Shown here piece after piece: positions 1 through 64,000 of a stretch of 64,000 nucleotides of DNA (positions are counted from its first letter, which is position 1; the number at the start of each line of letters is the position of its first letter). The stretch comes from Isoetes taiwanensis (taxonomy: Eukaryota; Streptophyta; Lycopodiopsida; Isoetales; Isoetaceae), in assembly GCA_021234155.1 (NCBI GenBank), contig JAJEKV010000102.1:1606456-1670455 (forward strand), in the 5' to 3' direction. The translations under genes and the position numbers were made by a program. The notes under the pieces are model-generated. The model had not been told where the DNA came from and did no database searches. It saw only the letters and a list, made by a program, of their open reading frames with translations.

Positions 1-348
1 AGGCGTGCGAGGCGGGTGGCCATCTGCGTCCGAGCCGAGTTGAAGGGGCGGCTTTTATGCGTTGGCCAGGGACTTGACCCCAAAGACCGCAAAGAGACCG
101 GCGCGTGAAAATTGGCCAAAGTCGGACTGCCGCCTTGAGACATGGAGGGCGTGGGGGGCTGGTCCGGGGAAGGATGCGGGAATTCAGGCAGCCAAACAGG
201 GATGCAGGCACTCCGGCCCCTCGAGTCCCCTCTGAGGGGGGCCCAGCGGCACAGGCATCCACATCTTCCGCTCCCCCTGGGACCACCACTACCACCGGAC
301 CTGAAGTGGCGATGCATGCCACTAAATAGGGATCGTGCCTCAGCGTGG

Positions 349-900
349 TATCCTGGAATTGCCGTGGCTTTCCATGGCGTAAGGGGCCATCTCAATTAAA
401 ATTAAGCCATGGACATGGACCTTATCTTCCTCATGGAAACATGGGAACATCTTGGTCACAGGCTACGATTTGCGAGGATACCGGTAGCTACTCGCGCCTT
501 CAATGAGTGCACCGAAACGAGGACACGGAGGAATTGCGTGTTACTACCGGGCGCCTTGGCCCCAATCGGTCTCCATGTGCAAAGGCACAGGCACAATACA
601 GACACCGTGCGGTCGCGAAAACGGCCGATGGCAGCCCTCTCTTTGTGGCGGCTTGCTACTTCCCACATGCCGAGAGCAACTTTTACCACACGCGCTTGGA
701 TGTGGGCGAGCGGGAGCTGATCTATATGATGACATACGGCGGTCTGGCACAATTGGGCAAGGTCATGTTGCTTGGAGATTTCAATGCGCGACAGGCAGAG
801 GCGAGATCCCCAAAATTCGCACCTCTAGGCGAGGATGTGTTGCAAATGGACCCCTTGAGATGGTTTGGCCAAGGGCCGGATGACGGCCGTTGACACTCTG
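349..900 (+). pseudogene. LINE endonuclease domain, broken
   Basis: This is the apurinic-type endonuclease (EEP fold) that nicks target DNA for LINE insertion. The translation near 349 gives SWNCRGF, the usual N-terminal strand of LINE endonucleases. Around 409-440 comes DLIFLMETW (the metal-binding E region), and around 765-795 comes VMLLGDFNAR, the GDFNA catalytic block. These blocks lie in different frames, so at least two frameshifts separate them. The relation to the downstream RT is clear from order and spacing. Confidence 0.75.
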
Positions 901-1659
901 TATGGCCCGGTACATTTCTTGTTCTTTGGCAAGATCTTTGACTGGTCATTTGCAATGGGCTAGACATGGCTGGATCCCCTCCGGCCGCTTCACTTGTAGA
1001 CAATGGAGAACCGAGGGCGGCACCAAAGGTGTGGTGGATTACGTGCTAGCGGACGAGCAATGCCTACACTTGATCACTGCCTGTGTTATGGGACGGTGGT
1101 AGGGATGAGGAAGTAGACTCCACCATCAGCCCCTTCTTGCGGATAGATTGGCAGGCCAGCAGAGCACCCATTGCCCCAACACCCCATGTACCACGGGTTG
1201 CGTCACGGACTATGATCATCTTGGCGGTCTATGCGAGGATGCTTGAGCATGAGCTCAGGGAGTCTTGCAACTCCCCACACTTCAACGGCCCGGGCGCCCC
1301 GGTGAACCCGGCTCCCTTCGAGGGTAGGGGGCGCGATGCTTTGGGAGAGGCCGCTCGGCGATCCACGGGGGCTGCAACCACCTTCCCGCAATCAATCGGG
1401 TTCGATGGCCGAATGTCGGGAGCTGAAACGATGGCTCCGCCAAGTCTTTGGACCCACCATTAAGCCCATGAGCCGTCCGTCAATACCGCTCCTTCCTCAA
1501 GAGACCAAAAGCCGGGGTACCTTTATGAGAACTCAGCAACGATGTTTGGTCTTCTAGACCGCCACCCTAGGGCCTTACGGAGAAAGGTCTTGAGTAAGCT
1601 TTGCAGACCCACGGGAAATATTACCCGGGAACAATGGGTGAGATACTTTTCGCGGCGGT

Positions 1660-3165
1660 ATGACCCAATGGGAAGCCGGGCACCGGTACCTCCAGACAGG
1701 CCTAGCACCGGTCATTCTTGAAGGGGATGTCATAATGGGCCTAGCAACTAAGCTAGGGGAAGGCGGCAGATTTGGATGGTATGCGGTGAGAGCTTCTCAA
1801 GTGGGCGGACCCCCCAATGGTCCGGTTCTCCACGGCCTCTTCAACGGGGCATTGCAAGAAGGTTTCCCCGCCTTTGGACTACCCGGTAGAGTTGTGCCCA
1901 TATACAAAGCGGGGGACCCCCACGGCCCAGACCAACTATCGTACCATTATGGTCATTCTGTCTTTGCCAAGTTGCTTGCCGGGATTCTTGGCTGGCGATT
2001 GACACTTTGGGCGGAGGATGGAGAAGTCGCGGGCTCTCATGCGGTGAAAGCTTCCGCCCGGCATTCTACTATTGACCATATCTTCACTCTGCGAACACTC
2101 ATAGAGGATAGCCTAATCGGCCTTGAATACATGCGTTGCTTTGTGGATTTTTGCAAAGGCTTTTGACCTGATGGCTGGGGGATAAGTTGTGGGGCATTAG
2201 AGGCGGCTAGGGACCCCGTCGACTTGCGAGAATGCTATATACTGAGACTATCACGAGGCTTGCTCCGTCGTCTCACACTTGTCGGGGGCCCGTTGTTAGT
2301 AGCATTGGGGGTGCGCGGGGCTGCTCTATCCCCGGCGGCTCTTCGGCATTACATTGACCAGCTAGAAGAATGGCTAGGCACCTGAGGCGCCGGTTGATGC
2401 ACCACATAATCCGGCAACTCATATATCTTTGATGATGTTGACTGCTTTCGATATACCCGGAAGGACATGCAACGCCACCCGGATGCTTTGGACACTTTCT
2501 ACCAATTCACCGACATGAGAGTTAACTTGGCCAAGACAAGGGTGTTTCTTGGTCCCATCATCCGGCACCCACGCCTTCCCTCATTCACTTACCCGGGCGT
2601 AGTGGAGGTGGTTCATCTTATAAAGTATTTGGGCATTGAGTTTTCTACTACCACACAGCGGATGCATCCATCGTTATTCTGGGTCACTTCTTGGGGGGGA
2701 AAGCCCTATATGCAATGCAAAACAACATCACAAAGGCGGTTTGTATGCATGGGGTCACCGAGGCACACTTGTTCGAGGGCCTTGGTTGAACCGGTCCTCC
2801 TCTATGGGGGGAAGTGTGGGGGCGGTGATATCCCTCACCACTTGGAACGATCTAGAAAGTCTGAGAAGGCCTTCTTGGCCCGGCACCGGGGAGTGAAATC
2901 CACGGTCCCATATCGAGATCTTGCTCTCGGAGGCAGGGCTTCCTTCCATTCTGAGAGGGCTGCTTGGAGCGTCACATTATTTACTTCGCAGAAGGTGGTG
3001 GCTATGGATGAAGCCCGGCTGCCCAACCTTGCTTTGGCGATGGCGATGGGCCCTGGCGACTCAAAGCCTCTTGGAAAAGACAAGCAAGCCGGTGGTTCTC
3101 GCTATGGAATGTCGCGCACACCTGATGTGGACCGGTGCATACAGGAAGGAACGCGGCCGCCTTGA
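1660..3165 (+). pseudogene. LINE reverse transcriptase and C-terminal region, broken
   Basis: In 1660-2166 the translation has RT finger and palm features: VVPIYKAGD, then DHIFTLRTLIED followed by CFVDF, where other LINEs read FVDFxKAFD; here the frame ends at KGF. The stretch 2467-3165 resumes after the expected YADD region with DMRVNLAKTRV (RT thumb side). It ends with LVEPVLLYGGK and a block resembling the post-RT region of RTE- or Jockey-like LINEs. The catalytic YADD itself is not readable (around 2430 the frame is lost). Frameshifts and stops make it non-functional. Confidence 0.75.
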
Positions 3166-3825
3166 AGCGATTTGGATGCTTGCTTCATGGCCAAGCTTTG
3201 GGATCGCAGAGGCCCTGTCACATGTCAAGGTGGCAAATTATCGACGACAGGTTAATCCCATGCTCACGAGGGGCCCACACAACTACTGCGCACCCATCTA
3301 CCCATGAAAAGCGCGGGGTGATTGCTTCCATTCGCACATGTGCACACCCACCTCCGCATTGGAGACAGGGAGATGGATTCGAGCCGCGTGAGGGCGAGTC
3401 CGGCTTTGCCAACAGCCATTGAGGATGAAAGTCACGCCCTCCGTGCTCGTCCGGGCGTCGAAGCATATCCGGCTCTCGGTATGCTTTCTGCTAGTTGTGC
3501 CCCATCGCCTTTGCATGAGCTAATGAGCATGGCCCCTGTGAGGGCTTGTTGGGATCAGACCTCCTGGAGGTAATGGATACGCGGACTTCGCTTATGCCCC
3601 CCGTCCATAGCATTAACCTCGCTTGTACTTGTGATTATGTATATAATCATGCGGTATGTCGGCATCCTTATTGCTACTAAGGTTTTTCCAGAAAACCCTT
3701 CGAGTGGGGGTTTTAATCACGTAATATCGCTTTCTTTGCTCTCTCTTTGTACTTGGGTCCCATAGGCCAGTTGGTCTCCGTGGACGATAAAATCATATTC
3801 TATTCTATTCTATTCTATTCTTCCT

Positions 3826-6284
3826 TTTATAAGTTGATTCTCACCTTTGTTGCTTGATAAATCATCAGATTGATTAAGTGCATCCGTAAGGTAAAAAATA
3901 TGCATGACACACTCTATTCGTGCATTTATGACAAGATAAAAAAAAGCCTTGCTCACAGGCACTTTGGTTAAGAATGCCATCACCCTTCACATTAAAGGCC
4001 TGTGATGTGCCTTACAGTGGCAACTCCTCATAATCAATTAAGGTTGAATCGTTTGAATTTGGTTTGAATCAACTCTAATTTTTTAGATCATATGAAAAAA
4101 ACATTTTTGCTGAAGACCTGCATTGTTATCCTATTGAAATTGATACCAACTTTTATTATGTGCTTATCAACAAGGCTGTATAAAAAACTAACCCGTGAAC
4201 TTAAACATTCTTATAAGCAAGGTTTTAGGCAACGCATTGCAATGTTGGGCACCCATTTTTAATGTCAAATAATTTAATAGATTGTAATAAATGGTTGAAG
4301 AACCGCTATTTTCACCATTTTAGAGCTACAAAATTGTTCTAAGAACTACAAAATGGTTTAAGAAGCATGTATTGAGAGGTTAAATAGAGCCCCAATTTTT
4401 AGTTGAAGAGCCGAATGGAGAGGTCCATCCCAAAGTTGAGGACAACATTGAGCTCATGTAAACACAACCGTATTCTTACTTATGTGTGGTAACCACATGC
4501 TTAACCATTTCTCTTGAGCTACTTTCATCGAGGTACTTGATTAAAGAATTGACATCATTTCGTTGAGGTACTTGGTAAAGAATTGACATCGTTCGGACTT
4601 ATCATATTGTTTGGTAAAGAGAAATGTTCGCGGCGACCTTGCCGCGATAAATTTCTTGTAGATATAAATTGGGTACGGCTTTCATGTACTATATGGTGAA
4701 TGGGACAATCCCATGAAGCCATGTTAGTGCACCATAGTTCAATTCTAATGATCCCCACCCAAACAACCTCCGTTCCTAGGACCAAGCTCCATCACATTAT
4801 CTAATGGTTTTAGAGGTTAAGAAGTGCAACATCAATATAAAATGTGCACAAAATGAAGTAGAAAAGAAAAGAACTTTATGGACACACACGCTATGGCCTA
4901 TGGACCTTACAAACTGTATGGTTGCCGCTGTGGCGTCTTTATCATAAATGAAGTGGATGCATATCAACTATATGAACGTGCAATTGCCAAAATAAAGTTT
5001 TGTTCCATCAACAAAATTAATACACAAAGGAAAATAACAATACAAAACCAAGCCTCCTTACCTGTAGAATCTGGGTGCACTGTTGATGCACCACTGGATT
5101 CTACAAGTCAAGGGACTGGCAAGAACGCCTGAACCCTTTCTGTTACACAATGCCCAGGTAAGGTAGACTAGATTCTGCAGGTTTCTTAGGGCGAGTTGTA
5201 ATTCTTGACCAGAATGACCAGATTCTCAAGAACAGTGATACATTTACCTAGACGTACAAGAAAATGCGAACTTCACGCATTTATGAGTTCGGTAGAATAT
5301 TGAAAACGAACATGCAATTGCTAGGAAAGATTTGCCTTGTCATTGCAATTAATGCATAAAGGAATTAAGTAGAAAAGGAACTGTCGTCCAATGATTGAAT
5401 TCATTTATATAGTTTTGCTTTTGGTTGCCTTCCAATATAACAATATAGAATATAATAGAATAGAATAGAATGTGTGCAAACCCATGATGCCATGTTAGTG
5501 CCAATGTTAGTGCCATGTTAGTCAATTCTAATGATCCCCACCCACCCAAACTCCATTCCTAAGAATTAGACCAAGTTCCATCGACATTATATGATGTTTC
5601 TTTTGAAGTTAAATAATGGAGGATCAATATAAAATGTATGGGAAATGGATATGAGCGAGCTGTTTCACGGGGAAGTAGAATGGCGATTCACATTAGAGGC
5701 GAGACATTTGTTTGCTATGAAACAATGAGCTGCACAAAACGAAGTAGAGAAGAATCTACCCTCAACTAGTAATGAACTTTATGAATGCAACTTGGACGCT
5801 CATAAATGAAATGGATGCATAGCAACTATACGAATGTGCAATTGCCAAATTAAAGCTTTGTTTCATTAACAAAATCAATACAAAAAGGAAGCTACCAATA
5901 ACATGCCATGCACATTCTATTTGCCATTTATGTGCCAACGTGGGTGCAATTATAACTGCCCAATTTCATTTTTTATATGTTGATTGGAATAGAAGGCACA
6001 ATTTGCGGCAAAACACACATGCACAACTTCAATAGGCGCACTTCGTGTGAAGACTTTTGATCATGGTGCTATAGATTCAAATTTTCACATGGTCATACTG
6101 AATTTTGGGTGAAAGCCAGCCACACAAGCGATTTGGAAAGGGTAAGGGGTAGAAGAAACGCAGAGGATATCTGCATTAACTTGTACAGTGAGGTGCAACC
6201 CCATAACAACATGGCAACTGGGTCGACGATTCCGCCTCCGGAATAGAAAGAGGCACAGCAATTCCGCTCAAGCGGTCACCTGCA
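3826..6284. other. AT-rich spacer with no recognisable gene
   Basis: No ORF here has recognisable domains or coding character. The stretch holds a diverged duplication (listed separately). Near 5440-5472 there is a short run of AGAAT/TAGAA units, which could be the tail remnant of a minus-strand LINE like the one at 330-3825. Nothing else stands out. Confidence 0.5.
4690..5905 (+). repeat. Diverged duplication, period about 0.8-0.9 kb
   Basis: Two blocks recur in the same order. Block 1 is at about 4690-4856 and 5480-5650 and shares CAATTCTAATGATCCCCACC. Block 2 is at about 4943-5043 and 5797-5901 and shares GTGCAATTGCCAAA followed by AAAGTTTTG/AAAGCTTTG. The two copies differ by many substitutions and small indels, so the duplication is old. 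Its nature is not clear. Confidence 0.65.
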
Positions 6285-6316
6285 GGTAAAAATCAATCAG
6301 AACTCCCAGTTCCCAT

Positions 6317-6420
6317 GTTGTGGCGGCATGGAATGTGGTCGCAGATTCCAAACCCGCTCCCGGCTCCCGCCGGTCGCGGGGCCCCTGGAATCTGCTTCCC
6401 ACATTCCATGCCGCCATACA
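6317..6420. repeat. Strong inverted repeat (hairpin) upstream of the GT4 gene
   Basis: The arm at about 6317-6350 contains GGCGGCATGGAATGTGG. It pairs with the arm at about 6388-6420, which contains CCACATTCCATGCCGCC. The arms are about 33 bp with only a few mismatches and enclose a GC-rich loop of about 37 nt. It lies about 420 bp before the GT4 start codon. It could be a microRNA-like precursor, a small foldback element or a cruciform; sequence alone does not decide. Confidence 0.75.
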
Positions 6421-6837
6421 TAAAGTCAAAATGTCCTAGATCTGAAGGTGGTGCATACAGTATGTTGCCATGTGTTAACTCGAAGGAGTGCCGGTGCCCG
6501 TCTAGTGGTGATTCTAGGGTCCGCATGATTCTAGCAGTCTTTGGGTGGCGCAAAGTTTTCCATGGAATCACCACTAAAAGGGCATTTTGTATAATACGTA
6601 AGGTCACATGATATTCTCATGTGCCAAGAAGGTGCATGACTTTGGAGTTAGAAGAATTTTCAACAAAGTAGGACAAACCACCGACAAATTTGTAAAGAAA
6701 ACCCACAATGACTTTTCTACACGGCCACCGTAACGCATTTCTTCAAAAAGTGCCTAACCCTCATTTTGTTTCCCACTTGCAGTTAAGCGCGTATTAGTTT
6801 TTTACACTTCCAGCTCTCCAGACCCATAAAATCTAAC

Positions 6838-8388
6838 ATGTCTAGCTCGGGAGAAGAACGGACACTGGCTATGGCGTCGCCTCGAAAGGACCGGCATAGA
6901 AGCTCTAGATCGACAAATAGTCGGAAATGGTACTGGGTCATTCTAGCTGCACTCTTAATTTCAATTTATGGTTTAGTTTTTACTGGATCTTTCACACCCT
7001 TAAGAGCTGCCGGGCTGGCATCCTTTTCGGATTGCTCCTCTGGTTCACGATTGCATGCTGTTCCATTTAGTGGGGACTTGCGCTCTATGACAAAGGCATG
7101 GAATCACCTCTGTTTTGGAGATGTTGCCAAATCTAAGCTTAGAATTGCATTATTTGTGAAGAAATGGCCCGTGGGTGGAGTCCCTGGAGGTCTGGAGCGC
7201 CATGCCCTTACTCTTCATAGAGAATTAGCAGCCAGAGGCAATGATGTTCATGTTTACACCATTTCGGCAGATGGGGGCGTTGCTGAAGATGTGAATGAGG
7301 GCGGTCTTCATGTCCATTTTGTGCAAGCTAACCAAGGTGGGGGTTTTGACTACAATCATGCTTGGGAAAAATTTCACATAGAAAACAGCAGTCGCCCTTT
7401 TGATGTTGTACACTCTGAGAGCGTTGCCTTGCCCCACTGGAGGGCCAAAGGAGTTGAGAAACTGGCAGCATCTTGGCATGGCATTGGCTATGAAATTATA
7501 CATTCAGAAATTGTGCAGGACCTTATTAGGAAGCCTGGGGAGGCCAGAACTCCTGAGTTGAACAAGGCTTTAACTGAAAGAGTTATAAGAGTTGCAGAGG
7601 AGGTTAGGTTCTTTCCTAGTTACAAGCATCACGTTGCTACAAGTGACTATGTAAGTGATGTTTTGAGGACAATTTATGAGATCCCAAAAGAAAATGTGCA
7701 CACAATTCTGAATGGAGTGGATGAGACCAGATTTCATCCAGATCCACAAAAAGCTGCGGCCTTTCGTCGCAAACATGGAATTCCATTAAATGCAAGCCTA
7801 GTTCTAGGGGCAGCTGGAAGACTAGTGAGAGACAAAGGCCATCCTCTTTTGTTTGAGGCATTTTCTGAAATAACCAAGAGGTATAAAGATGTATATCTGC
7901 TTGTTGCAGGTCATGGACCATGGGGAGAAAGATATGAAGAACTTGCTCCATATGTAAAAACACTAGGGCCCTTGACTCCGACGCAGCTTGCTGAGTTTTA
8001 TAATGCTTTAGACATTTTTGTAAATCCTACTTTAAGGGCCCAGGGCCTGGATCACACTCTTTTGGAGGCAATGCAGTGTGGAAAACCTCTGCTTGCTACA
8101 AAGTTTTCAAGCATCACCCGAAGTGTTATAATTCATGATGATTTTGGCTATACCTTCTCACCGAATGCAAATTCTCTTATTACTGCACTGGGGTCTGCCA
8201 TAAGGGATGGTAAGACCGTGATGCAAAAAAAAGGCCAAATCTGTCTTGAATATGCGCAGCAGATGTTTACAGCTACAAAGATGGCATCAGCTTATGAGAG
8301 GCTATTTCTATGCATGAACAATGAAAGCTACTGCCAATATCCATTGCCTGGTGATTGTACAGTGCAAGGAACCAAGTATTCATCTTGA
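6838..8388 (+). CDS. Plant GT4-family glycosyltransferase, single-exon, type II membrane protein
   Basis: This is an intact 516-residue ORF and the best-preserved host gene in the window. The N-terminus is basic and cytosolic, then one hydrophobic segment (about residues 32-52, WYWVILAALLISIYG) would anchor it in the Golgi/ER membrane. The N-terminal GT-B lobe starts at about residue 101 with LRIALFVKKWP and the loop GGLERHALTLH typical of GT4 enzymes. The C-terminal lobe has GAAGRLVRDKGH, YLLVAGHGPWGER, then NPTLRAQGLDHTLLEAMQCG. The last is the donor-binding EX7E region with Gln in place of the first Glu and the second Glu kept. I recall plant homologues of this clade having similar wording there. 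The donor sugar and acceptor are unknown. The first ATG (6838) is used; a second lies at codon 12. GC and codon use look like a host gene, unlike the flanking repeats. Confidence 0.9.
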   Translation: MSSSGEERTLAMASPRKDRHRSSRSTNSRKWYWVILAALLISIYGLVFTGSFTPLRAAGLASFSDCSSGSRLHAVPFSGDLRSMTKAWNHLCFGDVAKSKLRIALFVKKWPVGGVPGGLERHALTLHRELAARGNDVHVYTISADGGVAEDVNEGGLHVHFVQANQGGGFDYNHAWEKFHIENSSRPFDVVHSESVALPHWRAKGVEKLAASWHGIGYEIIHSEIVQDLIRKPGEARTPELNKALTERVIRVAEEVRFFPSYKHHVATSDYVSDVLRTIYEIPKENVHTILNGVDETRFHPDPQKAAAFRRKHGIPLNASLVLGAAGRLVRDKGHPLLFEAFSEITKRYKDVYLLVAGHGPWGERYEELAPYVKTLGPLTPTQLAEFYNALDIFVNPTLRAQGLDHTLLEAMQCGKPLLATKFSSITRSVIIHDDFGYTFSPNANSLITALGSAIRDGKTVMQKKGQICLEYAQQMFTATKMASAYERLFLCMNNESYCQYPLPGDCTVQGTKYSS

Positions 8389-9294
8389 AGTTTGCTTGCT
8401 GCTAGGTGCTTGGGTTATTTGGGATACAGGAGGACCTGAAAGTCTAAACCATTCAATGTAGAATACAGCCTTTTTTGTGCAGCGCTTTCCTGTCTCCAAA
8501 CCAAAGATGAACCATGAAGATGTTTGTGTAGGGTTGGATCGTGCTGCTGAGCCATTGATTCTTCTGATATTCTAGTCTTCAAAGACAAAACTATATAGAT
8601 ATTTTATATGCGATGTTCATGTACGATAGAGCACAATTGATCCCTCTGATATTCTAATCTTCATTTCCAGTCTTTAAAGACTAAGCATAAAGATGTCATG
8701 TAGATTAGAGCCTTGCATCCTGGCACTGGCCTCTATCCTGTAATCTCAGCAGGATTAGCATAAGTTGACCAGGAACTGAGGGCGCCACCAAAGAAGGGCA
8801 AGAAGAATGGAATTGATTTGTCCACCATGTATCTAAAAGAGTGAAAAGGTAAACATAAAGAAACTAAATTTCCCCCACTAAATTGAATGGGGTATGATTG
8901 TACTGAATGACAACGACAGATCTATTCTTAGTAATTCAGGATTGTACCCAATGGCTCTTTCGTATGTTTGCCATATATTCCCCTAAAGCAGCTGGGGGCA
9001 ATCAAACCAGGTTTTGTCCATGATCTTCATGGCCATTGAGAAACTTTTGCAGGAGTAATAAAATTCCACAGGCCAGAATGATTATACAATATTGTTTCCA
9101 TGATAGTCTTTGTTAGGGAAACAAAAATTTGATGCCTCTTAATAGTAAATGAGAACAAGGCGCTGCGCACGGAGGGTTGCCCTCCGTGGCCGGAGGTTGA
9201 GGTGGCTTAAATCATACTTGAAAGTTATGTTGTTATAATCAATCAAAATTGCTATTTTAGAACATTGTCATTTTGTGAAGGTGATGATACCCAT
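8389..9294. other. 3' flank of the GT4 gene, no gene seen
   Basis: This probably contains the GT4 3' UTR. An AATAAA near 9056 could be a polyadenylation signal but is far from the stop codon. Two similar segments, near 8555-8595 and 8636-8685, share TCTGATATTCTA and a following CTTCA, suggesting a small internal duplication. No ORF is supported. Confidence 0.4.
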
Positions 9295-9324
9295 TTGCAT
9301 CATTAACTCCTCACCAGCCGCACA

Positions 9325-9478
9325 GCAACAATGGCGACCGAGAGTTTACAGGTAAAGAGTAGGTTTGGAGCCATCCGCAGGCGATATCCTAGGTATATTC
9401 CAAAGATATACCTAGGATATGCCAAAAGCCCACTTAAATAAGGGTTTGCCCCCTAGGGGCAACCCAAAAAATGTATTA
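9325..9478 (+). repeat. Repeat copy 1 with a TATACCTAGGATAT palindrome
   Basis: This starts at about CAATGGCGACCGA. It contains ATATCCTAGGTATA facing TATACCTAGGATAT (9386-9421), and then a second hairpin, GGTTTGCCCC facing GGGGCAACC. The same unit recurs about 2.1 kb downstream at 11459-11595 in the same orientation. The pairing looks like the ends or LTR-like parts of an unidentified small element. Confidence 0.7.
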
Positions 9479-9954
9479 ATCCACATTGTGACCAGAGACC
9501 ATTAGTGTTCGTAACAAAAATGCTCATTTTATACCTCTCAAACATTAAAACCAACAACAAAACCAACAACGTGTCTCTCTTGAAAAACAATCAATATGCG
9601 TAAAAGTATTTTTGTTTCGGAAGAGCTATTCGACATAGATGTTGAAGTCAAGAGTGTAATAAAGACAACACGGTATCCTCAAACCTTTACATCATATAAA
9701 CTCCAATGGATCTTGACTTCAACATGCATGATAGATCATTGCAAAGAAGTAATCCAAATGTTTAGGTGAACACCATATTAGTTTAACCTATTCGAGTGTT
9801 TTCCTAGCCTAAGGCCATGTATTGTCCACGTAACATCTTTAGATGGTTAGTGATATTTTGAGTTTCTTGCTCTTTGGGATTATAGCCCTTCACAGACCAG
9901 AGGTTTGTAAGGTCTTTGGATTCGAATTTTTGGCATTTCATTCGCTCTCTCCTA

Positions 9955-10050
9955 TCTTTGTTTTCTTTTTCTCAAAGCCCCCATGACATGAAGTGGGTTT
10001 TGTCTTTGTTTTCTTTTTCTCAAAGCCCCCATGACATGAAGTGGGTTTTG
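9955..10050 (+). repeat. Perfect 2 x 48 bp tandem repeat
   Basis: A 48-bp unit beginning TCTTTGTTTTC and ending GAAGTGGGTTTTG is present twice back to back with no differences that I see. It lies in the region between the two palindrome-bearing repeats. It looks like a recent slippage duplication. Confidence 0.9.
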
Positions 10051-11458
10051 TTTGATCCTCAGGGACAAATACCTGGACAACTTGATCCTCAAGCCATTTA
10101 TTTTACACAAACAGATTAGAACAAATTTTGGCCCTTAATATTGACAACAGGTGCAAGCATTATAAGTGATACATTCTATCTTAAATCTTTTCTACCAATA
10201 CTGCATTACTAAGTCACAGAATTCCCATGATTATATTTCTATCATCAACAATACCTAGCAAGACCTTAACCTACAGAGTGCATCATCGTTATCTAAGATC
10301 AAGAGAACAAAGGAAAGAAATACCTTGACAGTGGCTTGTATTGAACAGAATGTATCCATGAATAAGAACAGTGGTTGCACGAAATCACTTTAATGAATTA
10401 GAGTAGCACGTTTCCACCAAGCAAGACAACCAGGGCATCTTGGCAAGATATTTGCATGCTGAAACCTTCAATACCTATAGAAGCACAAACACAAGACAAA
10501 TATCATCAACATTTAACATCCTCTTAAAAAAATTTGAGAAAAGTAGAATATATACCCTCAAATAAGAGCATCTTGCAGACATGGGTGATGTATCTTAGAA
10601 AAGTATACAATAAGTCCAACACTTTCAATGCATGCATGTCATCCAGTATAACAAAGACAGACGGGCAAGAAGCCAACATAAGTGATTGTATCATGGGACA
10701 TGCATTTGCGGTGGTTGCCAAATAATCTCCTAGTTCTTTGCAGAAGGATCAACTATGCAATAAGAGGCATCAACGCTTAACAACCTCTGACAATATAGAG
10801 CTGCACGAGATAATTCCACCGCAAGATTTAATAGCAACAAATATAAGAAATAGGACCCAAAAACGTAGATGCATTTACTATCAACGTTATAATCCACTAG
10901 AGCAAACATCGGGGCTTAGGGCCCGACTTTAAAGGAAAACCAAATCATGCTTTGCATTGCGCTTACCTCCCACAAATTGTCGAGGATCAAAGCATCAATC
11001 TTGGCTACATTTATTTTCAACCATTAACCGTGATCGCTCTTGTAACTCTCCGCTTAAAATGTGAACATTCTCGAGACTTAGATCTTTCCAAAGATATTAA
11101 AGCACAAATATGAAATGATTCGTCTACGAAGTTAGATTAGCAAGCAAACTTGACATCCACATTTTGCCTCTCGCCACCGGATAAACATTGGGTCGAATCT
11201 GCGAATGCCTCTGCACAAGCATGACGCCATGCCCAAAGCTTCAGTGTGTTGACGACTCCCCTTCCTACTCATCCTAATCCCGCATTCATCCGCTTACTTC
11301 TCCTCTGCCGATATGAAATAGGCGACGCTTAAACTTGGTCCCGAGATAAATTCTTCCACCCCCTTCTTCCAACACCGTTCCCACACCCGCCTTATGAACC
11401 TCATTGAATGCTTTGGCGGTGCCGGTTAACAGTTCCCTACACCACAATAGCACATCAA
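10051..11458. other. No recognisable gene
   Basis: AT-rich sequence between the two repeat copies. The short open frames present have no domain, no homology that I recognise and no coding bias. If the flanking repeats are element ends, this is element interior without recognisable coding capacity. Confidence 0.4.
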
Positions 11459-11595
11459 CAATGGCGACCGAAAGCATTTAAGGTAAGAGTAGGTTTTAGT
11501 AAATAAAGATATCCTAGGTATATTCCAGCATATACCTAGGATATGCCAAAAGCCCACATAAACAAGGGTTTGCCCCCCAAGGGGCAACCCAAAAA
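11459..11595 (+). repeat. Repeat copy 2 with a TATACCTAGGATAT palindrome
   Basis: Partner of 9325-9478. It shares CAATGGCGACCGA, the palindrome (about 11510-11545, with a slightly shorter spacer) and GGGTTTGCCCCC facing GGGGCAACCC. The two copies differ by scattered substitutions and small indels. Confidence 0.7.
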
Positions 11596-11756
11596 CGCGT
11601 TGATGCCCCTTAGTAAACAAGAAAAACACAAACCACTCCAAAACTAGTTTCTTGTGGTCTGAGGGTATTTTTTGTGACGTGTTGAGGTGTTTTTTGGTTT
11701 TTTGCCATTTGTGTCTTTTTTTTAAAGGTTCAGTTGAATGTTTTTTGGGAATTGAT

Positions 11757-11875
11757 GGGGCATGCACAAGCAGTGGAGCAGGTGGAGCATGTGATTTAAT
11801 TCGATAGAACGCGTGATTTAATTCGATACAACACGCAAAACCTTACCAACCCTTGACATATGAACAAGTTTGTCT
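11757..11875 (+). pseudogene. rrn18: Mitochondrial-type SSU rRNA fragment (part 1), likely NUMT
   Basis: The sequence carries the universal SSU rRNA stretch around E. coli position 920-980: GCACAAGC, GGTGGAGCATGTG, TTTAATTCGAT, then ACACGCAAAACCTTACCAAC and CTTGACATATGAAC. The last wording is that of plant mitochondrial 18S rather than plastid 16S. A short internal duplication repeats GATTTAATTCGATA. The fragment is mutated and incomplete, so it is a nuclear copy and not a working rRNA gene. Confidence 0.85.
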
Positions 11876-12208
11876 TCTATAGGTCAATTCGGATGGCCGT
11901 AAATCTATTCCAGGATGTGGTTAACCCAACCCGGACCGGGTTGGGTTAACCATTGCTGCTCAGTTTCAAGCTCAAAAAACAAGGGTTTCTTCAAGCTCAA
12001 AAAACAAGGGATTAAACTGTTCAAAGAGCAGATTACAAGCTCTATTCCAAGATCAGAATGTCAGAACACAGTTTCGCGCTCAGTTCATCGCGTGGTTATC
12101 CCGCCAAAAAATAGTGGTTAGCTCTGACAAAAACAGTGGTTACCTCGGACACACACACAGTGGTTAACCCGAACATGTGTCCCGGTTTACGGCATCCCAG
12201 AGTAGATT

Positions 12209-12305
12209 TACGGCAGCATGGCTATCGTCAGCTCGTGTCGAGATGTTTGTCCTGAAATGTTTGGTTAAGTATTGTTAGGAGCGCAACCCTTGTTTTCTCG
12301 CAGTA
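12209..12305 (+). pseudogene. rrn18: Mitochondrial-type SSU rRNA fragment (part 2)
   Basis: This continues part 1 after about 330 bp of unrelated DNA. GCATGGCTATCGTCAGCTCG, GAGATGTTTG, then TTGGTTAAGT and GAGCGCAACCC(T) form the conserved SSU region around E. coli 1050-1110. The spacer between the parts (11876-12208) replaces a region that in the rRNA is only some tens of bases. The NUMT was therefore interrupted or rearranged after transfer. Confidence 0.85.
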
Positions 12306-13882
12306 ATAGTATCTCAGACTGCATGGTCATGAAGCCACGAAGACTGTTGTGAGTGATTTGCTCTGCCAGTAAGAAGATTTCCTTCTTCCTTCAAGTATGG
12401 ATCATAATCTTATGTGCCAGAGTAAGTTAAGGCCTAGGTAATGATAGGTAATGATAATGACGTAGTTTTTGCCAGATGGGTGAAGGAAATGGCCTTTTCA
12501 ATGCATCACAAAGGGGCTGGGACAGAATTGGAGGAATAAAATTGCAGGACGTACAAAGATTGATCTTGACCAAACAAAGCGATATGGTGGTGTTAGGGAA
12601 CAAATAAGTTGAAGCTGAAGCTGCTTTTATTTCTGTTGCTATTGGCATTAGAATGGTGTCTATTTTTTCTTTCATCATTAGGGTAGGGTGCCCACTATCA
12701 GCGCAGTGCCCAGCTACTGCGTGGCTCAATTCCGCACTCTTGCCCACTGATCCTGCAGCCCTATCCCCCTGTATTGAGCATACCTTGCCCTTCAACTGTG
12801 TGTAACTTTCTCCACCAATGTTGGATTGACACGTGGATTGGTGCATATGAAAGCCCTCTTCAAGAGCTTTCTTTTCATATGTGTTGGCACTGCAGTCTCC
12901 ATTACAGTGCCATGGCTCTTTGATACAGATCTGCGTATGTCTAATAGCATGCTAAAATTTGAAGGACCGAAAGCAAGCCCTGCACATCTGACATTCCTTC
13001 ACACACACGAATAGAAGGAAAGAACAAGCTGCTGTCTCACAAGGGGTTGCTCGTATAAATGGGAAAAAACTGATCTGGGTAAAAATATGAGCAGAGGTGA
13101 GCGTAGTTGAATCGGGATGTAAGGAACTTCCAGCGAAGCTAGTTTGAAGAATCTGGCCCTCCTCTATTGTAGAAACCCCCACCCCGTAGATTGAAGCAGA
13201 TCCCCTCCCCGGAACCTATCCGCCCCCCTCTATGCCGATTCAAGATGCAGAAAACTACCAAAAATCTTGTAAAGTTTGTCTTATTTGGGCGATGCAAGAG
13301 AGGGGTGCCGGATAGGTTCGAGGGGGGATTAGTTCAATGGAGGGGGCCGGATACTCAGAATCGCCCAGTCGACACTATAGTAGAGGGGGCCGATTCTTCA
13401 ACCGTCCCAAAAAGAAGACATTGGCGAAGCGTGAAGAAATTCGAGAGTAATGCACTCACGGAATCGCCTATGGCGATTAGAGTTTCCTTGTGGTTGAAGA
13501 TAGGTTGTTGGTTGCTGTGACCGAACTCCTTCATTATGAAACTGTCTATGAATTCATATCAATAGGACTATGTCATGAATTATAGCTATGTAAACATTAA
13601 ACATTAATTATAGCTATGAAAACATTAAACGTTAAGTTGTAATGAAATAAAACGTGGATAGGCTAGAAATCCAAGAAATTGGGGGGGAGGAGACCTGCTA
13701 TAAAAATGAAATAAAAACTAGCGAAACGCAGCTTGGGGCAACAGGAGGGTAGGACTTCCAAGCTTGAGCAATCAAGGAATAAATGTTATCAAATGAAGGT
13801 CGTGATTATTATACACGTGTCCTCGTAGGTTTATAATCTCAAATTATTACAATTACAATTGTTGATTCATATATTGCATTAT
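12306..13882. other. No recognisable gene; one inverted repeat
   Basis: No protein domain is visible. Around 13208-13325 there is an inverted repeat: GGAACCTATCCG followed by CCCCCCTCT faces AGAGGGGTGCCGGATAGGTTC, with arms about 21 bp and a loop near 70 bp. The nearby short open frame (13191-13520) is largely this repeat and I do not regard it as a gene. Confidence 0.45.
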
Positions 13883-14298
13883 GGTCCTAACATTTTTTTT
13901 TTTTTTTTTTTTTGAAGGATCGGATTAACTAATATTAATTCGTAGAAATACAAGAAGAGCGGTATTAGGGTACTCCTCTTTTACACCGGCAAGGACCCAC
14001 CTAATAAGTGTACCTATCTACAACTCATGCCACAAATCTCCCAGTGTCTACAATGTGGAGGGTTCTTTCCCAGATCCCGCTTTGACCTTGACTTCTTTTT
14101 CCAGGGGATGCCGATCTGATAGATATAGCTTGTACCTCATTTGCGGGACCAAAGCCCGAGGTCGATGATTCTGCATTCCCCGAACACCTTCATGCGCCGC
14201 CGCCTCGGATGAGCCACAACAACCAGGCTTTACACGGATGAAAGGCCGACTCAAGCCGGGACCACCTACTAGGGTACACCCCAAAAGGACCTCCCCGA

Positions 14299-14614
14299 TC
14301 AAGCGAGTGAGGTATGAAAGAGGCGCTGAACCCACTGCCATGCCGGCTGGATATCTGAACAGAGAAACATGCAGTGTTCCAAGGTCTCCACACAGCCACC
14401 ACACATGGGACATAAGTCGCTGATCCGAGGGTTGATCCTGTGAACCCATGTGTTCACCCTCGAGAACGGTGCACACCGCCACAAAGAATACCGAATCTTG
14501 GGGGCGAGATTGGGTTCCACACCCACCTCCGTGATAACGCCCCCACTCATCCCTGTGCACCAAGACTCCATCCATCCGAGGGAGGCAACTCATCTTGAAC
14601 CACCGTAAGCTCAT
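14299..14614 (-). pseudogene. L1 ORF2 C-terminal zinc-finger (zf-RVT) region
   Basis: The translation has RINPRISDLCPMCGG, ETLEHCMFLC and a following W-rich stretch. This is the C-x2-C...H-x4-C zf-RVT pattern found at the C-terminus of plant L1 ORF2 proteins. It sits about 400 bp before the poly(A) tail of the element. The same module occurs in the LINE pieces at 57006-57242 and 61131-61260, in more divergent form. Confidence 0.8.
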
Positions 14615-15685
14615 AAACAGACCTCACAAACTTTGAGGGATCCACTTTCGGGTGGCACTTCCACACACGCCCCGATGCCCGCGGGAGGGTGCGGTGGGTA
14701 GAGCATTAGCCACCCGTACTGTGATAGTACGATCCCATTCCCGGGGTCAAATCTATAACGAAACAGCTGCCGGGTGCTAGTTGCCCATCCATATACCAAT
14801 CCGGCCACCGCAAAAACCCCACACCGCGCCCATCTCTAGGCTTGGACTCGGGATCAACGGAGGCCGCCAGAACCACAGGTGCGTGTGGTCCAAGGGGGAT
14901 CCACCACGGCGACGCCTCCAACTGAACGCAGCTGATGGCATCAAGTGCAAACAATGGACGGACCTGCCCCGTGCCTGTAGAGCCCCTTCAAAACGGCGAG
15001 GCATGAGCATACGGCCTGATATCCACAAACAACGCCCAAGGGAGCCGCGCGGGCACAGACGGCTTGTGGAAAACTATGGAATGAGACAACGACTGGTGAA
15101 GCAAGACCATGCCCGGGGAGTCGGTTGCGTTCTCAAGAATAGCAAAACAAACTTAGGCGGGGAGGACCTTGCCATGCGGACGGATCAAAAAGCCGAGTCC
15201 ACCCGCGGCCTTAGGGCCCGGACGCACTTCCACCAGGGCCACCTTCACTACACGCCCCTCCTCATTGCCTCCCCACACAAAGGATTCACGAACCATAGCG
15301 AGAGATTTCCGGCACCTTACTTTCCGGGTGCGGGGATGATAGAGCCATATAAATATGAGTCGAGCAAAGGGCCGGACTTAAGCCCTTTGTGACCACGCCT
15401 GACCATGGGCCGGCTTCCCCCTTTCCACCAATTGAGATGCCGGCGAAATCAACGAGAATGTCTTCCCACACCGTTGAAATTTTGAGATATCAATGCCAAG
15501 CGGAATGCCCAAAAGCCTGGAGTGCGGGTGCCCGCGGGCTGCGTTCACCATGGGAATTGGGACACCACCGCCGGCATGGGCTCAGCTGCCGGCCACAGTC
15601 ACCGAGCACTTCGACCAATTCATAAGGCAGCCAGAAGCAAGGGAAAATGTGTCCAGCAGCTCCTTCGTATTCAAATAGTTTAGCC

Positions 15686-16615
15686 TCATGCACTGCAGAA
15701 GAGGAATGAATCAGTCCCGTCTTGACTCCCAATCTGCTGCGATCCATCTGCCATCCTCAGTCCCTCCACCACACCAGCCTCCACTGCAAAAGTCAACAAC
15801 TGCGAGAGGGCCTCCGCTACAATGGTGAAGAGGAAGGGCGCCAGAGGGCATCCCTGACGAACTCCACGCCCCACCCCAAAGATCGGAGAGGACTCACCGT
15901 GACACAGGAGGGTCGCTCTGGCGGACACTAGGAGCTTCATAACCACTGCCGTAAAGGCCTCCCCACATCCAAAGGCCAACATCATCTTTTTCAAGAACGT
16001 CCACCGCACACTATCATAGGCCTTTGCGAAATCCAGCTTCAAATACACAATCTGCTGACCAGTTTTACGTGCCCAGTGAATGCCCTCAAATGCCGCTGCT
16101 ACATTGCTGAGAATCTGCCTGCCCGGAATGAAGCCAGACTGCATGGTACTAATCGTTTCTTTCAAGACAACTTGCAGTCTAAGCGAGAGTGCCTTCGCAA
16201 TAATTTTGTAAACTAGCAAATGAAAGGGTGATGGGGCAAATCCGGAAATGACAGTGGCTCCTTGACCTTGGGTATCAGCGAAATGCAGCCCGTATTGAGC
16301 CTATAGTCCAACGCTGATGCCCGGCAAATCTTGATAGGTCTGCTCCACCGAGTCCCCCACCCAATCCCAATATTCTTGGAAGAACTCGATCGGAATGCCA
16401 TCCAGACCCGGACACTTGTGAGGGGCCAAGTCACGGCACGCCTCCTCAAGCTCCTGTTTTGTGAAGGGGCTGCGGCAAGAATCGCCTCCTTTCTGCGGAC
16501 ACCTTACATGCCACTTCTTACCGAGAACAATCTCCTCCATCACGCCTCTGTGTAGGGTATGTCTTCTCTGGAAGAACCGAGAAAAGTGATGAAAAGTTGC
16601 ACGCTGAATGTCCAC
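15686..16615 (-). pseudogene. L1 reverse transcriptase, broken before the YADD box
   Basis: Motifs in order are CPGLDGIPIEFFQEYW (16390 region), LVYKIIAKALSLRLQ, MQSGFIPGRQI, YLKLDFAKAYDSV (first catalytic Asp) and GVRQGCPLAPFLFTIVAEAL. After that the reading frame becomes DGTDSFLFCSA where the YADD-type box should be, so the second catalytic Asp pair is lost. A frameshift near 16215 separates the fingers from the palm. The sequence is plainly an L1 ORF2 relic. Confidence 0.85.
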
Positions 16616-17218
16616 TGGCCCGAATGCAAGATACGACCATCACCCAATGACAAGTGGCGACATAGAAGCGCATACTTCTTCTCGGCCAGCTACCCTGAAC
16701 ATTCGAGAATTAGTGTCCCCCTCCCTCAACCGTGATCCTCGCTTTCACCCTCGCTGCCGCTGATTCATTTGCAGCAATGCAAATAGAAAAATCTCATTCT
16801 CCAAGACCCCCATCGATGGCGAGACCTCAGCCTCTTCCAACTCAAGGATACAATGCTTCTAACACCTCCCTCTCTTGGCGAGCTCAAGGACGCCCCAGGA
16901 CTTAGCAAATGCCTTTAACTCGAGCTAAGGCCCGCACCATTCCCCGCCATCCCAAAACTATCCCGAAAGGTGCTAAAACCAAATCTGTTGGCATCCCCAA
17001 GAGAAATCGCATCCTTCGATAAAAGGTATTTAACTTGAACCGATATCGCTTTCGGCCTGGCAGGCCTCGCTCCCTGGGAGATTAACTGAGGGAAATGATC
17101 AGAGACTGCGGCGGACAAAATGTTCGTCCGCCTAAGCTGAGGCGCCTGTCCGGCTGCTAGGGTATTAACATAGCACCTGTCATGCCGAGCATACGTCCGA
17201 CCGGCCCCCGTCCACTGA

Positions 17219-17792
17219 TTACACCATGTGAATGAAGAGTCGCCGCCACTTCCGCCAGATCACGGGGAGTCCAAAGAATAGTACCCACTGCTGCCGCTCA
17301 AAACCCTGCACGACTTCCGCTCCTCTGCCACACCTATCATGAACGGACTCAACCATGTTGAAGTCGCCCAACAGCAGCCAAGCCACATCCGCACCCAGGG
17401 ATGCCACCTTATGTCTTAACGACGCCCACAACGCCCCTCTCTGCCGCGCGCTGTTGTGGGCATAAACATTCACAATCCCCCACTCCCGTGGCCCCTCATG
17501 CCACTTGATGATGACCCACCTACCCCAACGGTCAGCCAGGGAGAAAGTCACTTGCACGTGCATCTTCCACGCGATAACAGTCCCACCCTTAGAGGCCCCG
17601 GAAATGGCGACTGCAGCAGCATATTGTGGCCCAAACATATCCAACAATGCCCGAGTCCCCACAGCCCAGACACTTATGCTCCTGAAGACACAAGATATCT
17701 GGATCCAACTTACGAACAGCCATCGCTACTCTCGTCCTCTTAGGTGGGTGGCGGCACCCCTCGAGCGTTCGACTCACAATCGTTTTGTCCAT
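17219..17792 (-). pseudogene. L1 endonuclease domain, frameshifted
   Basis: KLDPDILCLQEHKC near the start (minus strand about 17720) carries the catalytic QEHK/QEtK Glu. GIVNVYAHN follows, and then WLLLGDFNMVES (about 17360), the GDFN block. The domain is split between two frames near 17620. It stands directly upstream of the RT in the element, the usual L1 ORF2 order. Confidence 0.8.
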
Positions 17793-18548
17793 AGCGCAAC
17801 TAAGAAGAAGGGTTCTTCATGCTTCTTCTTCCACCGTCTTCTTCGGTGGCGGGCTCGATCGGGATTTGTATGGAACCGGGCGGGTTATCCGTGAGAGCAA
17901 TCCGCATCAAATCGCCTCGTCCATACGAGCGTGCAGGCCACCTTATCGGGATCCATTCCCTCAGGAGGCTTGGGTGGATGGAGCATCGGTCGGCACGACG
18001 CATCGGCCTCTCCTTCACCAATCCGCATCTAACCGTCGTGATTTGGCTGCTTTCCCGCTCGAAAGCTGGCGGATGTGAAGCAACCGGGCCACCATCCGAG
18101 GAGATCTTCGATCCACGTTCCACCACCGGTAGCCCGCCGGCTCGATTATCCAGAGATAGACTGAGGTGGTTTGTCCGTGGGACCGGGACCGACTGGGTTA
18201 AACTGAAGGAACCTCCTCCCCTACCCGATTTTGAGGCGAATCTGGTCCGGACCGGAACCTCCCTCCTTGCTTCCGTGGCGCCCGATCGCAACATGCGAAA
18301 TCGGGGCGAGCTGCGAACGAGTAGGCGGGAAACATCTGTGGATCTACGCCCCATTCAACGCGTCGAGAGGAAACCGAAAATACCAATCTCCGCTCTTAGC
18401 GGATCATCGAAGGAGGCAAAGTGGACTATCCGCGGGTAAAGCCACACAGATCTTCGGCTCTCTAACTATGGAGTGCGCAATATGGCCACCGAGCCCATTA
18501 GCCATCGCAATCATGAACTTCGCAACAACATGTCGCGGGGGAGATCCA

Positions 18549-19040
18549 TTACACGAAACCAACATGGGATCTTCGGTATGACAATGACCGAGCACTCACC
18601 CCGGGGGTGTAATGCTGGTAAATCAGATAATTCCCCCACATGAGGTCAACCCCTCTCGCTACTACCCTCTCCACTGCCGGAGGCGCATCAAACATAAGAA
18701 GGAAAAAATTGTTCCCCAGGAACTTCAAGGACTGAAACGGTGAGATCCCCAGCCGCTTAAAGTGAGCTTGCAGCCACCCGCCCACTCTCACGGTGTCCAA
18801 AGCCTCCCGGTAAAGATAGTACACCAGCACGGCGCACGAGACTAGGTTGGAAATAGACTTGAGATGCTGCTGATGATCTAACTCGACTATGGCCGTCGGA
18901 GGGCCAATCGAGTCCACCTGCAACTCCCTCCTATTGTGCTGATTCAAGAAGGCCAAAGCCTCCTCCATCCGATAAGAATCGGCAGGGGCCACGGTATGCC
19001 GAATCCATTCCGAGAACCGCGGCCGCGATAGCCGACTCAC
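18549..19040 (-). pseudogene. L1 ORF1 (RNA-binding, gag-like) fragment
   Basis: The translation contains VGGWLQAHFKRLGISPFQ, KFLGNNFFLLMFDAP and GVDLMWGNYLIYQHYTPG. This arrangement resembles the DUF4283-type domain found in plant L1 ORF1 proteins and related nucleic-acid-binding proteins. The rest of ORF1, to about 19875 upstream and 18400 downstream, is in other frames and low in recognisable content (proline- and glycine-rich). The presumed role is binding the LINE RNA. The frame is not continuous with the 5' part. Confidence 0.55.
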
Positions 19041-21234
19041 CCATCGTCGTTAAAATTCGCCATGCAGAGGACCCGCTGCCTTGGTTCCGTTCCCTCACCC
19101 ACACCTCCTCAAACTTGGGCCGTCTACCATACGGCGGGCAGCTGGCGGATCTTGGGCATACCATTGCACCCGCTGCAGGGCAAACTACACATCGGTTCTA
19201 CCACATAAAGGGATCCTCCGCAAGAACGTAAAGCAGCGAGCTTGGACTAGCCAATCGGAGTTCGCGGTCTCTAGTCTTTGGCATGCTACCGGGACCTCAA
19301 ATTCTGCCTCCCCGCAGCCGGTATCCATCGCGCACGGACCTCCCCGCAGACTCCAACCTGCAGATCAAGTATCGAAGATGCTCCATGACCTGTGGGGGGA
19401 TGAGCTGCTACCTCCATCCCACCGACCTCCATAGGCCCTCTCCCTACCCTAGCCGCAACCCCAAACCGGGCGGGCGGTAGCTCCCCTCCTTGCCTCCGAT
19501 CTCTGTGAAACCTTGCCCAGCCCCTGACTGCTGCACATACTCCAGAAGGGGACTTAAGGCTGTCTGCCCTATCCCCTCGCTCCTCAGAACCCTGCACATG
19601 CCGGATTGATGGGCACCAGGTTGAAGTGGCCCGCTGCCACCCTCCACACCTGCCTCAAGTGCCAACATGACCACATCCGGTCCTGAAGCAGCCGAATCTA
19701 TGGGCATCACAGACCCCAGCCCCGCTGGCTGGCCCTGAGGCCCTAGAACATCCGAGCTCCTCACAACACCATCCCTCTCACCTGCCGAAGCAGCTACTGA
19801 CTCCAGCAATCCCGCAGATGGGCTCCGTAGCCCTGCAACTGCCAAATCAAGCCCTACAGCCTGCTCCTCTGCCATCAGAAGATCCGGCGAAATTGGGTAA
19901 GCTTAAGGTCAAGAACCAACCCCAGCGGACCGAAGTGCAGCCGCTGCTCGCCAACCCGAATCCGCCCGAGATAGTCGCTTTGATCCCCGGGATCACTCTT
20001 CCCCGCCGGCTCCTCGCCATGCCTCGAGGCTCGAGTCGGTAGTTCAAACCAGCCGCTTGCCAACGCCAGCCTTAGGTCCTAACATTTTAACTTGCAAAGC
20101 CGCTATCTTGCATTTAGTGGTACATTTATAGTGGCAAATGGTATTTATTATGCCAGTTTATAGTTTCTATCTGTTGCTAGCAAAACGCGTGCCCTCACTA
20201 TTAGGACACACAAGTTGCTAGAAGTAGGTGCTAGCTTTGTTGCTAGCAAAACATGTTACATTGTACTAATCTCAACACAGGTTGCTAAGCAAGAATTGCT
20301 AGCTTGCATAAACTGCTAGCTTGCACTACCTTAGTATGTTTCTTTTTTTCAAATAAACAGAGAACAATATTTGGCATTTGTCACATTTAAAGGGCCTTCA
20401 ATCTGGATATATCTATTTGTTTTGATTATATATACTACGATGTATATAAACATCATGCAGTAATTGTATTTTGCACTCTCAATTGAGTCTGATGAATCAG
20501 AGACTCACATATTGGACTTGCAATAGGCTTTAAAAAGGAAAGGCTTCTATAAATGTAAGAATTGAGCATATTTTTGGAAATTGAGAATGAGATATGTAGA
20601 GTAGAGTGGATTTTAAACAAGAATAGAATAGAGTTCTTATACATTGCTATTTCTGATGCTATATGATGTATGAAAATGGAGGAGGTGTGCATCAGATTCT
20701 ATGGACAGATTTATCAAAAAAGCCTATATTATGACATTCACAAGCACATTCTCATAAACGAGAAAATATATTGACATGGTCGGCCTAGAATGAGGTAACA
20801 CAAGTTTGCATTGCCAAAACAACCATTCATCGATTTTTTAATGCACTTGTTGCCAAAACATTCTCAAGCATCCATTTTGAAAGAAGTGTCATACCAAAGT
20901 CTCAATTACAAAGACGTCCTCTAAGTTATTTAACAGTATCTTCTTACATTGTTTTTTCTTCTAATTGGGAATTTTTCAATCATCATTCTCATTTGTTGCT
21001 TCTCCATTTTATGACCACCTTGAATTTAGGTTTTCTATGGAACACAATAGACATAAAGAGCATTGGAAATTTGGAAATCCTAGATAGGGATCATTAATCC
21101 CTGTTTGTGATAGAGATGATGTGTTAGATTTAGTGGCTCTTGCGATAACAATTGCTTTCCATGTTCAGTAAAAGAGTATTTCTATATGACCTCTAATGTT
21201 TTATGTTGCCAATGCAACAGAAATACAAAAGTAA

Positions 21235-21357
21235 AACATGACCATCCTTGCAAGCATCAACATGTGGTATCGTGAGTAGTTGTATGGACGTTAAAGGCCA
21301 AGTAAACATGCAAGCTAGGACAGTAGCGCGACAACGCCGGGCACACATTCACTATGT
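21235..21357 (+). mobile_element. Degenerate Helitron-like 3' end
   Basis: This contains GCGCGACAACGCCGGGCACAC, a short stem-loop (CGxC-AAC-GCCGGG) followed by CATTCACTATG, where an intact end would read CTRRT. It is a diverged copy of the sequence at 22030-22143, sharing TTAAAGGC and the hairpin core. I take it as a decayed Helitron terminus. Confidence 0.45.
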
Positions 21358-22029
21358 AATGCTTTGCTAACCTCCAATTATTTGTCTCTTTTATCAGATG
21401 AGAAACGATAGTGTGAATTGGCAAATTGGAGTTTTAGTAGCAAAAGAACTCACCTGTGTTGGAATATGTAATGGAGCAGATTTTAGGGTCTATAAATCGT
21501 TTCGTCCTGGTATCTGATACTATTCTATGAGCCTACCTTTGGGATAAATTGTCTCACGTGCTTGATAGTTGTGAGACATCGTGGGCAGTTCGAATCAATG
21601 ACTTCCATGTGCATTTCACTTTTACCTCGACTAAGATGTTATCTGTAGGAAAAGTAAAGATATAACGCGGGCATCCAAAAAAATACAACATTAGGCCCTT
21701 GGTGATGTGTGCCATGTGGAGATGCATATCTAGAGTTCCATCATGAACTAAAGTATGCCAATGAATCAGGACAAGATTTTGTGTTTTGCATTTTTGTACC
21801 TATTTTTTGTTGATGTACTTAACTATTTCTAAGTGTGACATTTTGAGCACAAGTTTTAGATTTATCTTTTCAATTTTTTGTATTTAGAGGCAAATTAATT
21901 GCCCCCCGCATTCCCTATAAAGCATTATTTTCTCAATTGAAATCAAAAAATGCAAAGTTAATACATTGATGATACTGTCATTAGACAATTTCAATAACAA
22001 AAATAATTATTAAAGCAACTAATATCCAT

Positions 22030-22143
22030 TCTTGCAATTATCAAGATGTGCTTTTGACGGAAGTTGCACATATGGATGTTAAAGGCTGAGGAAATACAGA
22101 TGCCAGGACATTAGCCCGGCAACGCTGGGCACACATTTGCTAG
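22030..22143 (+). mobile_element. Helitron-like 3' end (hairpin plus CTAG|T)
   Basis: CCCGGCAACGCTGGG forms a stem-loop. Nine bases later comes CTAG at 22140-22143, followed by T. A hairpin about 10 nt before CTRR is the Helitron 3' signature. The same hairpin wording occurs at the end of the Helitron at 50409-53294. I could not find the matching 5' TC end. Confidence 0.55.
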
Positions 22144-22228
22144 TAACACATTCAATTGTTTTATATAGTCTATGGTTTCAGGAATTGTTATTTTTATATC
22201 CATATCAAATCCCATTGATTCTAAGTGA

Positions 22229-22510
22229 GGTGCATCCTGGACTACCTCGATCATTAGATCCGTCGATCTTATGGCGCAGATCATGGGCCTCTCGTTTTGA
22301 TTATGGTCATTTTTTATTGGGGGCGCCTATGATTTTGAAATATGAAATACAGAATACTATGTATTCAATATGGGTGCGCCCGAGACTACTTCGGTCATTG
22401 GATGCGTCCATCTTATAGCCCAGATTGTATGCTGACCTATGGGCGACTCTCATTTTGTTTATGGTCACTTATGATTGGGGGGCGCTTATGATTTTGAAAT
22501 ATGAAATACA
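22229..22510 (+). repeat. Tandem duplication, unit about 140 bp
   Basis: Two consecutive units (about 22229-22368 and 22372-22510) share CTACxTCGxTCATT, GGGGGCGC and ATGATTTTGAAATATGAAAT. They are diverged, so the duplication is not recent. No function is evident. Confidence 0.7.
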
Positions 22511-22689
22511 AGTCCTAACAAGAATGATTTAACCATTATAGTTCATGAGCAAGACTTCCAACATTCTAGACTCCAATATAATAACAAAAGTGAATAGGCA
22601 AGAAATTTAAAAGCCCGCACAATACTATAGCTTGCAACTGCATAACAATTCACCAAGATGGAGAGAAGTTCTGGGTAAAGGAACTTATC

Positions 22690-24006
22690 AAAGAAATGAA
22701 ATGAAATGAAATCATATTATTGTCTATGAGACCATCAAGTCTAAAAGACATATCTAAATAATCAACTTCTTCATCCTAATCGTTATCTATGGTGACAACA
22801 TTAAACTCACTCCCCTCTATTTCACGAATATTCAACAGAAACTTATAATTTTTTACATGATTTTCTCTAACCTTCATTGCTTCAATTAGATAGTTACTAA
22901 TATGCCTTGCTGGTAATCTGTAAAAGTCCCCTAATGTGATATCCTGGGATATGGAAAATCTCTGTCTCAAACTTTGATATGTTGGGAACTACAGTACTAA
23001 ATGCTCTTCATCCTCTATCTCATCCATCCCGCATACTTTCCATGTTTTTCTCTCTCCAGGCACATTCCTCCACCTTCCCACCTCCACTTCCAAATAGTGT
23101 GAACTCAATCGCACTCTACATATCATGTGTCTTTTATCATAGGACCCCTTCCCATTGAGATGTGGAGCCTCTACAAGTTCTGGGTTCATCTTCTGTATAT
23201 AATATTGCATTTTCACTCCTGGGTTTGCCCATAATTTCTTGCGCATATTTCCTGCGCTTATCCAATCATAAAAATCCCCTTTGTCGTCAATTGCATCTTC
23301 CAAGCTCATACCCCATTTTTTGGAACCATTTGATCATATCCGCATACCAACCCTTTATGCTGCTCTACACCATTGCCAATACTAGTACTCTAATTCTTTC
23401 CATTCCTTGAACCTTTTGGCAGATATTTTAGAGTTTGGTACATGGCTTCCCCTTCTATGCCTAGTAATCCTGTATTTGCAAGCATCATTGCATAAGAGTT
23501 CTGCATTTTAACACCTAATTACGTCAACAGGATTTTTTTTTTTTTTTTTTTTTGTATCTTTTCAACTCGCTTCCATATCTCTAGTGAGAGATGGGGCCCC
23601 CATACTTCACATCCATATAGTACTACACTCCTAACTAAGACTTTACATAACATTCTCTTCATTTTCCAATCTAAATCTTCTATGTAAAGCCTAAAGGGCC
23701 TTAATCTCAGCATCTATTCTCTGCTTAAGTCCCTAGTATTTGTATGTATCACATATTTTAATTTCTTTCCATTTATAGTAGAACTTAAACTCTGGATCCC
23801 TTCTACCAAATACTAGCATCTTAGTCTTGTTACTCTCATGTTCATGGCATCACAAAAAGAGGCAAGTGCATCAATACATTTTTGCATATCGGCAACATTT
23901 CTAGCAAACATTATGATATCATCAGCATATATTAAGAGTAGGAATACATACCCAGCTATGGTTGTGCCTTTCCCTCCATAATATTTAAGCCAACCTTCAA
24001 GTTGGT
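22690..24006 (-). mobile_element. LINE (second family), 3' half, split by the LTR block
   Basis: Read on the minus strand, this continues from the piece at 55656-55882. It carries GGKGTTIAGYVFLLLIYADDI (the catalytic YADD box) at about 24000-23920, VVLYGCEVWGP at about 23640, and a C-terminal block CRVRLSSHYLEVEVGRW with EDEEHLVL near 23080-22990. It ends in ATTTC units at about 22693-22712. Frames are interrupted, including at a T tract at 23528-23553. The coding order runs seamlessly from 55656 to 24006 once the inserted LTR element and one TTGGT are ignored. Confidence 0.85.
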
Positions 24007-25614
24007 TGTGACGTTCCAGGGGAATATACGCTATAAATACGTATATTCCTGGACCCGTCACCATACAAGTCTACCTAAGTAGCCTTGTATGCATTGGAAA
24101 GTGGCAAGGGGTGCACATCTAAGTTAATTGTTTAACTTAGATAACCTTAGGATAAGACCCATTTCCACATGGCCTTATCCTATTGGGCAACCGCCACACG
24201 ACCTCATCCTAGTGGTGCCACGTGGCATCCCATGTGGACGCTCACCTATATTAGCTCTAACCCTAACCCTAGACCCTTTTTCCCTGACCTAGCCTCTAAA
24301 CCCTCATCTACGCGCCCGAAACTCCGTTTCGAGCACCGTTCGTCGTAGCCTAGCCTGGAGCAGCAGCCCCTGGAAGGTGTGTATGATCGTAGAGCGAGCC
24401 ACGTCAAGGAGCATGGAGACGCCGGGGATGGGAGGAAGCGCTTCTGGAGGAGGTAGGTTGAGTAGAGTCCATGTTAGTTCATCTGGGAGTTAGCACTCCA
24501 GATGGGTTAGTATTTCGTAGCTAGAATAGAGCCAACCTAGATCCTTTGTTGAACATCTTGAACCCTAACTGATAGTTAGATATGTATGATTAGGTTAAGA
24601 TGTTCATATGATATTGTTCATGATGATTATGTGATGTTGGTTGATCATGTTTGTTCCTCTTGTGTTGGGAAGGGGGGTAGAGACCTAGGGCCATATGTAG
24701 TATGCTCCTAGTATAGATCCCTTAGTTCCTATTATATGCGGCATGTGCATAGGAACCCACCAGGCTATGGAGGCTATGATGTGACTCGGCACTACATAAC
24801 GGGGCTAGAGGCAATATGGAGGGAGGATCCCTGTCGAGCGGGGGCTACGGGGGATCCCATAGTGGGCTAGGCTTATGGCCGGTCACTTCGTGTGGGCGGG
24901 CATGGGTCCGACACCTCCCAGGGCGAAGGTGTTGCCCCGCCTCTCAAGAGTTGCAAGTGTCGGCTTGGCTCTTGTTTTGGGGGGTTCAGTCGGGTACGAA
25001 TCGTGTGTCGTCACGATTCTCTAGCCGCCGTGGAGCCTCTAGACCCCGAAGGGGAGATGCAACCCTTCCTACCTCAACGGACCAGGAGATGCAACTGGAG
25101 TAGTCCCGGATGGGTGATGCCATGGGATTGCGTGTGATCCGGAAGGTTAGAGTCATGCCGAGCCTGATCTAGCCCATCCGCAAAGTATGCCTGAGGGGCG
25201 GATGGAGTGGTCAACCCTAGCCATTGTCTTATGCCAGCCCGCCATTGTTATGACTTCGGTCCGCTCTATCTTGAGGCCTATCCATTCGGTCGACTTCCTA
25301 ATGTGCCGCATCCACGGGTAGGAGCTCTCACGTTTTATGGTATGTGGCTATGTTCTTTGCACCTTTGGATATGTGATGGACTACCCTTCGAGGTAATATT
25401 TGTATTGTTGATGCTAGTTCTGACATGTTTATCGCTTCCGCTGTTATAGGAGCCCATAGGGGAAGGGCGCGCAAGACACCTTCGTGTCCCCTCCCCGCGC
25501 TAAGGTCACCTTAGGTGCGGGGTAGACGAAGGGCCTGTGCGGTTGTTGAGCCGGATGGGGGATTTCCTGCCGAGTGTACGGCCGGGTGCCGTATGTTTAG
25601 CAGGGAGCGTCACA
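24007..25614 (+). repeat. 5' LTR of O (1608 bp)
   Basis: The termini are TGTGACG...CGTCACA, so the LTR has TG/CA ends with a 7-bp inverted repeat. It contains TAACCCTAACCCTAG at 24257-24272, a telomere-like word that is simply part of the LTR and recurs in the 3' copy. Differences from the 3' LTR over the first 700 bp are few: a few substitutions/indels and a 14-bp repeat difference near 49720. The promoter and TSS are not resolved. Confidence 0.93.
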
Positions 25615-25615
25615 A

Positions 25616-25628
25616 TGGTATCAGAGCC
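25616..25628 (+). other. Primer-binding site of O (initiator tRNA-Met)
   Basis: TGGTATCAGAGCC, one base after the 5' LTR, is the usual complement to the 3' end of plant initiator tRNA-Met. It marks the minus-strand DNA start. Confidence 0.9.
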
Positions 25629-26195
25629 AAGTTCTTGGTTGACCAGGAACTAGCACTGACCATAACCTTGAAAGTAGTCTAACAAGCTTATAGGGGGTGT
25701 GAAATAAAAATTTTCCACCATCGAACCTCGAAAATAAGGGAAAATTTTTTTCTCTTAGGTAGTGGGTCCGAAATTAGCTTAAGTGTTAGACGAAGAAATG
25801 AATGAGTCGAATTCATCCTCTAGTAAATTGGTGTGGAAATTATGTATCTGCATCAAATTTCACATAAAATGGGTCGAAGAATCATGCCAATCGGAGACCC
25901 GAGTGAAAAATGGCGCAAATCCATAATTAGCACTTCAAACCATTAGGAAATTCGAAAATATTAAAGTATAATACGAAATTAATACAAAGTTAATATATAC
26001 ATTAATAATTAAATAATTACTAAATACGGTGTAATTAATAAGGGAGGCTATAATAAATAGGGGTAATTATGGTGGGAGAATATTCCTAGGGACCCTCCTT
26101 TTTAAATATCTGACACCTCATTCTCTCTCCAACCATCCCCACCACCATCTCTCTCTTGATCAGCCTTACGTCACCCATTTCCTGAACTGTAAGAT

Positions 26196-27307
26196 ATGGC
26201 ACGCACTAAACAAACCTACAGGAAGCCTGGCCCTAGGCGAACACCCTCCATGGCGGCAGCAGCAGCGGGCGGTCATGGCAAGCAGATACCACCCCACCTG
26301 AGGCCCAACCTAGACGAGGGGGGGGCTGGCCTTCATCCAACGACTCCTTCCACGACGCCGAAGAGAGTGCACCTAGCCCCAGCGGCAGCTCGTCATCGGC
26401 GGGCACCCAGAGAACCGGCGAGTCCCGCCACTTTGGGCCCTCGACGGACACCGAGGTCGAGGAGCAGGTTGAAGAACAGGTGGGCGGGCAGCAACAGCAG
26501 CACCAAACTCAGGAGGCAGGCCCTTCAGCACCTAAGAAGAAGGGCAAGGAAAAAGTTGCGGAGTGGCCAGAAGAGAAGGCTGCTAGGAAGAAGAGGGAGC
26601 GCGAGCGGGAGCTCAGGCGACAGGAGAGAAGGACAAAGGGAAGAAACGACCGGCCTCGCGGGACCATCGTTATTGAAGAGCCTCCTGAAGAGGAGGAGGC
26701 CCGGGAAGGGGGAGACGGCGAGGAGGAGGAGGAGCAGCAGGGGCCCGACGCTAGACCACCTTACCCTAAGTGGCCGGAGCCACCAAAGGTGGTCAAGAAG
26801 CAGAAGGTGAGAGAACGAGAATTCACGCTCCGTCAGGATCGTGAATTCATGCGTAAGATGAAGGTATACCAGGAGTACCTCCGTCGCTGGACGAGGTACA
26901 ATGACTGGTATTGCCGTCAAGAGGTGCAGCGGGCCGTGGAGGGCGGCAGGCCGAAGAAAAATCAGCCGAAGCCACCCCCACCTAGACCGGAAAAACCCAA
27001 AAGGGTTCACCACGGGCCGAACAGTGTGTACGCCCGGGTGTTTAGGGAGATCAAGCACTTCCAGATGTGCACAAATCTCCTCATAAGGAAGGCGCCCTTC
27101 GAGCGTCTCCTTCGGGAAGTCATGCAGCAGTTCCGGACCGATTATAGGGTTACCCCTCTAATGACCCGGGCTCTGCAAGAGGCTGCTGAAGCAGAGCTGG
27201 TGCAGCTCTTTGAGGAAGGGAATCTCTGTGCCATCCATGCTAAGAGAGTCACCCTTATGCCAAAGGACATTCACTTAGCACGGAGGATTCGCAGGGAGAG
27301 GCCCTAG
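26196..27307 (+). CDS. Retrotransposon-encoded histone H3-like protein (H3 tail + charged linker + H3 core)
   Basis: The first ORF after the 5' LTR starts [10 protein letters not shown], the N-terminal tail of H3 with Tyr at A7, K4 and K9 kept and S10 replaced by Pro. About 270 residues follow that are Ser/acidic, then Lys/Arg/Glu-rich (probable coiled coil), then [10 protein letters not shown] and a basic WxxYxxW stretch. The last 87 codons (27044-27304) are an H3 histone fold: [51 protein letters not shown] and LARRIR. By eye about two thirds of these positions equal canonical H3, with alpha-1, loop 1, alpha-2, loop 2 and alpha-3 at normal length. It is not CENH3-like, because loop 1 is not extended. 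The tail frame (from 26196) and the body frame (open from about 26282 to 27307) differ by one base, and a run of eight G at 26318-26325 lies at the switch. That is either a consensus error, a true mutation or programmed -1 frameshifting. Nucleosomal or particle-packaging roles are conjecture. Confidence 0.9.
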
Positions 27308-27527
27308 GCCTTAATTTTGTAAATTTTGTTAGAAAGTTAAAATTTTCATGTACTATGTTTTCCTATTAATATAAAAATTACTTTCCTGTAAAATGTTGGA
27401 TGCCTGAAATCTAGGAAATTAAACCCAAGTGTAGTAGAATTCTTTATAACATGCTTAGAAATACCCTAGAAATCATGACTACAACGAAAATTTTGGCAAA
27501 AAAATCATCCAAAAGCAAAAAATCGGG

Positions 27528-27802
27528 CCAACCGGGTGAGACCGCGCCAAACGCGTCTGCGTTCGCGACGCGGAGGCCATCCGCGCGGACTCACCCGGGT
27601 GCGCTGAAATCATGCTTTTAGGTGTCAGTTTTGTTCAAAATAAGTTGCTAGTTAGGTTAGAATTGATCCAATTAGCCATGTTAGCATCTTCAAACTCCCA
27701 AAAATGACCAAAATTGGTTCCAAAATCGGCCAACCGGGTGAGACCGCGCCAAACGCGTCTGCGTTCGCGACGCGGAGGCCATCCGCGCGGACTCACCCGG
27801 GT
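27528..27802 (+). repeat. Two identical 73-bp GC-rich hairpin repeats in O
   Basis: The copies are at 27528-27600 and 27730-27802, 202 bp apart, and identical as I read them. Each starts CCAACCGGGTGAG and ends CTCACCCGGGT (outer stem). Inside is CGCGTC...GACGCG around TGCGTTCGC (inner stem). They lie between the H3-like ORF and ORF B in otherwise AT-rich sequence. Element I has five hairpin repeats in the equivalent zone. Confidence 0.9.
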
Positions 27803-28081
27803 CAGCCCATTTTCGACCCAAATTAGCCAAATTTGACCAAACAAACTGCCATGTAGTGTTTCTTGCTTTGCTTTGCTTAGATTTGCACTTCATGGTAGCT
27901 CAATTGGACACCCAGAGCCATAGAACAAAGGTCTTCCCCATCTAGGAACCTTTTGCACGAATCCCGAGGTCAACCATAGGCTATAAAAAGGGCCTCATTT
28001 GTCATTTTCCCTTCCACAGAACTGCTCTCAGCCACTTAGGCGATTTTCTGACTCCTTACTGATCCTTGCAAGCCTTGCTCA

Positions 28082-29602
28082 ATGGCGCCCAACAACTTTG
28101 AAAGATGGTACAATGCTGCAAACCATATCCATCAGCTCCCTGCTGACCAAGCCTTCTCTGTGTTTGACCACTTGTTTGATCTTCATGCAACTCTGTCTAG
28201 AACACCATACTACACAGATATCATGTGCCAATACGACCAACAGGTCCTACCTTGGGAAGTTAGACTACCCCCTAGGGGAGGGAATTGGGTTTCCCTTGAG
28301 ACACTCACCCAAGCCTTAGGTCGAGAGATGGGAGGATCCAAAGGCAAGAAACAGCTATGGGATAGGACTAGGACCATGCCAGATTACATGACCTGCAGAC
28401 ATAATAGGCATAGGTACCTTTCATCTCAGACAGCCCTTGCCCTCTTCATGCACTATAAGTCAATCAACAAAGTAGGGGAACCTTCCGTTCAGCCCTTAGA
28501 TTTAGCTCCACTTAATACCCGTAGGGCCCAGGAGCAGATTCTCAATATAGAATCCTCCGCATATGAACACCATGGCACGACATCGGGGGCACCAATTCTG
28601 CAGATAGACGAAGACTACGAGCAACTAGGGGAGCAAAACCCAGAGTGGGAGAGCAGGGAGGCAACAAGAATGCAGAGGTACATGTCAAGGCACGACGACG
28701 ACATCAGAAGAGCCACCGAGCCACCGGTCGGCATCACAGCTCTGTCGCCGATAGTCATCGACGGAGAGGAGTACATTCTAGCAAATGACATCCTCAACTT
28801 GTCATCCGCCAGAACGGGGACTTGAATCGGCGAGCTTCTAGGCATGATAGCACATGGGAAAAGCACGGACCTCATCGACTATTCATACCGGAGATTCCAA
28901 GGGGAGCTGGCGGAGAGACATTCTTATCTTTGGGGAGACAATGTCGACATAGCGGCCTATCGGCCAGATATAAAGGGAAATCTATCGCCAGAACCCTGTC
29001 ATTTGAGGAGGAGTTCCAGCAGATACAGAGCACACTGTACAAACCAGGGAGGGGCCCAAGCTCCAGCCGGACAGTTCGAGCCAGGAGCATGAGGGAAGGG
29101 TCCAGTAGCATCAACTTGGACAATGCAACCAGCATGTGGAGAGACCATGAAGACCTTATGGCAGTAGATGCCTACGGCGGAGCGGCTCAAAGGAAGGGCA
29201 CGGGATCGCGAGGCACGGGTAAGGGCACGGCACTACGTTACTATCTTCCAGCCCTCAGCCAAGGGCAAATGGTAGTCTTCCACAAGGAGTTCAGTCCAAG
29301 GGGGGAAGAATCAGTGGCACTTCTCATAGCACTCTCTGCCGGCAGCATTCAAGATATACACCCATGAAGATCACGTCATCCTTTTCAAGAGGTCCGTAGC
29401 GCTCCATTGCCTCGACTTCGCTAGGGGCCACCTCAGGGACGCATCACTTTCAGTAGTAGCGGCAACTGCACCAGAACTCCCGGAACCGGAAATGGCGCGA
29501 GCACTCGAGGGAGGATCGACAAGGAACATCCTGCGCAACCTCGGCAAAGGCCTCCGATTCAGAGATGTGAAGAATTTCTTTAGGCTTTCAGGAGGCCATT
29601 GA
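28082..29602 (+). pseudogene. ORF B of O: conserved protein of unknown function
   Basis: This starts MAPNNFERWYNAA after a short leader and is open to an in-frame TGA at 28823-28825. The coding pattern continues (IGELLGMIAHGK, SFEEEFQQIQS, then RNILRNLGKGL and VKNFFR), with frame changes near 28985 and 29360, to a stop at 29602. Element I has a homologue at 35279-36793 with the same order of blocks: FxRWYxA, ATxxxTPxYxxIM, EEEFxxIQ, STxNILRNL, VKxF. The full length would be about 500 residues. I recognise no domain. It lies between the H3-like ORF and gag/pol in both elements, so it belongs to the family. Coding for a structural protein or a lineage-specific accessory factor is possible. Confidence 0.75.
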
Positions 29603-29797
29603 TCAGTTACAAGATTTCCTTTTAAGCTTTAAATTGTATTGACTAATCTCTTTGATATTATCATGTAATGTACTTCTATATATTAATGACTTATTATCAT
29701 CTTGACTTGTAAGTGAAATTTTCACATGATTACTTTTGTATCTAACAATAAATTAATTGTAAACGGATATAATTGATATGTAAAACAAATAACAAGG
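29603..29797. other. Short AT-rich gap where gag would be expected
   Basis: Between the end of ORF B and the protease there are only about 195 AT-rich bases. In element I the same interval holds a gag ORF with a CCHC knuckle. O therefore lacks recognisable gag. Confidence 0.7.
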
Positions 29798-30888
29798 TAT
29801 TGAAGTCTAAGCCAAGGCCAGTTGCTATGGCAAACGGCTCCATTCGGCACACTAAGGGGAGGAGGATCACGTTCGACATAGACCTTAGTGGAAGTAAGTG
29901 GCCGATGGGAGCAGAAGTCATGGAAATTGGAAGGTATGACCTTATAGTGGGCATTTGAAGCCAGCAAAAGCCATGATTGATTGTGATCGCAACGAAGTCG
30001 CCATGACGGCACCGGACGGCACCAAATTCATAGTAAAAGGTAAGAAGGCAGCTCCTTCTATGCAGTGTATTTCCTTGAAGCACCTAAGGAAAAGTATAGA
30101 AAGAAATAAGGTGGATTACATTTTGAGGTTAGAGGCAATTGAGCCCAATAAGCAAGATGGAAGTGATAAAAGGGGAGTCGAGTTTGCCCAAGCCAGTAGC
30201 AAGGCTCATCTCAGAATTTAAGGATGTATTCCCGGATGAAATCCGCAATTACCACCTTACAAGGGTGTGGAGTGTGAGATCACATTAGCTCCATGCTAAG
30301 CCTACCAAGAAGGCACCTTACGGGATGAGCACCCGAATTGACAGAACTCAAGAAGCAACTCCGGGAATTGCTTGAGCTTGGGTTTATTAGAGCAAGTGTG
30401 TCTCCTTTGAGACACCTATACTCTTTGTGAAGAAGAAAGATGGGAGCTTAAGAATGTGCATAGACTATCGCCCGACTCAACAAGCGCACGATTAAGAACA
30501 AGTATGCATTGCCAAGGGCGATGATTTGATGGATCAGCTCCAAGGAGCAAGGGTATTCTCAAAAATTGACTTAAGGTCGTGGTACCATCGGATAAGAATT
30601 AAGGAAGAGGATATCCATAAGACCGCCTTTAGAACGCGGTATGGTCACTTTGAGTTCACAGTAATGCCCTTTGGATTGTCGAACGCTCCAGCAACTTTTA
30701 TGCGCCTCATGAACGACGTCTTCAGGGATTTTCTAGATGAGTTTGTCATTGTCTTCTTCGACGACATTCTAGTCTATAGCAAGTCCATTGAAGATCATGA
30801 TCAGCATTTGAGGAAAGTCTTGGAGAAGCTGAGACGCCATCGCTTGTATGGCAAGCTCTCCAAATGCCACTTTGCTACCGAAAGAGTG
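29798..30888 (+). pseudogene. Pol of O, 5' part: protease and reverse transcriptase up to the I insertion
   Basis: The region 29798-29955 encodes the end of an aspartic protease region: VAMANGSIRHTKGRR, DIDLSG, MEIGRYDLIVGI. RT follows: [17 protein letters not shown] (about 30421-30470, frameshifted), then an open frame from 30526 with [18 protein letters not shown] (first catalytic Asp), [19 protein letters not shown] and FFDDILVYS (catalytic DD). The frame ends at ATERV, where element I is inserted. The missing part resumes at 46111. Several 1-base breaks upstream of 30526 prevent a continuous polyprotein as written. Confidence 0.85.
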
Positions 30889-32473
30889 TGTGACGTTCCA
30901 ACATAATATACGCCCCAATACGTATATTATACTGCCACGTCACACGTACATGTCACAAGTGACATGTACTTGAGAGTAGGACAACGTTGCACCTAGGAGC
31001 TAAAGGTTGCACCTAGGGGGCAACCTTGGATGTTGGGTATGTAATTAAACATACACAACAAAAGGTTCCTTGTTCATCCATTTCCAAATGGCTCAAAGCC
31101 ATTTGCCCATGTGGATGCCCTAACCTAGATAGGGTCTATATAAGGGCTAAAACCCTAGACCCTAGCTCTCCTTTCACTTTGCCAATTAGGGTTTTCTAGA
31201 GCTTCCTTTCCTCTTTCGCATTTAGGGCTTTCCTGGGCCAATTCGGCCAAGGTAAGGCTCGAAATCGCATTGCCAGGCTCCGAAAAGTCGGATTTGCACA
31301 ACAGGTTCTTGAGTAGCGGTGCCTTCGCAAGATCAGAGCATGGGCGCCTTCGAGGATCGGGGAGCAAGCCAAGGAGCGGTATCTAGTTGTTCTCACAGCA
31401 AACCCGCCTTTAGGCATGGCAATATGCCGGTTTAGTATGTTAGATCATCTCTGGAAGCCTTGTAGATCCCTAGATCTGAGACTCTAACGAATGAACCTAA
31501 CATTGGATGTTAAGTAGATAGATTGATATGATTCTCTATCTCTGTTCTGTGATATTGCATGTATTTCACTCTGTGATCTCCCTTGTTGTGGGAAGGGGGT
31601 AGAGACCTAAAGGTCGTGTAGAAGATGCTCCTAGCATAGCACCTTAGTTCCCACATAATTGCGCCCGTGGCACGAGCCCACCTGGCTGTGGGTGAAGGGG
31701 CAAGGCCGGTTGATAAGGAGGAACTTGTCTCATCGCGGACTGACCCCTCTGGTAGTAAAGCCTATCGGGGGTCTTTGCTGGCTAGGCTTAATGGCTTGTC
31801 ACTGCGTGTGGGCAAGGCATGAGCTCGACACTCGTGGGGTGGTGGATATGACCTTCCAGTGAGTTCAAGTCGAATAAGGGCAGTGGCCCTCTAGCCGCCT
31901 GCGATGAGCATGGATACCTCTGGAGGAGAGGCAGCTCTCTTCCTGCCTCATCGGGGTTGGGGAGATGCAACCCAGCCAATGGTAGCCCCTCAAGATTCAC
32001 CCTACAGACTACGGCCAAGTCCCAACACTTTTTCAGCCTACTGCAAAGTGTGTGCGGGAGGGGCGGATGGAGTGGACTACCCTAAGCCATGTTCTATGCC
32101 AGCCAAATCCATTGCCATGAATTCTGTCTGCAATGAACTCTGGAGGCCTAGCCGTCAGTCATCCCCCTTGAGTCCGAGCCCTGGGTAGGATCTTTCCTTT
32201 GTATTATTGTTATGAAGGTATTGCTAACTCTGTGATGTTGCTATTGTTATGGTGATTGTGTTGTATATTATTAGTTGTGCTCACGTTTGTTAGTTACGCT
32301 TCCAGAATAGGTCGATCCGATGGAAGGCGGATGAATGACACATCCACTCTTCCCTTGCCGGCTCTGCCCCCCATGGGAGTGGAGTCGGTGGATAGCCCCC
32401 GCGGCAGTTTGCCGGGGAATGCTCCTCCTTCAATAATGATCACGGGCATCGATAAGGAGTAGGGGCGTCCACA
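30889..32473 (+). repeat. 5' LTR of I (1585 bp)
   Basis: TG...CA ends. It pairs with 44514-46110. The first 40 bases resemble the O LTR start (TGTGACGTTCC then ATATACGC), consistent with sister families. Differences from the 3' LTR are mostly small indels in GC-rich words (for example near 31665 versus 45290), not substitutions. Confidence 0.9.
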
Positions 32474-32474
32474 G

Positions 32475-32485
32475 TGGTATCGAGC
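32475..32485 (+). other. Primer-binding site of I (tRNA-Met, worn)
   Basis: TGGTATCGAGC immediately after the LTR equals the O site TGGTATCAGAGC minus one base. It is a mutated or mis-called initiator tRNA-Met site. Confidence 0.75.
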
Positions 32486-32682
32486 ATGATCTTGGCATCC
32501 AAGATCGAGCAGCCCATTTTTCCCTTAGGACTAACAGTAGATTCGAGTCTTGGGGTATAGCCACCCAAGCAAGAGCTTCGAACAATTGGGAAAATTTCCC
32601 AATTTTTGGGTAGATTTTAGCTCCATGATAGGTTGCTGATGAAGTGTAGCATCTTTCCCAACCTAAATTGTCAAAAAACAGT

Positions 32683-32970
32683 CGACCCCTCACAGAGTGC
32701 GCCCAGCACCATTCGGTTCATAAACCGATTCCACCCCTGGCGCCTTGTGGTGAGTGGTTGACCTCCGCTTGACATAGTTAGGTGTCCCAATTAATTAAGA
32801 TAATGGTGTAGTTTGGATTATTCCCTTAGTTCTAGATAGGATTGTATGTTATAACACTAAGAAACTCCCTGTAAATTGTAAAATAGCCTCGAAAGCGATC
32901 GACCCCTCCACGAGTGCCCGGACCCTTTAGGTTGGTAATCCAATCCGGCCCAGCGTCTTGTGTGAGTGGT
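32683..32970 (+). repeat. Hairpin repeats 1-2 of I, before the H3-like ORF
   Basis: The copies are at 32683-32757 and 32900-32970. Each begins CGACCCCTC(C)AC and ends GTGAGTGG, whose ends pair imperfectly, and has CGGTT...AACCG or similar in the centre. They lie between the primer site and the H3-like ORF. Three more copies follow that ORF. Confidence 0.85.
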
Positions 32971-33191
32971 GGGTGTTTTGAAGTATGGTGAACCCAAATG
33001 AATGCCTCGTACCTTCGCTAATGCCCTAGTTTGTTTTCCCCATATATGAATTGCGGGTCCCAACCCTAAATTCCACCTCCCTATAAATAGAAAATTAGGG
33101 TTTCCATTTTACCCCCACCTTTCCTCGAGAACAGCTTCGCCTAAGAAGACGATCTTCAGCGCCAAAGCTTCGAAACCCGACAAACAAAAGC

Positions 33192-34366
33192 ATGGCACCT
33201 GACGAAACAGAGACGCCTCGCGAAGGTTATGCCACCCGGTTATGTGAGCCCAGAGCGAGCCGTCCGTGGCAGGCCGACGGGAGGCAAGTGCACATCGATG
33301 AAGAGGCGGCACCGGTTGAACCACCTAACCCTAACCCTGAAGAGCAGGAACAGGTATCGGAGCACCTTGACTGGGAGGCGGACGCGGCGGCGGAGCTGAG
33401 GAGGGAGCTGCTGAGGGAGATCTTCGAGATAATGAAGAACCGAGCGGAACCAAAGAAGAAGAAGAGGGAAAGAGAAGAAGGCGAAATGAGAAATCTAAGG
33501 CGAGCGCCTAAGGAAAAGGAAGAACTAAGAAAGAGGAGGGAGGAGAAGGAACGAAGAGGGAAGAAAGGAGGAAGCGCAAAAGGAGCCGGAGAAGGTGAGA
33601 GGCGAGAAAGGTAAGGACCGGAAGTGCCGGGCGAGAAGCCGAAGAAGAAGAAGACACCGGCCGCGGGAGTGACCATACAGGAGCCGGATCCTGAGAAGCC
33701 CCCATCCTCGTCTGACGCCGAACTTGAGGAGGGAGCGGGAGGACACGAACCAGGAGAGACTTCGGGCCCTTCAAACCCAATACCGGAGGATGAAGACCCT
33801 GTGGCTAATGCACCGCCCTATCCTAAATGGCCGTCGCCGGAGCACCCCAGCGACAGCACCAAGAAACCAAGGCCGCAGAGGGAGTCCTATGCGCTGAAGC
33901 TGACTTGAAGTACCGGAAGGAGCTAAAGGAGTATACCATGTATATGAAAATGCACGAAGAATACTCCAAATACTACGAAAGAACACGTAGTGAAGACCAT
34001 TGAGGAGGTCGGCCAACGAAAGAAGAACACGTTGAAGCCCACCGAACAGCCAACCCTCCTCCGAAGCCGGCGAAGAGGCCGGCGGACTCAAAATTCGCGA
34101 GGGTGGCCCAAGAAATTAAACACTTCCAGCAGAGCTATGGCTTCCTCATTCCCAGATCCCCCTTTGCACGTCTAACGAGGGAGATTTTGCAGGAGTTCGA
34201 CCCATCCAAACGGGTCACGGACGACATGTTTGCTCGCATCTACTTGAGGAGGCGTCGGAGCAAAGACATCGCATACATTACTTGAAGACTCACGTCGCGT
34301 GTGCTCAACACGCTAAAGAGAGTGACTTGTATGCCCAAAGATATTAGACTAGCTTCGGTTTATTAA
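33192..34366 (+). pseudogene. H3-like ORF of I, decayed
   Basis: The start MAPDETETPREG lacks the ARTKQT tail seen in O. The 33192-33614 frame is acidic, then Lys/Arg/Glu-rich. Other frames continue with APPYPKWPSPE at 33810 (O has [10 protein letters not shown]) and a YRKELKEY...YYERT stretch. The histone core lies at 34109-34366: EIKHFQ, PFARLTREILQEF (alpha-1), then in shifted frames HVACAQHAK (alpha-2 end; H3 NLCAIHAK) and MPKDIRLA (before alpha-3). At least four frame breaks prevent expression of one product as written. The gene clearly shares ancestry with the H3-like ORF of O and lies at the same place. Confidence 0.85.
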
Positions 34367-34516
34367 GAAGGAGGGCCCCCGAACTTGTAAATGACCTTTT
34401 CTTTGGTATAAGTCTATAATTTTGATAAATAAATAAGTCCAATCGAGTTTAAATAGGGTGTATTGCCAATTCTACATTTAGAAATAGCAAAGTTCGAACA
34501 AACCAGGCAATTTGAT

Positions 34517-34997
34517 CCCACCCCTCACGAGTGCGCTAACCCATTCGGTTTGCAAACCGATCCCACCCTGGCGCACTGTGTGAGTGGTTGAGCATGGTTT
34601 GGTGCCAAATCTTGCCTAAATGCAGAAAGTAGGTATACTATTCGACCTAGCTCATCCCGTTAGTAGGAATTGACCCCTAATCTGTCCAAATTGGCCTTGC
34701 CGAGTCAAATGGAGCTCCACCCCTCCGCGAGTGCGCCCGGACCCATTTGGTTTGGAATCCCATCCCACCACGGGCGCCTTTGTGTGAGTGGTGAACCCCA
34801 AACTCCACCACAACTTGCCCAAATAAAAGCGAGTAAAGGCTCAATCCTATCTATCTCGATGAGATATCCGGGATTATGTCTTTAGTTCTCTAGTTTAGCA
34901 TCATTAGTGACCTAAGCGGCGTCCCACCCCTCACGAGTGCGCCCCAACCAGTTCGGTTTGCAAACCCGATCCCACCACGGCGCCTTGTGGTGAGTGG
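34517..34997 (+). repeat. Hairpin repeats 3-5 of I, after the H3-like ORF
   Basis: The copies are at 34517-34588, 34717-34792 and 34923-34997, spaced about 200 bp. The consensus runs CCCACCCCTCACGAGTGCG, TTCGGTTTGCAAACCGAT (a self-complementary core), CCCACC.GGCGC, TGTGTGAGTGG. Spacing and position mirror the 202-bp-spaced pair in O, although the sequence differs. Confidence 0.88.
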
Positions 34998-35278
34998 TCT
35001 CGTCGAATTCATCCAAGTTGTCCTTAGGCGAACCAAAATCATTGCTTAGGGACCCTTAGGAGCATTTCCAAGCTCGGTTAGCCTATAAATCATACCTCGA
35101 GACCCCGTGAAAAGTCGAGAATTGTAAACCTAAAATTTTCCCAAAATTAGGGTTTTGCCTATAAAGGGGAACCCAAGTGTCATTTGCACATTCCAACCTC
35201 GCTCTCTGCTCCAAGCCGATTTCCCTGATCCTTAGGGCACTTCTGCATCTATCTGTCATCCCCAGCTCCTCAGTGCTC

Positions 35279-36793
35279 ATGGCCACTTCTTCATTCAAGC
35301 GATGGTACAGCGCCACAGCTCATGTGGCTGAAGTTTCGAATCTGTCTTTTCCGATGTCTTCCGAAGGGAACTTGACATTGAGGCCACCATCAACGCCACT
35401 CCCTTCTACCAGAACATCATGTCTGAGTTCCATGCCAAGATAGGACCCTTTTTGGTAGAACTCCCACCTTGTGTAGGGTATTTTGCACCTAACACTGCCC
35501 TCAAGTCAGCCCTGCAAGATATCCCAAATGTAGATAAGTACTTAGAGAATAAAAAGCAGTCCGCCTTCCCAACTACATGTCCATCTCGTCAATAGGGAGG
35601 AGGTACTTCTCCTATCTGACGAAATACATATAGCCATCTTTCTATCTCTTCGGGTCAAACACGATAGGGGAACCCTCGCAGCAGCCTTTAGAAGTTGAAC
35701 CCATAGCCATGGCGCTTGTGAGGAGGAGGAACGGATGCGACTTCGAAAATACGAGCAAGAAGAAGAGGAGGAGGATGAATACTGAATCGGACCGGAAGAC
35801 CTGATCTAGAACGAGAGAGGCAAAGCGGAAAAGAGATCCAAAACTTCTCAAGAGGGATCATGAAAGCAACAAGAAGAGCCCCACCACTCGGGCAGGGCAT
35901 TACAAGCTTGACGCCAGTGTTCATAGCAGGCGAGGCATATCTAACCCTTCACGACATCAAGAATCTTCCACGCGATTCCGCGTGCAGGCCTTAGGGTGGA
36001 TGAGATTTTACACCTTCTACGACAGCAGGCAGATCTCGACGACTTCCTCGATCGAGAAGCTCAGGACTTCCCTATCAGCATAAGAGAAGCCAGGACCTTC
36101 ACCGGCGAGACATCATCAGATATAGAAGCTTACGCAGGCATCAGACAGATGATGGCCGAAAGGGAATTGCCCTCGGAGGAGGAGTTCATGGCAATTCAGG
36201 AACAAATGGGCATCAAAGGCAAGTCCACATCAGCATTATTACCGAGCTCGCCAACACCCATCCCGGCAAAGATGGAGGCGATCAACCTAAGGAGGCTGGT
36301 GCACCAAGACTTCGAGAGCTAGAGGAGATACCAAGGATGACTTCAAGGGAAGGCACAGGCAACTTCCTCGTCCGCCGAAGAAACAGGGGCATGATAAGGC
36401 GCCGATACTACCCGCCGCTGTCTTTGGATCGAAAGAATAGCGGTTATTCACCGCCAATTTAGCCCAAGAGGTGAAGAAGGGGTCTTTATGCTTATCGCCC
36501 TCTCAGGGTTCGGACACCATGCACGATTACCTCCAAACATCGACCATGTTGTCCTGATCAAGAGAGCGATTGCATTGACCATCTTCGACTTTGCAATCCC
36601 TTATAGGCGGCAGGGCAGATTGGCAGTGACAGCTGCGTATACATCAGATAGGAGAATTCAAGACATGGAGGCAGTACTCCAAGGAGGAACGTCAACAAAT
36701 ATTCTCAGGAACTTAACAGGGTCATTAGGTACGGCCCAAGTGAAGAAATTTTTGGAGGACCACCCTGATTACCTCAAGAAATTTCAAGAGTAA
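35279..36793 (+). pseudogene. ORF B of I: conserved protein of unknown function, frame-broken
   Basis: Starts MATSSFKRWYSAT. The frame then shifts; DIEATINATPFYQNIM at about 35380 matches the O stretch HATLSRTPYYTDIM. Later pieces are 35996-36322 (EEEFMAIQEQM) and 36488-36793, which holds MLIALSG, ILRNLTGSLG and VKKFLEDHPDYLKKF and ends in a clean stop. The C-terminal block is well conserved against O at 29310-29600. Conservation between two element families with the same synteny indicates a real protein. The function is unknown. Confidence 0.75.
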
Positions 36794-36917
36794 AAGTCTA
36801 TTAATTTGCATGTAAAAGCTTATTATATATGAATATAATATATATCTCTTTTGTATATAATTGCTCCCTCAAATTGTATAAACAAGTAAAACAACGTAAC
36901 ACACAAAACAAGAACTA

Positions 36918-37937
36918 ATGATCAGAATGTACTCTAATGTGCATGCAGCTAGAGTACCTAGAAACCTTGATGAACACAGGCAGCGAGAACAACAACGTAC
37001 CCCGCCAAGGCGCTTCCAGCCGAGGAATTTGCGCCCAGAATTCGAAGCGGTAACACCGGAGGAGGAGCTATCCCAAATCAGATCTGACATCCACGACATA
37101 AGGGCATTGCTAGCAGGGGCAGCAGCAATAGGAGGACAGGACCAGAATGTGCCCTTGCCGGAAACGCCAGCTGGCCGAACAGTGCAACGAAGGAAGAGAA
37201 GCAGAGGGAGAAGATCTCCCAGCTTCGGGATCCTCAAGCTCCAGCTCGGATACGCATCTGCATCTCGGAAGAGCGGGAAGAAGAGGCACGAGGTCGCCGG
37301 CGGGGATCCAAACCCGCGATGCGGGACGGATCACGCATCGATTATCGAGAAGAAAGTTGACTCCGCCCTTAGTAATGTGTGGAAAGCCAGAAAGTTAGAG
37401 CAGTTTTCAGGGGAAAACAGATCCGGAATGGAAGCAGAGGCATGGCTGGATGAGATGAGTGAGTATGGCAACGCCTATGGCATGAAAGATAAAGACAAAG
37501 GCAGGGTAGCAACAGCAAACCTCAAAGGGTGCAAATGTAATTTGGTGGAAGGGTATGCCAAAGCACATGGGGAAAGGGGATGCGGTTGCAAGTTCAGAAA
37601 GTTCGCCAAGGCATTCAAACATCATTATGTACCAAGAGAACATAAGTGCAACATGATGCAGCAGTTCTATAGGCTGCAACAGGGCAACAAATCAGTCCAG
37701 AAATACACGGAGGAATTCATGAGACTAAGGCTTTATGTGCCAAAGTTGAGTGAAAAGCATGCGGTGGAAGGCTATATTGAAGGCTTGAACGATGAGATCC
37801 GCAAGCTTGTAAGGGCAATAAACCCAAAGTCTGTGTCAGAGGCAGAAGCAAAGGCCATAAGTTTGCAAGGAACAGGTCCACAAGAGCAGGCATCAAGGCA
37901 GCAATATTTCCAGGATAAGGGGAAGAGCACTGTTGCC
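36918..37937 (+). CDS. gag: Gag of I, N-terminal and capsid part
   Basis: This open frame begins MIRMYSNVHAARVPRN. It has a basic linker and then the Retrotrans_gag-type capsid region: LEQFSGENRSGMEAEAWLDE, KGCKCNLVEGYAKAH, then FAKAFKHHYVP, MMQQFYRLQQGNKSVQKY and YIEGLNDEIRKLV. These are the usual gypsy capsid blocks. Normal coding stops at about 37937, where a foreign block begins; the frame runs on only 20 codons beyond. The Gag C-terminus resumes at 39804. Confidence 0.85.
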
Positions 37938-39803
37938 TTTCACAGAATCCTTGCAAAAACTGTGATGCATAAATCTCTAAATTGTGGGATTTCCTAAAAG
38001 ATACTTGCCAAATTCTGTGTTTAGGGGGCAGAGAGCCAAAGGTGTGGTGAGGGGATGTGAAAAGATGAGAAAAGAGGTGCAAATGTGAGGAAATAAGGTG
38101 ATATATGAATGCAGGTGTATGACTGGGATGTTTTCTGTAACAAAGTGATGAAAATGATTGAAGAAAAAAACTTTGGGATGCAGTCAAACTTCCTTTGAAT
38201 GCAAATGAAATATTTGAGCAAATTACGAGAATAGCTATTTGTTTAGCTAAGTCTAGATAATATCGAGATAACTTGAATTGATTTCAACTCATTTGTTGAT
38301 CAAGATTGGTGGGAAATTCGTTGGCAAAGTTAAGCGAGTGGACGGCACATAAAAAATGGGAAAACCCTAATTTTTTGAAAAAAAAACTTCAGAAATCGAT
38401 TGAAGAAAGGGAAACACCATGGATTGCTCAAGAAAACTTTTCTCATTATCTTAGGAACATAATACATATGTGGGGTAATCCATTTGATCACTCAAATAGA
38501 ATTTGTATCAGAACTTCAAAAATCTTGGCTTTCAAGAACAAGGGCGGGTTTCTAATCAAAAATCTCCTCTCCTCGTGTGGAATACGGCTCGGATCATCTT
38601 TATAGACCTGTGTCAGGGTAGTTAGAGCTCCAATTTGTCTGCATATGGCCACGAACTCTTCTTTCCCAAAAATAGGCAATATTCTGTTCTTGGCATGATC
38701 TCCATTAATTCGGCATCCTCTTCATGATTCGATTGGTTCCAGAGGTCGATTATGATCAGGCGAACTGCTCTGCATCACTCAAAGTGCGCGGGAAGCCGAG
38801 AATCATAGAACCCTAATGGATCTTGGCCGGATTTTCTTCAGTGGATATATCCCACAGGCCTAAATCAAAAAGTCAGCTCAGGTATATATAGCTCGATCCA
38901 CGCAAACTCTTAAATTGACGTGTCTTGCCCACGTGGGATTCGGTACCTCCACCGCCCCACACGCCCGGGTGAGCCACGTGGAGGGGGGTGATTGGCTGAA
39001 AAGGAATCTAGGTCGGGGGGGTGGTAGAATAGGACAATTTTTTTACATTTTCTCAAAGGGCACGATTCCCAAGAATTGGAATTCAAGGGTCTATATAAGG
39101 TCTTTTTTGGAAATTTTTTGTGCCAGGTGGCATATTTTCATTGGGGCAACATGGTGAGGTGGTCAAATTTTGGAAAATGGCACTTTGATTTTTTGGCTAA
39201 AAAAGGTGAATCAATGGTGACTGGACATGATGAAATGATGACTTGGCATAATGAAGGATGATGTGGCAAGGTCAAACATGGCTTTTGCCTAAGTGGATTT
39301 TCGAAATTTCAAATGCCCCTTGATATTTTTGATGAGGTGGCATGATTTTGACCCAAGTGGCAAAGATATAACCAAAGTTGGATGACAAAGCATTTTTGTG
39401 AGCAAGGTGGCCATCCTAGGTGGCATTTTGACTCTTGATGACGTGGCAAGGGTATTTTTTGGAAAGTGTGCCTTTTGACTTTCTATTTTGACTTTCACTT
39501 GACTTTTTGACATCTTTGGCACTTTTGGATGATGACTAGGATGCCACTTGGCAAAGGTATAGATTTTTTGGCATTTTGGGATTTTTAGGCATCTTTAGAA
39601 GCATATTTGGCTAGCGATAGGGGAAATTCAAGGAGAAATGGGAGATAGGCTCAAAAAATTTGGGAAAAATCAAGGATGGCTAATTTTGGCTAAAGGATTT
39701 GGTAGGGGTACTCACCTGGCCTAGATTCTCTTTCAGCCTGATACCTTTCCTTAATAGCTCCTCCAATACTTAGAATTTTCTTCATATCTTCATTTCTTCT
39801 TCA
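37938..39803. mobile_element. 1.87 kb foreign insert in gag of I
   Basis: TGTTGCC flanks the block at 37931-37937 and 39804-39810, a likely target duplication of at least 7 bp. No terminal inverted repeat, RT or transposase is visible. On the minus strand near 39800-39720 an open stretch encoding KKILSIGGAIKERYQ runs into GTGAGT, a good splice donor. An open stretch at 38679-38488 (minus; EEFVAICRQIGALTT) could be a second exon. Neither is recognised. The middle is TGG/GGCA-rich simple sequence. The block could be a non-autonomous element with captured host exons. Confidence 0.55.
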
Positions 39804-40306
39804 TGTTGCCACTTCAAGGGGCAACAAGCACAGGGGGCTATAGCCCAAGGGCGGCAAGCCCAGTAGCTAGCAAGACGCAGTACAATTCAAATTATGGGAA
39901 GCAAGGCAACACAAGTAGTGGCAAGCAGGAAAAGAAACAGGTAAGCTTCAAGGAGCAAGGAGCCAAGTCTAACTACTCCCAAGCGGTGAGGCAATTTCTG
40001 CAGTCCATTCCCAAGGAGAAGAAGCAGGAATGTATAGAGAAGCAGTTGTGTTTCAGATGCTTCCAGCCAGGGCATAGGACCAACAATTGCCCCCTGATTA
40101 TGAATGCGGCATTGGCAGAGCTGGGATGGGAGACACCATCGGACGCAGACGACGACGAAGCACGGGATTACATCCATGGTGAGTGTCACATCTTTGCAGC
40201 TATTGATACAGGGAATGCAGAAAGTCAGTATAAGGTAATCTCAACGACCGGAAAAGCCCAAGAGAAATCCTTTATAGTATTGATAGACTCACGGAAGCGA
40301 TCATAA
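39804..40306 (+). CDS. gag: Gag C-terminus with CCHC zinc knuckle, and start of protease region (I)
   Basis: After a Ser/Gly/Gln-rich linker comes CFRCFQPGHRTNNC, a perfect C-x2-C-x4-H-x4-C nucleocapsid knuckle that binds element RNA. The frame then runs to HIFAAIDTGNAES and FIVLIDS, the latter likely the aspartic protease active-site strand (normally hDTGA/S). The open frame stops at 40306 by a frame break. The upstream capsid part lies before the 1.87 kb insert, in a frame that no longer matches by one base. Confidence 0.85.
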
Positions 40307-41730
40307 TTTTGCATCCCCAGGATGGTAAGCATGTTGAAGTTAAAGCCGTTAAAATCCAAGCCCAGGCCCGGCTGGTGGTGTTAGCCAATGGAGCAATTAG
40401 GCATACAAAGAGGGGAAGAGAATAAACTTCAATGTAGACTTGCGGTGTTAATGTTGCAATCGGGAGCGGAAGTCATGAATATAGGCAAGTATGATCTCAT
40501 TATTGGAATGGAATATCTTGGACCAGCAGGGAGCAATCATCGATTGTGGGAAACGTAAGGTGACCTTAACAACGCCAGAGGGCAAAGTCATCGAAATCAC
40601 AGGTAAAAAGTAACCCCAATCATGCAATGCATGAGTAGTGAAAAATTGCTTAAGTGCATAAGAAAGCGGCCAGTGGCCTATCTCCTTAAGCTTGAGCTCC
40701 AAGATCGGGGAGCGGGAGAGAAATAAAGAGATCAAAGAATCTAGCAAGCTTCCCCGGGCCAATAGCAAAGTTGATCGAGGAATTTCCGCGACTTGTTCCC
40801 CTGATGAGATTAAGCGGCTTCCCCTATAGAGAGGAGTCGAGTGTGAAATAGCATGAACACGGGACGAAGCCTACAAGCAAGGCACCTTATAGGATGTCAA
40901 CCGAGGAGTTGACAGAGTTAAAAAGCGATTTGCAAGAATTGCTAGACCTAGGGTTCATAAGACCTAGTGTCTCCCGTTCGAGCCCCTATTCTCTTTGTGA
41001 AGAAGAAGGATGGGAGCCTTAGGATGTGCATTGATTACCGCCAGTTAAATAAGCACACCATCAAAAATAAGTATGCCTTGCCTAGGTCGAGATGACTTAA
41101 TGGATCGATTCAGGGGAGCAAAGATCTTCTCCAAAATAGATCTCGGATCGATATCACCAGATTAGGATCAAGGAGGAAGACATTCATAAGGCGGCGTTCA
41201 GGGACAAGATATGGGCACTATGAGTTCCACGGTTATGCCCTTTGGATTGTCTAATGCACCAGCAACATTCATGAGATTAATGAACGGCGTCTTCCGGCGA
41301 ATTTCTAAATTCCTTCATCATAGTCTTCTTCGACGATATCTTGGTTTACTGATGAAGTCGTGGAGGAGCACGCCCAACACTTGAGGAAGGTACTTGAAAA
41401 GTTAAGAAGGCATCAACTCTTTGGTTATCGAAGTGCCGCCGCCTGGAAAGAGTGGAGTACTTGGGGCACGTGATCACAGCAGAAGGCATTTCCACGCACC
41501 CTGAAGATAGAAGCCGTGTCGGCTGGCGGCACCAAAGAATACGATGAAGTCGAGGGAGCTTCCTAGGGCTAGCATGCTATTATAGAAGATTTGTGAAGAA
41601 TTTTGCCAAGGTAGCGGCGCCATTAACGATCTCACAAAAGGTGGGAAGATAAAAGATTGGGCAACCCATTGGCAAAACAAGGCCCGAAAGCATTTGAGAC
41701 ATCGGAAGAAGCTTTGACGACGGCGCCCGA
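40307..41730 (+). pseudogene. Protease end and reverse transcriptase of I, heavily frame-broken
   Basis: Recognisable pieces are VLANGAIRHTK and NIGKYDLIIGME (protease side, about 40380-40510), [22 protein letters not shown] (about 40995-41055), [19 protein letters not shown] (about 41235-41285) and VFFDDILVY (about 41325-41350). They jump between frames every 50-150 bases. Compared with O, the breaks are mostly 1-2 base gains or losses in GC-rich words such as CGG and CGA. This may reflect raw-read consensus errors as much as true decay. Confidence 0.8.
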
Positions 41731-42351
41731 TTGGTCTTGCCAGATCCGACCAAAGATAAGCTTGTAGCAACAGATGCTAGCGGGATAGCAACAAAGGTAG
41801 CATTCCTCATGCAGGAGGAAAGAGTAGTGGCCTACGATTCCAAGAAGTTGAACGACGCCGAGCAGCACTACCCAACGCATGATCAGGAGCTCCTGGCTAT
41901 AGTAAGGGCTTTAAGAATTTGGAGGCATTATTTATTAGGAAGGAAATTCCAGTTAGACACAGATCACCAAAGCCTCCAATACATATTTACGCAGCCGCTC
42001 CTTAATTTGAGGCAAAGGAGATGGATGGAATTCTTGGAAGAATATGACTTTGAGATAAGTTATAAGCCAGGGAAGCTCAATGTGGTTGCGGATGCCCTTT
42101 CCAGGAAGCCATTGGCAACCAGAATTCATTGTAACGCCATATCAACACTTGTAAGTGAGTTTGGCAAGAAGATTGAGGAAACATTGCCGACGGACCTCGA
42201 CTTCAAGGAAGTTTGGGCGAGCCTTTCTAAAGAGGCCAGGACCGACAAGGAAAGGGAGATGTTCAGGCACTACAAGGAAGGGAACTTGCTATATTATAAA
42301 AACAAATTGTGGGTACCAAAATCTTACGCAAAGTTAGAAAGCTTATTTTGA
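41731..42351 (+). CDS. RNase H of I
   Basis: An intact 206-residue stretch: KDKLVATDASGIATKVAFLM (first catalytic Asp), YDSKKLNDAEQHYPTHDQEL (catalytic Glu), LDTDHQSLQYIF (third Asp), then [19 protein letters not shown] and VADALSRKPL, the usual end of the gypsy RNase H. It continues into the linker before the integrase. It removes the RNA strand of the RNA-DNA hybrid in reverse transcription. A break of one frame separates it from the integrase at about 42309-42351. Confidence 0.88.
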   Translation: MVLPDPTKDKLVATDASGIATKVAFLMQEERVVAYDSKKLNDAEQHYPTHDQELLAIVRALRIWRHYLLGRKFQLDTDHQSLQYIFTQPLLNLRQRRWMEFLEEYDFEISYKPGKLNVVADALSRKPLATRIHCNAISTLVSEFGKKIEETLPTDLDFKEVWASLSKEARTDKEREMFRHYKEGNLLYYKNKLWVPKSYAKLESLF

Positions 42352-43690
42352 ATGATACACACAATAGTCCCATAGCGGGGCATCAGGGGTTCATGAAGAC
42401 ATATTTCAAGATTAGAAGCGATTATTATTGGCCCGGCATGAAGAAGGAAATAGCAAGATATATTAGAGAGTGCCAGATATGCCAGCAGACAAAGGCGGAA
42501 CAACTCCGGATCCCAGGTGCCTTGGAACCATTGCCCGTGCCAAATGCTAAGTGGGAGGTGATAAGTATGGATTTTATTACAGGACTCCCAAGAACAGCAA
42601 GGGGCAAAGATGCCTTGATGGTGGTAGTAGATAAGTTGTCAAAGATGGCACACTTTGTGCCGCGGCAGACAACAGAATCTGACATGAGACACACCAACCT
42701 AATTGTTAAGGAGATTTTTAGGCTCCATGGCATGCCAAGGGAGATAATCTCGGATAGAGACTCCAAGTTTATGAGTGCCTTTTGGCAGGACCTATTCACC
42801 ACTATCCAGACAAAGCTTTCGATGAGCACGGCATATCATCCCCAAACAGATGGTCAGACGGAGAGGACAAACAGGATCATCGAAGATATGTTAAGAAGCT
42901 ATGTATGGAACAAGCAATCCAAGTGGGATGATTTCATCTACCTAGTAGAGTTTGCCTACAATGACACCAAGCGAGGAGTCATCGCAGATGAGTCCTTTTA
43001 TGATTAATTACGGGTATCAGTGTCTTACCCCAGATACTTGGCACAACCCTGTGTCCAAGGTGGAAGTCTCCCAGCAGATGCTTTCAGAAATGCAAGACTT
43101 GGTGGAGGAAGTGAGAGGATATCTCCTTGCAGCAAGAAGCAGGCAGAAAAGCATCGCCGACAAGCATAGGACGGTAAGAGAATTTGAAGTGGGAGACAAA
43201 GTGTGGTTGAAGATCAAAGTCAAGCAGGCCAAGCTCCGCATCGGCAATTGCAAGAAGCTTGCTCCAAGATGGGCTGGACCCTTCCGGAATAGAGAAGAGA
43301 GTAGGTAACCAATCCTACAAGTTGGACTTGCCAGCACATCTTAAGATACATAAGGTTTTCCACGTAAGTTTGCTAAAGAGGCACACCCCAAACCCCGAGG
43401 AAATATTGGAGACAAATGAGTTTTTAGAAATGACGGACGAGCATATTGAAATCGTTCCGGAAGTCCTTCTTAATAGATCTTATAAGAAGACAAGAAGGTC
43501 AAAATTCCTCCAATACCTTGTGAAGTGGAAGCACTTACCAGTGGAAGACGCTACGTGGGTACTTGAGTCAGATCTTAAGAAACAGTACCCCGAGTTTATG
43601 GAGCAATGCAAGGGTCGGCTCGTCACCGAAGTAGTCGACATCAGCAACCAAGAAATCGGCTCAGGCATGTCGATTTGGGTTTGGATTTAA
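42309..43690 (+). CDS. Integrase with C-terminal chromodomain of I
   Basis: The HHCC zinc finger is present (H in HNSPIAGHQGF, C in CQICQQTKAEQ). Catalytic residues are Asp in VISMDFITG, Asp in IISDRDSKFMSAFW and Glu in DGQTERTNRII. After about 43000 the frame changes twice (TKRGVIADES where O reads AKQESSQMSPF; and at 43290). It then goes on with WAGPF, HKVFHVSLLKRH and the chromodomain KFLQYLVKWKHLPVEDATWV (43500-43565), which has the aromatic pair Y...W expected for methyl-lysine reading. Product function: insertion of element DNA, with the chromodomain steering the complex to modified histone tails, as known for chromoviruses. Confidence 0.9.
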
Positions 43691-44513
43691 GCATGTGTAG
43701 CTAAGGCTAATCTACGCGGCCTATGCTAGGCATGGGTTGCATGCGTTGTTACCCGATGATGAGACCACTACGGTGCTCTCTAGGGCGTGGTGTAATGTCA
43801 ATGTAGGCATGACCGTTTAAAGCTGTTTGAGTGGAAGGTAGATTAGAAGTCTACCACGTCCCACGGAAGTAGGCGACCTCGAAGAAAAGAGGTCATTCAG
43901 GTATGCATTGATAGGAAAAGCACCTCTAGTCAATGCCTGCGGGGGAGGACCCTTCACGCCCCATATATAATGGAAGGACCCAAGTCCCACGCTAGGCAAC
44001 TACTGTGTAGGCATGGCGGCATATAGGCATAATAGGGCTTTGTCTCTCCGCCGGGATGGGAGAAACATAATCTTCCTATGCAAGAGATATGCCTTGCATC
44101 CATATAATTGTATTTAATGGGTGGTTCCCTTACAACCAACCCTTATAATAATAATTAAATATGTACTAACGTAGGCGTACATCCTGCGGGCAACTAGATG
44201 GACCGAAAGCGGGGAGGGTAGCGCTACAAGAACTCTACAACGCATAGTTTTGCCATAATGTGTTGTGAGGAGGCGACGAAAGTTTTTAGTTAAAACTTTA
44301 AAGCTATAATTGATGTTAATTTTGTTTATAGTCGATTATGAAGTAGAGGGCGGAAGAGCCTCTCACCATAGTACAATTACATGAAACTATAAATATTACA
44401 CGAGGTGATTAATATAATATGGATATGTAAGTGTTGTAATTGCAGGATATCACGGTACCCAAGGTGGGAGGCGCGTGATCTTGAGGGGCGACATCAAGTC
44501 AAGGTGGGGAGAA
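43691..44513 (+). other. 3' untranslated part of I with polypurine tract
   Basis: No gene is seen. AAGGTGGGGAGAA at 44501-44513 is the polypurine tract just before the 3' LTR. Confidence 0.7.
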
Positions 44514-46110
44514 TGTGGCGTTCGGCATAATATACGCCCCAATCATTATATTATCTTGCCCGTCCTGCGACACATGTCACAAGTGACATGTACTTGAGAA
44601 TAGGACAACGTTGCACCTAGGAGCTAAAGGTTGCACCTAGGGGCAACCTTGGATGTTGGGTATGTAATTAAACATACACAACAAAAGGTTCCTTGTTCAT
44701 CCATTTCCAAATGGCTCAAAGCCATTTGCCCATGTGGATGCCCTAACCTAGATAGGGTCTATATAAGGGCTAAAACCCTAGACCCTAGCTCTCCTTTCAC
44801 TTTGCCAATTAGGGTTTTCTAGAGCTTCCTTTCCTCTTTCGCATTTAGGGCTTTCCTGGGCCAATTCGGCCAAGGTAAGGCTCGAAATCGCATTGCCAGG
44901 CTCGAAAAGTCGGTTTTGCACAACAGTTCTTGAGTAGCAGTTGTCTTGACAAGATCGGGGAGCATGGGCGCCTTCCGAGGATCAGGAGCAAGCCAAGGAG
45001 CAGGTATCTAGTTGTTCTGTTGTGCAAAACCGTCTTTAGGCATGGCAATATGCCGGTTTAGTATGTTAGATCATCTCTGGAAGCCTTGTAGATCCCTAGA
45101 TCTGAGACTCTAACGAATGAACCTAACATTGGATGTTAAGTAGATAGATTGATATGATTCTCTATCTCTGTTCTGTGATATTGCATGTATTTCACTCTGT
45201 GATCTCCTTGTTGTGGGAAGGGGGGTAGAGACCTAAAGGCTGTGTAGAAGATGCTCCTAGCATAGCACCTTAGTTCCCACATAATTGCGGCCCGTGCACA
45301 GGAGCCCACCTGGCTGTGAGTGAAGGGGCAAGGCCGGTTGATAAGGAGGAACTTGTTTCATCGTGGGACCCCTCCCTCGGTAGTAAAGCCTATCGGGGTC
45401 TTTGCTGGCTAGGCTTAATGGCTTGTCCTTTGCGTGTGGGCAAGGCATGAGCTCGACACTTCGTGGGGTGGTGGATATGACCTTCCGGTGAGTTCAAGTC
45501 GAATAAGGGCGGTGGCCCTCTAGCCGCTGCGATGAGCATGGATACCTCTGGAGAAGAGGCAGCTCTCTTCACCGCCTCATCGGGGGTTGGGGAGATGCAA
45601 CCCGGCGGTAGTAGCCCCTCTGGCTATTCACCCGGGAGGCTACGGCCAAGTCCCAACACTTTTTCAGCCTACTCTGCAAAAGTGTGCGGGGGGGGCGGAT
45701 GGAGTGGACTACCCTAAGCCATGTTCTATGCCAGCCAAATCCATTGCCATGAATTACATGCGCAATGAACTCGGAGGCCTAGCCGTCGAGTCATCCCCTT
45801 GAGTCCGAGCCACAGGTAGGATCTTTCCTTTGTATTATTGTTATGAAGGTATTGCTAACTCTGTGATGTTGCTATTGTTATGGTAATTGTGTTGTATATT
45901 ATTAGTTGTGCTCCACGTTTGTTAGTTTCCTTCGCTTGAATAGGGTCGATCCGATGGAAGGCGGATGAATGACACATCCACTCTTCCCTTGCTGGCTCTG
46001 CCCCATGGGAGTGGAGTCAGTGGATGGCCCCGTCGGGGCAAACGCCGGGGGAATGCTCCTCCTTCCGAATCTGATCACGGGCATCATTATAAGGAGTAGG
46101 GGCGTCCGCA
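44514..46110 (+). repeat. 3' LTR of I
   Basis: Starts TGTGGCGTTC (5' copy TGTGACGTTC) and ends GGCGTCCGCA. It is collinear with 30889-32473 throughout, with many small indels concentrated in G/C-rich words. Confidence 0.9.
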
Positions 46111-46930
46111 GTGGAGTACTTGGGCCATGTAATATCGGCGGAAGGGATTTCCCACGGACCCCGCAAAGATAGAAGCGATAGTTGATTGGCCAGCTCAAGG
46201 AATGTAGCGGTAGAAGCTTTCGGGTTGGCGGGATATTCTGAAAGTTAAGTGAAGGACTTTGCTAAGTGGGCGTCTCCTTTGCCGGACCTCACTAAGAGTG
46301 TTAAGGTGAAAGATTGGAGAGCACATTGGTTAGAAAAGTCCAAGTTTCCTTTGAGAAGCTCAAGGAGGCCTTGACAACAGCTCGGTTGCTTTCGTCCTTC
46401 CGGATCAGGTAAAAATAAGCTCGTGGCTACGGATGCAAGCAAGATAGCAGGGGGCAGTCTTGATGCAAGAAGAAAAAGGGTAGTAAACCTCCACGACTCA
46501 AAGAAGATGAACGGCAGCCAGAGCAACGCTACCCAACCCATGATCAGGAGCTCTTAGCCATCGTCGAGCATTATTGGAGGCATTATTTCTTTGGGAAGAA
46601 AGTTTCGATTAGATCTCGATCACGAGCCTCCGGTATCTTTTCACCCAACCACTCCTCAACCTAAGGCAAAGGAGGTGGATGGAATTCCTTGAGGAGTATG
46701 ATTTTGATATAGTATATAAGCCGGGTAAGCTTAATATTGTGGCGGATGCTCTCTCAGGAGACCGTTTGAGACAAGAACGCATTGTAATCGATTTCCACTC
46801 TTCAGTGAGTTTGGTAAGAAGATTGAAGAGACCACCGCCAATAGATGAGGATTTCAAGGAAGTATGGGAAAGCCTTTCTAGGGAGGCTAGAAACAGGATA
46901 AAGAACGGGGGAGGCCTTCAAGCATTATAA
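46111..46930 (+). pseudogene. Pol of O, middle part: RT end and RNase H
   Basis: It begins GTGGAGTACTTGGGCCATG, which continues the RT coding of ERV (30888) as EYLGHV. RNase H pieces follow: ATDASK near 46430, THDQELLAIV near 46545, and the open stretch 46679-46870 with [19 protein letters not shown] and ADALS. The region is thick with 1-2 base frame breaks compared with the same region of element I at 41731-42351. Confidence 0.8.
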
Positions 46931-48258
46931 GAAGGAAGGCAACTTGTTGTATCATAAACATAAGTTGTGTGTGCCCGAATCATCGGGGGTAAAGGAAGCT
47001 AATTCTTCACGACACACACAACAGCCCAATAGCTTGAGGGCATCGCGGGGTTTATGAAGACCTACTTCAAGATTCAAGTAGTTACTTCGGCGAGGGGATG
47101 AAGAAGCGGAGATAGCCAGGTATATTCGGGAATGCCAGTTGTGTCAGCAGACCAAAGCAGAGCAACTTCGAATTCCGGGTGCCTTAGAGCCATTGGGGGT
47201 GCCAAATGCTAAGTGGGAGGTCATAAGTATGGATTTTATCACGGACTCCTAGAACTCTTGAGGGCAAGGATGCATTGATGGTTGTCGTAGACAAGTTATC
47301 TAAGATGGCACATTTTGTGCCTTGCAGAACTACGGACACCGCATTAGATACTGCCAAGCTATTTGTAAAGGAGATTTTTAGACTCCATGGCATGCCTCGG
47401 GAGATAATTTCAGATAGGGATTCCAAATTTATGAGTGCCTTTTGGCAAGACCTCTTTAGCACGATTCAGACGAAGCTCTCCATGAGCACGGCATATCATC
47501 CCCAAACAGATGGTCAGACGGAGTGGACGAATCGCATCATCGAGGATATGCTTCGAAGTTATGTGTGGAATAAGCAATCCAAGTGGGATGAGTTCATCCA
47601 CTTGGTGGAGTTCGCCTACAATAGTGCCAAGCAGGAGTCATCTCAGATGTCTCCTTTCATGGTAAATTACGGGTACCAGTGCCTAACCCCAGATACTTGG
47701 CACAATCCTGTGTCAAAGGTGGAAGTATCCCAGCAGATGCTTGGTGATATGCAGCAGTTGGTGGAAGAAGTAAGGGGTTACTTATTGGCAGCAAGAAGTC
47801 GGCAGAAGAGTGTAGCCGACAGGCACAGGACCGTAAGAGAGTTTAAGGTAGGTGATAGCGTGTGGTTGAAGATCAAGGTTAAGCAAGCTAAGCTTCGGAT
47901 TGGTAGTTGCAAGAAGCTTGCCCCTAAGTGGGCTGGTCCGTTCAAGATTTTAGAGAAAGTGGGCTCCCAAGCCTACAAGTTGGATCTCCCGGCCCATCTC
48001 AAGGTTCACAAGGTTTTCCACATAAGTTTATTAAAAAGGCACAATCCTAACCCTGAGGAGGTTTTGGATACTCCAACTTTGTTGGAAATGACGGAAGAGC
48101 AAGTGGAAATCGTGCCTGAGTTACTTCTTGATAAGTCATTCAAGAAGACTAGGAGGTCTCAGTTCCTCCAGTATTTGGTCAAGTGGAAACACTTGCCGTG
48201 GAAAACGCAGACTTGGGTATTGGGCGAGGATTTGGAGAAGCAATACCCGAGTTTATGA
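46931..48258 (+). pseudogene. Integrase with C-terminal chromodomain of O
   Basis: The zinc-binding and first catalytic Asp region (46931-47274) is frame-broken: ECQLCQQTKAEQLR, then a D in SMDFI. The open stretch 47275-48258 carries DKLSKMAHFVP, the second Asp in ISDRDSKFMSAFW and the catalytic Glu in DGQTEWTNR. Next are the GPY/F-type WAGPFKILEKVG and HKVFHISLLKRH. It ends with a chromodomain, QFLQYLVKWKHLP...TWVL...YPS, that is cut short by a 1-base frame break near 48250 and altered by a compensating pair near 48200. Chromodomain-bearing integrases define the chromovirus branch of Ty3/gypsy. Confidence 0.88.
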
Positions 48259-49159
48259 AGGAGTTTGATGGGCGAGTGGTCTCCAGGCCTGGTGGACCCC
48301 ACTTCGCCCGAGGTTTAGCTTAGTATGCTTCTTAGTTAACCTTAAGTTACGGCTCATGTCTTCTAGTTGGTAGAATACATGTGCGAGAATCTTGGAACGA
48401 TAATGGGCGATGATGAGATAAACCTTTAAAAGCGTTCTCTAGGCCAACATGCGCCAAGAGGTGCGCATGACCAATAGGGTCATGCGAGAGAGAGAAAGGA
48501 AAGGCATAGTCTTGCGATGATGGGACATCGGTCGGATGCTCCCTATGCCACGATGTGGGGTCGCACACACTGGCCGTAGGGGTCATGGTGAAGGTCAAAG
48601 TGATCATGCTTGGCGATGATGGGATCGTGAGACGTTCCTAGCTTGAAACCCTTGGGGCATGATGCACTAGGGGTACTTTCGGCACGGGTAACCAAAAGTA
48701 CAAGGTAGCACTTGATCATGGGCGATGATGGGATCATCTTAAACGGTCCTTAAGCTCAAATCCGGAAGGGCCATGATCGAGTGCAAGGTATTGGTAAGGG
48801 GGGTGGTCCCCTAAAACCACAATTTTATTAATTAATTAATTAGACTAACGTAATGTGCTCCATGTGCAGGCAAGTGAGAAGGAGCATCGAGGTGGAGCGC
48901 ATTACGAGAAGATGGGGGAACCATAATTTAGATTATGAACCCTAATAACTCTTATAATAATGTTTTGGATTATTGTAAGAAGTAACCTTGTTAAGGCTAT
49001 ATAATTTTGTATAAATATAGCCTAAATTTTGACATTTAACTCTTTAATAACAAGTTGATCCTTGAATTTAAGTATATGCTTTGTCTTGTTTTGCAGGATC
49101 GAGTAGCCTCGTCACCTTAGCGCAATGCTGAGGACAACATTGTTCTAAGGGGGGGAGAA
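48259..49159 (+). other. 3' untranslated part of O with polypurine tract
   Basis: No ORF is supported. Around 48395-48735 GGGCGATGATG(A/G)GAT or close variants recur four or more times (for example at 48403 and 48721). The polypurine tract AAGGGGGGGAGAA at 49147-49159 directly precedes the 3' LTR and primes plus-strand synthesis. Confidence 0.75.
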
Positions 49160-50408
49160 TGTGACGTTCCAGGGAAATATACGCTATAAATACGTATATT
49201 CCTGGACCCGTCACCATACAAGTCTACCTAAGTAGCCTTGTATGCATTGGAAAGTGGCAAGGGATGCACATCTAAGTTAATTGTTTAACTTAGATAACCT
49301 TAGGATAAGACCCATTTCCACATGGCCTTATCCTATTGGGCAACCGCCACACGACCTCATCCTAGTGGTGCCACGTGGCATCCCATGTGGACGCTCACCT
49401 ATATTAGCTCTAACCCTAACCCTAGACCCTTTTTCCCTGACCTAGCCTCTAAACCCTCATCTACGCGCCCGAAACTCCGTTTCGAGCACCGTTCGTCGTA
49501 GCGTAGCCTGGAGCAGCAGCCCCTGGAAGGTGTGTATGATCGTAGAGCGAGCCACGTCAAGGAGCATGGAGACGCCGGGGATGGGAGGAAGCGCTTCTGG
49601 AGGAGGTAGGTTGAGTAGAGTCCATGTTAGTTCATCTGGGAGTTAGCACTCCAGATGGGTTAGTATTTCGTAGCTAGAATAGAGCCAACCTAGATCCTTT
49701 GTTGAACATCTTGAACCCTAATCAATGAACCCTAACTGATAGTTAGATATGTATGATTAGGTTAAGATGTTCATATGATATTGTTCATGATGATTATGTG
49801 ATGTTGGTTGATCATGTTTGTTCCTCTTGTGTTGGGAAGGGGGTAGAGACCTAGGGCCATATGTAGTATGCTCCTTGAAAGGTTTCAGCATATAAGTCGT
49901 GTAAATCAGAGAACTCTACCTATGAGAAGCAGTGGCAGTAGGTTATGAGTTGTACATGCATTCATGAGAAGCAGTGGCAGTGAATGTAAGTGAAGAGTAT
50001 CAAAATGAAAAAGGGGCGCTGCTTGACTATGAGGTGCGTAGAATTGAATTTTAAAGCGGTTAGAGACTATCAGCGCCCCATACGTTTCCCGCCGTATAAA
50101 ATATGCGTGAAAAGAATACGTATGGAAACCTGGTTAGGTTTCAACAATTCAAACGCAATGATTGACACCTGTGGGATATTTTTGGAAAGTATATCAACAC
50201 CTGAACCGTCAGATTTTATATAGAGCTAGATATATAGATGACTGTGGAGGGCGGAGGGGGTAGGAGCGGCTGTTGTTGTTGGGCATGGTAACGGTTATGT
50301 TACAGATTGATAGAACTATGATTAATAAGTATTAAGGGATTAGTGACCATATTTTGGCTCCCTTATTACTTGCTAAGTCAAGTTGTTAATGATAAATCTT
50401 GCTAGACA

Positions 50409-53294
50409 TCTTATATCTTCTTATATTATAATGTTATTGTGTAAGTGTTGGACCCAGCCCTAAATCCAAAGGCTGAGATTTAGGGTTGAGATTTAATGGT
50501 TGAGATTTGAACACGTAAGAACCTAAAAATAAACAAAAAGATCGTGAGGTTTTTTTTGGCTATGGCGGCTAGCCTACTTTGCTTCAGAGTTTGCGTTCTG
50601 ATTATCCGACTCAAATCCTGAATCTGAGAGTCTGTTATGGAGAAGCAGCTATGGCGGCTAGCATGTAGCGTACTTTGCTTCAGAGTTTGCATTCTTCAGA
50701 GTTTGCTTCATAGTTTGCATGTGATTTTTCTTCAAGCAGGGCACAAATCGAACCAGGGGAGTTTCCGCATCATTCCGACACAAATCCGGTTGAGATTTGA
50801 TGCAGCAGAATTTAGAGTTTAGGGTTATGGCGCCCGACGGATTTTCTCTTACAGAAGGCAGGGGGTTTTCTGCTTTCTAGCGTCAGCTATTCTTTTTCTT
50901 CCCATTGTTGTGATTCTTGGGGCCGCTGCTTTAGAGAAGGAGCTATAAACTGGATGATCCTGTCATTGACGAAGCATGGCCTCTGGATTGTGTCGACTCC
51001 ATTGTAAGGTCTGTAAGCTCTGAAGTCTGCAAGTTTTGATCCGGATTTTGATTTTGAAAGCTCAGGTAGGTTGATACTCTCTGATTCCATCAGTCAACAT
51101 CACCCTAAATGCGATATTGTGTCTGTGCAGTTAAATCAAGTCTATAAGTTTAACCAAGTAGAAGTTGAAGACAATATACTCTTTTGCACAGCCAGAGTGA
51201 GCAGCATTTCGCAGACCATGGTGGTGATTGGGATATTGGGAGATTGGTGGGTCATCTATTCAGCGTCCCGCTCTTTTAGTGGTTTCTAAGGAAATGACTT
51301 CTTGGCTGGCCATACAAGTTTTGTAGCATAGTAGATATCAAATAAGAACGAGCCTGGCATTCACTTTTTTGCGTTGTGAAGATCATTTTCATATTAGGGT
51401 TCACTGATTTTGAGACAACGCAATGATGGAATTATTTCTGTGTTTGCTACATTTGCTGAATTTGCTGCCTTTGGCTTTGATCTGCGAGTTCCCCTGCTCT
51501 ACCTTTTTCTAGCTGCCTTTGAATTCTGCAGGCAACTGAGGAGGTGACTAGGGAGTTGCAAACAGGTGATAGAAGGGGAGAGCAGGAGATTCCATTACAG
51601 CTTGCCTCTGTATATAGTTTGTCTATCAAAAGGAGATTGAGACAGGAAACTCTGTTTGCCTGTCAAATTTGTTCTGACAATCAGCAAATTGTGGTTGTTG
51701 CTTGAAAGGGAGATTCTTGCGATTGGAAAAGAACAAACAACATCTGCAAGCAGTAAATCTAATTTGCATTTATAAATATTCATTCCATTTCTTAAGTCTT
51801 CAAGTGTGCGCACACTGCTTAGGCCTTTCCCACTTATAGAGTTCAATTGAAGTTTCAATTCAGGTGTGCGGTGGAGGTGCTGCAGCTATCCTTATAATAG
51901 CCCTCTTGGTGTCTGTTGTTGGGCTAGCAAGGGCACAAAAGTTCCATTACAATGCTTCATTCTCTCCTTAATGCTCCAATGCTGGTCGAATTTTAAGCAG
52001 AATAGCAAAGCTGGACCATTGTATATATTTGTTGTTGCATTAATATATGCTAATTTGAAGCAGAAGCTCTGTTCAGTTCTACGATATAAACACATTGCAA
52101 AGGGAAGTGTTGTGTTATGATGATATGGTTAATGTAAAAGGAAGTACTGTGTTATGATGAGATGGTTGTGTTCACTCAAACCTAAGAACATAATTTGATC
52201 TTGAAATTCTCCTAACATTCTTCCATGCAATGTCTTTTGAGAACATAATTTAATGTGGAAATTCCGTTGACATTTTTCTATGCTATGTGTCCAAAGCTTT
52301 AAAATAAAATTTCTTTTTAAATACCAAGTAAATTTTAGCCAGTTATGAGCCTAGGAAGATATGTGGATTTGAAACTTCCTAAAGAAGAGTTGATCATATA
52401 CTTTAGCACACATACATGTACAACAAAGTGGACCATTATAATTACAGACATGAATGGAAGCGTCAGACAATAATTCACTGTAACTACAAACATGAAACGA
52501 AGTGTAGGATAAGGACTTGCTCACTCCTTACCAGTTTGGCCCTTCGTAACTATGAATGGGAATGGAAGCGTGGGAAAATGACTTGCTCACTTTTTATCAG
52601 TTTGGCCCACAGGTCTAATAAAATTCTCTCTTTTTCTTTACACCCCAAAGACCATTGTTTTGCAACATACTTATTAATTGTTCAAAACAATGCTTCATGG
52701 ATTTTGTTGAATATATGTATCCCATGTATGCCTACTCTAATATATGTAGAGTCATGACACATTTTTCACATTTTATTCACACACACGATTAATAATATCT
52801 AAGTAGATTTTAAGGTAGCTCTAATTATAGGTGCAAAGAACTTATAAAGGTAGCTATAGATAAGGTGCTATACACAACGAAAGAATTGTCTAAGGTCGCA
52901 CTATAGAATTCAATGCCTTCAAAAGGTATGGTGTTGTTCACAACACATCCATCTTTGACTGTCCGGATCCGCGGGGAGTAAATGAAAGATCAAATCCCCA
53001 TAAAGAATAGGATCTCACCTAAATCGCCCCATGTATGTGCCCCCCCCCCCGGGACAACACAACACAACACATCCACATTCATATACAAGCAGCAAAAGAG
53101 TGACTATATGAGATTCAGTACACAATATCAACACCTCATAGACATGGTCACTTGCAATCTACATGTTCTCAAAATGATCCAATGGCCTAGAAGTTATTCT
53201 ATGCAAATGCGCAGTTACAATGGTCTAGAAGGCTATATGCAGGTTTCTAATAAAGTTCCAAATTGTACCCAGCAACGCTGGGCACCATTACTAG
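50409..53294 (+). mobile_element. Non-autonomous Helitron (putative)
   Basis: The 5' end is A|TCTTATATCTTC (TC start after A at 50408). The 3' end is the hairpin CCCAGC-AAC-GCTGGG (53268-53282), 8 bases, then CTAG|T at 53291-53295. Insertion between A and T with no target duplication is what Helitrons do. No Rep/helicase ORF is seen, so it would move in trans. Immediately after the end, TTATAATGTTAT(A/T)GTGTAAG repeats the sequence found 14 bases inside the 5' end, suggesting a head-to-tail second copy that has lost its first bases. Short exon-like ORFs inside (for example 51090-50887 minus) are not recognised. Confidence 0.6.
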
Positions 53295-53607
53295 TTATAA
53301 TGTTATAGTGTAAGTGTTGGACCCAGCCCTAATTTGGACGCTCCAGATTTGATCAAGCCAATGGAGGAAATGATGCCACGTCATATTTTTAAGATAACTT
53401 GGGTTTTTTTTAGCACGCCAGCCTAACCAAGCCTACACCCTTTCTTGCAATTCTAGCCTATCCACGCAGCACCTCCACCTCATCAAAAACTGATGTGGCC
53501 TTAATTTTCACCGTTAGATTTTTGTTTTTATAAATCTAAGGCCAAGAAAATTAGAAAAACGGCTAAAATAAGCAGGAGATGCAAAAGGTCACGGAATAAC
53601 CTCCTCT

Positions 53608-54304
53608 TTGCGTCGGGGCGTTTTTCCTCCTATTAAGGTCTTCCCCGCATGTTTTTCTAGGGAAAAGAAATTGAAGCAAAGCCCGGTTCTACCACTAAAT
53701 CAATCGAGGATGCCGCCATTGTGGGGCGATTCAGGTCTTATCTTTGTATCCATTGTGTTCATCCCAATCGACTATGGTCCCTCTATCGACTTTATTCGGA
53801 AAGAGCTTCTTCAATCGGCTTTGGATGTGGTTCCACCGAGGTGCAAATGGGAGCATGAACCGGTTGAGGCCTTTATGGATTCAGAAGGCAATATTTATGC
53901 TAGAGATGCACAGGGATATGAAGTGTGTAGGCATGCGATTACTTGACTTGATAAAGTCCGGACTTGCGGCAGAAGGAGAAGTGGTTTCGATCAAATCGGT
54001 GTTTCTCAAAGCGAGAACAGCCCACTCCCCTTTGAAGAATCTGGCCTTCCCAAGTACAATAGCTTTTAAGCTATATGCTAAGGACGTTATTTTCACTTTT
54101 GCGGGGTTTTGTGATGAATCTACAGCCATCAGAAGCTGCGGCAAGATTTGGCATAAGAGTGCCTCCTTTTGCGAGCCCTGCTGTCTTATGAAACGTATTG
54201 AAGAGGAATGGGCCCACGCTTCAAAGGAACCTAATATTTTCAATAAGTGTTTTTATGTCCAATGCAATTTGTTGATAGATTTTCTTAGAGGAGTCTATAT
54301 CTGA
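53608..54304 (+). pseudogene. Unidentified gene fragment, two overlapping frames
   Basis: Frame one (53608-53946) encodes VFIPIDYGPSIDFIRKELLQ and WEHEPVEAFMDSEGNIYA. At about 53940 the coding pattern passes to a second frame (DLIKSGLAAEGEVVSIKS through RIEEEWAHASKEPN, stop at 54302). Residue composition looks like real protein. I do not recognise the family. It lies within the tandem Helitron region, so it is probably captured host or element coding sequence. Confidence 0.45.
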
Positions 54305-54636
54305 GTTATAGTTTAGGAAATAAGCTTTATTTAGACAGACACCTTTGAAATGAGGAGGACAAGTGGTTGAATTAACTTTTAACTATGTTTCCATGCTCTT
54401 CATATATGTTTTTGCATAACCTTAATATGAGAGAAGGAAAAGGGTTGTCATGTTAATATATAGATGGAACCATGATTGCTTTCATAGAGGCCGAGTTAGC
54501 TTTTCTTTGGTGCAGTTCACACAAAGATGAGCACATAGAAGGAACAAATAGTCCCCCCGCTTGAAGAAGCTTTCCATTTGCCAAGAAAGCACCAAAAGAA
54601 CACCACGACATTCAGAAAATCATCGGATGTCTAATG

Positions 54637-54840
54637 CTATTGCTTGCTATATCGAAAACGAGAATGTGCCCAACAATCTAGCCATGTCTTTTCTTTGCTT
54701 GGATCGGTATGCATTTCCCATTTGGAAGAGTTAAATTTGAAGGCCCCGTCATACGCTTTATCCAAGATTAGGACCTTATCGTTGTGCATTATAGCCAAAT
54801 GCATTGTTGCTACTCCCAAGATTCTTCACTAACATCTGCC
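54637..54840 (-). pseudogene. Glyoxal/galactose oxidase-like N-terminal fragment
   Basis: The minus-strand translation gives GVATMHLAIMHNDKVLILD and then KWEMHTDP followed by LDCWAHSRF. Plant glyoxal oxidase-type proteins start with a GVxxMH...DKVxxxD block followed by W, DP and DCxAHS. About 60 residues are present and no further domain follows. It fits a gene piece picked up by a Helitron. Identification by eye only. Confidence 0.5.
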
Positions 54841-55655
54841 ATGTTCCCGTACTCTCATTACGCCCAAATGCTTGGTTAAGGACTAAAATTGGAGCTAAAA
54901 TGCGAACAATTCTGATCAAGTCCTTCATCACGCAAAATCCGAAATAGATACCTCAAATAGAATGAATTTGCGTAAAGCAGGATATGGAGTAGAGCTATTT
55001 TTTGCGGTGTCTTAGCCGACTACGTGGGATAAAACTATCTAGATTGAAGGTGCTAAGCACAAAGAGGCTTACACTTTTTGCTACACACCATGCATGGTGC
55101 CACAAATGAATTGTCAACGGAAGATGAGGCAGCTATTGGTACTTCCACATGCGGTGACAACATGGAAACATCAACCTGGAGTAGTCCCGATGGGTGATGC
55201 CATGGGATTGCGTATCCGGAAGGTTAGAGTCATGCCAGAGCCGGATGGAGTGGTCAACCCTAGCCATTGTCTTATGCCAGCCCCGCCATTGTTATGACTC
55301 GGTCTGCTCTATCTTGAGGCCTATCCAGTCGGTCGACTTCCTTATGTGCGGATCCACGGTGGGAGCTCTCACGTTTTATGGTATGTGGCTATGTTCTTTG
55401 CACCTTTGGATATGTGATGGACTACCCTTCGAGGTAGTATTTGTATTGTTGATGCTAGTTCTGACATGTTTATTGCTTCCGCTGTTATAGGAGCCCATAG
55501 GGGAAGGGCGCGCAAGACACCTTCGTGTCCCCTCCCCGCGCTAAGGTCACCTTAGGTGCGGGGTAGACGAAGGGCCTGTGCGGTTGTTGAGCCGGATGGG
55601 GGATTTCCTGCCGAGTGTACGGCCGGGTGCCGTATGTTTAGCAGGGAGCGTCACA

Positions 55656-55882
55656 TTGGTCAAAATAAATCCCAAACAACATTGGGAAAAGCGGGCATCC
55701 CTGTTTCACTCCCATATTGTTAACTACCTCCTCCTGGCATATATTGCTCATGGGAAAAGAGAGTTGTACAATAACCCTTTGATAAAGCTTAGCAACCACA
55801 CCTTTTAGCTCAGTAGGAACACCAATATGATTCATATATTCCCATATGTTCTTTCTCCTGACCATATCGAATGCACAAATAA
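55656..55882 (-). mobile_element. LINE (second family), 5' half of the split copy
   Basis: The minus-strand translation reads AFDMVRRKNIWEYMNHIGVP, then LYQRV and GVKQGCPLFPMLFGIYFD, the RT palm up to just before YADD. It stops at the LTR insertion point and resumes at 24006. Upstream of 55882 the sequence switches to a plus-strand LINE fragment, so the 5' part is lost or rearranged. Confidence 0.85.
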
Positions 55883-56260
55883 GGCAAATACGCTATGACT
55901 TTGCATGGCCGAGTCTCTCGCCCACTTCACCATCTCCACAACTAGACCTTGTGGAGATGTGGGATGCAATTGTCTTAGCCCAAGTTAACACTGGTCATTA
56001 TCATGCACATATAAATCCCACTTTGGCACCCGGACCACAAGCTTATTTGCTTGCTTCCTTGTCTAGAAAAAAGCTTGTAGGTATTGCATCAATTCGCACA
56101 GGGTCCCACAAGCTACGATTGAGACATGTAAATGGGAGCCACCGCAATTGCCACGAGAAGCGAGATTATGTGCATGTTGCCAGTTATAGGTTATTGAAGA
56201 TGAAAGTCATACTCTGCTAGGATGTCCTGCTTTTGAGATGGTCAGGAATCGTTATTTGAC
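55883..56260 (+). mobile_element. LINE C-terminal fragment, plus strand
   Basis: The translation near 56090-56215 reads RTGSHKLRLRHVN, then in a shifted frame EDESHTLLGCPAFEMVRNRY. This resembles the end of RTE/Jockey-like LINEs (R.G.H.L...EDE.H.L..CP.Y...R). The fragment abuts the minus-strand LINE piece at 55882 head to head, a rearranged junction. Confidence 0.65.
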
Positions 56261-56289
56261 TTTAGCATTCCAAATGCACTAGGCCAAAA

Positions 56290-57612
56290 TTTGCAGGTGG
56301 TTTGGGTATGACAGACTTCCATCTGCAGAGTAAGATTCTGATTTCTAAATTTATTTGGAGGATCCTTAAGGATATGGTTGACTCACCTGGAGTGCGGTTG
56401 GTAAAGCAATCACTTGCACATTGTGTTCCTTTTAGGAAGGCTTCGTTAAAACCTCTTCTTCCTTAAAGTCTCTTTTATGAGCTATGCTCTTTTCCTAATG
56501 CCTTCCCTTTTTTGAAAGGCTTGCTAAAGTCTTGGGAGATAATACGGACTTTATTTCGTATTGATCTTGTTGCATGTCATCAGTTGAGTGCCCCTTGTTG
56601 GTGGATACCTGTGGAAAATAATCTTCCATTTCGTGCCTCAGTTCATCCATTAACTCAACCGGCGCTGGGGGTTAGCAGGAATCTTGACGATTGTGGCATG
56701 GTATGATTCTGGCCAGTAAGTGACATGGCAAATCTTTCAAACAAAATTCTTATTGTCTTGATAGGACAGACCTATTTGACAAAAGGTTGCTAGTACTCTG
56801 CCATTGATTGCTTCAAAGGCTATTGAAGGGGGCAATGCGGGTTTCCCACTAGAGTGTTCATGAGAATAGGCTTGTGAACTCTATGTATAGGCTGCTTGTC
56901 AATGGTGATATCCTTCCGCCATCTACTAAGTGGTCCCTTCAGCTCTCACCTCCTAGTTGGAGACTTATGTGGACTTGGGCTTGAGATAAACTACTCCATC
57001 CTAAGGTGGCTGTGCTTTGGTGGCAAATTCTTCACAGATGCCCTCGTGTGAATGTGTTTGTCCACAGATTTGATCCTCGAGTGTCAGCACTCTGCCCAAT
57101 GTGCAAGCAAAGGGACGAGACCATTGAGCATTGTTTCTTTTTATGTGATCATCTCCAACATGTTTGGTCTTGGCTGCTTTCTTTTTTTCATGTGACATTG
57201 ACAAGTCAGCAAGTGCTTATGGCTATTTATCCGGATACTTAGAATAAGTTGCGAAGCCAAGCATTTCATTTAGCATCAGGATTGTTGTTGTGGTCCATCT
57301 GGAAGCGCATTGTGTATCTTTCAAGGTTTGGATATTCCTCCTGCAGTTATCCTCCCGGACGCACAAGAATCGCTAAGGCCTACCATTGCTCTTCGCGTGC
57401 TCCTGCCAAGCGACAATTGATATTTGAGTCCTATTTGAGTGAGCGACAATTGATATTTGAGTCCTATTTGAGTGTTTTGTCTTATGTATAGGCTGGTGGT
57501 TCTACTCAGTGGATCATGATTATCCTCTGAGATTTTATTCCCGCCTCTGCATTTATATATGGCTTTTGGCTTGGAGTTTCAATAAAGTTTGTCGTTCTTA
57601 AAAAAAAAAAAA
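56290..57612 (+). mobile_element. L1-type LINE 3' fragment with poly(A)
   Basis: GGLGMTDFHLQSKILISKFIW (about 56300) is the post-RT block of plant L1 ORF2. The zf-RVT region at 57006-57242 carries LWWQILHRCPRVNVF and CPMCKQRDETIEHCFFLC. A poly(A) run ends the element at about 57600-57612. GTTTGTCGTTCT occurs just before and just after the poly(A) (57588 and 57614), so either the end was duplicated or a second event occurred there. Frames are broken. Confidence 0.8.
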
Positions 57613-57986
57613 GTTTGTCGTTCTCAGAGCTTCATCTGTGCATGACTTGGCATTATACATACTTGAGGTTCTAAATGAGCATCTTCAATTATTGAGTCCT
57701 CAGTAATCATCACCACCAACAAGGTGACCTAGCAATTGCACTAATGACCTGTGGTGCAATTGCAAATTTTTTTTAAAAAAAAGAGATTTTAGCTTGTTTT
57801 GGAGTTATGATTTCAAATTTTTTGTGAAGTAATAGATTGCAATTCAAAACGAGTATTTCTAGAAAGACAGCCAATAAATATAACATCCATCCTCAAATAA
57901 AAGAACAATTAAGACATAATTATGAAAAAAGAGAAATAAACATTTTTTTCGACTTAAAAAATAGCACTTTTACGAAAGTCATCTTA

Positions 57987-59254
57987 TCAAATGTCAAGAG
58001 GAACTTCTTTATGAAGAATAATTTCTTCATCATCTTTTTCAATCTCTGGACGAGTATCTCGAGCAGTAAGAACAGGTTTTTGCTCGGCTGGTTCCTCCAA
58101 TTTCTGCATATCTTCAAGGGAAATCAAGTCAACAAAATCTGCAAGATCGTCTGTATTTCCGGTAAGTGGTGGTTGGACTTCAGAGCTTGTTGGTTTGGCA
58201 CTACCATCAATATCCTTAGCACCAAGTTCATGGTTCTCATCAGGCATACTTTGCAAAGAACTAATTCTCGACCTAACAAATGCCATAGAGTCCTTGTCAA
58301 TATCAATTGCAATACAATTTTGTCCTTTCCTCAAGGCACATGCAGTAGTAGTTCCAAAACCAGAAAATGCATCAACAATCCAATCTCCTGGTTGAGAGAA
58401 CATTTCGATCAAGGTGTTGATTAAACTTTGAGGCTTTTGATATGAACTGACAACTCTTCCTTGATGCACAGGATCTGTAAGTTTCTGTAAAACAGCTGGC
58501 CACTGAAAAACATTTCGGAAGTCCATTCCAGTAGTGTTATAATGGAGAATGCTTCTTTTCGAATCTAATTTATAGTAACCAATGTGGAGCATCTCCCAGA
58601 CATTAACAAGTGTAGCTCATCCACCATGTACTCTCACATTTGTCTTCAACCTGCATACGAGTAAATGAGATAAAGTTTAATCATTGCTATGACAGCATAA
58701 TGAAGGTATTGCTTGAGAATAGGTAAAATCTTTTGTAAAAGGTAATAGCTAAGATGATGGTCATTGCTATGATGGCATAGCAAAAAGTAAACAAGTTGCT
58801 AAAGTGAGACAAGAACTTACCATATTGCTGGCTCATAGCCCGCATTGCAATGTTCCTTCATTGCAGCTTGGGCTAGACCCTCCTGATTGCTAGAATGAAA
58901 GACAACTATTCTCCACAGTCGAGCAGTGTTTAGTTTCTTAAACTTACTCAAAAAAACATCGAACTCGGCATAAGTAAATGCACTTTCATCTCGACAACTA
59001 TATGGCAACTTGAAGCCATATGGAATATTAGCAATGAATAAGGTAAAGTCTCGAGGATTCAAGGCTCTATCAATGTAAACACAATTTCCTTAAAACACTT
59101 GGTATAAACAGTTTTGACCATAGAGAGTAAAGCTCTCAAACTTAGACGGCACAATACGTGAGGCAGCCTCCTATTTTGATTTGAGCTTGCTACGTTCCAT
59201 CTTGCATAGCCTTACAAGATTTAAAAATCTTGGTGGCACAGGATCCTTCTTTTT
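57987..59254 (-). pseudogene. Bacterial-type (class beta) N4/N6 DNA methyltransferase, spliced, with three in-frame stops
   Basis: On the minus strand, exon 59254-58821 is joined to exon 58650-57987 by an intron with GTAAGT and TATGCAG borders; the frame is kept across it. Motif IV comes first: FIANIPYGF (about 59035-59012), where bacterial enzymes have (S/N/D)PPY. After the intron come KPQSLINTLIEMFSQPGD and WIVDAFSGFGTT (motif I, SAM-binding, about 58372-58346), then CIAIDIDKDSM. The order IV before I is the beta arrangement of m4C/m6A methyltransferases. An acidic tail ends at 57987. Three in-frame stops occur: TAG (59171-59173), TAA (59090-59092) and TGA (58617-58619). All could come from CAG, CAA and CGA by C-to-T changes. 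An upstream exon may lie at 59598-59536. It is probably a recent pseudogene of a nuclear gene; its normal role would be DNA base methylation. Confidence 0.75.
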
Positions 59255-59837
59255 CTGCAAGCAAAAAAACATGTTCCATGAAATGATAAATTATCCAAAA
59301 TGACAATGTTAAATGGAAGGCAAAAAGGAGCGGTGCCCATAACTAGATAAGCAACTGTAGTTAAAAATGTTGCAAGCCTATGATGGCACAGCATAGCATA
59401 ATATAAACAACCGAGTGAAACCTTGCGAGTCTACGACGGCATAACACAAAAGCATTTAAAAATTAATCCAACACGACATTGCAACAACACAACAACATGC
59501 AAAAAAAGTATTAGGTAGATGACTTTATTTGATACTTCATCTTAGGAAGCTCAGTAGATCTCGAACCACCACCAACATCCCTTTCTGTTTCAGTCCTCCT
59601 GCATTCCTATGAACACAAGTTTAGAAAACACTTGCACCTACAACACTACATTTAACTACAAACATGTGTTCTAAAAACTGTAATATGTCTATGATGTTAT
59701 AGACATCTTGAAGTTTTGAAGGTAGAAATGCTCCATCAAATACTCTAGTACAAGACAATACTAAATATTATAGTATTTTTTGCCTCAAGTAAGAAAACCA
59801 CAGATTGATTACAGACAGCTAAACATTGTACTACTAA

Positions 59838-60175
59838 GTTGTACCATGTCTGTGATGTCATGACTAAGGTCTTCTTAAAACATGTTATGCCTATAATGTT
59901 ATAGCAGAAAACATTGAAATAAGCACACTTCGTACTAAGTTGTACCATGTCTTTTGTAAGGCCTTTTGTAAAACATGCTACGCCTATGCCGTCATAGCAG
60001 AAGACATTGAAATACTATCTGTCTACAACGTTATAGTTGGTCTTTTGTAAAACATGCTATGCCTATGCCATCATAGCACAAGACATTGAAATACTGTACT
60101 GTGTCTATAACGTTATGGTTAAGGCCTTTTAAAAACGTGCCATGCCTATGCCATCATAGTACAAAACAATGAAAT
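59838..60175. repeat. Imperfect tandem repeat, about four units of 85-100 bp
   Basis: Each unit has CTTTTGTAAAACATGCTATGCCTATGCC(G/A)TCATAGCA followed by GACATTGAAAT and a TCTATAACGTTATGG-type word. Units diverge at 10-20%. Each contains two of the palindromic words, so the tandem array amplifies them. Confidence 0.8.
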
Positions 60176-60963
60176 ATGCACATGAAGTCTATCTTGGACT
60201 ACTAAAAGGCCTATATTCAGATCTTACAAAGATAGTACAGCACAAAGCTACAAATAAGCGTCCAATCTATCCACCCAAAGTAAAATTGCTTACAAAATGA
60301 GACTAAAAAATAAGAAAACCAACAAAAAAAACAGTAAAAAAGAGACTAAAACAAGGCTGAAAAAAACTTAAAATATCTCAAAATACAGCAAAAAGATTAC
60401 CTAGAACTTGAAAAAAGACTGAAAATGCAGAAGAAAAGATAAATTACTTACCTGTTTCCACCCATTGCTTTCTGTTATGCAGTTTCTTTTAGAGGAAGAA
60501 CGAATTTGCAGGAAGAGGCAAACTCCAAAGGCACAGTGAGGCGCTCCGCAGCGTATGAATGAGAAAAAAAATTCCTTTAAGTACTAATTTGCTTGACTGT
60601 AAAATTCCATCACTTGTTTATAAGATTGTGCATGGCAATAAAGCTTCTGGTCTGAGTAACAAATCTGCCAGGTGGCTCTTGCTATGCCGTCATAGCAAAT
60701 TGATGTTTAAAAACTTCATCTACAAAGTGCTTTCTAGGTCTTTACTTCTGAAAAATTAATCTTCTTCTCTATCAGCGATTTTTTTTATGGAAAAACAATC
60801 TGCTTGTTAAAACCGATTGGAAAAATCCTTCTTTGAACCCACTGATAAAATCGAATTGGAAAATCAAATGGAAGTGATTGGCAAACCTGTTGGATAAATC
60901 GAATGAGAAAAACGAATCTGGTATGCCATCCTGTGAATTTGCCTGCTGCTATGCCGTCATAGA

Positions 60964-61063
60964 TATCTATCTGCTGTCTCCTACCTGCCGAACATGAAAA
61001 CGACCTACTTGGCTATCTATCTACTGTCTCCTACATGCCGAATATGAAAATGGGCTACTTGGA
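60964..61063. repeat. 2 x 50 bp tandem repeat
   Basis: The unit TATCTATCTGCTGTCTCC followed by TGCCGAACATGAAAA and CTACTTGG is present twice with a few substitutions. It lies directly after a palindromic word and before the L1 insertion. Confidence 0.85.
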
Positions 61064-61130
61064 AATGTTTTTACCTGGATGAACATAAAAGCTATTACTG
61101 TTTGCACTTTAAGAACCAAAATTTGCCATC

Positions 61131-62208
61131 AAGAATAATCATAGCCCTCTTTGCTCTCTTTGTGGTACCCATGATGAAACTGTCATCCATATTTTCAAGT
61201 GCCAGAAGGTCAAGGAATTCTGGAATTGGCTGTCCCAAATTAGTCCCAACCTGAAAATTCCAGATTTGGACACCATTTCCACCTCTGCTCAACTGCTGCA
61301 ACCTCAGGATTCCAAAGTTAACTCAACCATCCTTCAACTTGCCCTGTGGATTGTCTGGAAGCATAGAAATAATGTGGCACTGGCAGATAAGAAGTGTGAT
61401 CTTGTCTGGATGAAGCTCAACTTTCAATTTGAGCTGACCAGATGTGCTATGGCCCATATGGCCATAAAACGAGAGAAATTTGATTCTGACTGGCTTCTTT
61501 GGGGCACCTTTAAGTCTAATTTCTTTATTGTCCGTTTTAACTCCCTGATTGACCCGAATTCCTTTGTGGACTGCATTTTTTTTGAGCGATTAGTGTGGTG
61601 CGGTCTTGGGGGGACAATTACGCCGGATGGCGTGCCTACTCACCACTTTCGGGGACCCCAAGACAAAGCTGTTAGGCGACCTTTAAGCCTCAAATTTCTT
61701 ACGAAAGAAGCATACAACGCTCATATTTTGCACAAGTTTATTGGTGCCAACAACGGAGCTTAACGAGGCCGGTTCTCATGTTTAAGGTCTATGTATTACT
61801 ACCACAAGGTAGATGTGAAGCTGCTGGCGGTGTCTTATTGGACATTATCTGAGGTCCCCATTGATGAATTGTTGCTACTTACCCCTTCTTGGGCGAAATC
61901 AAGCCCCGGATGGCACCCGTCTTTTTGCCATGCCTATCTCCTACTCACTCCTTCCGGATCTGCACGCAAATCCACCTTCCCTTCTCAATTTATCGCCTCT
62001 CCGCATCATACTTCCCCTCCTTCATGTAATCCTCCTCTTGCAGATGGAATTTGGCTTTGATGGTGCTCTTTCAGCAAATGGTTTTGGTTGTAATTTTTTG
62101 AGTGCGGTTTTTAGGCCCGATGCTTGGTATTTGGGCTCTGAGCCCCATTTGTATGGTTTTAATTTATGATCAATAGAATCCTTCCTTTTCCTAAAAAAAA
62201 AAAAAAAG
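61131..62208 (+). mobile_element. 5'-truncated L1-type LINE with 10-bp target duplication
   Basis: ATTTGCCATC is present at 61121-61130 and at 62209-62218. The element between ends in a poly(A) run (62193-62207). It encodes the L1 ORF2 zinc-finger end: CSLCGTHDETVIHIFKC, EFWNWL, then QLALWIVWKHRN, with an open reading frame 61266-61763 for the last part. The remaining 450 bp are 3' UTR. 5' truncation is normal for LINE insertions. Confidence 0.9.
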
Positions 62209-62790
62209 ATTTGCCATCTTGCCGTTTGCCTTTTTGCACATGAAGAACAAAATTTGCCATGTAGAAAAATTTGCTATGCCGTCATAGGCTCAGCCTTTTT
62301 CTAAAAATATTGTGTCTATGATATCATAGGTATTTAACGCACACTTAACCAAAATAGTTTTGCTATGCGGTTATAGGCTCACACCTTCCCTAGAAATATA
62401 TATTCCTCGAGCCGATGCCGCATCTGTGGTAGGGCAAAGCCTTTTGGGGCGCGTGTCGGAGATATGATTCAAGACCGGTCGATAACTGGTAGTCCCTGGA
62501 AAACTTCCCCTAAGCTTGATTTTGTCTTCTAAAAGCTTATGAACAAGCATGGATGTGCTTGACTCACACCAACTCTAAGAGTTGATGGGTGGCAAGAAGT
62601 AAATCATATCTAGCCTGACCCAGTCAATATCTACACCCATGTCACCATCGCCTCCATGTAATATGCAGACCTCATTTGCTTACTATACACCCACTCAAAG
62701 TCAAAGTTCTTTCTCCGATATTCATTCGTCGCCAAGTGACTTGCCACGCTTAGTCCAAAATAACACGGTCTATAATACACCCTCAATATT

Positions 62791-63690
62791 ATGCAACAAC
62801 CTTCAAATGTCAGCACTTCAATTTTTGAAACCATGCATGAAGAGAAAGCATGTCTTCGAGGAAAATTCTTTGTCTCTTCCAAAACATGGCTACCTAGTGA
62901 ACCACTGTTATACCTTAAGTACGTTCCTCAAGTGGAACATATGATGCGTGCAGTTCAGCAGCCACTGAAAAGTTCTATAGACTTCACAGATAAGAACAAG
63001 GAAAAAGATCCTTTTGTTTCATTAAAGAACATGGAAAAGAACATAAGACTGTGCTTCAAGTACTTTAATAAGGAAGACAATAAATGGTGGGAGAGTTTCT
63101 TTGAAGTCATGACTGATGTGACTAAGTCTTTGAAGAGTACTGTCTTAGAGGTGCCCTTCAGTTGGCCTGTTAGACAAAGGCCTGACACTGCTGAGGAAAT
63201 CCAACAAGACTCTTCAATGTTTAAGATGAAGGAAGCACTTGAGGAACCTCAGAATCATGAGATGTATTTGGGACCTAGACGTGCTATAAGAAAGAAACCA
63301 TTGACTCCTGAAAAACTTGCTGACCTTCAGAAAGGAATGCTAATTGCTGTGCAATCTACGGATGATGATAAAAATCGTCCTTTCTGGATTGCAAGGATAA
63401 AAGACATCATTTTCAAGGAAAGCCTTCCCTCACAAATCAAAGTTCATTGGTATGCCATTGTGCCAGCAGATCCTTATATTGATCGATATGATCCAGTGGT
63501 CATAAGTGTAAAAAAAGGAAAAAAAGCAACAAATAAAAAACACATAGATATAATAGACTTGTGTGAGACCCAAGTCTTAGCTTATGACTTCACGCTGAAG
63601 GTTGACAACAAGCTACGCTTGACCTGCTCAAATTTGTGTGATGAGGAAATGATGATGACAATGATGAAGAGGGCTCCTCCAGCTCCTTAA
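62791..63690 (+). CDS. Gene-like ORF of unknown function with a possible BAH/chromo-like barrel
   Basis: The open frame of 299 codons has good coding composition. The N-terminal half has FVSSKTWLPSE and a Lys/Glu-rich middle (DNKWWESFFEVM). LGPRRAIRKKPLTPEKLADL leads into KGMLIAVQSTDDD, PFWIARIKDI, IKVHWYAI and IIDLCETQVLAYDF. The pattern (FWIA-V/I...hHWY...hxxxVLxYxF) resembles small beta-barrel modules (BAH/chromo/Tudor-like) found in chromatin proteins and in some transposon-derived proteins. I cannot place the family. The start is uncertain; an overlapping frame starts at 62639, so an upstream exon may exist. It is divergent to the methyltransferase gene, with 3.5 kb between. Confidence 0.5.
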   Translation: MQQPSNVSTSIFETMHEEKACLRGKFFVSSKTWLPSEPLLYLKYVPQVEHMMRAVQQPLKSSIDFTDKNKEKDPFVSLKNMEKNIRLCFKYFNKEDNKWWESFFEVMTDVTKSLKSTVLEVPFSWPVRQRPDTAEEIQQDSSMFKMKEALEEPQNHEMYLGPRRAIRKKPLTPEKLADLQKGMLIAVQSTDDDKNRPFWIARIKDIIFKESLPSQIKVHWYAIVPADPYIDRYDPVVISVKKGKKATNKKHIDIIDLCETQVLAYDFTLKVDNKLRLTCSNLCDEEMMMTMMKRAPPAP

Positions 63691-63819
63691 GCGAAAATGA
63701 GACACACTCACCCCGAATTTTGGTCCACTGTTGAAAAGTATAGTTTTCTTAGGTCCACATGTTCTTTATTCAGAGATTTCAAAAAAGGCTACATGTAGAT
63801 CTGTGGAGGTGTGGTTTTA

Positions 63820-64000
63820 CTAACTAATGGTGTTGTTTTTTAAGTGAACAAGGAATGTCCAACTTGTTATTTTTAAGGAGGTTGGTTTTTTTTTTTTTTA
63901 GGGCGTGTGGTTTTTTAAGGAGGTATGTTTTTGTTGAAAGAAGCGTGGTTTTTCTTTTTGAGGTAGTGGTGTTTTAAGGAGGTGTAGTTTTGGAGGTGTG
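63820..64000 (+). repeat. T/G-rich imperfect repeat (AAGGAGGT-GTTTTT)
   Basis: AAGGAGGT followed by T/G runs recurs at 63877, 63918 and 63978, with related GTGGTTTT words between and a T tract at about 63885-63900. It lies after the stop of the preceding ORF and runs to the window edge. It is probably a low-complexity element or 3' UTR tract. Confidence 0.6.

Follow-up and report, generated by a model that had tools for sequence, protein, structure and literature searches.

A histone H3-fold gene at the head of putative Ty3/gypsy chromoviruses in Isoetes taiwanensis

LTR retrotransposons in the genome of Isoetes taiwanensis carry a gene whose long protein product ends in a histone H3 fold. 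The fold occupies the C-terminus in two families, with 64% identity to H3 in the family represented in the window (the whole 64,000-nucleotide stretch of contig JAJEKV010000102.1 analyzed here) and 84–89% identity in a second family. In the window's family, the gene lies between the primer site and an ORF2-gag-pol block, its product begins with MARTKQT[A/Y]RK in most copies examined, and its tail, linker, and core are under purifying selection. We lean towards a model, read from these sequences, in which a Ty3/gypsy chromovirus lineage captured a host H3 gene and keeps it as its first gene, the encoded H3 variant presumably pairing with host H4. The original prediction, that a captured H3 had acquired a long linker and turned into an element gene, is supported by the fixed position of the gene, its intactness in a fuller relative (L069), its low dN/dS, and, less decisively, the tree of its cores.

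Organization of the element and its copies

Element 1 of the window, shown in Table 1, is an LTR retrotransposon with an LTR pair, a target-site duplication, and a primer site, TGGTATCAGAGCC, which we take to be of the initiator tRNA-Met type. The H3 gene follows the 5' LTR and this site, as had been predicted. The LTRs differ by 3 substitutions in 702 aligned bases and by 10 in 484. An insert of about 5.3 kb (49876–55175) lies in the 3' LTR, and about 385 LTR bases are gone there. Element 1 is also split within its reverse transcriptase by element 2, a member of a related family. The H3-like ORF of element 2, which was not mentioned in the original prediction, is 50% identical over 48 aa to the core region of the element-1 family (E 4e-12). 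The inner element 2 has LTRs that are 91.8% identical (K2P 0.088), while those of the outer element carry only 13 substitutions in 1186 bases; this age paradox requires that the outer LTRs underwent gene conversion or had some other history.

Table 1. Coordinates of elements 1 and 2 and their genes in the window
Feature	Position	Strand	Evidence or remark
Target-site duplication TTGGT, left	24002–24006	.	Right copy 55656–55660; sequence
5' LTR, element 1 (TGTGACG...GTCACA)	24007–25614	+	blastn self-match to 49160–49875 and ~55176–55655
Primer binding site TGGTATCAGAGCC	25616–25628	+	Sequence; 12-base core in 55/60 copies
H3 tail frame, MARTKQT start	26196–26810	+	Terminates ahead of the core in the window copy
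Core frame (linker and H3 core)	26237–27307 (open to 27304)	+	Frame differs from that of the tail
Histone H3 fold, alpha-N to C-terminus	26987–27304	+	Pfam PF00125 E 1e-28; PDB H3 E 2.8e-31
Paired stem-loops, identical, 75 nt	27526–27600, 27728–27802	+	Separate H3 ORF from ORF2
ORF2, several frames in window	28082–29599	+	507 codons open in relative L069
Protease to reverse transcriptase, element 1, split by element 2	29788–30888	+	RVT_1 E 2.5e-30; 85% DNA identity to L069
Nested element 2, ~15 kb	30889–46114	+	LTRs 30889–32477 and 44514–46114
Decayed H3-like ORF, element 2, multiple frames	33192–34400	+	
ORF2, element 2	35300–36790		C-terminal domain 44% identical to L069 ORF2
gag, element 2	36918–37997	+	45% identity to L069 gag-pol frame over 336 aa
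Remainder of element 1 pol: RT end, RNase H, integrase, chromodomain remnant	46115–48260	+	Chromodomain remnant ~48100–48255
3' LTR, element 1, split by insert ~49876–55175	49160–55655	+	

The original prediction placed an H3 tail and an H3 core in one ORF. The MARTKQT start is indeed found at 26196, and the single ORF holds for other copies of the family; in the window copy, tail and core occupy two frames, so that one protein containing both is impossible from this copy as assembled. Either mutation or an assembly error could account for the break, the assembly having been built from Illumina and Nanopore reads with optical maps (PMC8566536).

When the core ORF (275 residues) was searched against the genome, it gave 19384 first-look candidates and at least 140 scored matches, the window included, 115 of these 140 being stop-free over the matched stretch. 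Sixty others were taken, with preference for stop-free ones, and 59 were assessed, as no core motif was detected in one. Tail, linker, and core form a single frame of 360–381 aa in 42 of the 59, a fraction that is biased as a rate of intactness, as it comes from the best 140 matches and favors stop-free copies. The H3 gene is thus retained elsewhere, which contradicts a one-off insertion into the window copy, the outcome that the original prediction had named as damaging. Allowing one mismatch, the primer-site motif is present about 500–600 nt 5' of the start codon in 55 of the 60 copies, and in 1 of 1200 shuffles; this shows that the H3 gene belongs to the element. Contamination was rejected, as host H3 genes and elements share the assembly and the window holds a plant glycosyltransferase gene (6787–8382) whose 15 best matches include proteins of liverwort, moss, Diphasiastrum, and Selaginella.

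The beginning of the protein is strongly conserved. With frame ignored, 51 of the 60 copies have an exact MARTKQT, and K4, R8, and K9 are each present in 57. At residue 7, 37 copies have A and 20 have Y, whereas residue 10 is Y in 21, P in 17, F in 12, T in 5, A in 3, R in 1, D in 1, and S in none. Thirty-three DNA versions of the first ten codons, counted over the 42 intact ORFs, encode just 7 peptide versions. The long charged linker that had been noticed between tail and core averages 245 residues, 37% of them E, R, or K. Of the canonical tail, residues 1–36 are thus not retained as such: 1–9 remain in most copies and 10–36 are swapped for these ~245 residues. Removal of the linker by splicing was rejected, since its dN/dS of 0.12 marks it as coding.

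Gag-pol sequence 3' of the H3 gene was observed in the window and in two fuller copies, L069 and L071. The order in L069 is H3 ORF (368 aa), ORF2 (507 aa), gag, a CCHC knuckle (seen by eye and as a weak Pfam match), protease, reverse transcriptase (RT), RNase H, integrase, SH3_Tf2-1, and chromodomain, so that Pfam finds in it the Ty3/gypsy order of gag, protease, RT, RNase H, and then integrase. Its RT lies in an 811-aa frame followed by a second frame, its pol being broken into frames too, and its 3' LTR is located in L070. L071 has the same layout with more broken frames. LTR identities of the two fuller copies are 95.3% and 92.4%. The C1084 copy (L071) is flanked by the target-site duplication AGAGA; none was seen for the C1039 copy, whose 3' LTR end is altered. 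The chromodomain at the integrase C-terminus (PF00385) scores E 1.7e-11 in L071 and 7.2e-8 in L069, and to judge from these domains both copies are Ty3/gypsy chromoviruses. The chromodomain, QYLVKWKHLPVEDATW (KWKHLP), is by eye devoid of an aromatic residue at the Y48 position. Group II chromodomains are described as having no aromatic residue there (PMC3350952, PMC12786077), and the element chromodomain looks, by eye, to be of this type.

Two further features lie between the H3 gene and gag. The stem-loops that follow the H3 ORF fold in the window at −48.4 kcal/mol (z −5.2) and recur in L069:2252–2326 and L071:2251–2331 (z −3.0 and −4.4); altered stem pairs in L069 still pair. They could serve ORF2 translation or RNA packaging. 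ORF2, the second extra ORF (L069:2626–4149), has a dN/dS of 0.10 in one pair and no relative in Pfam or PDB, and its N-terminal half (247 aa in the window) had no match in a search of 5.8 billion proteins. The AlphaFold model of its C-terminal piece, with a pLDDT of 42.3, is too poor to indicate a fold.

The histone core and the selection acting on it

The H3 core at the end of the predicted ORF was confirmed by profile and structure searches. Pfam PF00125 (Histone) matches residues 170–271 of the window frame translated from 26480 with 100.5 bits (cut-off 26.4, E 1e-28), far over background, and PDB H3 chains match the core with 112 bits (E 2.8e-31). The best 60 of the 176 PDB matches are H3.1, H3.2, H3.3, and similar chains, with no CENP-A or CENH3 name among those 60. 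By sequence, the protein falls in the H3 class, with a histone fold that has alpha-N and H3-type alpha-2 and alpha-3. The AlphaFold model of the window H3 ORF has a pLDDT of 43.5, too low to be informative. Searched against proteins, the core ORF yielded 8000 scored candidates and at least 120 matches. Five were inspected, including the top two, from Nymphaea and Ambrosia, and all five are repeated H3 units fused without a linker; the remaining listed matches form a plateau at about 212 bits with 32–77% cover. No named protein relative with the linker was found among the matches inspected, in a search from which records of this genome or near ones may be absent. There was also no match in phage, plasmid, and viral contig collections, nor in PADLOC or NCBIfam.

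The original estimate that about two thirds of core positions agree with canonical H3 proved close, the 42 intact cores having a mean identity of 64.0% (range 60.2–67.4). R49, K64, R72, R83, C110, H113, K115, R116, V117, K122, D123, and L126 are unchanged in all 42 cores, while R63 is kept in 41 and R69 in 39. We take R49, R63, K64, R69, R72, R83, and R116 to be DNA-contact residues and C110, H113, D123, and L126 to be H3-H3' residues. Conversely, K56 is replaced by M or Q in 41 of the 42, F84 by V or I, and positions 87–90 and further alpha-2 residues are altered in the window's family. Positions 87–90 presumably determine chaperone specificity, and because these and the other alpha-2 residues are changed, host chaperones may refuse the element H3.

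Pairwise Nei-Gojobori comparison of the 42 intact ORFs, at a dS of about 1.1, gives dN/dS values of 0.12 for the linker, 0.08 for the core, and 0.05 for the tail, the last of which is biased, as the ORFs were picked for having a tail, so that the codon versions and residue counts given above are fairer evidence. Between L069 and L071, a single pair, dN/dS is 0.10 for H3, 0.10 for ORF2, 0.08 for gag-pol, and 0.13 for RNase H-integrase. These similar values indicate that the H3 gene is constrained about as strongly as the genes with which the element replicates. The dS of the H3 ORF in this pair (L069:710–1813 and L071:728–1819) is 0.458, twice the 0.17–0.22 of the other genes; the gap is smaller between L069 and the window (0.394 for H3 versus 0.291 and 0.276). 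The raised synonymous divergence of H3 suggests that the 5' region was swapped between subfamilies.

A search of the genome with canonical H3 revealed the second family. From 9022 first-look candidates it returned 15 host genes at 96–98% identity and at least 135 further scored matches at 71–86%; about 50 of these 135, by eye, lie within open frames of 420–567 aa, and the short ones may include host H3 pseudogenes. Sixteen copies (L087–L102), picked for long frames, encode proteins of 404–451 aa from the likely start Met, in which an N-domain of about 320 residues is joined to an H3 core. The primer-site motif is found 5' of the gene in 13 of the 16. Over 98–99 residues, the cores are 83.7–88.9% identical to host H3, and the three that were scanned score 141–144 bits in Pfam. 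Eleven of the 16 proteins start with MANTK or MAITK, and ARTKQTARK is absent. Neither Pfam nor PDB contains a match to the N-domain, and homology between it and the linker of the window's family was not detectable. Among 12 close copies, dN/dS is 0.12 for the N-domain, 0.23 for the 60-residue stretch preceding the core, and 0.04 for the core itself; the corresponding values for all 16 copies are 0.22, 0.29, and 0.06.

A tree of 36 cores (11 of the 42 from the window's family, 16 from the second, 3 from host genes, and 6 other H3s) places both families apart from host, plant, and animal H3 with support of 84/81, which is under the program's trust mark. The tree thus appears to separate element cores from host and other H3, and is not decisive. 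With H4 as a control query, 69 first-look candidates led to 43 matches, comprising 16 full-length genes with fragments and decayed copies, and no amplified family was found in the genome. In this comparison, which covered H3 and H4, the amplification is of H3 and not of H4.

Possible roles of the element histone

The original prediction proposed that the element H3 might coat the cDNA, mark element chromatin, or compete with host H3. The residues that are kept suggest how the element protein might work. Because the DNA-contact and H3-H3' residues are conserved, it is expected to fold with host H4, and it would then enter nucleosomes or tetramers on element DNA or at the target site. There, the long N-terminal part would take the place of the normal tail as an effector, with K4 and K9 retained, residues 14–36 lost, and K56 being M or Q, and in the window's family this effector would also present a true H3 N-terminus to its surroundings. 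The gain would probably be weaker silencing of the element, or else a handle for the chromodomain of the element's own integrase. The histone core is the part common to the two families, whose N-terminal parts differ, so that the fold points to a common function, and a shared fold with DNA and H3-H3' contacts favors a role that needs host H4 and DNA. Several points speak against a variant pairing with host H4. The changes at positions 87–90 and elsewhere in alpha-2 may keep host chaperones from accepting it, and ARTKQTARK is missing from the second family. The inactivated H3 copies of fungal hAT elements show that capture alone does not imply use. Furthermore, the element chromodomain looks to be of group II, which has no clear tie to H3K9 methylation, and residue 7 is Y in a third of the copies of the window's family (20/60). 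A stronger form of the H4-pairing variant, in which the clade makes its own nucleosomal H3, lays it on element or target DNA, and could read it with its own chromodomain as a self-written mark, is a tentative proposal that we consider possible but doubtful.

The conserved N-terminus could instead be the functional part of a soluble decoy. Here, the ARTKQTARK end, freed by Met removal as in H3, would bind the host readers and writers of H3K4 and H3K9, such as PHD fingers, methyltransferases, and LSD1-like enzymes, and so divert the silencing machinery, while the fold would merely keep the protein nuclear. A tail peptide that stays constant while its codons turn over, and a linker that is long and charged, are what such a protein might have. 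However, it is the core and not the tail that both families share, and the dN/dS of the core is the lowest in the second family and low in the first. This tail is absent from the second family, which indicates that it is not essential to the role of the fold, and even in the window's family S is never found at residue 10 (0/60) and Y stands at residue 7 in 20 of 60 copies. We judge the decoy unlikely.

A slightly more improbable explanation is that the H3-like protein acts in packaging and does nothing to host chromatin: by itself or together with host H4, it would condense the cDNA of the element inside the particle or the pre-integration complex. The retained DNA-contact arginines and the presence of gag in the same element fit this idea, but simple condensation needs neither the exact H3-H3' residues nor an H3 tail, and no amplified family bearing H4 was found in the genome. 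Decoy and packaging both rank under the nucleosomal variant, less favored but alive. Passive amplification of a hitch-hiking H3 pseudogene, or a host H3-like family that merely neighbors unrelated repeats, is very improbable: the gene of the window copy is broken and amplification of H3 by a transposon has precedent (PMC6710886), but position is constant in 55 of 60 copies, copies are bounded by target-site duplications, and dN/dS is low at high dS. The two families may descend from one capture or from several: they are joined against host H3 by the 84/81 support only, and their N-terminal parts are not detectably homologous.

Relation to known systems and significance

Cellular H3 variants such as CENH3 likewise combine an H3 fold with a tail that is divergent or longer than usual. 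Unlike these, the Isoetes H3 lies in LTR elements, with at least 140 scored matches. Viral singlet histones, including the bracovirus CvBV-H4 and the H3s of some DNA viruses, are similarly captured genes that conserve the fold, have an extended N-terminal tail, and are thought to join host nucleosomes, but their carriers are DNA viruses (PMC9145170, in its available part); words starting with "retro" are absent from the text of that review. The closest precedent in transposons is the capture of H3 by hAT DNA transposons of fungi (PMC6710886): the copies are inactivated in Pseudocercospora fijiensis and five relatives, whereas 23 of the 26 in Pyrenophora tritici-repentis appear coding. There too, a host H3 coding sequence was caught and multiplied to tens or hundreds of copies. 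The fungal case differs in that the carrier is a DNA transposon and the cargo a 136-aa H3 copy, inactivated by RIP in 6 of 7 genomes, and the available part of that paper does not describe a long N-terminal fusion, a gag-pol context, or selection at the codon level on the element copies.

Plant chromoviruses (Tekay, Galadriel, Reina, and Tcn1, with SM-Diluvium and SM-Cranky of Selaginella) share with the Isoetes elements gag, protease, RT, RNase H, an integrase with H2C2, SH3_Tf2-1, and chromodomain, and a tRNA-Met primer site (PMC3350952). The Isoetes elements add two ORFs before gag, the first of which is the H3 fold, and the available text of that study mentions none. Capture of a host gene that could blunt host control is also seen in Ty3/gypsy elements of Phalaenopsis, which keep an ORF for an AlkB-type m6A demethylase, although the captured gene is a different one (PMC9289625). 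The same paper screened 121 angiosperm genomes and counts 15 domains in all, naming PMD, G-patch, AIR1, DUF1409, YgdH, L26/KOW, B3, ArgoL2, and 2-ODD; its main-text section on the screen, in the part available, does not name a histone domain. The word "histone" is absent from a review devoted to the extra ORFs of LTR elements in plants (PMC7264820) and from both Isoetes genome papers (one being PMC8566536). Among the titles and abstract openings listed in searches of the open-access literature, there was no report of a retroelement-encoded histone. Capture of H3 by a transposon is thus already known, and what is new is its retention by a retroelement as a gene that is fused and under selection.

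If these elements do make their own nucleosomal histone, they would be the first retroelements known with a histone, in well over 100 scored copies and at least two families within one genome. Transposon silencing works through histone H3 marks, and an element with a conserved H3 of its own would offer a direct test of whether a transposon can alter the substrate of silencing itself. It would also bear on target choice by chromodomain integrases. Finally, these proteins are variants of H3 supplied by nature, with 60 to 89% identity to it and selected outside the host histone genes, and they bear on which residues of H3 are indispensable.
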